Assembly (NCBI RefSeq): GCF_040054535.1
Contig: NC_090785.1
Span: 12,066,501 to 12,130,500, forward strand
Reading direction: 5' to 3'
Source of the DNA: Antennarius striatus
Taxonomy: Eukaryota; Chordata; Actinopteri; Lophiiformes; Antennariidae
DNA length: 64,000 nt
Positions within the stretch are counted from its first letter, which is position 1. Every line of letters begins with the position of its first letter. Below the pieces are notes generated by a model. The model was not told where the DNA came from, made no database searches, and worked only from the letters and a program-made list of their open reading frames with translations. Shown here one piece after another: positions 1-64,000 of this stretch. The translations under genes were made by a program, and so were the position numbers.

Positions 1-2425
1 TATGCTCCTCTTCAGTCTCCGGAGCAGACGACGGTCCTGTGGAATCGCACAGACTCTTCTGTTTCTGACGGAGGCCGAGGAAAGCTGAGATATAGTTCCT
101 GGAGGTTCACCCAACTCACGCCGGGAGATAATGGCTACTACAACTTAAGGGCAAAAGACAACAGGCTGGTGTCTAGGTTTCGGTTTACAGTAGAAGGTGA
201 TCTTATGGACTTGACATTAGCTGCATGCTAATCTGAATAAATTTTAATGTTAAAATTCTACTTTTTATCATGCAGAAAAGGAAGTATACTATGATGTGAT
301 GGTGAATGATAAGCTCCTCATCAACAATCCATCAACCGATTCCTCATGGTCAGTGGATTTTACCCCAAAGGGCGATTCCGAGCCAATAGCACTGGTACGC
401 GAAGGAAGACTTATCTTAAGTCAATGGGATACTATGGCTTTTGGAGACAGAGCTTCTGTCTTGATTGAAGGCATCGAGATTGCTCCTGTGGAACTTACAG
501 AAGCTGGCACCTATGTCTTCAGAGATTCCAAAGGTTACCAGGCCCAGACAGCATTTGTGTCGGTAAACTATGGTGAGCAGCGTTATTTTTTATGCTTTAG
601 AAAGAGAAAGTGTCTGACCATTTGCTAAACTAACCCTGCCATTGTATTCTGCTCTTACAGAACCAACTCCTACATTTGTTTATGTTGCTATTATTGCTGG
701 TGTTATCCTTGGGGTCCTTGTCATCTATTGCTGTATGAGAAAGTGTTGTTGTAAAAAGAGCTCCAAAAGGTCCGCTGCGGCGCCTGCTACGTATTACCGT
801 GTAAGTACTGCTTCTAGTATGCATTCATACTTAATATTTACAATATTCTTACTTCAACATGCTTACTCCAATTGCAGGATCAGAGTCAGCCTGAACACCC
901 AAGTAACTCTGCTGCACCAGCAGCCCCAAGTTACTCTGCTGCACCAGCAGCCCCAAGTTACTCACCAGCAGCCCCAAGTTACTCTCCTGCACCGGCGGCC
1001 CGGAGTTACTCTCCTGCACGAGTGGGCCCAAGTCACTCTGCTGCACCAGCTGAAAGTTTCTCTTATTCCCCACTGAATCCCACTGATCCTAACACATCGG
1101 TATGTTATTCTCTTTGCTGAGCAGAATTTTCCCAGGGATGCATGATGTTAAAGTGCTTTGGTAGCTGCATGTTGATAATCTGAAGTAAATGTATATAGAT
1201 CAACAGTTGAAATTTTAGTAATTTCTATGACACTTGTGGAGGCCATTGATGACAACTATTCATCCTTGAGTAGCTGTCCTTTATTAAGGATAGTCAGCCT
1301 CATATTTCAAACAGGTTCTACTGGCTGTTGTCACTCCTGGTCATACAGAGACACATACAGAGGCATTTAACTCTTCAATGTTTTTTCATCAAATTTGATG
1401 TGAACACAAACCCATGCAAGCATGCTGCCTTTTTGGCATTTTAGTATATTAATTACATTATTTTTATATTGAACCTATGAAATTTTGAATGTGGATAGTT
1501 TAACGATTTAGAAATCATTTTTTGTTTTTCCATGGATACAACTCAAGTATATATATACTGTATTAAAAAAAACTGCAGTTCCTTTTTGAAGCATATTTTT
1601 AAACTTTTATTCATAAGTAATACTCAAATGTGTACATTTTTATTTTTCATTATGGTGTCATTATTTATTTCAAACTGATTGATAACTTAATTATTTATTT
1701 ATTTATTTAACAGGGACCTTGTGCAACAAATGTGTTACACAGATCAGACATAGTTTAAAGCTAATTTTTGTCTGTAGTCCCTGGGCACATGCAGAAATAC
1801 ATCTGGCTTATGAAAATCCAACTAGCTCAACAAGATAAAACAACAGTTTAAAGAATTTGTATCCATGCAAATACATGCTGTGATGGGGGGGTACTTGTTT
1901 AAGATATGCTGGGGGTACCTTTGCCTTTACTGGACATTGTTGACAGTTAAACAAGAGAAACATGGGGATAGGAAAAGTGCTATGACTACAGACATCTTGG
2001 AACTGAACCAGCAAGAATTATGTAATATATGAGGTTATCAATGGCCTGATGGAAAAAAACAGCCTTCGTCTTGTGTATAAATACTTCACATGATTTAATT
2101 GAAGATCAATGTGGGGTTTAACTGTCTATGTTGAGAACTTCAGAGGTTTCTGCTAACACTATTAAGCTGTCGAATATATTTTTGAATTGAACAACACGCA
2201 TGCATTTACATTTTACTTGTTACCTTCTGTGTCCAGGTTGCATGTCCGGCGGGACAGCGAGCCATGATATCTGCTGGTCTTGGCTCTGATTTTCTCTCCA
2301 GTAACCCCCAGCCGACGTTTGACCCGAAAGGATTGGCCTTTTCCTCTGCTCCACTCAGCTCAGAAATCAATTTCTCTCATGTTTATAACTCTGCTAAACT
2401 AAACTTCATTTCTGAAGTGCACTGA
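1..2425 (+). CDS. Ig-like type I membrane protein, 3' exons (5' end outside window)
   Basis: Five coding exons are visible: <1-196, 276-572, 661-800, 878-1099 and 2237-2425, each bounded by GT-AG sites with matching phases. Exon 1 encodes the end of an immunoglobulin-like fold (FTQLTPGDNGYYNLRAKD, the usual D-x-G-x-Y pattern before strand F). Exon 2 encodes a second Ig-like module with ELTEAGTYVFRDSKG. Exon 3 holds one membrane helix (VYVAIIAGVILGVLVIYCC) followed by a Cys/Lys-rich stretch (CCMRKCCCKKSSKR) that looks like a stop-transfer and palmitoylation site. Exon 4 is a cytoplasmic tail of repeated PSYSAAPA-type units. Exon 5 gives the C-terminus ending FISEVH. The fold, single helix and tail suggest a cell-surface receptor or adhesion protein. 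I do not recognise an orthologue, and the signal peptide lies outside the window. The exon structure is well supported; the function is not. Confidence 0.75.
878..1060 (+). repeat. Short tandem repeat in coding exon (PSYSAAPA-like units)
   Basis: The exon contains four to five imperfect copies of a unit of about 24-30 bases (ccaagttactctgctgcacc and variants) that encode PSYS followed by Ala/Pro. Later units drift to RSYSPA and PSHSAAPA. This is a coding minisatellite in the cytoplasmic tail, so unit number may vary between individuals. Confidence 0.75.
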
Positions 2426-5417
2426 GAATCAATATGATGGAGAGTAGGAATCAGAATCATGATTTGTTACTGGAATGCAGCAATTTCAGTCAGACACGCA
2501 TTAACAAAAAGAGTTCAGGATAACATAACATGTTAAAAAACAAGACGTCGTTCAAAATGTGCAGACATGTGACATGAGTTATGAATTATGAATGTATATG
2601 AGAAATATCCCATTTGTTTTGATATAAATACAACCACAAATGTGATTGGGTCAAATCCTGAAGCCAGTGCAGTATTAATTGGTTTGATGTGTAAAGTCTC
2701 CTGAACGCATGAGGAGCTGTAGTTGTGTTGTTGATAACCAAATAGTGGAGAGTAGGAGTGAAACATAGCCATTAATAATTATAAATATACTCCTGCAAAA
2801 ATCTTTAATATTTGATGCTTTCACTTTTTCTCAGGTAAAGGTCCTTTTTTTACATTCTAGAGACCAGAAACTCAAACTGGAGTCACTTCATTACTAATGG
2901 AAATCTGGAAAGCTTTGCCAGCTCTATTTATATACATTTTTATTTTGTTGTTTCTAACTGTCATGTGCCTTCAGCTTTATATATCACTGTGCATGAGTTG
3001 TGTTTATCACATTTTTACAACTTATATGGGATATTTTTAACTTTTTCTTGGTTTGTAAAGTTTTACATTTGGAAGCTGATCCACTTTTCGTGTGTAATTT
3101 TATATTTTGTCAGCTTCTGTTAATATTAAATTCTATTGAGAATGAAATAGTTTTTTTTTCTGCCACTACGACAACCTTGACTTGACTGTCCACTCATCCG
3201 TCACTTCCTCCTCCTCACTGTCTTTTCCTCACTTGACCTCCATTGATTAAATCATATATCTATCTGTGAAAATGCATGTTAATATATGTTTCACTGCATT
3301 AAAATGTATAAAAACTCTTCAGATTGTGTTTGCACTCAGTCCATCGTCTCCGTAGACAACAGAAATCATTTTGTTTCCATGTCATCATTACAAGCGCCAC
3401 CTGTGCAACATGTCTACACAGCTAGAAGATCGTACAAACATTCTTCACCAGTTTCACCAGCTGGGTGTTTGCATGTTGATTGAATTGTCATCTTTCACTG
3501 TGCTTGCTCGTGGGGGTCATTACAATCTTGACCTGTTCCATTAAAAGTCTGGGGTAGCCTTTGTTGTTGGCACTATGTACATGAAATTCAACTTGATAGA
3601 ACAAATTAAATGGAGCAGAGGATTTTTGTTGTGCAAAAAATGGCACGATAGTAATCTCTTGTCAGATTAAATTGCAGATAGGCCAAATCTAACCCAAACA
3701 CAACCAGTCAACAGAAATACATTATTTTATATTAAACTTTTAAGAGTGGAAATGTGTTTTATTTAAGGCTATAAATGGCTAAAAACTGCATTAAAATATT
3801 ATATGCTGAGTTAATTTTGAAGTTAGTCCTGCTGACAACTATCAGATATTTTGATTTAATAGAAGGTTGTATACTAATTAAATAATCCCTCTATTTTTAT
3901 GCTAAGTACAAAATAATAATAAATAATACCTTAAAAGTGGAACATGTCTATGACTAGAAATAACATTAATTGTGGCGTTATTTCTGATAAACACATTTTT
4001 TCATTGTATTAAAAGCAAAATTAAAGTAAACAGCCTTTACTTTTTATTTTTACATAAATTTAGCAAGCTGGAGCAAAATTAAGGTTTATTTGAAGATTGC
4101 TGAAGAATGTAAATCCAAATGTTTGCACTTGAATCTCTTTTGTTCTTCCTCTTCAAGAATATACCAGTTTTTGTTTTTATTTTGTTGAAAATGCTGAGGA
4201 TATGTGTCACACAACCAAAATCAGTGATCTGACACAGAACTAAAAAAATAAAGAGGCTGACTTAGAACCAAAGATCCAACATTAAAGCTAAAGGCTCCAT
4301 TTACACACCTTTGTAATCCTATTAGGCATTTGAATTTTGCAAGGAAATAATCCCCAAATAATGTTGCAGGTTAAGTTGTGTGAAGAATCACAATTGTTGA
4401 TCTCTCGCTCTGTAACGATGCAGAGAAACAGTGACACAGGGGACTTCACAGTTAGTGTCACTCTGGCTTCGTGTCTGGCCTACTTGCCACTTCACCACAC
4501 AGTGAAGAGGAGAGAAATGAGTTCAGCTGCTGCATGGTTAGTTACAAGAAAAATCATTCTGGAATCAAGGTCAGATTATTCCACTCAGATGGAGCATCAC
4601 AGAAAGGCCTCCAGCAGTCCATCCAGTTTGTTCCAGACTAGTTTTTTTTATATCTATATAGATAGATCTATAGATATATATCTATTGGATGAATTCCCTT
4701 AAACTGTTATCTTTCCCTTAATGTTACATGCCGTAAAACATTTTCACTTATATACACACACATACACCCATGACTTTGATGTGTCCTGACTGTGTTTCTT
4801 CTAAGACCACCATGAGGTCAAATTTTGACGCAGAGAAGCAGAAGCTGTTTCCCTGCTCAGTCCAGCCACCTGACGGGGAAGACTCATGACCACAGGTGAA
4901 GGTTAGTAAGTAAGTGGACGACCAAGTCGACTTCTGAATCAGCTCTCAATAACCACCGGGGCAGTCATACACAGCGCCTGTATTGCTGCTGATTCTGCAA
5001 GTTTAGACAGATAATTTCATGTGTATTAATGGCCAGAAAGTATTTTGGTGTTAGGAATAAGAAATAGTTTGTTTTGTTTTTTACGGTTGTGGCCCCAAAA
5101 GATTTTGCATGTCTTTTTAATTTTTGCATGATTGTAGAAAAGAGAGTTCACAGTCTGATTTATCAAACTACCCAAAAATTCTGCCTCCACTATTCTTATT
5201 CTTGCTGCCTTTTAATACTTCTGTATGTGATTGGGTGTTCATGCTAATTAGAATATCCTATGAGTTTAAGCTTTTTACTGACAGGAAACAAAAACAGCAT
5301 TTTTCATTATAACTCCCAGAGACTTTATTTCCCATAATAGTTTGATATGCACACAAAAACTTTTCTAAACCAACATTACCATCACCATTGTTCATCCCAA
5401 CTCAGCCTTTTTTATCA
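2426..5417. other. Intergenic region, no gene seen
   Basis: AT-rich sequence between the converging Ig-like gene (+) and tmem109 (-). The first part is probably 3' UTR of the Ig-like gene. The open frames here (for example 4337-4702) have no recognisable protein signature and no splice support. A short TATT/TTTA-rich stretch lies near 1690-1715 in the preceding intron, and a (TATC/TAGA)-like low-complexity patch lies at about 4650-4685. Confidence 0.5.
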
Positions 5418-7659
5418 CTACTCTGCTTTCCTCTTTTCCACTGCTTTCAGCCGGCCCTCCAGTGAACTCAGACGGTGGTCCACTGACAAAGTCTTTTCAG
5501 AGCCTGATGTGAGCAGAGTCAAAACGACACATCCCAGCACCAGGACGCCCAGTCGAACCGCTGTAGTGTCCGCAGTGGCGGTCTTGTCGGTCACAATCAG
5601 TCCAAAAAGCCAGAGTGCCAAGACTGTTTTCACCAGCCAGAACACCTGCCTCACCACACCAATCAGCAGACGAAGAATGATGGTCAGCAGCCAGTAGCCG
5701 ATGAGGGCCACCAGACCCCATTGGGCAATTGCAGTCACACCCTCTGGAGTGAAGCGGGGCATTGTCTGTGCAACTATGAAAGGAATAAATCCAGACTTAT
5801 TTTCAGAGCAAAAAACTTCAAAGCACTCACCTGTTGCCTAAGAAGAAAAACTTGGTAAACATTCATGTTAAAAGGAGTGGCAAAGAAAATCCTTGCAATT
5901 AAAAGTTTCACTGCCACAGATCCTGTATGACAATAGGAAAGAAAGTAGAACAAGAAGCAAAGCCAAAACACACACTCAGTAGCTCAACTGCACACATGAA
6001 AATTAGCCAACCCAGAACGTACCATCGAATCCCGTAACCCTGAGGATCTCAGCGACATAAACAGCGATAACGTTCAGGCCACTGGCAGCTCCTTCAGCCA
6101 GGAAACGGATCACTGTCTGGAAAAACTGTATTGGAAAAGAAGAAAAGTTTTAGTTGTTATTCACACAGTATCAGTCAAGAAAGAGTAAGAATATGAAAGG
6201 ATTACAAAAGCACAATTAGTAGAGATGTATTCTATCGGTTCCAATGCAGTGGTTATATCTGGTTTGTGCAACACTAAGATCTGTTATTTCATGTAGTTGA
6301 TCCAAATGTTCAAAACTGGTGCTTATATTAATACAGAACTCTTCATGTGCTGCTAAGCTGCACCTTACGACAGAAGATTGTCTGTATTGTTGACTGTGAC
6401 AAACAGCTGTGTATGTACCTGACAGCTGCAGAGTGGCTCTCTATTCCTGCACAGACTACACTCACCCCAAAATCACACAACACACAAAGTTAAGCTTGTC
6501 AGTCAAGGTCAGTGGAAGCCCAGCAAGTTTGACACGTATCTTATCTGCACCTGTTGCTCCACACACAAGAACACACATGAGGACTGGCCAGCATTTTGGA
6601 ACAAGATCCAAGCGTTTGTCTCTCAGAGTGAGGAGGATTCATTTAAAGGCAACAAAACAGTAAAAAATAAAATTGCAGTGTTATTCTATGAGCTGCCAAA
6701 CATACAGTACTATAATTTTATATTGCTTGATTAAAAGCAGATTAGAGTGGATTTTCTGTCTGAAAAACATACTGGGAAGTGATAATGATTTATTTAAGGA
6801 TTCACTTCTCCTCTATGAATCATTCCCTCCTAGGATCACACCTTGATTTTACATTCAGAGCTACAAACAGAGGTGCGTTGAACAATTTCAGGCTTTTTAC
6901 CAGCACAGACTCTTATTACTCCAAGTAGAGTTATAATGCAGCTTCATGCAAATATTATGGCACAAACTGGCACAGCCTCATGGATTGTTTCTCTTCATCT
7001 ATACTAACTAAACAGAAACACCCAAGAGCTTTCTTACCATGGCCACTGTATAGACGTTGTCCTGACCAAGTAATGACTCAAGAAACAACACGGCACTCTG
7101 GGGAAAGAGGAGCCACAGTGGGGTGGAACCAGGAGCATGAATGGGTGAGGGGTTGTAAATGATCAGTGAGGGTAGAGGAGATCAGGGGATGAAGCGAGAT
7201 TAGCATTTTGAGGGGCGAGACGGGAGAGAGAGATGTGTGTGTGAAGGGCGAGGAAACGGATTGGGAAAGGTGACAGGGTTGGAGTTGAAAAGTTGTTAGC
7301 AGTCAGTTATTGATCACAGTTACAAATCTCTCAAGTTCAACCAATTAAGTAAAGCAGGATAGTAACAAAGGAGTATATAAGTTTACTGGCCGGCTGTGCG
7401 CCACCGTCCGTACCTCAGCTACGGAGCGCATCACGCCGCTTCCCACCACCGACTCTGCGTAACGCTGGACCTCCTGACAGGTTCCTGTAACAATGGTCCG
7501 CAGGGTGACCACAGGCGGGCTGTCCACGGACGGCTTGGCCTCCTCTGCTTCGGCTCCAGCCCATACCAGCGCCAACCCGAACACCAACACACAGATGTTG
7601 AGGAAAAGCCGACGCATGTCGTTCCCACCGCGCCCAGAGCCAGACGCACCAAACAGCAT
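5418..7659 (-). CDS. tmem109: Transmembrane protein 109 (mitsugumin-23 family)
   Basis: Four coding exons on the minus strand: 7659-7414, 7097-7038, 6125-6023 and 5773-5418, giving 254 residues (human TMEM109 is about 243). An ATG at 7659 or at 7617 could start it. The second places a classic signal peptide at the very N-terminus (MRRLFLNICVLVFGLALVWA). Both have acceptable Kozak contexts. The later exons encode three hydrophobic segments, including WGLVALIGYWLLTIILRLL, and a C-terminal coiled coil (LSSLEGRLKAVEKRKAE), which is the known order for the family. The family forms cation-permeable channels in the ER and nuclear membrane. The acceptor at 5774-5775 was preferred because it gives GFDVAQTMPRFTPEG, which aligns with the human GDYLAQ...SPGQ segment. 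It lies tail to tail with the Ig-like gene and in tandem with rnf20. Confidence 0.85.
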
Positions 7660-9292
7660 TGTCGGGGACTTGAGAACAATGGCAGAAAAAATGTGTGCGC
7701 ACAGGTTGGAGCTGCCGCCGGGATCAAGTCGAGCAGCTCGCGTTACGTGACTGAAGACGGACCTGCAAATCAAAAACTTACAAATGACTTCTGTCTAAAA
7801 CTTAAATTGAATTGCAGTTCATAACCGGCAAATAAATACACGAGGGAAAGCCGTGTCAGCTTTAAAAAAAACCCACGCACAACGTGATTCAAATTTCCTA
7901 TTTGCAAAGTAAAATGAAATTTTTGATAAAAACTACTACTAAAAAAAAAAAGAAAAAAAAAAAGAAAGAAGATTATTTAATTATAAACTTTGGCAGAGCT
8001 TCAATGCCTAATCTCGGATCGCTCCGTCATTACCAGTAGCTGTATTTGGTAAGAAACGGTTTCAGGAGTGAATCCAGCGTTGATCGTAATCCACCCGGAC
8101 GCAGCAGGAAGGGAAAATCATGAGGAGCAGAAATGTATCCAAAAAATGCAGCTTTTGTGCGTAAAAGAAAGCAGTAAAACGCGGTGACGTGGGGCCGACC
8201 ACGAGCCTCCCAAAGCCTCTTACTTCAGATCTGAGCTCAGCAACCCTCAAATTGGGTGTTCCTTTGTGTCGGAGGTTGCATGAAATCCACTGCTATGATG
8301 GATTATGTTGCACAAGCTTTAAGACCTCCCTTCTTGTTTCCTCGGGACGCTCCCGTCCTTCGAGCGTTTCACCCACAAGCTGGTGCGTAAACACGTCTTC
8401 ATGTAGGGAGACGACGAGAAGGAGGGGCAGATTAACACAGATTTGCACACTGGGATTTGTGGTTTTATGTTCCAAGTCAAATGTAAACAGTAATTCAAGG
8501 GTTTGATAGACATTAAAAAGGGAATAAAAGTCAAAAAATAAAAGTAAAATCGACAAACAAGATGAACAGTTTAATAACTAGTAGGACAGCACATACAAAC
8601 AAGTCCAATTTCAGAAGAGTCAGGTTTCATCTAAAATTAAACAGCAAGGAGGCTCAGCACCATAACATCACACCGCAAAGACCATGTCTTCAGTCTGGTT
8701 CGCTGTGAACAGGATTACAGGCAGAGTAATGACCTGATTATCATGAAACTTTGAGGGAGCCTTGCCGGCAGCTGGGAAGAATCCACTCACATCTTAAGTG
8801 GATCCAGATAAAGGGGTGGACTCAGGAATAACTTTTCCACTGTTGAACATTGAAAGAGCGATTTTTGAAAACCCGTTTGACTTACCTATAAACTACTTGA
8901 TAGTCTAGACTAAAGCTGAATGGAAGGGTGGGCCGTGTAAAAGAACAAACTGCAAAATTCCGGAGTGGATCACGAACATTTTTTACAACCTTTATTTTGA
9001 GATGGGGCTTTATAAATCGCCTGTTCTAATACACGCACAGAGAGATCTCAGTGTGTGACAACATACGACACTGGATGGTGGACAGAAGACATTGAATTTA
9101 GTCAAAAAAGTTAAAAAGCATTCAGTTCAGAGCAACAAAACGGAACCCTCCAGCCGTGTCACGCTGATCGTGTCCAGTATGATCAGGAGGGGAACATGTT
9201 CTGTGTGTCGAGTCTTGTTCCCGGCAGTATTTGTACAACTGTCCATTCCGTGGAATCTTTATTCGCGCCAGTGTATGCGTAGAACCGCAGCT
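7660..9292. other. tmem109 5' flank and rnf20 3' UTR
   Basis: No protein-coding gene is supported here. The part next to 7660 should hold the tmem109 5' UTR and promoter. A poly-purine run (A with scattered G) lies at about 7935-7970. From about 9292 back to the AATAAA on the minus strand at 8991-8996 is the likely rnf20 3' UTR. The open frames at 8189-8556 have no family resemblance. Confidence 0.5.
8991..8996 (-). promoter_or_regulatory. Polyadenylation signal of rnf20
   Basis: The minus strand reads AATAAA about 300 bases after the rnf20 stop codon. It is the first canonical hexamer downstream of the gene, so the 3' UTR is probably about 0.3 kb. Confidence 0.55.
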
Positions 9293-12200
9293 TTAGCCGA
9301 TGTAAATACGGTGGAAGTCGTTTGCTCCAAAAGCGGCGTTGCATTTGGGGCACTTCCTCTGACGTGTATCATAACGAGTCTTAACACACTCAAAGCAGAA
9401 GACGTGGAAGCACTTCGTCAGTACGGCGTCCTTCACCCGAGAGTTGCAGCATGGACACGTCAGGCGTGCCTGGGAGAGATCAGGAAATGAACAAGTTGAG
9501 CAGTTAATTTAGAAAACCTTTTGGACATAAACTGAAACTTTTGCAATTCCTAGAAAAAAATACATCCAGCTGTCAGTCAGGATCAAACCACAAGAAACTA
9601 AAACTGTTGGATTCCATGGTTTAAACAAAGGAAACATAACTTTTTTCCTTCTGAAGACTACCGCATGCGACAGGTGGACATGATTACACTCAGAGAAAAA
9701 GGGTTGCTTTTTGCCAGTTGCCATTCCACGCTAAGCTAATTAGCCGCTGGCAGTAGCTTTACGTTCAGTATACAAATGCGAAATCTTCTAAGTTAACGCC
9801 CTGCAATATGTAACAGTTTTTTGCACAAAATGTGAGGCTAAGACTTTGCAGGTTTGAGATTTCAATTAGGTCTGCGTCCAGGAAACCCACCTTGTAATCA
9901 TTGATTTCTTCATTTAGAATATCATCGCCATTACTGATTTTCTCAGCTGGTTTCTTGGCCTTCTCAATCTTTCTCCTTAGTTTGGAGATGTCCTCCTGAA
10001 ATACAAAGTAAACAGCTCTGCATGAAAACCAGGTTCTGTCTGTCCTTTTGACTCATTTGTGTGTGTGCACACGTTTATCTGCGTGTGTTGTTACCTGTGC
10101 TCGTCTGGCGTTAAAGGACTCTTTCTCCCTGGAGATGCTGTTCTCCACAACTTCCTCTCTCACCAGACTGAGTCTCTGTTGAACCTGTTCCAGCTGGCTC
10201 CTCACCTCCTCCGAAAGCAGGGCAGAGTCTTGAGCCTGCAGGATGAACAGACAGGTGACTTCAATTTTTCCTTCTTCCCATATTGAAAAATTCTTCATTT
10301 ACCTTGAAAGTGTGTTTAAGAAGCTCTTATCAACCTAAACTCAAACTCCTTTCTAACAGCTCTCCCTTTGAAGGATCAGTTTACTTTGCAGGTGTGGCAT
10401 CATAACCGAGCTAGGTTACCTTGCGTTTATTCATGTCCAAGGCTTGTGTTCGGAGAGCCAACTCTCTCTCTGCAGTGCTGATGGTGCCTTGCAGGAGCCG
10501 CTCCTTTTCCTCAAGCTTCCGTACCACCTGTAGTTGGGCGTCGACCTGATAATCCCCAAAAATAGAGATTACAAACAAAGATTAGAATGGATTACAACTG
10601 GAGTATTAACGTGAAGAAACAGAATTTGGGTAAAGACATTAACATAACAATGGACAGTTGCTTGTGTGGAATAAAATGTGAAGACTTTCTCAATCCAAAT
10701 TTTTTAAATTTACTTTTGAGCAAATCGCTTTGCTGCAAAGCGAATGTGATTGTATTTTTGTCATTAAATGTCATCCATGATTCATATCAAGTGAGAAATG
10801 TCTACAGGTAGCTGTGGCCCCAAGTTAGGTCACAAACATGCCTGAACAAACCCTTGTTTGCAAATTGTGCATTACTGTGATGAGCGGTGACTCACCTGAG
10901 TCTTTAGAGTCAGCAGTTGATCAGCTAGCTCCTCCTTTTCCTCCTTTAGTAGCTTGTGGATCTGGTTGGACTTGATCCGCTCGCTCATCAACTTGAAGTT
11001 GGCATCGTCTTTTTCTCTGAGCTGCTGCATGAGACGAATGTTCTGTTCCTGCATGTCCTCAAAGGCCTGGCCCGTCACGTCCATCTCACTCAGCAGCGCA
11101 TCCTCTTCCTGCAGAGGAAGCAGGAGCGTAACACGTCCGGAGTGAAAGGAGGCCATGAGAGTGCATTAAATGAAACATAGCATATTACACACCTGTTTTG
11201 CTATGGAGAGCTTCTTGTTGAGGATGTCGATCTGCTCCTCCACAGAGCGGATCTTTCTGAGAGCCTCTTCGTCTGCCATTTTCTTACCCTCCCTCCTCTC
11301 CCGCTCCTCTAGCTCCCTCAGCCTCTGCCGCAGCTCGTCTCCCTGGATTCAGGATTATCATCCATCATGACAAATGTAGCACTAATATCCAGAAGAATCG
11401 ATTTTGATGTAATGAACTGAATCTCACATTTGCATTTGCACATTTGTATTATGCTGTGTATAATGTATTATGTTCTCCACCCCTGGGCAAATAGGATCAA
11501 TCACATATTTGGAGTTGCAACAGTTATACACCATTTCCTGCGCCGCCGGGTATGGTATGAATGGTATTAGACAGCTCTGTTACACTACAGCACTGATGTT
11601 TCATTCATCTCTGACAGCTATCAGTTTTTCCACATTTCCTGCCAACCAGTCTGACTTAGACAGGTCGTATGCTGTATTTTCTATAAGGCCAGAACATCAC
11701 TTAATTCTTTGGAGGAATGTCCTGCTGCTGGAAACCCTTTAGAAAACAATCAAGCATGTTCACAGTCACTCGAAGGGCTTTTGTAATCTCTCTTCATATA
11801 TTTTGTTTCTCTGTTCAATAAAACAAGGAGTGAATTTGTAAAATAGGACAAAAGCAGGTCAGGAAAGAAGTCCGTGCTGAGTCTCTCACCTCTGATTTGG
11901 ACTTTTTCTCCGCAGCCATGAGCTGGACTTTGTCTCGCTGCTCCTTCGGTGCTGAGCGGTACATGTCCAGCAGCAGCTTCATCTCCCTCTGGGATTCCTG
12001 TGCTTTCCTGCACAGTAAAGAAGACCATTCAAATAAAAACCACCTCCATCATCCCACATCATAAAAAAAAAAACCAAAAGCCACTTTTCCTCTAATAACT
12101 AAAAATGTTCATGGAAGTATTTTCTTATTCTCAAGAATTAATAATAAAGACCAAAATATTACCGTAAGATAATCTGAATTCAAAACAAGGCTGTCAGAGA

Positions 12201-15200
12201 CCGCAACATCCCTCGACACCCCTGAATTCAAAATTTTACCCTGACCTACACATTTTTGTGCCTCTGGCTTCCTGAAAATGTTACTTTTTGTTTTGCCATT
12301 ATATTTTATCAGGTTTCAGGTATGTGTACCGAAAAAAGTTATAAAAGTGAAAATTTGACCTTGATCTTATCTAGTTCCTGTGATATGGGGGGGGGGATGT
12401 ACAAAAATTGAAATTTGACTTTGACCTGGTTTTCTCAAGGTCATCATCTAATTTTTAATCAATTTTAATTATTCAACAGTACAGTAACATGATATTGTGA
12501 TGACCTGTGTTCATGCAGGCTGTTGTGATGTTATCCTGAGCTCTAGGTTCTGCGTGTGTGAAGAAATTTGCAAGAACTTGGACTATTAGGCAGTTAAACT
12601 TTCATCCAAAAACAAAAAAAACTTTCACTCTGGAGACATACTTGAGCTCTGCTCTGACAATCTTCAGCTGTTCCATCTCTTTCCTCTTTGAACCACCGAC
12701 CACAGGGGGGCGCTCTCCAACCGACTCCTCAAGTTGGCTGCTGCTGCCAGGCTTTTCCTTCTCCTCCTTTATCACACTGCTGCTTCCACTGCTTCGGGTT
12801 AGCCTCTCTCTCTCCCTTTCCTTCTCTCTCTCCCGCTCTCGATCTTTCTCCTCTTTCTTTATCGTATCCTTTTCTTTCTTTTCCTCCTTCTCCTTCTTCT
12901 CTTCTTTCTCCTCCTCTTTTACAGGTGTCTCAGGTTCTACTCCTGGCTCAGTTTTCACTGGGGCTCCTGCAGAAGTGCACAGCAAAGTGAGGGACAGGCC
13001 CACTACCGGAACAGTTGTAATATGTATCATAGCGACACGATCAGCTGGTGTTGGTTACCAGGGCGGTTGGGTGTTGAGGAGCCGTTGTCAGGATCTGTTT
13101 TGATCACAGGTTCCCCTGAGATGGCTGGCATAGGAGAGGTCGTCTCATCCTTCACGTCAATCTCTGTGCTTGACTGGGACTGGAGGATGGTACTGCCCTT
13201 TGAGGCACGGACCTAAAGAAGCAGCAGACAAGCGTGTTTCAGGGTCATGGTTGTTTGCCGTAAACTAATCCAAAATTTAGTTTCTTATTTTGGCAAGTAG
13301 GGGACTTAACAAGCTTCTCTTTGTGTCCATCTGACCCACCTGATTCAGCTCGGATTGAGCCTCTCTCAGTCTAATCTTGTATTTCACCACCTCTCCCTTC
13401 ATCTGCTGGTTGTGTGTCTGCAGTGTGCTGATCAGGTGACGCATTTCCCTGTTAATGGGACCTGAGAGAACAAGGCATACTTAAACAGAAAAAGAGACAA
13501 CGTGTTGCTATTTAAAGTGAATTAACGCACCAGTTCAACCAAACAGTATTGGTTACCTGCTTGCTCGTTGGCAGCAAGAGTCTGCTCAAACTCGATGCGC
13601 AGCATCTCGTACTCCTTCCTAACCTGAGCCAGCGTGTCTTCCAGCTGGAACACCTCCGTACGAACTTTCCTCTGCAGAGCCACTTCGTCATTCTGCGCAC
13701 AGATAGGATGAATGTAAGTAGAGGACGAAAGGTGAAGCAGAAGTGACGTGAACGTACACACTTACCTCCATGTGCTCCAGCTGTCGAAGCCTTGCTGTCC
13801 TGGTGGTGTTGAGACGAGCGCGTGTCTCATCTAACTGGGCCTTGAGGATCAAAGACTCGTTGTAGAGCACGGAAAACTGTGACTGTAGACAACGATACTC
13901 AGACGTCTCTTTGACCATGCCTTCCGCTCGACTTAGCAGCTCCGCCTGAGAACAGAGAGGAAACATATAAAGGCCCTTTAATCAATACAGCTTTTATACA
14001 TCTGAGGACTGTGTGCTGCAAGAACTATGCTCACAAGAGATTTAGTTTAGGTACTGCTAAATTCTCCTCATTTTATTTTTTCCTAGTTTCTCTTTGTCAG
14101 AATAATCCAGATACGAGTGGTAGATGAATAAAACTTCAGCAGTTTAACAAGATTTTCTCTCTTTTGAATGAATATTAATTAACATGAAATAAGAAAAAAC
14201 TGCACATTTAATTAAGAACATTTCTCAAAACACAGCAAAATATAACATTCATGTTGTAAAATAAAGTGCTTCAATTGAAAAATGTTCTAAAAGTAGCTGT
14301 TTGTATTTCTCAGTTTTAAGGATGATTCGAGTTGTTTCTGCTTATTTGGGTTAAGCGTGAAAATGTAAAATGAGTGAACAATTATTATTTTATTGATTTT
14401 ACCCACATTTTTGGTAAATTCTGTGATAACTAGCATTCTAGAATTAAGTGTGTTTTTACTGCATGTGATTCTGTTCGTTTTCAGTATTGCAGTAATCGTG
14501 GTGAACACATTCATAGAACTCCATCATCCTACAGTCAAAAGATTGTGTGGGAAGAACCTTCATGTTGTTGTTCTCTTGGTGAACACTCTGCAGGTCCTGC
14601 TGGAGTTTCTGCAGCTCAGTGAGGCGATTGTCAGCCAGCTCTCGATTCTCCTCCATCTCACTGTTCATTTCTTCAAACTTTAAAGGAGATAATAAAATGT
14701 GAATTTTTCTTTTGTTGCAGAGCAAAGCTGTAGAACAAAAACAACAAAAAAAAGATCTGAAGGGATCCTTCATTTCACATCTCTGTCTTTATTAGCAAAT
14801 TAAACAAAGGATCTACCTTTCTCTTGTTAATGGTGATGGTCCCACAAACACTGCTGGCCTCCCCACACACTTTATAGCCTTTACTGTTCACCTGGGAGGA
14901 ATTACAGGGACTATTACAACATGCTCTGATGTGACATGACAACATTTTTGCGACATTCAAAAATGCACGAGACACAAACAAAGAACACATCCTCACCCTT
15001 TCCAGAATTTCAATCAGGTGTGCATTCAGTCTGTTTTCTCGGCGGCGGATCTTCTCCATGTCCCACTGGAGCTCCTCAATCAGGACCTGAAGCTCGTTGA
15101 CACGCTGGTCTGCTTTGTTGGCTGCACGACCCAGAGGCCGTGACTGGACAAGGCAGGGACAGAGGGACATATTAGATCGATTTATACTTTATTAATCCCG

Positions 15201-18200
15201 GAGGAAATTGCACATGCTGCTCAAGATACCACTAACTCACAGAGTAACGTCACACGGCAATAATGAGTATTTTCTTTAAATGAGCAATGTGGGGCAGCAG
15301 TGGCTCAGTGGTAGAGCGCGCGGTAGAGCGGGTCATCCAATGTTCAGAGGTCAGCAGTTCGATTCCCGCTCCCGCCCCCAAAAAAAACCAAACATCCAGA
15401 GTTGAGCTGACAGTGGGAGGTGTCATCCCCCTTACAAGTTGCTCATTTGGGGCGCACCACAAAGGAGCTGCCTGCCACTCTACCTCCTGTGCATGCGTAC
15501 AGGCCCCCCTGTGTGTGTTTGTGTGTTCAGGGCCTGTACACACTAACATATGCGTGTGGTTTGATTGGACTAACTAGAGTGTGCTCTTAATTTCCCTTCG
15601 GGGATTATTAAAATATATTACCGTACTGGCCCGATTATAAGACGAATCCTCTTTTTCAAGGCTCAAGACTTTTTGAACACCAAATTTTTATAGAGAAAAT
15701 AATTACAGTACATCTGAAACAAATAATTATAACACTATATTCGAGAGAAAAACTGTAGTGCAATAAAATAATGCAAACTGGTTTAAACTTGAGAGTAGCT
15801 GAGATCTGTCATGTCAGAACATTACTCCTCGCAAACATCCACTGCCTCGCTGTGCTCAGTGTCACTGTCCTCACTCCCATCCTCTGGCTCCTTCCACAGC
15901 ACGTCAACCTCACTGCCGGTCAGAGCATTTGATATGCAACATTTTTTTGCATCGTAACTTCTCCTCAGCTGCCGGTTAACCTGGCTGATCTTCGACCCAC
16001 TTTTCTCCAGATGGTCGCTACGTTTCTCCATTTTCTGTTATCTTTCTCTTATTTTTTTTCTTTTCTTTCTTACCACTATTTTATATTTTTCTGCTTCGTG
16101 CTACGGCTATTTTTATTTTTCTTCTTCGTGACAGGGGTTCACTTTGGCCTGGGGAATTAGTTCAGCATTCGCTTTAAAAATATCTGGCGCTATCTAGCGT
16201 TGTGCATGGGTATAATGTCTAGACCCGAATATAAGACGATCCCCACTTTTTCAGTCTTATTTCAATGCAAAAAACACTGTCTTATATTCGGGCCAATACA
16301 GTAAATTGAATCAAAATTGAATTAAATGTACTGGATTGCTCTTAGGCCCAGTGTAACAATGAGTTTGGAGTTATAGTGCAAAAATCCAGTTGACTGTCTG
16401 ATTCTGACTGTTAGTGACTTGTTTTTCTTTTGCACTCAGAGGTGGTATGCAACAATCAGTTGCATTCCCTCAACATAGTTTTTGGGAACAGGGAGATCCT
16501 GACCTTCTACCTTAACTATCATAATAACTTAGAGCAGCATTTCTTTAAACAATGACACCTCCCTAGCATTCTCTCTCTTAACGTTGAGTGATAGAGCTTG
16601 CTTCAGGCTCTTTTCTATGGAAACCATGGATCTTTATGTCAGAGGCAATTTTCAAATATTGACTGAAACACTTAAAGGAAGACAGATCTTCAGTGTGACA
16701 AACATCACAATCTTGTTTGCTTGTATTTAATGTTACCACAGATCCACCAACATTTAATGTTATTTAATGTTAGTGGATTTGAAAGGGGCCTGTATTTCTT
16801 ATGGTAGTCTTTCTTCCATTTATAGATGCATCAAAGTGTGTTTACTTGGTAAAGAATTTCAGAAGTGTTCTGAAGCTCATGAGGCGACATGCCTCAAAGA
16901 ATCACGTCTGTTTTAAAAGCAGTGCTGCCTTATTAATTGAGAGTCATATGCTCAATTTTGGTTTTGGTCCTCCCCCTTGCACGCAGAGATTTCTCCAGGT
17001 TCTCAGAATCTTTTGATCATATCGACCTGAACTCCTTAAATTTTTTTGCAATTGTACATTGAAATAAAAACTTTGTCCAAGTTGATTTCCACAATGTGTT
17101 GAAACTTTTGAACCATTTGAAGAGACCCCTTCACACCTTGTAATATCACTTGCTACCAGTGACTCACTTTAGTTGTGGATTGATTCAGTAAAGTGTCACA
17201 ACTTTACTGACATTGTCCCAACTTATTTTTTTGGTCCCATCTAATTTTTTTAGATGTGTTACTGGCATGAAATTCAGAATATGCATACATTTACAAAATC
17301 AATTAAGTTTGTGAGGTGCAACTCACCAATGTAAGGAGAAATATGAGGAATAAGGATGACTGAATTTGTACCTCACTTGTCATGTGACTGTGCTTCTGCT
17401 TCAGGTCTTCTGTCAACTGCTGCAGTCGCTCATTTTCTGTGGTTAGAAGGGCGTTCAGTTTGGAAGCTGCCAGCCATAAAGTGCCCTCTGGAAAGAAAAG
17501 CAACAATATTAAACTTTAACGCTGTCATAACACAAACTAAATTCATTCATCATAAATGTGTTATATAGAAAGCTGTGCAATCATGATGTCTGCTTTCCCC
17601 ACCCGTTCCTGAGTCTAGCTCTGCCTTCAGTTGGTCCACAGTGCTCTTCAGACATTCATAGATCTCCATCACATGGGTTGCCTGCTTCTGGCTGGACTCC
17701 ACCCTCTCTTGAAGCTCTGCCTCCATCTCCTCACTGCTGCTGCTTGCCAGTGTGGCCAGGAAAGAGTTGGCTGCTTCTCCCTGTTGGCCTGAGTGACATC
17801 ATCAGAAGAAGTTTTGGGGCTGTTAACTTGTTTGATAATCAAATATCTGCTTGGTATTGCTGTTAAGATTGAGATCGACGTTAAGCTCAGTTTTTACCTC
17901 TGTCCTTTGCCCTCTCCTGGTTGGAGTCTCCATCAGGCTCAGGAGTTTCTGGCTTGAGGCTCCGTCCCTCAGCTGCTTGTGACTTCTCAGGTTCACTGTT
18001 TGCTCTATCATAACGCCTGATGGTTAGCTGAACGTTTTCATCAAACTGAAAGAGAGTGGCATGACATTAGGATGATTTAATCTGGATAGGACAGAAGACT
18101 GTTGATGTTAACAAGTAGATGTATTTTTTGCCTCCTTGTCTGCACTCTTACCTGGTTCCAGTATCTATTAAGGATCAGAAGACTAGCATCATCAGTGGCC

Positions 18201-18706
18201 TGACGGGTCTCTAGTCTCTCAATTCGCTCACGCAATTCATCCTCAATCACCTGAAAACCAAAAAGCAAGCAATCAACTTTTTTTGTCCCAAACAGGTAGA
18301 GCTTCAAGGTTCTGAGTTGTAAACAAGTATTTGAGAGTTGGCTCACTTGTCTTAGATCAAGAGCTTCCCCCAATTTCCTATTCTTAGCTTGGAGAGCCTT
18401 GATGTCTTGTTCTTCCTGAAAAGGAAATTATTCAACCATAAACAAAGAAAATACACCTAAACAAACACGTTACGTGTCTTGACTACAGTAAACAAACACA
18501 GTAACAGTATGGTGAAAACAGAAAAGGGGGCTCACTGAGTTGGACACTCCTCCCAGCTTAATGACAGTCTCCACCGCGGTGCTCCCCCCGGCAGCGGTGC
18601 TGACCCCCGGTCCTCCGTCCTCTCCCTCCCTCTCCCTCCGTTTCTCAGGGGGCGCACCGGAGGACGAGGGACCGCTGGGGTCTGCAGGACGCTTCTGTCC
18701 CGACAT
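9293..18706 (-). CDS. rnf20: E3 ubiquitin-protein ligase Bre1A (RNF20)
   Basis: Twenty-one coding exons with consistent phases: 18706-18536, 18415-18347, 18250-18152, 18045-17898, 17788-17603, 17487-17372, 15143-14997, 14891-14817, 14677-14558, 13945-13766, 13692-13557, 13461-13340, 13212-13059, 12966-12642, 12007-11890, 11342-11193, 11108-10896, 10545-10420, 10235-10095, 9995-9891 and 9469-9293. They give about 1025 residues. The product is a long coiled coil ending in a C3HC4 [18 protein letters not shown], then [19 protein letters not shown] at the extreme C-terminus, as in all Bre1 proteins. The family works as an RNF20/RNF40 heterodimer that monoubiquitinates histone H2B on chromatin, upstream of H3K4 and H3K79 methylation. 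[12 protein letters not shown] near the N-terminus and the neighbouring aldob favour RNF20 over RNF40. Exon 14 carries a Lys/Glu/Arg-rich linker. Confidence 0.93.
15291..15618 (+). mobile_element. tRNA-headed SINE in an rnf20 intron
   Basis: The head carries a pol III A box (TGGCTCAGTGGTAGAGCG, 15301-15318) and a B box (AGTTCGATTCC, 15356-15366), as in tRNA genes. A non-tRNA body follows, with a TG-rich stretch near 15510, and the tail TTCCCTTCGGGGATTATTAA is typical of many teleost SINE/LINE pairs. It lies opposite to the transcription of rnf20. A similar tail fragment in reverse (TTTATTAATCCCGGAGGAAAT) lies at about 15187-15210. No amplification or activity can be judged from one copy. Confidence 0.75.
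15621..16301 (-). mobile_element. Non-autonomous pogo/Tigger-like DNA transposon
   Basis: The two ends match as inverted repeats (CCGTACTGGCCCGATTATAA on the left; the right end reads CTGTATTGGCCCGAATATAA on the other strand). Each is flanked by TA, as expected of Tc1/mariner-pogo targets. It carries a 69-codon open frame on the minus strand (15822-16031) whose start (LRRSYDAK) and end ([15 protein letters not shown], then an acidic tail) resemble the N- and C-terminal segments of pogo-type transposases. The middle, including the catalytic DDE part, is gone. A second copy of the terminal motif sits inside at about 16221-16260. It is intronic in rnf20 and abuts the SINE. Confidence 0.65.
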
Positions 18707-19105
18707 CCCTAATATCCTGACACGGGAAAAAGAAAAGATAATACAGTAATAATAAAAGAACAACACCTGAGGACTAAATGATGCTAGCGCTCTTTGGATT
18801 CAGTTGGTTTTCCAGAACGAGTATGTTGTTCATAAAGTTGCCGAGATGCCGTTCAAAGTGTATTAATGTTGTCTCTGAAACTTTACTTATGTGAGGTTAA
18901 GTGATCTACAGCTGAATGGACATAAAATGAATTAAAAACGGAGCGAACTGATTGAATCAGTAAGTGCACTGTTACGCTAACATTAGCATGCTGCTAACGT
19001 CAGGTCTAAGCGCTGCAGACGCTCAAAAGCTAATTCGTATCAGACCCGACCATGTACTTAATCTAAGATATTGTTAACGTCAGTAGCACCTCACGGAAAT
19101 CTTAC

Positions 19106-19200
19106 CGATTTTTAAGCAAATACTTTTATAGCGAACTAAAAAAAAATCTCCTGTGGCTGCTTTAGATGCGGCTCCCTGCCTCTCGGAAACGGAAGCGCCT
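19106..19200 (-). promoter_or_regulatory. Probable rnf20 non-coding first exon and promoter
   Basis: A strong donor (AATCG followed by GTAAGATT on the minus strand) ends at 19106. The coding exon 1 begins with an acceptor at 18719-18720, twelve bases before the ATG, so a 5' UTR exon must lie upstream. The first base of this exon cannot be fixed; the 19200 limit is approximate. Confidence 0.4.
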
Positions 19201-21739
19201 CTGAGTGGGTAGTTCTGTACGAGGAAACAGCGCCACCTTCTGTTCTGGAGGAGAACCTGCTGGGCTGAAAGTTCATTACAGGCTGTGAGGCCTTGGCAGA
19301 AATCCTATGAGTCTTTTAATTAAAATAAACTCTAATCTAAATTCCATTGGAAGCCCTCCGGCTTCTGTTACATCAAAACACAAAAAAGTCATGGCTGAAT
19401 CTCTTCATCCAGATTTCCTCTAAAACTTATGAGTTCTACACTGAAAGTATACAGTACCACACTTTTCTGTGGAGTTCCATGAAAATCAGTTGAGCAACTC
19501 ATGCTCAATAAATGGAAATTATGGAAAAGCCTAATGTATTAAAGTGAGTAAAACAAAAATGTGGATCCATTTTTACATTCAACAATTCCACAATGTTTCA
19601 CTAAAATAAAATGAAAATTGAAAAAAAGTTTTTTGTAGCTAAACAAATAAAATAGTGGAATATTGCACTGTTCGTTGGATTTGATTTAATAAGGGCTCAA
19701 ATTTTACATATGACAGGACCCTACCTTATATTATTTCATTTATTAGTTTTACAAAATCACAAAACAAAGGACAAATAATAAACTGAGGAAGATGAACCAT
19801 GAAATACCCAAGGGGCCCTCGGGTATTTCCGTCTTATTGTAGGTATAGTCTTATTGTAGGTATACTGTAATATAATGTAATATAATGTAATAATTGTAAG
19901 ACATTGTGTTGACAATTAAAGACAATGTACTGTATGTCTCCTACATTGGAAGTACTGGCATTAACAGATGTGGTGAATGCAATATGGTGCCACAATAGTG
20001 GTAATTTGTGTTACTGCTGTGCTGGATTGGAACTACCAGACCTCCATAAATATATTACAGCTGCACTGTTTATGGATTATTGTAGTAATCATCTGATAAC
20101 AAAAACAACAAAATAAATTTTTGCAAAGCTCTTTGATTTATGCATTCATATGATGTATATACAGTTAGCCCCCATGAAAACAGAAATCAATGGACACATG
20201 TTTAACGCCACTAATCACTATTAAAGAGCACATTGCACTGCGAGCAGAGTCCAGATTGCATAAAACCTGGCTTGCTTATTTGCCAGTCTCATATCTACTC
20301 CCATCCAACATAGTTCAAATGTCACTGTCTGCTGAGGTCACTCCTGAGAGTTTCACAAACACCATTCAAGCTTTTTGTATGGACACTTTCAGACATCACT
20401 ATGTTTATACATGACCTGTTTGACAAGCAAAGTGACGCATGAGGTAGATAGAGGGTGAAAGCATGAAAAAGCAGGTACAGTATTGCCTAAATGATGGTAC
20501 ACATGTCAGAAATACATGGACTAAGGTGATCCTGTGATACACAAAGCAAAAACTGAATTCCTAATACTTACTTTACATTTGAAAGGAAAATAATTATAAT
20601 GATAGAAGTAATCATTAAGTTAGTTAATAATGGTGCAAAATCTTCACAGGGCCAGTTAGAGGCTTAATAGAACTAGACCTGTTTCCTGATAATAGTTTTT
20701 TGTTTTTTGATCACACACAGTGTAACTTCTAACAAACAATACTGAAAATACATTTTTGTCAATACAATGGCATGTTTTGACTGCTGGGACTCCTTGTCAC
20801 CCACTGTGACTGGTTGGTTAATCAACAGCGACTTGTCCAGAGCTTGAAGTGCTATGGGATCTTTGCTTTGCTGCTCTCCAACACTTTCCTCAGTTTTTTT
20901 GTTTTATATCCCTGGGTTTATGTGCTACAATCACCATATTTAAATCCCAACAGGCATTTTTCACCTATGTTAAGTAGTATAAGTATCTGAACCCTCTACC
21001 AGTCAGTCAGAACTGAAGAAGCCTCTGGTGAAACGTCTTCAACTAACTTTAAGCAAGTCCAGTTGATTTGTTGTCGCTGTTCTTGATTTTCTTTGGGATT
21101 CATGTCAGGCGACTCTCACATCCATTAAGCCTACGTATACTTTAAGGGAGTCTTGCTGTTGCTGTCTCCAAGGAATCACTAGAATCTTTGACAGGTGCTG
21201 TTATGATTCTCAATGGGTTGACCGTTGTTTTCATCGTTCATCCTCCTCCTAACAAACAGTACTTCAGCTTTTAGTCATCACTCCTTAGAAAAGCATTCCA
21301 CAGCGTCTGGCTTATTAATACAGTTCTGAGTGGATGACCTTTGTCACGTCTGTGAGTTTGGTCTTTAAGGCCAGAAACCCTTTACGCATCTGCAATAATG
21401 GATCAAGAGCAGTACAGAATTTTAACACCTGATCTGCAACTGTGTGAATGTGTCTATGAAATCATGCGACAATCCATGCAGGTTTATTATATCACGTTGT
21501 ACACTACAGTTTCATCTGGACGAGGGAACAAAGGAACCTGACTGGCAGCATTGCAGCAGCTATCGTGAAGCAACAAAAGGAGGAGGCGTCGTTTGAGGAC
21601 TAATTCATGCTTGTTTATAGACATCTCCAACATTTCAGACAACACATGATGTTCCCCTTCTCGTCCTCAGCCGATCTGCCAAATTACGCACAGGACTTTT
21701 CTCTAGCACACAAAGACATAGTGATGCCGTAAACCAAGT

Positions 21740-21742
<3 letters not shown>
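19201..21742. other. Intergenic region between rnf20 and aldob
   Basis: No gene is supported. The stretch holds short AT-rich repeats (TATAATG units near 19862-19900). At about 21010-21050 there is a sequence (GAAGCCTCTGGTGAAACGTC) that I recall as part of a dispersed teleost repeat. The two flanking genes are transcribed away from each other, so their control regions probably lie at the two ends of this segment. Confidence 0.4.

Positions 21743-21811
<69 letters not shown>
21743..21811. repeat. (CA)n microsatellite upstream of aldob
   Basis: About 34 uninterrupted CA units lie 100-200 bases upstream of the inferred aldob first exon. Such repeats are highly mutable; any effect on the promoter is speculative. 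Confidence 0.95.
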
Positions 21812-21812
<1 letters not shown>

Positions 21813-21899
21813 GCTAGTCCACGGTGGGATAGGCCAATCGCTTTAATCCGTGTGTGACCCACGCCCCGCCACATCACGGGCACCTCCTCCCCGGCCCCG

Positions 21900-22020
21900 A
21901 GCAGGAAATAAATAGAGCTTTACGCACAGGTTTCAGCCTCCTCGTTCGGTCCAACCCGTTTGGAGAGAACAGAAGCCGTTTGTCCTTTTTGTTGCCGTCG
22001 CTGTTACACAAGTTTCTCAA
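21900..22020 (+). promoter_or_regulatory. aldob core promoter and non-coding first exon
   Basis: An AT-rich TATA-like element (AAATAAAT at about 21906) is followed by a short transcribed leader ending in a consensus donor (CTCAAG then GTACGTAAG, exon end 22020). The next acceptor is the one two bases before the aldob ATG. A non-coding exon 1 is usual for vertebrate aldolase genes. The transcription start is inferred, not seen. Confidence 0.55.
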
Positions 22021-22632
22021 GTACGTAAGTCCTATTTCCAACCTGAAAGCGTTTGCATGTTCTCACTGCTGCTGAAGGTTAACGAAGCTTTTATTTTTGT
22101 GCGACATTTGCGCGATTGGGATCCCTGCAGTTTGAAGCGTGCAGGATTAGACGCATGGAATGGAGTTGAGATGAGAGCTTTCAGCGGGTAAAACTTTGGC
22201 CGCAACTAAATAAACTGCAAATAACTTGGTATAAACGCACCTTCCAGCTGATCAGCTGGGATGTCTTTTTGCAAGATATTTTTGTGCTAAACATACTTTG
22301 AAATGTAGTTTGTTAAAAGTGTCGAACGGTATTTTGTCCTTTATGCATTTATGTTATGAATAAAAGTTTTGGTCATCATATGATGTTATTTACCTCAGTA
22401 CATACTTTGGAAAACCACAGCTGTACTTGACTATAAATATATATTGCGCTCTATAGTTAAATGCAGGAATTATCTGTGTGAGGGCCAAAGTTCAACCATA
22501 TAAGACAAATATTTACAGAGCTTGCCCAAGAGTCCTGTTCACTGTATTTGGAGAATAATATCTTCCTCATACTTGCATCAGTCTTGCAGGGTTTCTCAGT
22601 ACCTGTGAAGTAACTTCTCTTTTACCTTCAGG

Positions 22633-24538
<1,906 letters not shown>

Positions 24539-24684
24539 GTACCGAGACTGTGAACATTCAAGATAAAAGCACGCACATGGACCAAATGTGAATACAACAG
24601 TCCTCTGTTGGATTTCCCTCATAAGACCAACACCAGAGGGAGGTTTGAACTACTGTTTGTCTACTCAGTGAAATAATAACCTGA

Positions 24685-24690
24685 AATAAA
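24685..24690 (+). promoter_or_regulatory. Polyadenylation signal of aldob
   Basis: AATAAA lies about 150 bases after the aldob stop codon, which suits a short 3' UTR. Confidence 0.7.
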
Positions 24691-24699
24691 TGACCAAAA

Positions 24700-26142
24700 G
24701 TTTGGTTTTTGCAATTTTTTTTCAATTTGGGACCCATTGTTGTGACTTCAGCATCATGATAGTACAAACATGATTGTTATAAATTTTAAAGTTCATCCAT
24801 AATTATGGTTAAATATGATACTGAAGTTTGGTTAGACAAAGTCCATTGATTTACCTGTAAGTTTAAACTAAAGTAGAACAAATTAAACATGGAATAGAAG
24901 AGAAGGGGCACTGTAAAGAAAAGCTTGGCCGAGTATGAGGCAAAGCAGGCCGAGTTTTGAGTCTGGCAACGCAAGAAAAATTCTTCATCTGTAATTTAGC
25001 AAATGTCCATCTTGGTCGATAGCTTAACTTTTTGTGTTTTCCTCTAATTACAGACAGGATAAAGTGTATGTGATATTTTGCCAGCCACCCATCTGCAGGA
25101 ACAAACAAAAGATGAAAGTCTTTAACTCAGTGAGGTTTTGATGTGTGGTCTGTATGTTTTGAGGAACATCATCATTTTGAGCATCACTGAAGTCATTTTA
25201 TTGTTGACAATTAACATTACATTTATTGCACCATATAAAGCCAAAAAGTAAAATAAAATCAAGCACAACCTGGACCTCCATTTTTCAAGGATGTCTCACT
25301 GTGTTTCACACATTCACAAGATAGCAACAAGCTCACAAGCAGGTTCTTCATATCACAGCCATGTGGTTGAATATACAGAAAAATATTTGATGTCACATCA
25401 ACACCCCAGTTCACTGAGGATCTTAAGATCCCAATGTATTCAAATATCATATATTCTTCTTCAACCAGAAATATACTAAAGTACCTTCAGCTACATATAT
25501 ACAGACATTCACATCATCGAAAGCTACGATTAGTCTCAAATGCACATACTGTAATAATACTGCAGATAATGTAGATAATGATCACACATATTGATTGCAT
25601 ATGGGTCAAAGGCTTACAGTAACTGGCAAAATTATAAAATTAAAATACATATTGATCAATTTGTAAAAAATACCCCTAACAAACCATGGAACAGTAGGAA
25701 AACAGACTTGAGATAAACTTTAATATAAATATCAAAGAATGGGCCTCTATCTTACTTTATCAATAAAATACTTCACATTATTCCCTTTAATATTAGGGTT
25801 AACTGATCACATCACTGTGGAGTTAAATCAACTTTATTTTTATCAGTATTGATTTAGGCTGTACTCTGGACAAATAGATTGAAAGTATTGTACCAAAATG
25901 TTTTCTAACCCCAACAATAAGTGCTTTGAAGTCATGCTAGAGAGACTAGTGATTTTAATTTTCCCTTATAAGTGCATGTTGTAATTTCTGCCACCCAGCC
26001 CAGGCTCCGTCCTCCAGGTGGGGACTGGCACACTGACATGTAATAAAATATATCGGTACAGAATCATGACAAACTTCATTCACAGGGTAAGTGTGCTGCA
26101 AGAAAAGTTGTTTTAGTTGCTCTTCAACGATAACAAAAGGCC
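24700..26142. other. Intergenic region between aldob and the MS4A gene
   Basis: AT-rich sequence between two converging genes. The right part is likely 3' UTR of the MS4A gene. No protein, RNA gene or clear mobile element is recognised. Confidence 0.45.
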
Positions 26143-27982
26143 TTAGTTTGATGTAGCCTCACTCTGTGGTGCTGGGATGTGCTGAAGAATCACCTGCAGA
26201 AGACCAAAAAAATGACACGGCTAGTCAGAAATACAATGAGTTATTTCTATGAGTTCAGCTATTGGAGGGCTGTAAGATGCTGCTTTGATTTTTAGTTTTG
26301 TAACGTTGATTTTAGATTTTGATTCCTTCAGCCGTGACTGATGTAAATGTTGCTTATTTTGGCTGCTGGTTTTAATTCCAGAGGTTTTTCTGTTAAAATA
26401 AATGCAGATTAGGAAAACTTTCCAGTCAAAAAATGTAATGCATCAGAGACAGGGTAATAATAAGGAACTTGTGAATCTCTATAACTTTGCTGAGTTTTAA
26501 TTTATTTCCATTGGCAAAACAAGGGGTCTGTAGATAAATCTGAGGGGCTGTAATACAACAATGTTGCTGACAAACTGAAACAACACACAACTTTACTGCC
26601 AATCTTGCTTTTCAGAAATATAGAAAATATTACATAACACACATAAATATACAACTGCTGATGAGTGATGACAAACCAGCAGTGCTTTCTTTCTGGGGTC
26701 AGGGTTGGTGGTTTAAACTGAGGAAGTACATTTCCAGCCAAAGGCTTAGACTTCACACACAAATTTCTGTTTCATGTGTTTCAAATAAAGGAACAATGAA
26801 GTCCAGTTTTACCTGAGTGCGTGTGGACTTCAGAGCTAAACGTGAAATGGCACACAGAAAGATGAGGAGCAGTGACACACACAGAGAGGAGGTGCACAGT
26901 ATCGCCTCGATACAAATCACCTGATCCTGAAGAAAGAGACAGTGAAAGACAGAAATAACTGTAGGACAGTGAAGGTGACAGAGGCACCACAAGTTATATA
27001 AATGAATCAAACTTGACTTTTCATATACTATAAAAATGTGTGTTGTTAAGTATAACATGTATACCTACAGTGCACTTAAACTTACCACTAAGTAGGAATA
27101 GTATTCATCATCATCCTCCCAGTATCTATACTTAATGTAGCTGTAACTGGAAAAGTTGTATATTCTGTGGCCAACTGCGACTATGATTCCAAATGTAGTC
27201 ACCACATACATGGCTAAACACACAGTCACCTGGAGACAAAGAGTCCAACAAGTGGAGAATTACTGGTACAGAGAGAGGGAATGATGGTGACTAAATAAAA
27301 GCAAAGATGTACTAAATGTTTATATTCCTACCATCTTCTTAGATGGATGTAGCTCTGTGTAGATTGACAGGCTTCCACAGATAAGAAACTTGTACAAGAA
27401 AAATATACAAAAGTTATGTTTGGAAAGTTACGACAATCACAATTTGATACAGATTTCATGGGCACCAGTATTTTAAACCCTGCAAACTTGATCTAAATAG
27501 TAAAATTAACTTAAGTTCTTCTCTCTGCTTTTTGGGTGAGGGTTAGATGATTGATAATGATCAATAATGCTCTCTTACAGTAGCATCAATGTTCCCATTT
27601 TCAGATGGACAAAGCTGACCAATCAAATATTTTATGTACCAGAAGTCCCTCCCAAAAGGGAGTGTAGAGCTCGTATGAAGTTTGCAGATTTTGTCCAGCC
27701 AGGTGAATCCCCATCAGGAGCTCAGCACAGCCAAAAATTAAGATAACAATCTTGGGAAGAAAAAGAGGAAGAATGGATTGAAGCTGCTCTTTCAACATAC
27801 GCTTACTGTTATAAGTGTAATTAATACTTGTGGAGTTGCATATTTGTTACCCCAAGACTTCTGGGTTCTCTCTGGATGAAGCGATGAAGAGGTTTGCCAG
27901 ACATCAGGACTGTTTGGTCCATTTCCTGACTCCCATGCTTTCCTGCTGCACACTCTTTAGTTGTTGTCTCGTGACCTTCCAT
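26143..27982 (-). CDS. Membrane-spanning 4-domain subfamily A (MS4A/CD20-like) protein
   Basis: Six coding exons, all in phase 0: 27982-27851, 27750-27640, 27388-27332, 27229-27086, 26926-26813 and 26193-26143, giving 202 residues. Four hydrophobic segments are spaced as in the MS4A family: VILIFGCAELLMGIHLAG, WEGLLFLICGSLSIYTEL, VTVCLAMYVVTTFGIIVAVG, and SSLCVSLLLIFLCAISRLAL. The segment GCAELLMGIHL followed by a FWEGLLFLICGSLSI second helix is the family hallmark. The larger loop between helices 3 and 4 is rich in Tyr and Asp (YWEDDDEYYSY). Members sit in the plasma or endosomal membrane and modulate receptor or calcium signalling, often in immune cells. The exact orthologue cannot be told. 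A 5' UTR exon junction is likely just upstream (TTGTAG acceptor at about 28042). Confidence 0.85.
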
Positions 27983-29178
27983 TGCCAGTAAACACTATAA
28001 CGTTCAGCAGCTGGATGAGAGGAAATCAGACTACACTGACCTACAAGACAGATTAAAAACGTTAGAGTAGATCTGAGATAACAGAACTGTTTTTTTTAAG
28101 AATTACAAAAGTATGTAGTAACCCACCTAGTCTCAGTTTTTCATGTAGAGCAATGTGAATAATAACGGGAAGGGAATGTTGTGGGTGGACAAAGGAAGTG
28201 AGGAAATTTGAGAGTTTTTTTTTTTTTTTAATTTGGGGAGGAGCTGAGTGTTTTGCAAGTTACTGGCTGAGGCTATTGCTCAATACAAACCAGTCAGCAA
28301 ATATCTCAACTCCCGGAGTCATCAGTAAAGACTCAATTCAAGCATTAAAATGCTTTGCCCTCCTTTTTTGATTTATGGATTATTTTCTCACAGCACACTT
28401 AAGATGTTTGCATTAAAATGTCAGACCTGCACTAACATTACATTCTTTCATCTTTATTACACAACTGGATTGTCATTCAAAATATGAAATTTTAATAGAT
28501 CTTCTCTGCTATTCTCTACTAGATTGCAGACAAGATATTCTCGAGGTATGGATCAGAATCAGAATCATGAAGTGAGTCATTTCCTCATCAGCTCATCTTA
28601 CAAGCTTCAGAAGAAGTCAGTGGAGTATACTTTATCACTCAAGGCATTATAGACACACAAAACTAGATTTATATGCAATACTGTAATATTTATTAAGTCA
28701 TACAAAAGGTGATACATTATTGGATCAAATACATAATTCTAAAATATCACAAAAAAATTTAAAACGTTTCAGTCCACTTTTTCCAGCAGGTATTTCCAGC
28801 TCCTATAAATCCATCCTCTGTAAATACTGCAGTTGCTCAAGCTTCAAATTAGCAACTTGAAAAAGGTACTAAATACCTGGTATTACAAAAATGTAATATA
28901 AACATTAAAATACCTTGATCACAACACTAAAAAGACGTGTGCATCAAAATAGCAGCAGATATAATTAAAAACGACTCAAATATTCACTTCATTACAGACT
29001 GCATTAAAAAAACAAGAGGTGCATTATTCGGTGTGTCCGTGTTGTATTAGGGTTTCTCGAATCACCATCCGATTGTTCAGCTATCCCCATGCAACAGGTA
29101 AAATATGACTCAGTTTAAAAACATTTGCAAATAGTACAAATTCCGCAAAATTCACATTGTAGAAAACTTCACCGAGCC
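27983..29178. other. MS4A promoter side and tmco6 3' UTR
   Basis: No gene is seen. A run of about 15 T lies at 28216-28230, and the rest is AT-rich. The part to the right is probably the 3' UTR of tmco6. Confidence 0.45.
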
Positions 29179-32100
29179 CTAGGATGAGCCGTGCAGGAGG
29201 TGCTCCAGGAGATGTGTTGCTTTTTGTCTAACTTCTCCGTCGCTGTTGCACTGAATGGCTTCCAAATGGGGACACCCACCTTGTCTCACAAACTCCTCAG
29301 CCACCTGGGGAAGGAATAACTTAACTAAAAGCTTCCATAGTTACAGTAAAGTGTCATCTTTCATCCTGCTGAGCAGCATCTGAGCTATGAAGGTACACTA
29401 ATTTACCTGTGATACACTAGTTATCAGCATGAACAGGACATCCATACTCAGGGTCACCATCTCTTGGTTGTCCATTTTCAGTGTGGCACAGAGTGCAGGC
29501 AGCAGTCCAAGATGGACCAGTTGGACACAGGACTCCTTCTTATTGTGGACAATGTTGGCTATAACCCTCATGATCTATGTTTAACAGGACGGACAACAAG
29601 CTTTATAGGACATTGTTTGAGAAATGGATCGTCAAAAATCGTGATTATTTACAAGATAGAATAGCAGCCCAAACACATGGGTCATCACAGTAAAAAATTA
29701 TATGAAAATGACATTGGCTTTACCATGGTATTGATGTCTTGGACAAAGGGAAGCATGATCAATCCAGGGATCAAGTTGTGAGTAATCACAGCAGAACAGA
29801 AAGTACTGGAGTGAGCTGCAGTAACAAGATACAACATGCACTGAAGCAATCCTTACAATAACAACTCCCAATAAACCTTTGAATCATCATGTAAATTCTC
29901 AATAGTAGAGAAGGAACATGTGCCTACACCACCCTCCTCTTTTAGCTCACGATGAGGCAGAAACATAGATTTTATATTGAGATGAAATCATATGTGACTT
30001 TTAAAAAAATGTTCAAACCTGTGAGGTTGTTGAGCACCCAGGCTGCCTCTCTTGCTAAAGCTGGCTTGGTTTGTATGTAGACCCGTATAATTGTGGCCAA
30101 AACAACCACAATGCCAACTTCACTCACGTGAGAGCTAAGGTTTTCCGTTGAGCAGGACACAAGGTTTCCAAGACACCTCAGCAGAGGACAGATGAGCTAG
30201 GGTGAACCAACATAGACAATCTCTCAGTTCAGAAGCCATAAAGGCCTTTTGTTCCAATAGTTGTTTTTTTTCAGCCAACAGAGACACATTTATGCATTCA
30301 TATTTGGCTGATTTGTACTTGGTTTAGTTTTTGATTTTCTACATTAAGATAAAAAGTCACCGATTTCTTCATTCGATAACATCATAATGTAAACATTTGT
30401 AAGCCTTCAATTATGCGTGCATCAAAACACATCCTCCACAATGACACAGCAAACCCAAACCATAAATATGTTCCACAGCTTTAGCTCATTTTCTGTCATG
30501 GCAAGTTAATTGGATAGCTTTCAGCAGTTAGACCTTCAATGAATGCAGAAATCACCTGGAGTAACTTTCATAAACATTACTGGTCTCAAGCATGTTTCAA
30601 ATCTGTCACTAAACCTCTGTATTTGTGGGTTGGCTGTGAGAGCAAAACCAACTAAAGAGAAAAAACAAATAAAAAAAACAACTAACAAGCAAAAACAATT
30701 GAACAGGTACTGGATTTGATCAATGAAGTTCCTTACATGCTCCAGTTGTCCGCCTTTCTTTCCTGCAGCAATCTCCCCACCTAGTGACACTAACAGGTCA
30801 CTGCACTGCAACAAGGCCCCATTAGCCAACAGCGCTCCAATATTCTCAATGCTTCAGTGTGAAATAAAAGTCAAAGAGACAATATAACAAAACTACACCT
30901 TTTGGGGATTTATCAAATACCGTGACAAAGGAGTAATTATAACAGATACTCTGTTGACACATGAATCAGGATACTATCAGCTCTAACCTGCTTGTGAGGT
31001 AGTGCAGACACCAAGCACACTCAATGGCAGACATCAAGTCAAACGTTGGTCCAGGAGCCAGGACTGATATCACCTTTGAAGGTAAGCTGGAAGCCATGAC
31101 CATCCTGTGGACACAGTATTAATCTGAGCAACGACTCAGCAGTGTTTCTTTTAAATATTTTATGAGCAAAAAACAGTGAGGAGCAGAGAAATTATTTAGT
31201 GTATCAATAGAGTGCTTACTTAGTTATTTTCTCTGCAGTACAATTGGAAAAGAGAAGCTGAAAGAGGGCGAATCCCACAGCTTCCACCACTACATGATCA
31301 TCTTTGTGGTTCTGAACACAGGCAATCATCATGAGACACATTTTCATTTAACACTGGCATAACGGCTTAGGTGTTAAAAAAGATTAAAAAATATTACAGT
31401 GGTTATTACCTCCATACAGTTGGCCAGAGATGGTATGATTCCCTGGGCCACGAGTTTCTCTTTCACAGTATTGCTATCTGGGCATAAATTACCTAGTGTG
31501 TAGAGACACAGTTCCTGTGTGAACATGAACACACACATGTAGTCAAAAACATTTCAAATGGTAAATATAATACAATGACTGTTAAAAGCAGATACTCACG
31601 GTGAACTTGGTACTCTGACCTGAAAGGAAAGTGATCAGGTAGGGGGATGCCGATAGACAAGCTAATGTCACACTGGGATGATGCGAGTTAGACAACTCGT
31701 GAAGACACTTAATGGCCTCCATACGGTATGTAGCATTTGAGCCACTGAGGTAACCAATCATAACATGCATGCTGTTCACTTGCCTAGAGGTAAGACAGGT
31801 TTATTCAGAGAGATCAGCAGAAACAAAGATGGCAGTAATGTCCTCTCAAGTCCTATGATGTGGAAAAGAAAGCTACGACCATACTTGATGAAAGTGAGAT
31901 GTGCTTGTGGGTCACGGAGAGCTATAGTCAGTAGTTTCAGACAGGCCCCCTTCTCTGTCCCATGTTCAACAAGATTCTTGAACAAAGTGACTACATCCTA
32001 TGGAAATGAGGAGCAAATTCAGATGGCAAGTATTACATGAGTCTTTCAAACTATTTTGTAGAATGCATCACCTGTTCCTTTGAAACTTCGATATTGATGT

Positions 32101-32810
32101 CTTCTATATCTTCGTCTGCTTCATTCACAAGGATTCTCTTGCTCACAATCTTTCTTGCTCTCCAGGCCTGTCTCAGTTCTGTAGCAATAGTTGTACACAT
32201 CACTTTCAAAACACAGCAACTTATATTTTTTGCACTGCACTTGTTGTGAAGTTGATGGGGTGTTGGCCGTTTTGAAGGTTATTATACTGAATGGACCCAT
32301 AATGGTTCACTATTCTGGATTTCTTTTAAGAATAAAAACGTCATTCCAGCTTGTCCCTTAGGAGTGTCCAAAGCCAGATTTCTTTGTGAAATCAAGCCAC
32401 CTTAACAAATACCAAGTTAGCTGATACCAGATAACCTCTTTTTAATTAGCATAAGATTTAGCTAGTAGGGTTGAACTGAAGTGATAGTCATCTGAAATAT
32501 TTCAGGGGCTTTGTTGCCTAACTAATCAGTGTAAATAATGAAACTTTCACACCATAAATTAATAGTACATTAAACTAGGCGTTACAATATTGACATAATA
32601 TAAAGTAGAAAAGGCTTGACCTCACTGGCATTAAATGCTTCAATATTAGGAATATTTGTAAACACTGTTTAACGAATGGATTTAAAGTAAAATCAATAAT
32701 ACATCAAAATTATGGCTTTTGAGACCTGCATGCAAAAATGTCATAAATTATAAACAGCAGGTATAACACAGTTAAACTGATTTGTTTTACAACAAGAACC
32801 CAAGACAAAT

Positions 32811-32874
<64 letters not shown>

Positions 32875-33105
32875 TGTTCAGCACAGGTCTGACTTGGTCT
32901 GCATGTCTAGGCTATAACCCCGACAGGCTAACATGAACCGATGTAAAAGACGTTGTTTGCTAGCTGGTTGACCTGCAGCGTTGTTATTTTTTATTCTAAA
33001 ACTTTAAAACTCACCCTTCTCGTACTGTCGTAACTTTATCTTTAGCTCCAACGTGCTGGTGCCTTGCCGGGCTGCCTTGTGGTTAACTTTATCAAGCCTC
33101 CACAT
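29179..33105 (-). CDS. tmco6: TMCO6, armadillo-repeat protein with importin-alpha-like N-terminus
   Basis: Twelve coding exons with unbroken phases: 33105-33015, 32178-32072, 31997-31880, 31778-31600, 31514-31410, 31311-31220, 31104-30988, 30851-30737, 30196-30019, 29815-29724, 29574-29407 and 29304-29179, giving 495 residues (human TMCO6 is 493). The N-terminus is basic and helical (KIKLRQYEKELRQAWRARK), like an importin-beta-binding segment. The remainder is armadillo-type repeats with landmarks AIKCLHELSNS, ELCLYTLGNL, ECAWCLHYL, AAWVLNNLT and IMRVIANIVHNK, which track the human protein in order. The cellular role is poorly known. The ARM fold suggests a protein-binding scaffold or transport-related role. 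Despite the family name, I see no convincing membrane helix. It sits in tandem with the tcof1-like gene, as in the human 5q31-32 region. Confidence 0.9.
32812..32872. repeat. (CA)n microsatellite in tmco6 intron 1
   Basis: About 30 CA units lie in the first intron of tmco6, roughly 140 bases downstream of exon 1 in the genomic sense. Confidence 0.95.
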
Positions 33106-33817
33106 TTTGGTTATTTTGATGAAATCAACGCAGTTGACGCCAAACGTTTGTCGCACATAGTAAAACGTCTCTCGACGATTTAATAGGTTAAGGCTCTTCT
33201 TCTACGGATTTCTGTCTAACCTTAGTCAGCTACAGCGCCACCTATCAGACACAGCCAGTACACAGATAATCCCCAGAACAGGTTAAAAAAAATTGTATCA
33301 AAACTACAATGCATGTATAAAATATTTTAAAGTTTTGCTTAAAAACATGCTTTTCACAAACATAGGAATACCACCCAACCCCAAACAATATTTACAATAC
33401 ATGTAAAAAAAAATATAAATGGTAAAAATGGTGATACAGTACATTATTTTTAGTTTCAGCGCATACTGTCTCCATCAGGTTTTTGAAAAAAATTCCCGAC
33501 TGCAAAACTTTTAGAGAGACATCCCTTCTGTTCAATGATTGGACTGCAGTTTCAAATACCATGATCATCCAATGAATAAAATAAACATAAATCATACAAA
33601 TATGTATTCACAAGTATCATGTAAAATACAGCGGATAGAAAATTAGAAATGTCAGTCTGACACTTCATGGGTAAAATCATATACAAATAATTACCAAAAA
33701 TAGAAATAAAAATCTTTACAGGTTTCATTGTTTCCCCAAAACATCACAATATCATGGGATAGAGAGGGTGATGTGCCTTTCCCCCGTGTTTCTGTGGTGA
33801 TGAAGAATCAAGGATTT

Positions 33818-36800
33818 TCATGGCTCAGAGTTCTTGGAGGATTTCTTCTTCTGTGAAAAAAATTAAACAGAGATTTGAGCAAATGAAGAATTGCCCTTTA
33901 GAATTAAAACTAGTGATGTTAAATCAGTAGAATGATGAACTTGTACAGTATGAAGGTACCTTTTTGTGGCTTGTACATGAAGTTGTGAGGAGGGCTTCTG
34001 CTTCTTCAGTGTCTTGCATCAAAACTGGTGGTGTCTCTTGGCCTTCGTCTGATTTCAACTTACTTTTTTCTAAGAAGGAGAAATTAACAGGTGAATAAAA
34101 ACAGACAAACAACCAAATTAGTTTGCCTGGACTAATGTCACTACTCACTTTTCTTCTTCTGCGTTTCAGGAGTTGCATTGGGTGAAAACAGTGGAACTGA
34201 ATTTTTTAAAGTTGAATCCTCTTTATTTTCCTTCACATTAGTATTCTGTTCAAGCTCTGTCTTTCCATCACTACTCTCCGATATCTTTGCCGATCTCTCT
34301 TCTACTACATGCACAGATACCTCCTCATTATGATAGTCCTTTTTTCTCTTTTTCTTTTCTTTAACTATCTGCTCTGACTTTTCCTCACTCTCAACTGTCT
34401 TGTCGTTCTTCTTTATCTCATACTCTTCAGGAATGTTCACTGAATTTTCTTCACGTTTCTTTTTTTTATTCTTGACTTTTTTCTCTTTGACTATCAGCTC
34501 TTCATTTTCTTCCACCTTTTCAGGCACCAGGTCAAAATTTTTACTGTCATCTTCAATTTTTTGCTCTAACTTTTCCTTACAAAAAGTATTTTTCTTGTTC
34601 ACTTTATCTTCTTCAGCAGTCTCCCCTGAATGTTCCTCATGATCAGTTTTCTTCTTTTTCTTGTCTTTCTTTTGATGCAATTTCTGCTCTTCAATTTCTT
34701 CATTATCAACATTCTCTATTTGAATCTTCTCTTTAACCTTTTCTTCAGTCTCATTTCTTTTTCGCTTTTTCTTCAGCTTTAAAGTTTTATCACCAAATTC
34801 TTCTTGCTCCATGACTTCATTCTTACTTTTCTTTTCCCCTTTACTATCTTTTTCATTTTTACTGGTATCTGTATTCTCATCAACGCTACCTTGAGCAGTC
34901 TCCTTTAACTTTTTCTTCTTGGGTTTAGACAATGTGTCACCAATTTTTTCTTCACTGGGAGTCATGGCTTTCCTTTTGTCATTCATAATCTGTTTAGGCG
35001 AGGAGAGAGTAGGTGCTTGTGTTGTTTGTTTGTCCGTATCAGTGTTGATACTCTGCTCTTGGCTTAAGATTGCAGAGGTCACAAGTTCAGACTTTTTTGT
35101 TCTGCTCTTCTTGGGTTTAATATTCTTTGCTGGCGTTTCTGGCATGGCCGGTTGGACTATGCTATCTGTTTTTGTGGGAGGCTTAGTTCGTGGTTTCCTC
35201 ACTCTCTTTGCCTTAGGTGGAGATGCAGAGCAGTCCAGAGCATTGACTGTGTCCATCTTGGCTACATCAGCATCTGCGGATGAAGTAACACAGTAATGAT
35301 AAGGAACAACTATCAGTGACACAGTGTGTGGTGTTTCTTCACCAACAACCATATATAATTGATGGAGACAAAAGGATGACAACAAAGGTTAAACATTACC
35401 TGTGACTAAATGCAGTCACTTAGGCCCTCACCGGTTAAAAGTCAATTGAAAGTCAAAACATGTTTCATGTCTCAAGGTACTCCTAAAATTTTCATCAGAC
35501 CAGATGCTTACTGAAAAGAGTCATAAACCAAAACTAAACCAAATTTCATCAGATAACAACATAAATCTTGTCTGAATAAATGAGTAAAACAACAAAAAAT
35601 AATGGTTTTGCCTTGATAGTGACAAAAATGTAAAACAAAAAACAAAAAACAATCCCCCAAAAAACTAAAACTAGATTAAAATGTCCAGGAGTTGGTAAAA
35701 TTTGATTAATGAAATAAGAGGATAGACCAAAGTTGTCAAATTAAGATAAGAAAAAACATTTCAAACAGAATTAAAATTGAGGTCACATTTAAACATAGCT
35801 GACAAAAAAAGAAGAAAGTGTCAAGAAAACATGAAAAAAGGTTACATACATTCAGTGGCTGTTCTCTCTCATGCAAACGGCCACCCACACCCACACCCAC
35901 ACCACCTGTCATTTGCCGGAGCAGTTTCTTCCATTTCTCTACATCCAAGCTGCTGTCAGAGTCTGAATCTTCTCCTCCAGCAGTCACGACGTCTGCTTTT
36001 GTTTGGGTTTTGGATTTCTTGATAACTCTGACTGGAGATTTACTTTCACCCTTTTCCCTTTTAACTGATGCAGGCTGAGAAGAACACAAAGGAAAAACAA
36101 ACCAACTTAGTATTAAGGACATGAGCTACAGTGAGAATCTGTCATTTCAAAAAAAATCTTGTCAAAAAAACTCACACTCTTTTTTTGCATCTCACTTTTT
36201 TCAGATTTCTTTTTCCTCAGTGTGCCTGGACAGAAAATGTATTAACATGGATTAAAGTGCAGTCATTTCTTTCGTCTATATCTGCAGTAAAGACCATTAA
36301 ACATACCAACAGCTGGCGTTTCCTGCTCAGAGGTGCTGCTGACTTTCTTCTTAGGAGTTCTGACTTTTGAAGAGGAGGATGCACCGGCTTTTGTCTTTGT
36401 AGCCTTTGGTTTAAAAGGCACGAAGCATTAAGAACATGGCTGGTCTTTTTAAGGGACAACAAGGACAGAATATAGCACAAAGAGGCCAACATGATCATGT
36501 GCAGGCCTTAACCAATGTCTGATTTATTCCATCTGTTCCAGTTATTAAGTTCACAATCAAATTATTTTTTGTCTGATTTGATTATCCTTGCTTTGGCATT
36601 GACTGATGTTGTTTTAACTAATGACAATTTGGATCTTCATTTCACAAACAACCAGATTAAATATCTAGCAGACCTTAAAAGTTTGATGTTTCTTCATGCT
36701 TTTTTTTCATCTTCTTGAGTACAAGAAGATTACAATCGTCTCATCTTCAGCTGATTATCCGAAATACAGGTCGTGGGTGTTGCTGGAGCCTATCCCAGTT

Positions 36801-39800
36801 GGTACAGTGCCTTGCGAAAGTATTGGCCACCCACAAGAACTTTTTGACATTTTCCAACATTTCAGGTTTTCAAACTTGAAGATAACAAATTGAAAATATT
36901 TTTCATGAATCAACAACATGTGAGACACAATAGTGAAGTGGAACCAAATTTAATCAACATTTTATATTGTGTTTACAAATAAAAAACTGAAAAGTAGGAT
37001 GTGCAAAAATATTGGCCCCCTGTTCTCTCCACTCAGCCAAACGACTCCAGAAGTCCCCTGATGACTTCTGAATGATCCAATGTTGACCTAAATGACAACA
37101 ATGACAAACAGAATGTACCTGTGTGTCATTTGGTCTCACATTTGCACGTCCTACTTTTCAGTTTTTTATTTTTAAACACAATATAAAATGTTGAATAAAT
37201 TTGGTTCCACTTCACAATTGTGTCTCACATGTTGTTGATTCTTGAAAAATATTTTCAGTTTGTTATCTTCAAGTTTGAAGCCTGAAATGTGGCAAAATAT
37301 CAACAAGTTTTTGGGGGGCCATTACTTTCGCAAGGCACTGTAATAGGCAAGAAGAGGAGGAGGCGTCATCTGGACAAGATGCCAGCTCATCGCAGGGCCA
37401 CATGGGAGACAAGACCCTCACACTAACACCTATGGATAAATTACAGCAACCAATTAAATTAAATTGCATGTTCCTGGTGGTGGGAGGAAGCCGGAGAACC
37501 TGGAGAGAACCCACGACGACACAGGAAAAAACATACAAATTGCGTATAGAAAGTAATCAAACTTGGAACCTTCTTCTATTGTGGGGCGAGAATGCGAATC
37601 GCTGCTCCACCATACTGTCTTTCTTCATGCTTTCAATGACTTACAATTAGAAATAAAGAAATGCTGGAGATGACACCAACCATAGATGGAGTATTCCCTT
37701 CTATTTTGGTGGTTTCACTGGACTTGCACGGCGCTGTATTTACGGGGGTGAACAAGCGCTCTAGTTTCTGCTTGGCAGTAGATGCTGCAGCCTTTGGTTT
37801 TTTTGGGGTTGCAGAGGCTGACATTTTACTGTCAGAAAAGGGAGTCTGTAATGTCAACATAAAAAAACTTAAAATCAGTTTACATTCAGTAAAGTAGTGT
37901 ATAATTAAAGACAGCATCAGCTTTTTGTTGTAACCATGCACTGAAGGTATTCATCATCTAACCTGTGGCAGCAGACTCTGACTCAGCTCCTTACAATCAG
38001 AGCTATTGCTGCCCTCAACCGGAGTCTGACTGGAGACGGCTGCAGTTTGGATGTTTGCAGTTGGTGCAGGGTTCAAATGTAAAAAACAACAACAACAACA
38101 ACAACAACAATGAGCAACGATTCTCCCTCCTTTAAGATTAAAGATTAAGATTAAATGTACTTTGCTGTCCACACGTGGGGAAATTATCTTTACACTCTCT
38201 TCACTCTTTTTGCATGTGGTTATGTGGAACACAACACACTGGGGGCCTGTAGGCATGCTATTAGTAACACATCACAAACAGTGGGGGGAGGCAGAGTGAC
38301 AGGTCGCGCACAGGGGGTTGCGCCCCAAACGAGCAGCTTGTGGGGGGGGACGGCGCCTTGCTCAAGGGCGCCTCGGCAGTGGCTGGGAGGTGAGCTGACG
38401 TCTCTCACACTCTCTCACACTCTGAGGGATGTCCTGGCGGGAGTGGGATTTGAACCACTGATGGCTGGGGCGATCCGTCTTCAAGACATCTGCTCTACTG
38501 CTGAGCCACTGCCGCCCCAATTTAACAATGAAAAGACAATTCTCTCCTCTCATACGGCTGTGCTTCAGATGAACATTTCCATTCTGTGTCTTTGAGATTT
38601 GAATAACAAACTAGCCATACCTTCAGCTCCATTTTGCCCCTGTTCTTTAGACTTGGAGTGCTTTGCAGACTCTAGCTTCTTTTTCTTTTTGGAGTCACTG
38701 TCAGAGGAGAGACAACTCTAATGTCATCACAACCAACAAAGTCCAATCAGGGTGTTTGGTTTCTACATCGACACCAAACTCACTTGAACCAGGAACTATA
38801 GATGTCCAACAGTGTTGCAGAGACTTCTGTGTCCACCTGCAGGTATCAATACAAAACAGGGATTGATTAGGCCATTAGTTATGTGTACTATGGGTAGTAA
38901 ATAATGTTGATAGTCTCACAAACATTAGAGTCCTTTACTCATCACTAATACTTTCACCCATTTCATAGATCTATTCAGATTAGACATTTTGACTACTGTA
39001 ATTACATAAGTGTTTGACTATTACAAAGCTTTGGAACTGTTCTATATATGTGTTAAACATCGATAAATGATATTAGATAGAGCATCTAAATAATCTATAA
39101 TCCCAGTCCATTAAAAGACTAACAAAATCAAAACATCCCCGTTTGTCTGCATTTTTATTTTAAACACCCCTAATACAGTTACCATTCTTTATTTACTTCT
39201 TCTTCTTTTCCTTTCGGCTTTTCCCTTCAGGGGTCGCCACAGCGAATCAATTTCCTCCATCTAGCCCTGTCCTTTGAATCCTCTTCTCTCACACCAACTA
39301 CCTTCATGTCTTCCCTCATTACATCCATAAACCTCCTCTTTGGTCCTCCTCTAGGCCTCCTGCCTGGCAGTTCAAAACTCAGCATCCTTCTACCAATATA
39401 TTCACTATCTCTCCTCTGGACATGTCCAAACCATCTCAGTCTGGCCTCTCTGACTTTATCTCCAAAACCTCTAACATGTGCTGTCCCTCTGATGTACTCA
39501 TTCCTGATCCTATCCTTCCTGGTCACTCCCAGAGAGAACCTCAGCATCTTCATCTCTGCTACCTCTAGCTCTGTCTCCTGTCTTTTCTTCAGTGGCACTG
39601 TCTCTAGACCAAACAACATCGCTGGTCTCACCACAGTTTTGTACACCTTTCCTTTCATTTTAGCTGAAACTCTTCTATCACATTTACTATTTTAAATATT
39701 TAAGGTGCGCAGCGATTGGCTCTCCAAATGTCATTCAAACTCGAACTTTCATGAAGTTTAGGATTAGAAGAACTGGTTTTGACTTCTAGTTAATAACAGT

Positions 39801-39903
39801 CACCAAAATTCCCGAACAAATAATGGAAAACACAAGAAACCGATCAGTCTGCAACGATAGTTTTTCAAGGTTTTAAAACTATTAGCCAGTATGATACATT
39901 GCG

Positions 39904-39937
<34 letters not shown>

Positions 39938-40070
39938 GTGTGTGTGTGTGGACACTGTCGACCTGTGGGTTGTGCCTCTGTAGCTCGTCTGCTGCTGAAT
40001 GGAAGCCGTGGTCTTTCAAATGGCGGTAGATCAATTGGATTAGCTCGTGCTTTGATGCGTTGACGGACAT
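33818..40070 (-). CDS. tcof1: LisH and lysine-rich nucleolar protein, treacle-like
   Basis: Eleven coding exons: 40070-39963, 38836-38784, 38697-38621, 38039-37963, 37845-37681, 36403-36307, 36225-36176, 36074-35906, 35273-34149, 34069-33960 and 33850-33818. They give 687 residues with matching phases. Exons 1 and 2 form a LisH motif (ELIQLIYRHLKDHGFHSAAD, then ATLLDIYSSWF), resembling the treacle N-terminus (ELLPLIYHHL and VTLLDIYTHW). An acidic-serine patch follows (EDSDSDSSLDVEKWKKLL). A 1.1-kb exon is rich in Lys and Glu with repeated KKKKK nuclear/nucleolar signals. Treacle is a nucleolar scaffold for RNA polymerase I transcription and rRNA modification. Against this, the many Ser/Glu repeat units of mammalian treacle (about 1,490 residues) are missing. 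NOLC1 is less likely because its conserved SRP40 C-terminal domain is absent. The neighbour tmco6 supports tcof1. Confidence 0.65.
36805..37340. mobile_element. Foldback MITE, Tc1/mariner-like, in a tcof1 intron
   Basis: The element begins CAGTGCCTTGCGAAAG and ends with its exact reverse complement, each end flanked by TA. Inverted repeat arms extend for about 200 bases per side with few mismatches, around a unique centre of about 100 bases. No coding capacity is visible. It splits a wider dispersed repeat: the left flank (GCTGGAGCCTATCCCAGTT) and the right flank (CCAGCTCATCGCAGGGCCAC) are parts of a repeat common in fish genomes. Confidence 0.8.
37343..37530 (+). repeat. Dispersed teleost repeat interrupted by the foldback MITE
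   Basis: The stretch contains CATCGCAGGGCCACATGG and GGGAGGAAGCCGGAGAACCT followed by GAGAACCCACG, phrases I recall from a high-copy fish repeat. The left half lies just before 36800. Related fragments occur at about 52745-52830 and 58150-58240. Confidence 0.5.
38086..38110. repeat. (CAA)n microsatellite beside a tcof1 exon
   Basis: About eight CAA units on the plus strand read as (TTG)n in the tcof1 transcript, about 45 bases ahead of the exon that starts at 38039. They form part of a T-rich acceptor region. Confidence 0.85.
38148..38518 (-). mobile_element. tRNA-headed SINE in a tcof1 intron
   Basis: Read on the minus strand, the head gives A box TGGCTCAGCAGTAGAGCA (38508-38491) and B box GGTTCAAATCC (38456-38446). 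A body with GAGGCGCCCTTGAGCAAGGC follows, and the tail ends in GATTAAA-type units. It is in the same orientation as the tcof1 transcript. It shares its head type with the SINE at 15291 but has a different body. Confidence 0.75.
39197..39690 (-). mobile_element. 5'-truncated RTE-like LINE tail in tcof1 intron 1
   Basis: A 143-codon frame (39658-39227) encodes the end of a reverse transcriptase: [20 protein letters not shown], the linker RRPRG, and a C-terminus ending LIRCGDP. The 3' end is a (GAA)n-type microsatellite tail. It is nearly identical to the end of the larger copy at 54240-57365. 5' truncation is usual for target-primed LINE insertion. Confidence 0.85.
39905..39950. repeat. (TG)n microsatellite next to the tcof1 exon 1 donor
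   Basis: About 22 TG units with one TGCG break. On the transcribed strand this is a CA repeat that begins about 12 bases inside intron 1 of the tcof1-like gene. Confidence 0.95.
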
Positions 40071-40639
40071 ACCGACACAATAAAATGTCAACACGTATAG
40101 AGGCAAAGGCGACAAAACGACGGTACGTCGTTATTAACGCAGCTCTCGTAACGCAGACTCAACGCTCCGAAAGTAAAGCAAGCATGTAGCCACGTTGAAC
40201 TTTCAACTCAGGATATCGTTCTGTGTGCCACTGCAATGCATTATGGGAGTTGTAGTGCTTGCGTTAAAGTGACGGTCGTTTACCGTACTTGTTAATTTTC
40301 TGTATCTGTCACTCTGTGAAAATGGTAATTTTGAAGTAATACGGCACAGTTATCGATGTGTTACTGCACTGCAACTTTATTGTTGCAGGTCATAATTAAA
40401 AATTTAATCTTTAAAATGTATTTTTTTAAGTGACAATATTCACATGGGAGAGTTACACACTAACCGGTTCCAAGATGATTTTATTTATTGCACATAAACT
40501 ACCTGGCACGATTTGATTAACTTTGAATGACGGATTGGACATTTAGTGATGAAAGGACAAAAACAGTTCGAGTGAAAAGAAAAAATATTTTCTACAACTT
40601 TCTACATAAATAAATAAATAGATAAAAAAATTATATACC
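40071..40639. other. tcof1 promoter side, no gene seen
   Basis: The sequence just upstream of the tcof1-like ATG is CG-richer (for example GTACGTCGTTATTAACGCAG) and is the likely promoter. Farther right it becomes AT-rich, with TAAA units near 40605-40625, up to the LINE. Confidence 0.4.
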
Positions 40640-42951
40640 GAACAAATACCGAAGCTAAGTTGTCAAGTACCTTCAGAAGATGTGAATGCTGCAATAAGAA
40701 CCATCCCCACAGGGAACACAACTGAGACCAACAAGCTGATCCACAGTACAGCAACAGTAATCCTCGAGATGCTGGGATATAAGATCAACACAGGGCATAA
40801 CAAACAATACCCTCCATGGAAGAGACGGTTAAAGGCCAAGATAACGGAGAGAAGTCAGCCAGCTAGCCGAGCTACAGAAGGGGAACATGGTGAATAAAGG
40901 GGTACCCAGGAAATACAGCAAGCTCTCCATACCTGAAGCACTCGAAACTGCCAAACAGAGACTAAAGGCTCTGGCTAACCGACTGAAGAGATACACCAAG
41001 GAGATTGAGGCCAGGAGAATAAACAAGACCTTCTCCACTCAACCAGCAAAGGTGTACTCTCAGTGCACGGAAATAGCATCCGGCCAGACCCACAAAGAGC
41101 TGAGGTGGAGAAATACTGGAAGGGCATATGGGAAAGAGAAGCATCACACCACACCGATGCCCAGTGGCTAGTGGACCTGAGGACTGACCACAGCTGCCTC
41201 CCAGAACAAGAACCAGTAACCATCTCAATGGAAGACATCCAAGAAAGAGTGTCAAAGATGAAGAGTTGGTCAGCACCGGGCCCGGATATGATCCATACAT
41301 ACTGGCTAAAGAAGCTGACAGCACTCCATGAGCGTCTAGCAGCACAGATGAACCAGCTGCTAAGGGATGGGACGCACCCAGAATGGTTGACTGAAGGCAG
41401 GACAGTCCTGATCATGAAAGACCCACAGAAGGAATCTACCCCATCCAACTACCGGCCAATAAGCTGTCTCAGTACAACATGGAAGCTCCCGTCAGGCATC
41501 ATGGCGGCTAAGATGAGTAGGCATCATGGATCAATATATGAGCGGGGCTCAGAAAAGAGTTGGTAGTAACACCAGGGGAGCCAAGCAACAGCTACTGGTG
41601 GACAGAGCAGTACACAGAGACTGTAAGAATAGGCAGACCAACTTGTGCACCGCCTGGATTGACTACCAGAAAGCCTACGACTCAATGCCACACACGTGGA
41701 TACTGGAATGTCTGGAACTGTATAAGATCAACAGGACAATAAGAGCCTTCATCAAGAACTCAATGGGGAAGTGGAAGACAACCCTGGAGACTAACTCCAA
41801 GCCAATTGCCCAAGTTAACATCAAGTGCGGCATATACCAAGGGGATGCGCTATCACCACTGCTGTTCTGCATAGGCCTGAACCCACTCAGTCACATCATC
41901 ACAAAGAGTGGCTACGGATACCGATTCAGATACCCCGCTGGGATCATAAGCGGGCCAAAGGAGGAGATAGAAGCCACAGACATCAAGACGAGAAAGCTCC
42001 TCACCATGCATGGAGGGTTTCACCCCAAGTCCAGCATCCTGAGGCTGTACACTAAGCGGAAAGAGGGAGGCCGAGGATTAGTGAGCATCAGGGGCACTGT
42101 CCAGGATGAGACATCAAAAATCCAAGAGTACATCAGGAAGATGGTCCCAACAGATGAACTGCCCAGTGAATGCCTTAGACAGCAGAAACCTGAGGAGGAA
42201 GAGGAGGAGACAACATGGAGGGACAAGCCCCTACACAGCATGTACCACCGTCAGATAGAGGAAGTGGCTGATATCAAGAAGACCTACCAATGGCTGAATA
42301 AAGCTGGACTGACAGACAGCACAGAGGCACTGATCATGGCAGCACAAGAACAGGCCCTAAGTACAAGAGCAATAGAGGCCAATATCTACCACAGTAGATC
42401 TGACCCAAGATGCAGGCTATGTAAAGAAGCCCCAGAGTCGGTCCAGCACGTGGTAGCAGGGTGTAAGATGCTCGCCAGCTCAGCATACATGGAAAGGCAC
42501 AACCAAGTAGCTGTGATAGTGTACAGGAACATCTGTACCCAGTACGGACTAGAAGTACCCAAATCCCAATGGGACATATCACCGAAGGGGGTTGAGAACG
42601 ACAAGGCTAAGATCCTGTGGGACTTCAGCTTCCAGACCGACAAACAGCTGCTGGCTAACAAACCGGACATAGTGGTGATGGACAAAGAGCAGAAGAGAGC
42701 AGTAGTGATAGATGTGGCGATTCCAGCTGACGTCAACATCAGGAAGAAGGAACACGAAAAGATTGACAAGTATCAAGGGTTGAAAGAACAGCTGGAACAG
42801 ATGTGGAAGATCAAGGTTAATGTGGTCCCTGTGGTAGTAGGAGCACTTGGGGCAGTGACCCCCAAACTGGAAGAGTGGCTCCAGCAGATTCCTGGAACAA
42901 CATCTGAAGCCTCAGTCCAGAAGAGCGCAGTACTAGGAACAGTAGGAACAG

Positions 42952-43049
<98 letters not shown>

Positions 43050-43057
43050 TATATAAA
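40640..43057 (+). mobile_element. LINE with restriction-like endonuclease (R2/R4 group, Rex6/Dong-like)
   Basis: Open frames at 41063-41566 and 41526-43067 encode reverse transcriptase blocks (SAPGPDMIHTYWLKKL, SNYRPISCLST, AWIDYQKAYDSMPHTWI, GIYQGDALSPLLFCIGLNPL). A C-terminal CCHC-type knuckle follows (CRLCKEAPESVQHVVAGC), then a PD-(D/E)xK-like endonuclease (KPDIVVMDKEQKRAVVIDVAI). That order is typical of elements with a restriction-like endonuclease. The 5' end is truncated and the first part has frame breaks. The palm block with the catalytic Asp pair is missing: the text jumps from SGYGYRFR to YPAGIISGPKEEIEATDIKT without breaking the frame. The element ends in (TA)n, as family members often end in short tandem repeats. 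It cannot be active as it stands. Confidence 0.8.
42952..43047. repeat. (TA)n microsatellite, LINE 3' tail
   Basis: About 47 TA units with a single TG variant follow directly on the LINE reading frame and artificially extend its translation as alternating Tyr-Ile. Confidence 0.95.
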
Positions 43058-45369
43058 AAGTATATAAAAAGTCCTACTTTTTAAGATATCTCAACTCCTC
43101 AGGTATTCAATGAAATGCTCAACATATCATCAGGTAAGCTATGGGACCTTCAAATAATATCTGAGAACTTCTGTATAAAAGACTGCTCCAAATGTGAACG
43201 TTGTGTTGCCAACATCACTTCAGTGGCCCACCTCTGTGACAAACTGCCATGATGGATCTGGCTGTACCAGGAAAGAGAAAGAGTTGAAGACGGTCTTTCA
43301 AGACACAGAACTCATTTTACATAACAAACTAAATTGAGACAGGATTATAGTTGAATACATTTGAAGCTTGATATCCAGTTTTATTGAAAGACTTTACACT
43401 GTGTTATAACTTAATAGTTTTATTGCCGTCTGGACGGCAGTCAGATGTAGTTTCTGGGTTGTGTGAATGGGTGTGATCGTCAAAGCCTTAACTGGTTTGT
43501 CAAATCAAAAAGACATTTTTAAAAATTTATGTCTGGTGATATGTATTTAGTCAGTTAAATTGAGGAAACCAATTGCCCTATACAAGTTTAGTTCTGCGAA
43601 TTTAATACAAACTCATAACTGTGTTATAACTTTATAGTTTTGTTGGTAATATTTTTGTTCTGTTTCTTGTTAATTAATACAGAGGTCATGGTATGTAAGT
43701 GTAATCCTGTTGTTTGTACACAGGGTGGAGCACTACGCTAGGAACACAGGTGATTTAGGACAGGTGCCGGTGTTGAACGGCAGCTGTGTGAACCTGGACA
43801 AGAATACAGTTTTTTGAGCGTGTGTGGTAGCAGGAAGGTTTGTGTAAAGAGTTTTGGATTGCGTCGGGATCTAAACGGTTAAATGGATACTTACCTGTGA
43901 CGGACTCAAGATAAAAACTTGGTTGAGATGAACTATGAGCATGTGACGATTTTCCCTGTGTAAAGCTGAGCACACGAGAAAATAAATGGGTCAAGCACTC
44001 AAAGACATTTGCCGCACTGGACATTGGTTTGTCGTTGCCAGAACACGCGTCCGAAGTTCTCCCCGTTTGCCCCTCAGTGGCACGTAAATGTAACGAGTTT
44101 TTATTGAAAGACTTTACACTGTGTTATAACTTAATAGTTTTATTAGGTTGAATGCTTAACACCGTAAATCACCCCAGACCAGGCCACAGGTCTGGACATC
44201 TCATCGCCAACTAATTGGCCCAAAGGCGTTGGTGTAGTTAGAGCCGAGTCACGCGTCAGCGCGGACTCGGCTGGTGAGCCGCCCGATCCCTGTTTAACCA
44301 GTTTGTTTCGGACGGTTTAGTTTCCCTATCAGGTGAACCCGATGACGAGTGCCCAGTGCGTATTTTGCGTGTCACTGCTTGTTCACAATCTGTTATCCTT
44401 GCTAATGTGTTGCCGTTTTCTGAGACGTCTGCTTGTGGTTACAGTGCTGTTTTACGTGGTATTGAGATGGGTTATGTTCCGCGTCCTGTGGTGTCTCACG
44501 ACCACCTGTGTGTGTAATAGTGTGTAACAGTGAGTAGGTACTAATATGTAATAGTGTATAATAGATGATAATAGGGTGTAATAGCTTGTAGCTGAATATT
44601 GAAATGCTAAAGTAAATATCACAACATGGTCAGGCAAAATGGATTAGATAAAGCAGAATTTAGATAAAGACGAGATAGGATTTGGGTTAAGAAAAAGCAA
44701 AACATAATAATAGTCCAAGATTTTAGAAATGCTGTTATGGTACAAATGGTACAAATGCTAAAGCATACATGTGCATATGTGTTGATTGATGTACATTAGG
44801 AAGATTGAACTGTTTAATTGGTGATATGGTCTTAGTTTGTATAAAGACAACTGAACAAATATGATAGGAATGTTTATTACTTTAACTGATTTTGGATTTA
44901 TCACAGTGTAAGAACATGGTAGTGATGATTAATTTTTATTTCATTGTTTTTATATGTTATTTGAAAACAAAACAATGTTATTTTGATTGTTTATTCATTC
45001 CAGGAGTTTGTTTATTGCAATATGACTATGTAGGCAATGATATCTGTTTAGATCGCAAATGTCTAGATCTGTACATGCGAAAATGGATTGGTTTGGTCTG
45101 CGACCAGACTACAGAGTTTCGCGGGGTTTGGTGAAAAAAAAAGAAAGGAAGGAGAGCGAGAGAGAGACGAAGAAGTTGGCGAGCGTCAGATGGACGGATG
45201 AAAAATTAATAAAACTATACACCTGGATTAAGAAAACGGCATCGCTCATTGGTGATTTTAATTACCCCCTTCTTCCGGAGTGTAACATGTGCTGCGCAAA
45301 GAGCGGACCCGATGCTACAGAAATGCTTCTCAGGTGTGGTGAGTGCCGACAAAGGAAAGGGTACAAAGG
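43058..45369. other. Unresolved repeat-like stretch left of the LTR element
   Basis: This stretch has no recognisable host gene. It has a GC-richer block (44160-44300), a run of near-repeats based on GTAATAG (44510-44590) and a long AT-rich section. It may include the worn 5' part of the LTR element that follows, but I could not find a match to the 3' LTR here. Confidence 0.35.
43379..44144 (+). repeat. Pair of direct repeats 720 bases apart
   Basis: A segment of about 46 bases, including TTATTGAAAGACTTTACACT and then GTGTTATAACTTAATAG, occurs at about 43379-43424 and again at 44099-44144. A weaker relative (CTGTGTTATAACTTTATAG) lies at about 43618-43636. The first copy is followed by a perfect palindrome (GCCGTCTGGACGGC, about 43425-43438). 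This could be a tandem duplication or the edges of an unrecognised element. Confidence 0.7.
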
Positions 45370-48285
45370 TGGCTCATTTACTCGATGGTGAAATTTTAAT
45401 GCATAAATGGTCCCCTTCCCCCTCTGACGCAGAATGGAGTGATATATATCAGATGTTCCTTCAGTGTACCGTTCACATGTGCCGTGTGTGACACTTGACA
45501 GCGGTTTGGACATTTGGGTATGACTAAAACATACCAACAAATTCTGAAACATTTCTTTTGGCCTGGTTTAAAATCTGATGTTGCCAAATACTGCCGCTCC
45601 TGTCACATCTGCCAAATTTCAGGAAAACCAAACTAACCCATTCCTCCTGCTCCTTTGCACCCCATACCCGTTCTGTTGTAGGAGAACCATTCGAACGAAT
45701 AATAGTAGATTGTGTCGGACCTTTACCCAGAACAAAAAGTGGAAACCAGTTTTTACTGACCGTTATGTGCGCCGCCACTCGTTTCCCCGAGGCCATCCCG
45801 CTGCGTAATATCACAGCCAGATCCGTAGTCAAAGCCTTAACATGGTTCTTTTCCACATTCGGCCTTCCTCGTGTTATTCAGACGCAGACCAAGGCACCAA
45901 ATCCAACCTGTTCAAGGAGGTGCTGACCACTTTAAAGGTGCAACATGTAGTCTCCAGCCCGTACCATCCTGAATCTCAGGGCACGTTAGAACGCTGGCAC
46001 CAGACGTTAAAGTCGATGCTTTGTAAATATTGTTTGGAGACCGCAAATTGTTAGGATGAAGGAGTCCCCCGACCAGTCCGATGATGTAGCTGTGCGCGCC
46101 TCCACCCATCAAAGCCCCCGTCTGTCAAACTTGGAAATGTTAATGGTATTGGCGGATCACTTATCCCACCTGTCACCTGAGCAACAGGTTGACATAACGG
46201 AGTTAACAAAACGATACTCTTGTCTGTTTGGTGACGTTCCATCCCGGACTACTGTCACACTGCATGACATTGACGTTGGTGATGCTCGGCCGATCAAACA
46301 ACACCCGTACCGTGTAAACGCCGCTAAGCGTGCAATAATGAACAGAGAGGCTGAGTATTTGTTAGAAAATGGTTTAGCCGTCCACAGCTCCATTCCCTGG
46401 AGTTCTCCGTGTCTTCTGGACACTAAGCCCGACGGTTCACCTCGTTTCATTACGGACTACCGAAAAGTAAACGCTGTTACTGTTCCTGACTCCTATCCGT
46501 TACCGAGGATGGAAGATTGTGTGGATACTGTGGGTTCAGCAAAGTTCATGAGCAAATTACATTTGCTCAAAGGCTACTGGCAGGTGCCGCTAACCAAGCG
46601 TGCATCTTTGATTTCCGCTTTTGTAACTCCCGACTATTTCTTGAAATACACCGTCATGGCCTTCGGTATGTGTAACGCACCGGCCACCTTTCAGCGTCTC
46701 ATTAACACCGTGCTGGCAGGTTTACCACGTTGTAGTGCATATTTGGACGATCTTATTGTGCACACCTCCACGTGGGAGGAGCACATCCAGACCTTGGAAC
46801 AGGTGTTCGCACGTCTCGCCAACGCATCCCTCACCAGAAATTTGGCTAAATGTGAGATCGGTAAGGCTACTGTCACCTACTTGGGGAGACAAGTAGGCCA
46901 GGGACAGGTGCGACCCGTAGAGGTCGCACCTGTGCCATCCACCAGGATTGTGCCATCCACCAGGAGAGCCCTACGCCGCTTTCTGGGCATAGCTAGTTAC
47001 TACCACAGCTTCTGTCGAAATTTTCCACCGTGGTGAGACCACTAACCAACCTCCTTAGCCCAAAAGTTGAATTTGTGTCGTCCCCAGAGTGTCAGACTGC
47101 TTTTGAAAGTGTAAAATCACTTTTGTGCTACTCTCCCGTGCTCGCTGCGCCTGACCTCTCTTGACCCTTTAAATTGGAGGTTGATGCCAGTGGGGTGGGA
47201 CCTGGTACTGTTCTGCTGCAGGAGGATGGGGAGGGAGTAGATCACCCAATCTCGGTACTTTTCACGAAAATTCAACAAGTACCAGGTCAACTACTCCACC
47301 ATCGAACAAGATACCCCAGCTTTATTGTTGGTACTCCAGCACTTAGAAGTTTACCTCGGGTCCAGTTCGTTGCCAGTTAGTGTTCACGGATCATAACCCA
47401 CTCACCTTTCTATTCCACATGTATAACCACAATCAGCGTCTCATGCGGTGGGCACTGGTCGTTCAGGACTACAACCTGAACATTCAACATAAAAAGGGGT
47501 CTGAGAATGTGTTGGCTGATGCTCTGTCCAGACAGCAAGTATGGTGTTTGTATTTTGTGAGTTGTGAATTGAAATAAATAAATAAAGGGGTGTTTGTGGT
47601 AAGTATGCTTTGAGTTTAGATGGGTAATTTTGATATGTAACCCAGTTGGGTTCCAATTTTAAGGGGGGGAGTGTTACGGCCGTAGCTCATCTGTTCATAT
47701 TCTGTATCCCTCTGCAACCCTGCCTCTGAGCTGCTGGCCCTGCTCTGGGATGCTCCGCCCTCCATCATCAGAGCCAAGGGGTGTGGTGTCTCTGGGACTC
47801 TTGGCCACGCCCATCTCCTGATAGGTGTGCAGTCTCCTTGATTAGCCCAAGCCCTGCTTCGTCACCTGGAATGGACAGCTTAAAATCTCTGCAATGCCAT
47901 TCAAGTGGGGCGACTGTCTGACTGTGGCAGCACACCTTTGAGAGCAACATCGAACTGTGACCTTATGACTTGTGACCGTGTGAGTTGTGACCTTGTGATT
48001 CGGCTTTTGTGATTTTGATGTACACCCTCGTTAAAGAGCTGGTTGTGTTTTTTGGTCCATTTAGTAAATTTGTGTAAGTGAAGTTAGCATTTTAGAATCT
48101 CTTAGAGTCCTAAGTTTAATGCATTTTTGTTAGTTAAATAGCACCCATTGGCCTTTGTTAATTAAAAGTACAATCTTAGTTAAACCTTTGTATTTAAAGT
48201 GAGAATTTGAAAATAAATGTTTTATGTTTCCCCTTTTTCTATCCTAGTTATGTTATTTCCCCAGTCCTCTAGCTGGGTCGTAACA
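45370..48285 (+). mobile_element. Broken Ty3/gypsy-type LTR retrotransposon, fossil
   Basis: Recognisable parts, in order: an integrase-like region (about 45490-46030), a reverse transcriptase region (about 46060-47035), an RNase H region (about 47170-47550), a purine-rich tract (about 47661-47671) and one LTR (47672-48285). Integrase coming before reverse transcriptase is unusual for Ty3/gypsy and fits the Gmr1-like group first described from cod. The element is broken in several places. The left LTR was not recognised, so the 5' limit is uncertain and no age from LTR divergence can be given. The wear suggests an old but not ancient insertion. Confidence 0.75.
47672..48285 (+). repeat. LTR (3') of the gypsy-type fossil
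   Basis: It starts TGTTACGG and ends GGGTCGTAACA, so the terminal TGTTACG and CGTAACA are perfect inverted repeats, as expected for an LTR of 614 bases. A polypurine tract (AAGGGGGGGAG) lies immediately to the left. An AATAAA sits in the right half, near 48210. Confidence 0.85.
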
Positions 48286-48889
48286 TATGACATGCTTTTG
48301 TCACCAGACAACAGCATGTCATGGAATGCTTTTGTTAAAGCATACATGCTTTTATAGAGCCATGTAAATAAAAGATTTCTTAAGTATTTATATGGCTCTA
48401 TAAATATGTAAAAAATCTGCAGTATTTTAATTATTACATTTTGTGTTCATGCTTTTCAAAAGTCATGATCATGCTCCAGAATTTTTGTCATTTCGTAACT
48501 GGTAGGTGTATTTGTACCTGCTTCCAGGGTCCATGTTGTTTTTCCAGTAGGCAGAGCACAATTAAATCCTCTGTGGAGTTATGTTGGACATGCAAGTTTT
48601 ATTTTTGGTTGTTTATTTCTTTAAGAAAAAGTCTTATTTATTTTCCCACCTTTTCGCTTCTTAAGCGATGCCGTGTTCACTGTTCATTGTCGGAAGCTTA
48701 ATAAACCTGTAGCATTATGGCAAAGCATCTGGCGAACTTGTTAGACAGTCATTGTTAGCTGAACATTAACTGATGATGTTAATGGCATTATTATTAGTTC
48801 ACAGTTCAACCACTGTAATCATGCTACTGCTCATAAACACAACAATGTTGGGGTATGGCATAGTTGCAGTTAAAACAAGAACCAACTAA

Positions 48890-49569
48890 GGCCCCATTAA
48901 CACAGTGCCAAAACTTTTTTCACCCCTCATAGAAAAAGATTTGTGTCCACATGACAGCGTTTTTGAAAAAAATCTCAGTCCACACGTATCCGCATCAGTG
49001 CGTTGATCAACACGCTTACAAGGAGAACCAATCCCAACAACGACAGGAGAGAGGACCGGGACGTGTGGAAATTCACGCCGTTCCTCCTGGAGGACGACCT
49101 CCATCAGAGTTCTCCCACCAGCAGAAGCGCATCCCGGTCTGACCCAGAACAGGCGTCGGCATCTTTGGCGAGCAACGTGAATGAATGAATAAAGTTTATG
49201 ACTCATAAAGAAACAGTCGAACAAATATTCAAGTGTCAAGCATGTTTATCAACGCATCTTCGACGCGGAGCTGTTATACGTCAGAAAATAGCCGGTTTTA
49301 GCTCCGTTTGTACATGTAGACATGGGTCACATGCATGACGTCACAGCTATTTTTGTGCCATTAACATGCCCACCGGATAGATAAAGTTGTGGATACAGCG
49401 TATACACAACAACGCAGACCCGGCGTTTTCAAAAAATGTCACCTTGGCCAGAGTTTTCAAAAAGTAGCATTTTCGTCCCAGATATCTGCGTTGTTGTGTG
49501 GACGGAAGGCGTAAACGTGACAAAAAAAGTTGAGTTTTCAAAAAGTTCTGGCACTGTGTGGACGGGGCC
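48890..49569. mobile_element. PIF/Harbinger-like MITE
   Basis: The left end GGCCCCATTAACACAGTGCC pairs with the right end (on the other strand GGCCCCGTCCACACAGTGCC), and both are flanked by TAA, a 3-base target duplication typical of Harbinger elements. Inner parts also pair loosely (TTTTTGAAAA and GTTTTCAAAAA motifs). No transposase remains; the open frame at 48951-49142 shows no family match. It starts about 600 bases past the LTR. Confidence 0.65.
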
Positions 49570-49610
49570 TAAAGCAGTGTTGCAGTTGCATGAACAATAT
49601 TAATATTACA

Positions 49611-49690
49611 AGCACAGTGGCACAGTGGGTAGCGCTGTCGCAGCACTGCAAGGGCAGTTCCCGGTTTGAATTGACGATGAAAGCCAGCAG
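49611..49690 (+). mobile_element. SINE-like tRNA-related fragment
   Basis: The stretch includes GTGGCACAGTGGGTAGCGCT, like a pol III A box, and CGGTTTGAATTG about 45 bases later, like a B box. This phrase is common in dispersed fish repeats. The body and tail are not clear, so it is read as a fragment. Confidence 0.45.
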
Positions 49691-50303
49691 TGCTCTGAGG
49701 TAAGTCCCACATTTGTTTACAAATTGGTGACACAGGAAGACAAAAGGTAATATCATAAAATACCTACTGTCAAAGATGTGTCATATTACATAAATTACAT
49801 AAATAAGAATGTCATTTATAATGGTTGCAGGGGGGCAGCACAGCACTGAACAGAAAAGTTGATGTCAGGGAGAGGAGTACAGTAATTAAATTACCCGAGG
49901 TGTTCGTACGAGAAATGTTTTCATGATACTTCAATCTTGTTTATCAAGTTTTATTTGTAAAGCGCTTAATGGCAACAGACATTTCAAAGCGCTTGATCAT
50001 ATCAGCACTACAATGCTTGTAATTAAGTTTTCATTTATTTTCAGAAATCACGTTTTTGAGCTCTGAATTGGGGTGGTCAAAGTTAGGGCTCAGTAAAGAG
50101 GCTCCCACATGTATTAATTTTTGACTGGCTGGCAAGACTGTAGCCTGACTATTCAACAGGTTTATACTAGTGTCTGGTGTGTGTTTGTTTTTAGCCAGCC
50201 ACTCAAAGGCATTGTTGAGTTTACTCTTAAAATAATTTCTTCAGTTAAATATTTTATTTCTGTTTTTAGAAAAATTGCTGTGTAAATACTGACCAGACCA
50301 AAC
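49691..50303. other. gss upstream region
   Basis: AT-rich sequence with no gene. It should contain the gss promoter or a 5' UTR exon, but no TATA box or clear CpG cluster is visible. Confidence 0.35.
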
Positions 50304-53300
50304 ATGATGACAACCAGTGAATTTCTCCAGCAAATAATCCAATATCCTGAGAAATTAAACAGTTTAGTGTGTGAAGCAAAAGAGTGTGCTTTTCAACATG
50401 GGAATATTACACGCATTAATGAGACGCCCACTTCATCAGAGGTAAAGGCACACAGTCACATCTGTCAAATTTGTTTTTGCTCCATAGTTTCTTTTAAAGT
50501 CTGGCATGAAATTTAAATTTCCATAAAAACCTTGGGTTTCAAAACTCAAATGTTTACAACAAAACATATCAGTGCAGGACTGACGCCATTGCCTATTCAT
50601 TTATGATACTGTTATCTCTCCAGAGATAGGGAAAACAGTGGAAATAAGACTTTGAGTCTAAGAGAGGTTCTGTTTGAGGTTCTGTGCACTTTGGAGTTGG
50701 TGTTCGACAGGGAAGCATAGATGCAATACACTGGGATAAATCTACCAAGATGGCATATTCTACTTTACAGGCTGACTGTGGTCCCTGACTAATCTAAGTA
50801 CTGGTAGTCCTCAAGATTACGAAGAACTGATTTATGAACATTTGTAGACACGAACAACCACACACTATCATGTTTGACTACTGTAGTTACCCTTTCTGCT
50901 GCATCCCACGCCAAGCAGAGTGACATTAACACACCATAGATTAAATTAAGATTTCAAGTCATGTCAAAATAACTCGGCAAATATCAGCCCAAGTGAACAA
51001 TTTCCTCTGATGTTAGACTTCAAGTGGTCTTTCCGACTTTCGTCTTTCATCTGCAGCGGTTTGTCCTTTTATGCACATTTCTGTGAACTTCTGAACGGGA
51101 AACAAACCCACAATGTACTTATGTGAATGGAGACGTACACCGATATTGAGACTGTAGACAATTTAGGTCAGGCTGACAGTTTGAGACACCAATCTAGAAT
51201 GCAGACTACCTGTAAGAAAATTCTGTCACAACCTGCTGCTAGTTCACTTTTCTTTCTTAAAATATTGAAGAGGTTGTTCCTCTGTAGGAGCTATAAGATG
51301 TAGGTGTGTGTGTGTGTGACCTACAACTTCTACTGGACCTTTCTCTGCTTAGAGATGTGGAAGGTGACTGGGTCAGCTCTGGAGTGCACCTGCAAGCCAG
51401 ATAGTCTTTATAGAACTCTAAAGCTACAGATCCTAATTGCTACTGGCTCAATCAATAGTAGCGCAAGTTTATTCTGCTCTTGGTAAAACTGCACCGCAAG
51501 AAACGGTTTGGCAAACTTTACAGCAGAATTTGTGAATGACATTCATCATCTGTTGTGTTTTTAGGCTGTGACCTACCTTCCATTCACACTTTTCCCTTCT
51601 CCAATGCCAAAAGCCATCATCCTTCAGGCCCTGGCAGTGCAAACTCATTTTAACATACTGGTGGACAAGATCAGCCAGGATCCAGACTTTCTGGAAGAGG
51701 CACTTGCAGGGTACAAGAAGATTCATCATGCTGATTATGAGAAAATTCTGTTTAGGAGAGAACGAAATTCAACAATGCTTCACCACAACAATGTAACGTT
51801 TGATGATTCCCTTTCACGTCACAGGACTATTCAGGTGGATGATTTCACAGCCAACTTATTTGATATATACAAACAAATTCAGCAGGAAGGTTTGACACAG
51901 GTAAGAACATGATTTAAATTGTTAGATAATTTAAATTGTATAGACAAGCTGACCTTGAAACAGTATATTTGCTGAAGATAGATTCTTGTGGCTGCTAGTC
52001 TGTGTATCCCTTTGTTACCAGTTTGTCATTGTCCTGTTACTGTATTTAGTTCCTGTGATTCCTCCTGATAGCTCATCTGTGTTGCCATGTTTTTGCCCAT
52101 GTCCTCTCCTTGAGCTTTGTAATAAGTAATCTGCGATTTTTGTTCATTTGATTTTGGACTATGTACAATTCATTCATTCTTAGGATTTATAAAATGAAAT
52201 GAAATTTTGTTTCTTTTATTAAGTTTTTTGTGTTTACTATTGAACTGCACTTATGTCTCCGTCCCCTATTTGTGTTTGGAACCCATTTTCGTATTGCTGT
52301 CCATGTTGGTCCCTGCATACAGGAGACTCTGTTAAATTGCTACACGCACTCCTCAAAAGTTCAGGAGAACTTATTGAGATGTCTTGATAAACCACTGATA
52401 CTGAGTTTTCAACCAGCATGGCTTAGAGGTGTTTTTTTTAAATTTAAATTTCCTAGCTGTTTGTCTCAAGGAAAAGCAAGGGAACAATTTAAAAAATCCA
52501 TTCCTGGCCTATCCCCAAGTTGGAGACCTACGAGACATCCTGGATAGCCAGCCAGCTCTGTCTGCTCCAGCCTGTCTGTGAGCTTACATTCTGCCCAGTT
52601 AGTGGAGAACTTGCTGATTACACCTTCTCTTGACTAGTGCCACAATATACGTACTGTGCAACATGTATGTGCAAGTTATTCTGCATTACTAAAATGTCTG
52701 TTTGCAATGTACTGGAAACAAGTACGGAGTATCTCCCCGCCTCATGCCCATAAGTCCGCTGGGATAGGCTCCAGCAACCCCTGTGACCCACAAAAGCGGA
52801 GGAAGCAGTATGGATGATGAATGGATGAATGAATGAAATGTCATGTTATTCAGGGAAGCTCATAGCTCACTGATGAATGCTAAATAAACTAAAAGATAAA
52901 CACAGATTTACGTGAGTATCATCAATCAATTATCACCATGTTCATTTGCTGTTACATAAGCTGATTCCTGCACTTGAGTATGCAGTAGTTGATCATGTGA
53001 GTGAAGTTGGAATTTCTGAATAGTGTATATTTTCAGTCAATCGCCGTGGGTCTGAACCGTATTGACTACATGGTGGACCACAGGGAGGATGGACCTTCAC
53101 CCCTGAAACAAGTAGAGATAAACACTATTGCTGCTGGTGGTTTATATGTGTCCGACTGTCTCCCTGTAGTGCACAGGTACTTGAGAACATTTAACACTCT
53201 TTTTCCTCAGTTTAACAAATGAATGGGATGTTTAGCAAGTTCCCAGAAGAATAGAAATATTGTGTCATACATTCTAATTTAAAATAGTTGATCATGCTCA

Positions 53301-56300
53301 TGGCACATTTTGTAAAATGTAATTTTTAGTTTTGGGAAAAGTGAGGGTGTCTCTGATTTTTCAGGCACATTTTGAGATCAGCTGGTCTTTTGGAAGAGAG
53401 CAAGTATGTCCAGGATAGAAACAATTCTCCTGGAATGTGTGCCGCACTTGCCAAGGGCTGGGAACTCTATGGCCAACAGAAGTAAGTGCGGTCATAATGG
53501 GCGTCAAAATAATAAATAATCAGCAGGGTTGGGTTAACTTTGATATGATAATGATATGATTTCTGGAACCCATAACTGGTAGCTAATTATAACCTCTTTC
53601 AGTATGTTACAGTATTAGTAGTAACTAAAAATAGTAATATGTGAAAATGTAGAACTAACTGAAAGGGGGAGATATACTGTATTGCCCTGTCTACCCTTCC
53701 TTGTCCAGAATAAAATAATCTCAGCCTTGAAGATATACTGTACATTATTTGACTTGGCCAAGCAAGACATGTTACCGGTATTGTTTTGTATGTTTGCATA
53801 TTGGTCTATTTGCAGAATTACTCAAAAACTACACTCAGACTTTAATGAAACCGAGAAGAATGGTTGGGTGTGTGATAAGGAAATTATGTGTGTAATCAGT
53901 TTGAATAAAAATCTAATGTTTTTACATTTCAAGATAAAGCTGGAGGTTTTATCTTTTTTAGTTGGACAGTAAGGAGGGGGAGACTGATCTACACAGGTTG
54001 GCAAGACAAAGAGACATACAGTAGATGGGAAGGACGTGCAGCAGGTTAGGGTGGTTAAGAGGAGGTTTATGGATTTAGTGAAAGAGGATATGAAGGTAGT
54101 TGGTGTGAGAAAAGAGGATACAGACAATGGGGTTAGATGGGGGCAATTGATTCGCTGTGGCGACCCCTGAAGGGAAAAGCTGAAAAGAAAAGAAGATTCT
54201 TGATCTTGTAGAAATTTAAACGCGTTCTTCTTGACCATACACTCTTCTTCTTCTTCTTTTTCTTTCGGCTTTTCCCTTCAGGGGTCGCCACAGCGAATCA
54301 ATTGCCTCCATCTAGCCCTGTCCTTTGAATCCTCTTCTCTCACAGCAGGTACCTTCATGTCTTCCCTCATTACATCCATGAACCTCCTCTTTGGTCTTCC
54401 TCTAGGCCTCCTGCCTGGCAGTTCAAAACTCAGCATCCTTCTACCAATATATTCACTGTCTCTCCTCTGGACATGTCCAAACCATCTCAGTCTGGCCTCT
54501 CTGACTTTATCTCCAAAACTTTTAAAATGTGCTGTCCCTCTGATGTACTCATTCCTGATCCTATCCTTCCTGGTCACTCCCAAAGAGAACCTCAGCATCT
54601 TCATCTCTGCTACCTCCAGCTCTGCCTCCTGTCTTTTCCTCAGTGACACTGTCTCTAGACCAAACAACATCGCTGGTCTCACCACAGTTTTGTACACCTT
54701 TCCTTTCATTTTAGCTGAAACTCTTCTATCACACATCACACCTGACACTTTCCTCCACCCATTCCATCCTGCCTGTACACGCTTCTTCACCTCTTTTCCA
54801 CACTCTCCATTGCTCTGGACTGTTGACCCTAAATACTTAAAATCCTCCACCTTCTTGATCTCTTCTCCCTGTAACCTCACTCTTCCACTTGGGTCCTTCT
54901 CATTCACACACATGTATTCTGTCTTACTACGGCTAAACTTCATTCCTCTCCTTTCCAGGACAAACCTCCACCTCTCTAGCTTCTCCTCCACCTGTTCCCT
55001 GCTCTCACTGCAGATCACAATGTCATCTGCAAACATCATAGTCCATGGAGATTCCTGTCTAACCTCGTCTGTCAGCCTGTCCATCACCATAGCAAACAAG
55101 AAGGGGCTCAGAGCTGATCCCTGACACAGTCCCACCTCCACCTTGAACTCCTCTGTCACACCTACCACACCTCACCACTGTCTTACAGTCCTCATGCATG
55201 TCCTGCACTGCTCTAACATCTCTGCCACTCCAGACTTCCTCATACAATACCACAGTTCCTCTCTAGGCACCCTGTCATAAGCTTTCTCCAGATCTACAAA
55301 AACACAATGCAGCTCCCTCTGGCCTTCTCTGTACTTCTCTATCAACCTCCTCAAAGCAAATACTGCATCTGTAGTACTCTTTTTTGGCATGAAACCATAC
55401 TGCTGCTCACAAATGTTCACTTCTGCCCTTAGTCTAGCTTCCACTACTCTTTCCCATAACTTCATTGTATGGCTCATCAGCTTTATTCCTCTGTAGTTGC
55501 CACAACTCTGCACATCTCCCTTGTTCTTAAAAATGGGCACCAGCACTCTTCTCCTCCATTCCTCAGGCATCTTCTCACTATCTAAGATCCTGTTGAACAA
55601 CCCAGTCAGAAACTCTACTGCCACCTCTCCTAGACACTTCCAAACCTCTACAGGTATATCATCGGGACCGACTGCCTTTCCACTCTTCATCCTCTTCAGT
55701 GCCCTCCTCACTTCATCTGCACTAATCTTTGCTACATCCTGGTCCACAACAGTCACCTCTTCTAGTCTTTGTTCTCTCTCATTTTCCACGTTCATCAACT
55801 CTTCAAAGTACTCTTTCCATCCACCCATCACACTACTGGCACCTGTCAATAGGCTTCCATCCCTATCCTTAATCACCCTAACCTGCTGCACGTCCTTCCA
55901 TCTCTATCTCTCTGTCTTGCCAACCTGTATAGATCAGTCTCTCCCTCCTTGCTGTCCAACCTAGCATACAAGTCATCATAAGCTTCTTGTTTGGCCTTTG
56001 CTACCTCTACCGTCACCTTACGCTGCATCTCCCTGTACTCCTGTCTGCTCTCCTCAGTCCTCTGTTTCCCACTTCCTCTTAGCTAACCTCTGTCTCTGTA
56101 TACACTCCTGTACCTCCTCATTCCACCACCAAGTCTCCTTATCTACTTTCCTTCCAGATGACACACCAAGTACTCTCTTACCTGTCTCCCTGATCACATT
56201 AGCTATTGTTTTCCAGTCATCTGGAAGCACCTCCTTGCCACTTGTCTCAACTCCTTCCTAAAAGTCATGCAACACTCTTCCTTTTTCAGCTTCCACCATT

Positions 56301-59300
56301 TCGTTTTCTGCTCTGCCTTTGCCCTCTTCATCTTCCTCACCACCAGAGTCATCCTAGACACCACCATCCTATGCTGTTTGGCTACACTCTCGCCTACCAC
56401 TACTTTGCAGTCACTGATCTCCTTCAGATAACACCATCTACACAAGATGTAGTCTACCTGTGTGCTCCTACCTCCGCTCTCATAGGTCACCCTATGTTCC
56501 TGCCTCTTCTGGAAGAAAGTATTCACTATAGCCATTTCCATCCTTTTTGCAAATTCAACTACCATCTGTCCTTCTGCGTTCCTCTCCTGGATACCAAACC
56601 TGCCCATCACCTCCTCATCACTTCTGTTTCCTGCACCAACGTGTCCATTGAAGTCTGCACCAATGACAACTCTCTCACTTCTCGGTATGCTCTACATTAC
56701 TTCAGCAAAGTCCAGCCAGAACTTCTCCTTCACCTCCAGCTCGCATTCTACCTGTGGAGCATACCCACTAACGACATTGAACATCACACCTTCGATTTGT
56801 AGCTTCAGACTCATCACTCTATCTGACACTCTTTTTACCTCCAGGACATTCCTAACAAACTCCTCCTTCAAGATAACTCCTACTCCATTTTTCCCCTATC
56901 TACACCATGATAGAACAACTTGAACCCTGCTCCTAAACTTCTAGCCTTGCTACCTTTCCACCTGGTCCCCTGGACACACAGTATGTCTACCTTCCTTCTC
57001 TGCATCATGTCAACCAACTCTAGCTTTTCCTGTCATAGTTCCAAAATTCAATGTCCCTACTCTCAGTCCTACACTCTTGGCGTTCCTCTCCTCTCTCTTC
57101 CTACGAACACACTTTCCTCCTCTCTTTGTTCAACTGACAGTCGTTCAATTTCCACCGGCACCCTGTAGGTCAACAGCACCGATGGCGGTTATTGTTAACT
57201 CAGGCATCGACCGATCCGATATGGAAGTCATAGGTTTGATTCGCGTGTTTGATTTGGCAAAAGTTTTACGTCGAACACCCTTCCTGATGCAACCCTCTGT
57301 ATTTATCCGGGCTTGGGACAGGTGCAATAAGACACTGGCTTGTGTCCTATTGTGGCTACATTGTACAAGATCAAGGAGAAAATTGCCATTAGTGAACTAT
57401 CATTAAAATAATAATTCCAAATGATTTGAAATTCTGAGGAATTTTCATGGCGAAGGGGTTGTGTAATGACGCTCAAACCATCATGTGAAAATAATTCTCA
57501 GGTACAGTCATAAGTACGTTAGTGATGTCTACAGATATGAAAATCATTATACAAAGAAACTATCTTTGTATAACGATTATTGTCTGAACATACAACTCTA
57601 AAACATTAATTTTAGTTTTTGTGAGGAAAGATATTTGTTGATAAAGTTTTTCACCAAATGATGAAAAATTAATAAATAAGAAATTTTCTCCGCAGAGCCG
57701 TAATCCTCTTCCTGGTCGAGAGTCATGCACAGATCAACAAACTCAATCACCGTGTAATGGAGAAAAATCTCTGGGACAGGTAATACAAAAAAAATTTCAA
57801 CCCTGACTTAGAAGGACTGATACTTATTGGAGATTAGGAGATATATAGCATAAGAACTGAAAGTTGGAGTCCATGAATCTACAACATTTTCTGAAAGTCA
57901 TAAAGTTTGATTGTGTGTACTTGGGTGTTAATATTTCAGTCTGATCCATAGCCACATTCACACTTTTGGCCTGGTTTCTTCTAAGAAGAATTTCAGTTTT
58001 ATCTTTGTGGACAAAATTATTACACCTCCCAATTGTTGATTTGTTCTGTGGAATTTATTCTGCTCTTGTATGTGATTACGTTCTAGTCTGTTTGTATGGT
58101 TGGGAAAATGTACATGGTCAAATAATGTTCATTCTTTCATCCATTCATTCATTGTAATGGCTTCCTCCACTGTTGTGGGTTGTGGGATTGCTGGAGCCTA
58201 TTACAGCGGACTTCAGGCGTAAGGCAGGGTATGCTTGGGGCGCAACACCAGTGCACTGCAGATCAAATAATGCTTTGATATAATCTTAGATCATGCATGT
58301 GTTGACAAGAACTAACCCCAGAATAAAGCACACACATTTTATTTTAGCAGCAACCATGGTGTGGGATTAAGGGCACTTTAAGATGTAGATTGCATATGCC
58401 AGGGGTTGAATGACTAACCCATGTAACCAATCCATCTGGAAAAATTTTTCTCTTTATGCGTAGGAATATTCCTGTTATCCGCAGAAAATTTGAGGATGTG
58501 TACAGGAGAGGATCTCTTCATGATGACAGAAGATTTTTTATGTCAGTATAAATTTATTTGTAATAACTGAATAATATGGTCCTTTATTCATCCCGCTATG
58601 GGGAAATTCACAAATAGTAAAAAGTTGATAGCATTCTTTGATTTATTAATTCTTAATAAAGTGACTGTCCTAAAATGTTAAACTAATTTCATAGCAGAAA
58701 CAAATATTAAGTTTAATTTGTTTTAGGGGGTATGATTTTTTTTTTGTAGCTGTTTTGGAATGCATCATACTCAATTCTACATTCCTGGGTGAATGAAAAT
58801 TGTCAAAAATATTGCCTTCTAGATATCAAAAGAAAAGACTTATGGCTTCTAATTAATCAAGATCTACTAGTCATTTTAACTAATGCTTCCTTTGTTTAAT
58901 ATTGTTTATTTATTCATTTAGTCTTTTTTGTTATTTAGTCATTTTTGGTTGTCTTGTTTTTTGTATATGCCGTGTTTATGCTAAGTTACATTAAAGTTAA
59001 CTTCATCATTAAATGTAACCAACAGAGATGGCCAGGAGGTGGCTGTTGTGTACTACCGCTATGGCTACATGCCAAATAACTATACTGAAGAGGTAAGAAA
59101 ATAATAATCCTTTGTTTAAATTTTGTCTTATATTTACTGCATCTATTTTTTTTACCCACAATGAAACATCAATGTTGTTTCATCAACAACAAATAAGATG
59201 ACAGTACAGGAAGTTATGATAAAGTGCCTGGTAAATACAAAGGGGCAAAAGGTATTTTCTTCTCATGGAAATGCTAAGAAAAAAGAATGTCTCCAGTTAT

Positions 59301-62300
59301 TAATCATTTCTAAAACAATTCCTGTATGTTTTAGTCTTGGGATGCTCGTCTTATGATGGAGCGCTCTCTGGCTGTGAAATGTCCTGACATTGGCACCCAC
59401 CTGGCTGGAACCAAGAAGGTCCAACAGGTACTTGCCAGACCTGGAGTTTTGGAAAGATTCTTTCCAGATCAGCCTCAAGTAGTGGAGCAGATAAGAGCCA
59501 CCTTTGTTGGCCTCTACACTCTTGACATGGTGAGAAAAATGACAGAATCTGCAAGTTGCTCCAATGGTTTTATATTTGAATTTGTGTCTAATGATATCTT
59601 AGACAGCACTGAGTGTCAAACTGTTTCATTGTAATGATGTAACAATCAGTTTTCCTTCCTTGTTTTGTTCTCATTGTCTTTAGGGCCCAGAGGGTGACAA
59701 AACCGTAGAGATGGCTTTGGCAGCTCCAGAACGGTTTGTGTTGAAGCCTCAGAGGGAGGGAGGAGGTACTGTATCTATGAATACATATCCATGCAGAATT
59801 TCCTGAAACCATTGTCATACTGATCACCATTTCTTGAACCACAATAATTACAAATGTCTAGAACTCAGTGTATGCCACAGATAAGAGTTGTGTATCAAGT
59901 TACAAGTATCTTGAATGTGCATGTCATGATGGCAGTCTTGAGAAAGTTTTGGCCAAATGACACAACTTTCTTGTCAAAAATGTTAATGTTTTTTAAGTGT
60001 TGCAACTATTTTTTTTTCATGTGTAATCCTACTACGCAGCACACGCACTTCTTGCACAAAGTGATTATCCTTTACAGAGTTCTTATAATGGACCACAGCA
60101 CATAAAGACAGCATAGAGTTTAAAAGTTAACGATGAAGGACTTTTTAATGCATTTGAGCCATAAACATGACTCAAAGAGATCCAAATAAACATGCAGAAT
60201 CCTCCATGCTTCATTACAGCATATGCCATTTTTTTAGGTAACAACATCTATGGATCAGCGATTTCTGAGGTCTTACAAAGACTGAAGGACAGTCCAGAGA
60301 GGATGGCCTACATTCTCATGGATAAGATCCAACCCTTCATTGTAAAAAATATCCTGCTGAAACGCAGTGCCCCTCTCCAAATCAGCGACTGTGTCAGTGA
60401 ACTGGGAGTATTGGGAGCATATGTCAGGTATGTATTTCATATTCATCTTATGTATCTGTGCCGGCAAAAGGTATTTTATTTTCAAATGATCTTCTTACTC
60501 AGTTACATTGTTATGAATACAATATCTTAGTAATTCCTTTTGACATTTCAAATTCCTCCTTGGCTAAAGAATTACATATTTTTACATGTAATTTAAGACC
60601 TATCCTGGCTGTCCGAGACAAGCAGCTGCACGTAGAAGCAGGGCTACAGCAAACAGACAATTTACAACTTGCACTGCTTCTTATCATTTTGATTGTGGAT
60701 CAACCATGAGCTATGTGTCTTATACAAAACCACCTCAGCTACCTCCGAATCCACTCAGTGTGAAGGAGCAGCGGTTTTATTCCAAGTTCCTCCGTGATGA
60801 CTGAGCCTCTCACCCCATCTCTAATACTGCGCCAAACCACCCTCCTGAGGAAACTCATTTTGACTGCTTGTTTGGGACATTGTCTTTTCGGTCATGACCA
60901 TAGGTTAGAGTAGGAAAGTAGACTGACAGGTAAGTCAAGAGCTTCGTCTTTTGGCTTAGCTCCTTCTTCACCATGAGAGACCTACACAAGGACTGCAGCA
61001 ATACAGCAGCTGCATCAATCTCTCTGTCAGTCTCACACTCCATCCGTCCCTCTCTCTTAAACAGATGATGGATGGATGGACAGATAGACAAATAGACAGA
61101 TAGTTTATTAATCCCAGAGGAAATTGAATATATCCACTGCTCATATATATTCATACATATTCCACAGACAGCACAGCAGACATAAATGCACATAAATAAA
61201 TACTAGACACTAGATAAACATGCAAAGAGAAAAACATCTACTCTACTAAACGCAGACAGAGAAAAACATGGAAAATACAGACCATATACTACACTACCGA
61301 ACAGTGTAAAAAAAGATTCAACTAAACAAGTAAAAGTACAAAAAGTAGAAAACTCCAGAGAGCAAGGGGGCCCACGTGGAGGGCAAGGCATATCCCTCTT
61401 AGATTGAAGAAAAGTCATTGTCCCAGTTTCAGCATAAACATCCTGGTTTTCCCACAGTGTAGCTCGACCTATCTCCTCCCCTCCATGCATCTACTTGCTG
61501 CCAAACCTTGTCAACCCCACCCTTCTACCCCTGAGAGATTTATTGTGCCTCCTAATGCCACGGGGCACAAAGGAGGACCTCAATCTCTCTGTTTAGGTAT
61601 TCAGTCTACCTCAAGGTGTTCCTCTGCTGGCAGAAAGCAGTATGCAGGGGTTTTCTCTGGTTTCGCTGGTTTTCTCCATGATTACCGTGGTTTGGAACAT
61701 GGTCCCACTTTCCAGAACTGTCTCCAGAGTCCAGGCACTGTGGATGAGTTGGTTAAGGTGTTCCATGTCCCTTTTCCTGGCTCTACCACCCCAACCCACA
61801 ATGGCATAGGACAGCACAAGACTTCAATACACATAACTCCTCCACCTGGGAGAAAGGCTCACCACTGATCCGAATAAGGTGGGCCAACTTCTCCAATCAT
61901 GGGTCAGGGAGTTCCTCTGCAACCTCCTTCAGTTCACCACCATGGCATGTACACGAACACTTCTGGATCCCAATGTGCATATGTTTCGTCTCATGTCGTT
62001 TGCAGCTGAGGGGTTGCAAACAACATTTCATATATTTCTACATTTCTCGCAAAACAGTCCAAAAGTAAAATCTCATGTTTCTCAGTGGAATTATGCAAAT
62101 TATGATACTTTACATTTTAATAGAATCTGCAGTAATTACTTTTTGCTGTCCCACAACAGAAATGACAGAAATATAATCATCTCAGCTTTAAAAATTCATA
62201 ATTATAAATTGGGATAAAAAAGCGTACACTTACCTGACTAGATATTCTTATGAGTTCATTATATTGCTCCCGTGACAAAATTCAAACCTTTTCATTTTTT

Positions 62301-62454
62301 AATTTTTATCTTTGCTTTTGTTTTCTGTAGAAATGCTAAAGACATGGTGATGAACACATGTGTGGGTCATCTGCTGAGAACCAAGAGTTCAGAACATTCA
62401 GATGGAGGCGTAACAGCAGGCGTGTCTGTATTGGACAGTCCTCTCCTGATCTGA
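50304..62454 (+). CDS. gss: Glutathione synthetase (eukaryotic GSS family), divergent
   Basis: Thirteen coding segments: 50304-50441, 51565-51710, 51825-51900, 53037-53176, 53365-53481, 57696-57779, 58464-58541, 59026-59092, 59335-59529, 59684-59765, 60238-60427 and 62331-62454, plus an optional retained piece 51711-51824. They give 478 residues when spliced (human 474). The enzyme joins gamma-glutamylcysteine and glycine with ATP in the cytosol. Kept are PTSSE, the N-R-x-D-Y substrate loop, metal ligands Glu147 and Asn149, the glycine-rich ATP loop [25 protein letters not shown] and the C-terminal AGVSVLD. Changed against human GSS are Ser149 (Ala152 here), Ser151 (Gly154), Glu214 (Gln), Gln220 (His) and Ala462 (Thr), all recalled as substrate contacts. 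It may therefore be a specialised paralogue; the frame itself is whole. The intron at 53482-57695 carries two LINEs. Confidence 0.88.
51711..51824 (+). other. 114-base, stop-free intron within gss (exitron-like)
   Basis: Removing 51711-51824 (GTACAA donor, ACGTCACAG acceptor) joins EEALAG to [14 protein letters not shown], which matches human LSSTIKQDDFTARLFDI without a gap. The removed piece is exactly 38 codons, has no stop in that frame and keeps the frame if retained. The retained peptide is polar and basic and has no counterpart in human GSS. Confidence 0.75.
53961..54197 (+). mobile_element. Internally deleted RTE-like LINE fragment
   Basis: The first 100 bases match (on the other strand) the region at about 55870-55965 of the full copy. 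The text then jumps to the extreme 3' end, encoding [24 protein letters not shown] and the stop. Thus about 1.6 kb of the middle is missing. It points toward the oppositely oriented copy that begins about 45 bases to the right. Confidence 0.75.
54240..57365 (-). mobile_element. Near full-length RTE-like LINE in a gss intron
   Basis: On the minus strand the order is a 5' leader (57365-57180), an APE-type endonuclease region (about 57000-56200, with [12 protein letters not shown]), reverse transcriptase (55891-55172: [43 protein letters not shown]; then 55168-54278: [37 protein letters not shown]) and a C-terminus ending LIRCGDP. The 3' end is a (GAA)n-like tail at about 54240-54260. The catalytic FADD box is present. 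The frame is broken at several places, including between the two reverse transcriptase parts near 55170 and in the endonuclease, so it is dead. It lies antisense to gss. The clade is judged from the C-terminal phrases and the APE domain. Confidence 0.8.
60428..62330. other. gss last intron with unresolved repeats
   Basis: A LINE/SINE-type tail (TTTATTAATCCCAGAGGAAA, about 61103-61122) and a stretch at 61370-61950 that reads like a worn non-coding or ORF remnant on the minus strand suggest an old retroelement. No conserved motif could be named. A GATG/GACA tetranucleotide-rich patch lies at about 61065-61100. Confidence 0.35.
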
Positions 62455-64000
62455 AGATTTGCAGTACTTCTGCTTTCAACAAGCTAAAGCAAACCATTCC
62501 TCTGAAAGTATGAACTTCATAAAAGGTTTATGAAAACCATGTTGTTTATCATATGAAGACTATCAATTAACCCAGGCCAATTTTCACATATATGATGCAT
62601 CCAGTCCTTGACTGTATGTGCATGCCAGTAGCTGTAGCTGGTGTGTCTCGCAAAATGATCAGTCATCTGTCAACTGGGATGGAAACCCTTCTAATACAAT
62701 AAATAATTGGTTGGAGAGATAGCCTGGGTAGCAATACATACAACATACAACAGTTAAAGCACAGGTTGACTTACACTCAATCATTTTTTGATATAACGGT
62801 TGTGTTCAACTGTAGTTCTATTCCCGATAATAATTTGCCTAATTTAATCAAACCCAAAATCAAACCAGGGAAAGTATTTTTTAATTTCAGGCAGACAACT
62901 CACAATTTAAAACACTTTATTATTAAAATTGCAGCAGCAATGGAACAGATTTTGAATTTAGTATCTAGGCTCTGACCTCATCGCTCCTCACAGCTACATG
63001 ATTTATATGATTATAGGTGGGGTCAGGAAATAACGCTCTTTTGCTGTCACATGGTCAGGCATTAATTGGCAAGGGGGGATTTGGGAAATTGTTGCAGCTT
63101 ATACAGACTGCTAATATGAGAGCTTGGTGATGTTTAATGAAAACAAGCCTGCTATTTGCATATGCATATTACGCATGCTGCAGGATGTACTTGCAAACTT
63201 TGAAGGGATTATTTTCTCTCAATTTTCATTCTCTAACAATAAATATATTTTGGTTTTAATGTTTGGCGGCATGGAGGTCTCCTTTATGTCACAACAACAC
63301 TTCAGTTTACGTCACTTGTATGTAATGATATCATTTAAGGTTTGGTGGATATTTGATATAGAACTCTCATTTAACAAAGAGGTACAACTTAAAATCCATC
63401 AACGAAACATGAAATAACATGTTGAATGACTCACAAGTAAAGCTAATTGAACCAGTTAACGCAGATAGGAGAACAACACTGGTAGTAACTGAGACAGTCA
63501 AGAGTTAATGGTCAGAGCTAATAGTACGGCCCATGGCTTGAGCCCCTGCATAAATTTAGTTACCAGTTACAGTAACACGGGAGTGAGATTCATGAGGTAA
63601 CTCAATGACAATGCCAAATTAATACAATTTAATCACCTAACATTTTAGCAAAATCGTTTACCTAACTACAGTATATGTTCTTCATGTTGAGAAAAGTGTG
63701 TTGTTATAATACTAATAAATTCTAAACAAATAAAACTGTTTGATGTCATTTATGTAACAGAGTCTGCACTGGTGAAAGTTACAAATGACTGTGTAGTAAA
63801 GATCAAACCACACCCTCATGTCCTGGGCGTGACGTTGTGACTTGCGAGGGAAGAGCCCTCCCACGGCAGCCAGAACCCATGACTAAGGACAACAGTTTTA
63901 CTACAGATGAGGACAAGAATTATTTTGAAAGCAAGGGTAACATTCCATTCCATACATGCCAAAGTAGGGAGGAACAGCACACCAGTGGACTTTATGTCCA
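62455..64000. other. gss 3' UTR and downstream intergenic sequence
   Basis: An AATAAA at 62698-62703 is the likely gss polyadenylation signal, about 245 bases after the stop. Beyond it the sequence is AT-rich. The open frame at 63124-63417 shows no family likeness, and nothing else is recognised up to the window end. Confidence 0.5.
62698..62703 (+). promoter_or_regulatory. Polyadenylation signal of gss
   Basis: AATAAA is the first canonical hexamer after the gss stop codon. Confidence 0.6.

What the first reader, a model, noticed from the sequence alone, without database searches (positions are those of the whole stretch)
53037..62454. Glutathione synthetase with a remodelled gamma-glutamylcysteine pocket but intact ATP site
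Seen: the metal ligands in EINTI, the [10 protein letters not shown] loop and GHLLRT are kept, while the usual ISASFGGL is replaced by IAAGGL with a two-residue extension just after it. By alignment, human Ser149, Ser151, Glu214, Gln220 and Ala462 become Ala, Gly, Gln, His and Thr. Known: those human positions are, from memory, contacts to the dipeptide substrate. Inferred: selection kept the ATP-grasp machinery while the acceptor-substrate side changed, as expected for a paralogue with a new peptide substrate or reduced activity, rather than for simple decay, since no stop or frameshift occurs in 478 codons.
Basis: partly seen in the sequence, partly recalled or inferred. Interest (0 to 1): 0.75.

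Follow-up and report, generated by a model that had tools for sequence, protein, structure and literature searches.

The report
Fast-evolving second fish glutathione synthetase gene
This fish-like genome carries an intact, fast-evolving second copy of the gene for the glutathione-making enzyme whose dipeptide-binding loop has changed, but most of the pocket changes first reported are shared by the ordinary copy elsewhere in the genome.

Summary
The gene spans 50304-62454 (the finding starts at exon 4): 12 exons, GT-AG introns, 478 intact codons. Specific to this copy are the lost S151-F152 with a rewritten loop, and a one-residue insertion between 211 and 214. The kept-ATP-site contrast is partly a recombination effect: synonymous sites are at or near saturation between the copies in exons 1-8 but not in exons 9-12 (fourfold matches 19/57 vs 59/80, p=4e-6), which suggests old gene conversion. 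In codons 283-400 dN/dS is about 0.04, so the copy has been under purifying selection there. Most likely a retained, accelerated paralogue, still an ATP-grasp ligase, with altered gamma-Glu-Cys handling. Activity and substrate are untested.

The parts
50304..50441 (+). gss-like exon 1 (start codon at 50304)
   Evidence: spliced model; human-like N-terminal match in tblastn
51565..51710 (+). exon 2
51825..51900 (+). exon 3
53037..53176 (+). exon 4; carries the R125, D127, E144, N146 equivalents and the altered loop
53130..53162 (+). altered loop: [11 protein letters not shown] where the C2 copy has AASFGGLASRT; S151 and F152 lost
53365..53481 (+). exon 5
57696..57779 (+). exon 6; E211, Q214, N216, H220 equivalents
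57721..57726 (+). place of the window-only one-residue insertion between human 211 and 214 (which of the two codons is extra is not determined)
   Evidence: alignment A1
58464..58541 (+). exon 7
59026..59092 (+). exon 8; R267, Y270 equivalents kept
59335..59529 (+). exon 9; 96.9% amino-acid identity to the C2 copy, start of the low-dS tract
59684..59765 (+). exon 10; KPQREGGG loop, identical in protein to the C2 copy
60238..60427 (+). exon 11; low divergence to about 60314 (codon 400), then higher
62331..62454 (+). exon 12 with R450, K452 equivalents, T462 (62413-62415) and the stop codon

Best explanation
The window holds an old, retained paralogue of eukaryotic glutathione synthetase in a fish-like vertebrate whose ordinary-looking copy lies on another contig (C2). 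Shown: both copies have intact frames; the window branch is about 2.8 times longer in exons 1-8; synonymous divergence is much lower in exons 9-12; in codons 283-400 amino-acid changes have been removed by selection. Inferred: old ectopic gene conversion of the 3' half; the protein still grasps ATP, as a homodimer or mixed dimer, and still positions a cysteinyl dipeptide (R125, N216, R267, Y270 and R450 kept), but the lost S151-F152 and the 211-214 insertion alter how the gamma-glutamyl end is held, giving lower or different gamma-Glu-X use, perhaps in a restricted tissue or condition.
For: Second gss at C2:8694122-8673073 minus, 12 exons, 476 codons intact; all 21 matches listed for the C2 query and 22 of 23 for the window query lie at these two loci, the other at C17 with E=0.74. 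Tree of exons 1-8: window and C2 sisters, bootstrap 96, branches 0.58 and 0.21; relative-rate counts 51 vs 22, chi2 11.5. Synonymous difference pS 0.64-0.92 by exon in exons 1-8 against 0.33-0.49 in exons 9-12; fourfold matches 19/57 vs 59/80, Fisher p 3.9e-6. Codons 283-400: dS 0.48, dN 0.019, omega 0.039 (bootstrap 0.006-0.099); 3 amino-acid differences, where a neutral window branch (half the divergence, Jukes-Cantor, started from the C2 sequence) gave a mean of 45 and a minimum of 29 in 2000 runs. Residues at human 125, 127, 144, 146, 216, 267, 270, 305, 364, 368, 425, 450, 452 all kept. F or Y at 152 in 46 of 46 other sequences compared (5, 41), G only here.
Against: No expression, structure or activity data, and no other fish GSS to compare. 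IAAG at 148-151 occurs in 2 of 41 bacterial relatives, and the nematode study says the two serines coordinate Cys through the backbone, with small uncharged replacements in the effectors (PMC5919673, passages), so the loop change might matter little. Selection on the window branch in exons 1-8 cannot be measured because synonymous sites are saturated or nearly so. 6% of neutral runs left the 118-codon tract free of stops, so its open frame alone is weak evidence. The conversion reading rests on two sequences: intron flanks support it only around exon 10, while those of exons 9, 11 and 12 are not alike. In the exon 1-8 topology test the alternatives fail AU (0.036, 0.041) but not KH or SH (0.059-0.060); for exons 9-12 one alternative is not rejected (AU 0.35).
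Confidence: 0.58

Rival explanations
1. An ordinary second glutathione synthetase: the same reaction with similar specificity, retained for dosage or division of tissues; the loop change is nearly neutral.
For: All catalytic residues checked are kept; three of the five cited pocket changes are in the other copy too; IAAG occurs in 2 of 41 bacterial relatives; Drosophila has Gss1/Gss2 tandem copies that segregate as alleles (PMC6814777, passages).
Against: F/Y152 lost only here (46 of 46 others keep it); a pocket insertion and D219N; a 2.8-fold longer branch in exons 1-8, which include the dipeptide-side exons.
Confidence: 0.3
2. A partner or regulatory subunit: the enzyme is a dimer, and the paralogue forms mixed dimers with the C2 protein with little activity of its own.
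For: Strong purifying selection on the core with a changed pocket would fit; the T. brucei enzyme is dimeric (PMC2845819, passages).
Against: None of the catalytic residues checked is lost; no data on interaction.
Confidence: 0.07
3. A gene in early decay, kept open partly by conversion from the other copy.
For: Accelerated exons 1-8; of 102 columns invariant in four outgroups, 7 are changed only in the window copy and 1 only in C2.
Against: Open frame and all splice sites kept in exons 1-8 although synonymous sites are at or near saturation; omega about 0.04 in codons 283-400.
Confidence: 0.05

Closest known systems
Human glutathione synthetase (GSS, PDB 2HGS)
   Same: Pfam GSS models match over nearly the full length; 52.3% identical (248 of 474 aligned positions); ATP, metal and R450 residues kept
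   Different: A149, G151, G152, E211, Q214, H220, T462 and an insertion between 211 and 214; the genome has a second copy
C2 gss of the same genome
   Same: Same 12 exons and phases; shares A149, E211, Q214, H220; exon 9 96.9% and exon 10 100% protein identity
   Different: Keeps S151-F152-G-G-L and D219, lacks the insertion; shorter branch
Cyst-nematode GS-like effectors (Gpa-GSS22, Gpa-GSS30; PMC5919673, passages)
   Same: GSS duplicates with a conserved ATP site and a changed dipeptide pocket; small residues replace the two loop serines
   Different: Those are large families, almost all with signal peptides, and GSS22 and GSS30 change all six gamma-Glu contacts; here R267, N216 and Y270 are kept and two copies were found. 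No secretion signal was looked for here.
Drosophila Gss1/Gss2 (PMC6814777, passages)
   Same: Animal gss duplication
   Different: Tandem and polymorphic there; unlinked and old here
Soybean homoglutathione synthetase (PDB 3KAJ)
   Same: GSS relative with a changed substrate loop
   Different: Its change is at 462-463 (L-P); here 462-463 is T-A

Membership tests
Eukaryotic glutathione synthase homology family (Pfam PF03917/PF03199) | Both Pfam models over their cut-offs, together covering nearly the whole protein | tested here: met
   PF03917 406 bits (residues 16-477), PF03199 96.7 bits (207-306)
Eukaryotic glutathione synthase homology family (Pfam PF03917/PF03199) | Metal and ATP ligands (human D127, E144, N146, K305, K364, E368, E425, K452) | tested here: met
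   all identical; N146 as a metal ligand is recalled
Canonical glutathione synthetase enzyme | Gamma-Glu contacts R267, E214, N216, Y270 and two Gln (taken here as Q211 and Q220, my mapping) | tested here: not met
   N216, R267, Y270 kept; Q211E, E214Q, Q220H changed, the same in the C2 copy
Canonical glutathione synthetase enzyme | S-x-S-F/Y loop at 149-152 | tested here: not met
   AAGG here, AASF in C2; 149 is A in 12 and 151 is A or G in 7 of 41 bacterial relatives
Canonical glutathione synthetase enzyme | Makes glutathione from gamma-Glu-Cys and Gly | not testable with these tools
   needs an enzyme assay
Nematode GS-like effector | Change of all six gamma-Glu contacts (as in GSS22 and GSS30) | tested here: not met
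   three of six kept
Nematode GS-like effector | N-terminal secretion signal | not tested
   no signal-peptide predictor used
Gene-converted paralogue pair | Tract of lowered synonymous divergence between unlinked copies | tested here: met
   fourfold matches 59/80 in exons 9-12, 19/57 in exons 1-8
Gene-converted paralogue pair | Similarity running on into introns at the tract | tested here: inconclusive
   seen beside exon 10 only; flanks of exons 9, 11 and 12 not alike

The most novel reading that the evidence does not exclude
A vertebrate glutathione synthetase paralogue that has become a different ATP-grasp peptide ligase (a gamma-Glu-X or other dipeptide plus an amino acid), its ATP-grasp exons refreshed by gene conversion from the housekeeping copy while the acceptor side is free to diverge. 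In addition, the shared E211/Q214/H220 pocket of both copies would mean that this lineage's working glutathione synthetase departs from an arrangement described as conserved for about a billion years.
Probability: 0.15. Interest if true: 0.7.

Novelty: new variant of a known kind. Interest (0 to 1): 0.42.

Why it matters
Almost all eukaryotes are said to have a single GS gene (PMC5919673, passage). A retained, diverging vertebrate copy beside an ordinary-looking one, with its ATP-grasp exons apparently homogenised by gene conversion, would be a natural test of how a new peptide ligase can arise while the catalytic engine is kept in repair. Both copies also break the Q211/E214/Q220 pattern seen in all 41 bacterial and 4 eukaryotic relatives compared, which asks what that pocket really requires. 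The T. brucei paper already notes Gln or Glu at 211 in other species, so part of this may be ordinary.

Tried and rejected
Rejected: only gss in the genome (second copy found). Rejected: the loop as a splice-boundary artefact (it lies inside exon 4, 53037-53176). Rejected: all five changes as window-specific. Considered: origin in a genome duplication. The aldolase query matched C10, C21, C6 and C13; the RNF20/40-like RING matched C10 and C21 strongly and five other places weakly; none was on C2. TRPC4AP (PF12463), a neighbour of human GSS by recall, is on C5. So I found no sign of a duplicated C2-C10 block, but only these few genes were tried; open frames read by eye from 40 kb more around the C2 gene showed mostly retroelement-like frames and a PI3-kinase-like gene (named by eye), which decided nothing. 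Considered: origin of the loop by substitutions, by a 6-base loss plus a 6-base gain, or by compensating frameshifts; two copies cannot decide. A viral-contig search with the window protein found nothing. Paper searches. They gave the T. brucei and Drosophila papers used here and one tilapia paper that names a 'glutathione synthetase-like (gss)' gene on LG20 (PMC6435965, passages); in the listings and passages I saw, none describes a diverged fish gss paralogue or gene conversion of gss. The nematode paper was opened by DOI (abstract) and read in passages.

Full report
What is there. The window is G000:C10:12066501-12130500 of a 548-Mb genome in 42 contigs. A spliced model built by reading splice sites gives 12 exons from 50304 to 62454, all 11 introns GT-AG, 478 codons without stop or frameshift. 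The protein matches Pfam PF03917 at 406 bits and PF03199 at 96.7 bits and is identical to human GSS at 248 of 474 aligned positions, 52.3%. The finding's start, 53037, is the start of exon 4.

Second copy. Pfam PF03199 searched in the same genome gave three matches, one in the window gene and two at a locus on contig C2. The window protein as query gave 23 matches, 22 at these two loci and one at C17 with E=0.74; the C2 protein as query gave 21, all at these two loci. The tool scores only its best candidates, so a third copy is unlikely but not excluded. The C2 gene (8694122 down to 8673073) also has 12 exons, GT-AG introns and 476 intact codons, with one extra residue at the exon 8/9 junction through a weak donor. 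It reads EINTIAASFGGLASRTPYVHR in the loop. It is identical to human at 287 of 474 positions (60.5%) and to the window protein at 322 of 475 (67.8%).

Pocket residues. The T. brucei structure paper (PMC2845819, passages) gives the human contacts: R267, S151, E214, N216 to the glutamyl part, R125 and S149 to cysteine, R450 to glycine, and V461/A462 near the glycyl carboxylate, where main-chain amides bind and 462 varies between species. Gln220 does not occur in that text. The nematode paper (PMC5919673, passages) describes the two serines as coordinating cysteine through the backbone, and six side chains (R, E, two Q, N, Y) as holding the glutamate; that the two Q are human 211 and 220 is my mapping. 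On an alignment of the two fish-like copies with human, potato, soybean and yeast, 102 columns are invariant in the four outgroups. Nine are changed in both copies (S149A, Q211E, E214Q, R215, Q220H, T238, L331I, I423, I428V), seven only in the window copy (L111Q, S126I, S151G, F152G, A195G, L254F, S276T) and one only in C2 (F72Y). In 41 of 42 bacterial relatives (L037 dropped) position 149 is S in 29 and A in 12; 151 is S in 34, A in 5, G in 2; 152 is F in 27 and Y in 14; 211 is Q, 214 E, 216 N, 219 D and 220 Q in all 41; 462 is C 18, S 15, V 6, A 1, gap 1. Many of these bacteria are near kin (SAR324 and relatives), so the counts are not independent. What is particular to the window copy is therefore the loss of F/Y152 with S151, the rewritten stretch to about 159, D219N, S126I, and a one-residue insertion between 211 and 214. 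A swap of Gln and Glu between 211 and 214 is common to both copies; the T. brucei paper notes Gln or Glu at 211 in other species.

Mosaic divergence. Between the two copies, synonymous differences are at or near saturation in exons 1-8 (pS 0.64 to 0.92 by exon, 0.78 overall) but lie at 0.33-0.49 in exons 9-12. Fourfold sites match at 19 of 57 in exons 1-8 and 59 of 80 in exons 9-12 (Fisher p=3.9e-6). Identity drops inside exon 11 near codon 400 and rises again in exon 12. Some intron sequence follows: 20 bases before exon 10 are identical and 56 bases shortly after it are 80% identical. The other printed flanks, those of exons 9, 11 and 12 included, are not alike beyond a few bases. My reading is one or more old ectopic conversions of the 3' half; a partial later duplication grafted onto an older copy would look the same. 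This is inference from two sequences.

Selection and age. In codons 283-400, dS is 0.48 and dN 0.019, omega 0.039 with bootstrap 0.006-0.099, and 3 amino-acid differences are seen where a simulated neutral window branch gave 45 on average and never under 29 in 2000 runs. So since the tract became similar, the window copy has not been free to drift there. Codons 401-478 give omega 0.25. The exon 1-8 tree puts the two copies as sisters after the split from human (bootstrap 96; alternatives AU p 0.036 and 0.041, KH and SH 0.059-0.060), with branches 0.58 (window) and 0.21 (C2). For exons 9-12 the sister grouping has 70% support and one alternative is not rejected (AU 0.35). Relative-rate counts against human are 51 to 22 in exons 1-8 and 12 to 2 in exons 9-12. 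The duplication is therefore old; I could not tie it to a genome duplication.

How it most likely works. Shown: intact gene, conserved catalytic set, purifying selection on part of the core, paralogy. Inferred: an ATP-grasp ligase that phosphorylates the cysteinyl carboxylate of a dipeptide and joins an amino acid (established mechanism of the family, recalled), with a changed grip on the gamma-glutamyl end. Because small residues at 149 and 151 are tolerated elsewhere, plain glutathione synthesis with similar kinetics remains a serious rival (0.30). A wholly new acceptor is possible but unproven (0.15).

Verdict.

Noticed in passing
window 51711-51824: Intron 2 of the gss-like gene is 114 bases, a multiple of three, without an in-frame stop, so its retention would add 38 residues in frame; the matching intron of the C2 copy has stops.
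   Followed up: partly
window 54278-56895, minus strand: A non-LTR-retrotransposon-like stretch with a reverse-transcriptase match (RVT_1 at 55172-55903) sits in intron 5 of the gss-like gene, in several frames.
   Followed up: partly
window 45041-47580, plus strand: An LTR-retroelement-like stretch with a reverse-transcriptase match (RVT_1 at 46011-47036), in several frames.
   Followed up: no
window 41009-43067, plus strand: A long reverse-transcriptase-like open frame ending in a simple TA-rich repeat (named by eye).
   Followed up: no
window 33924-40130, minus strand: Lysine-rich treacle-like gene with a LisH-like start (named by recall only; Pfam gave nothing for 34141-35388).
   Followed up: no
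window 5418-5837 minus; 9293-9508 minus; 23994-24359 plus: Exons with a BRI3BP domain (TMEM109-like by recall), a RING (RNF20/40-like by recall) and an aldolase domain; relatives of the last two were found on C21 and other contigs, none on C2.
   Followed up: partly
C2 gss, L004-L006: The conventional-looking copy also departs from the Q211/E214/Q220 triad that is invariant in the 45 outside sequences compared (it has E/Q/H), so the altered glutamyl pocket is common to both copies.
   Followed up: yes
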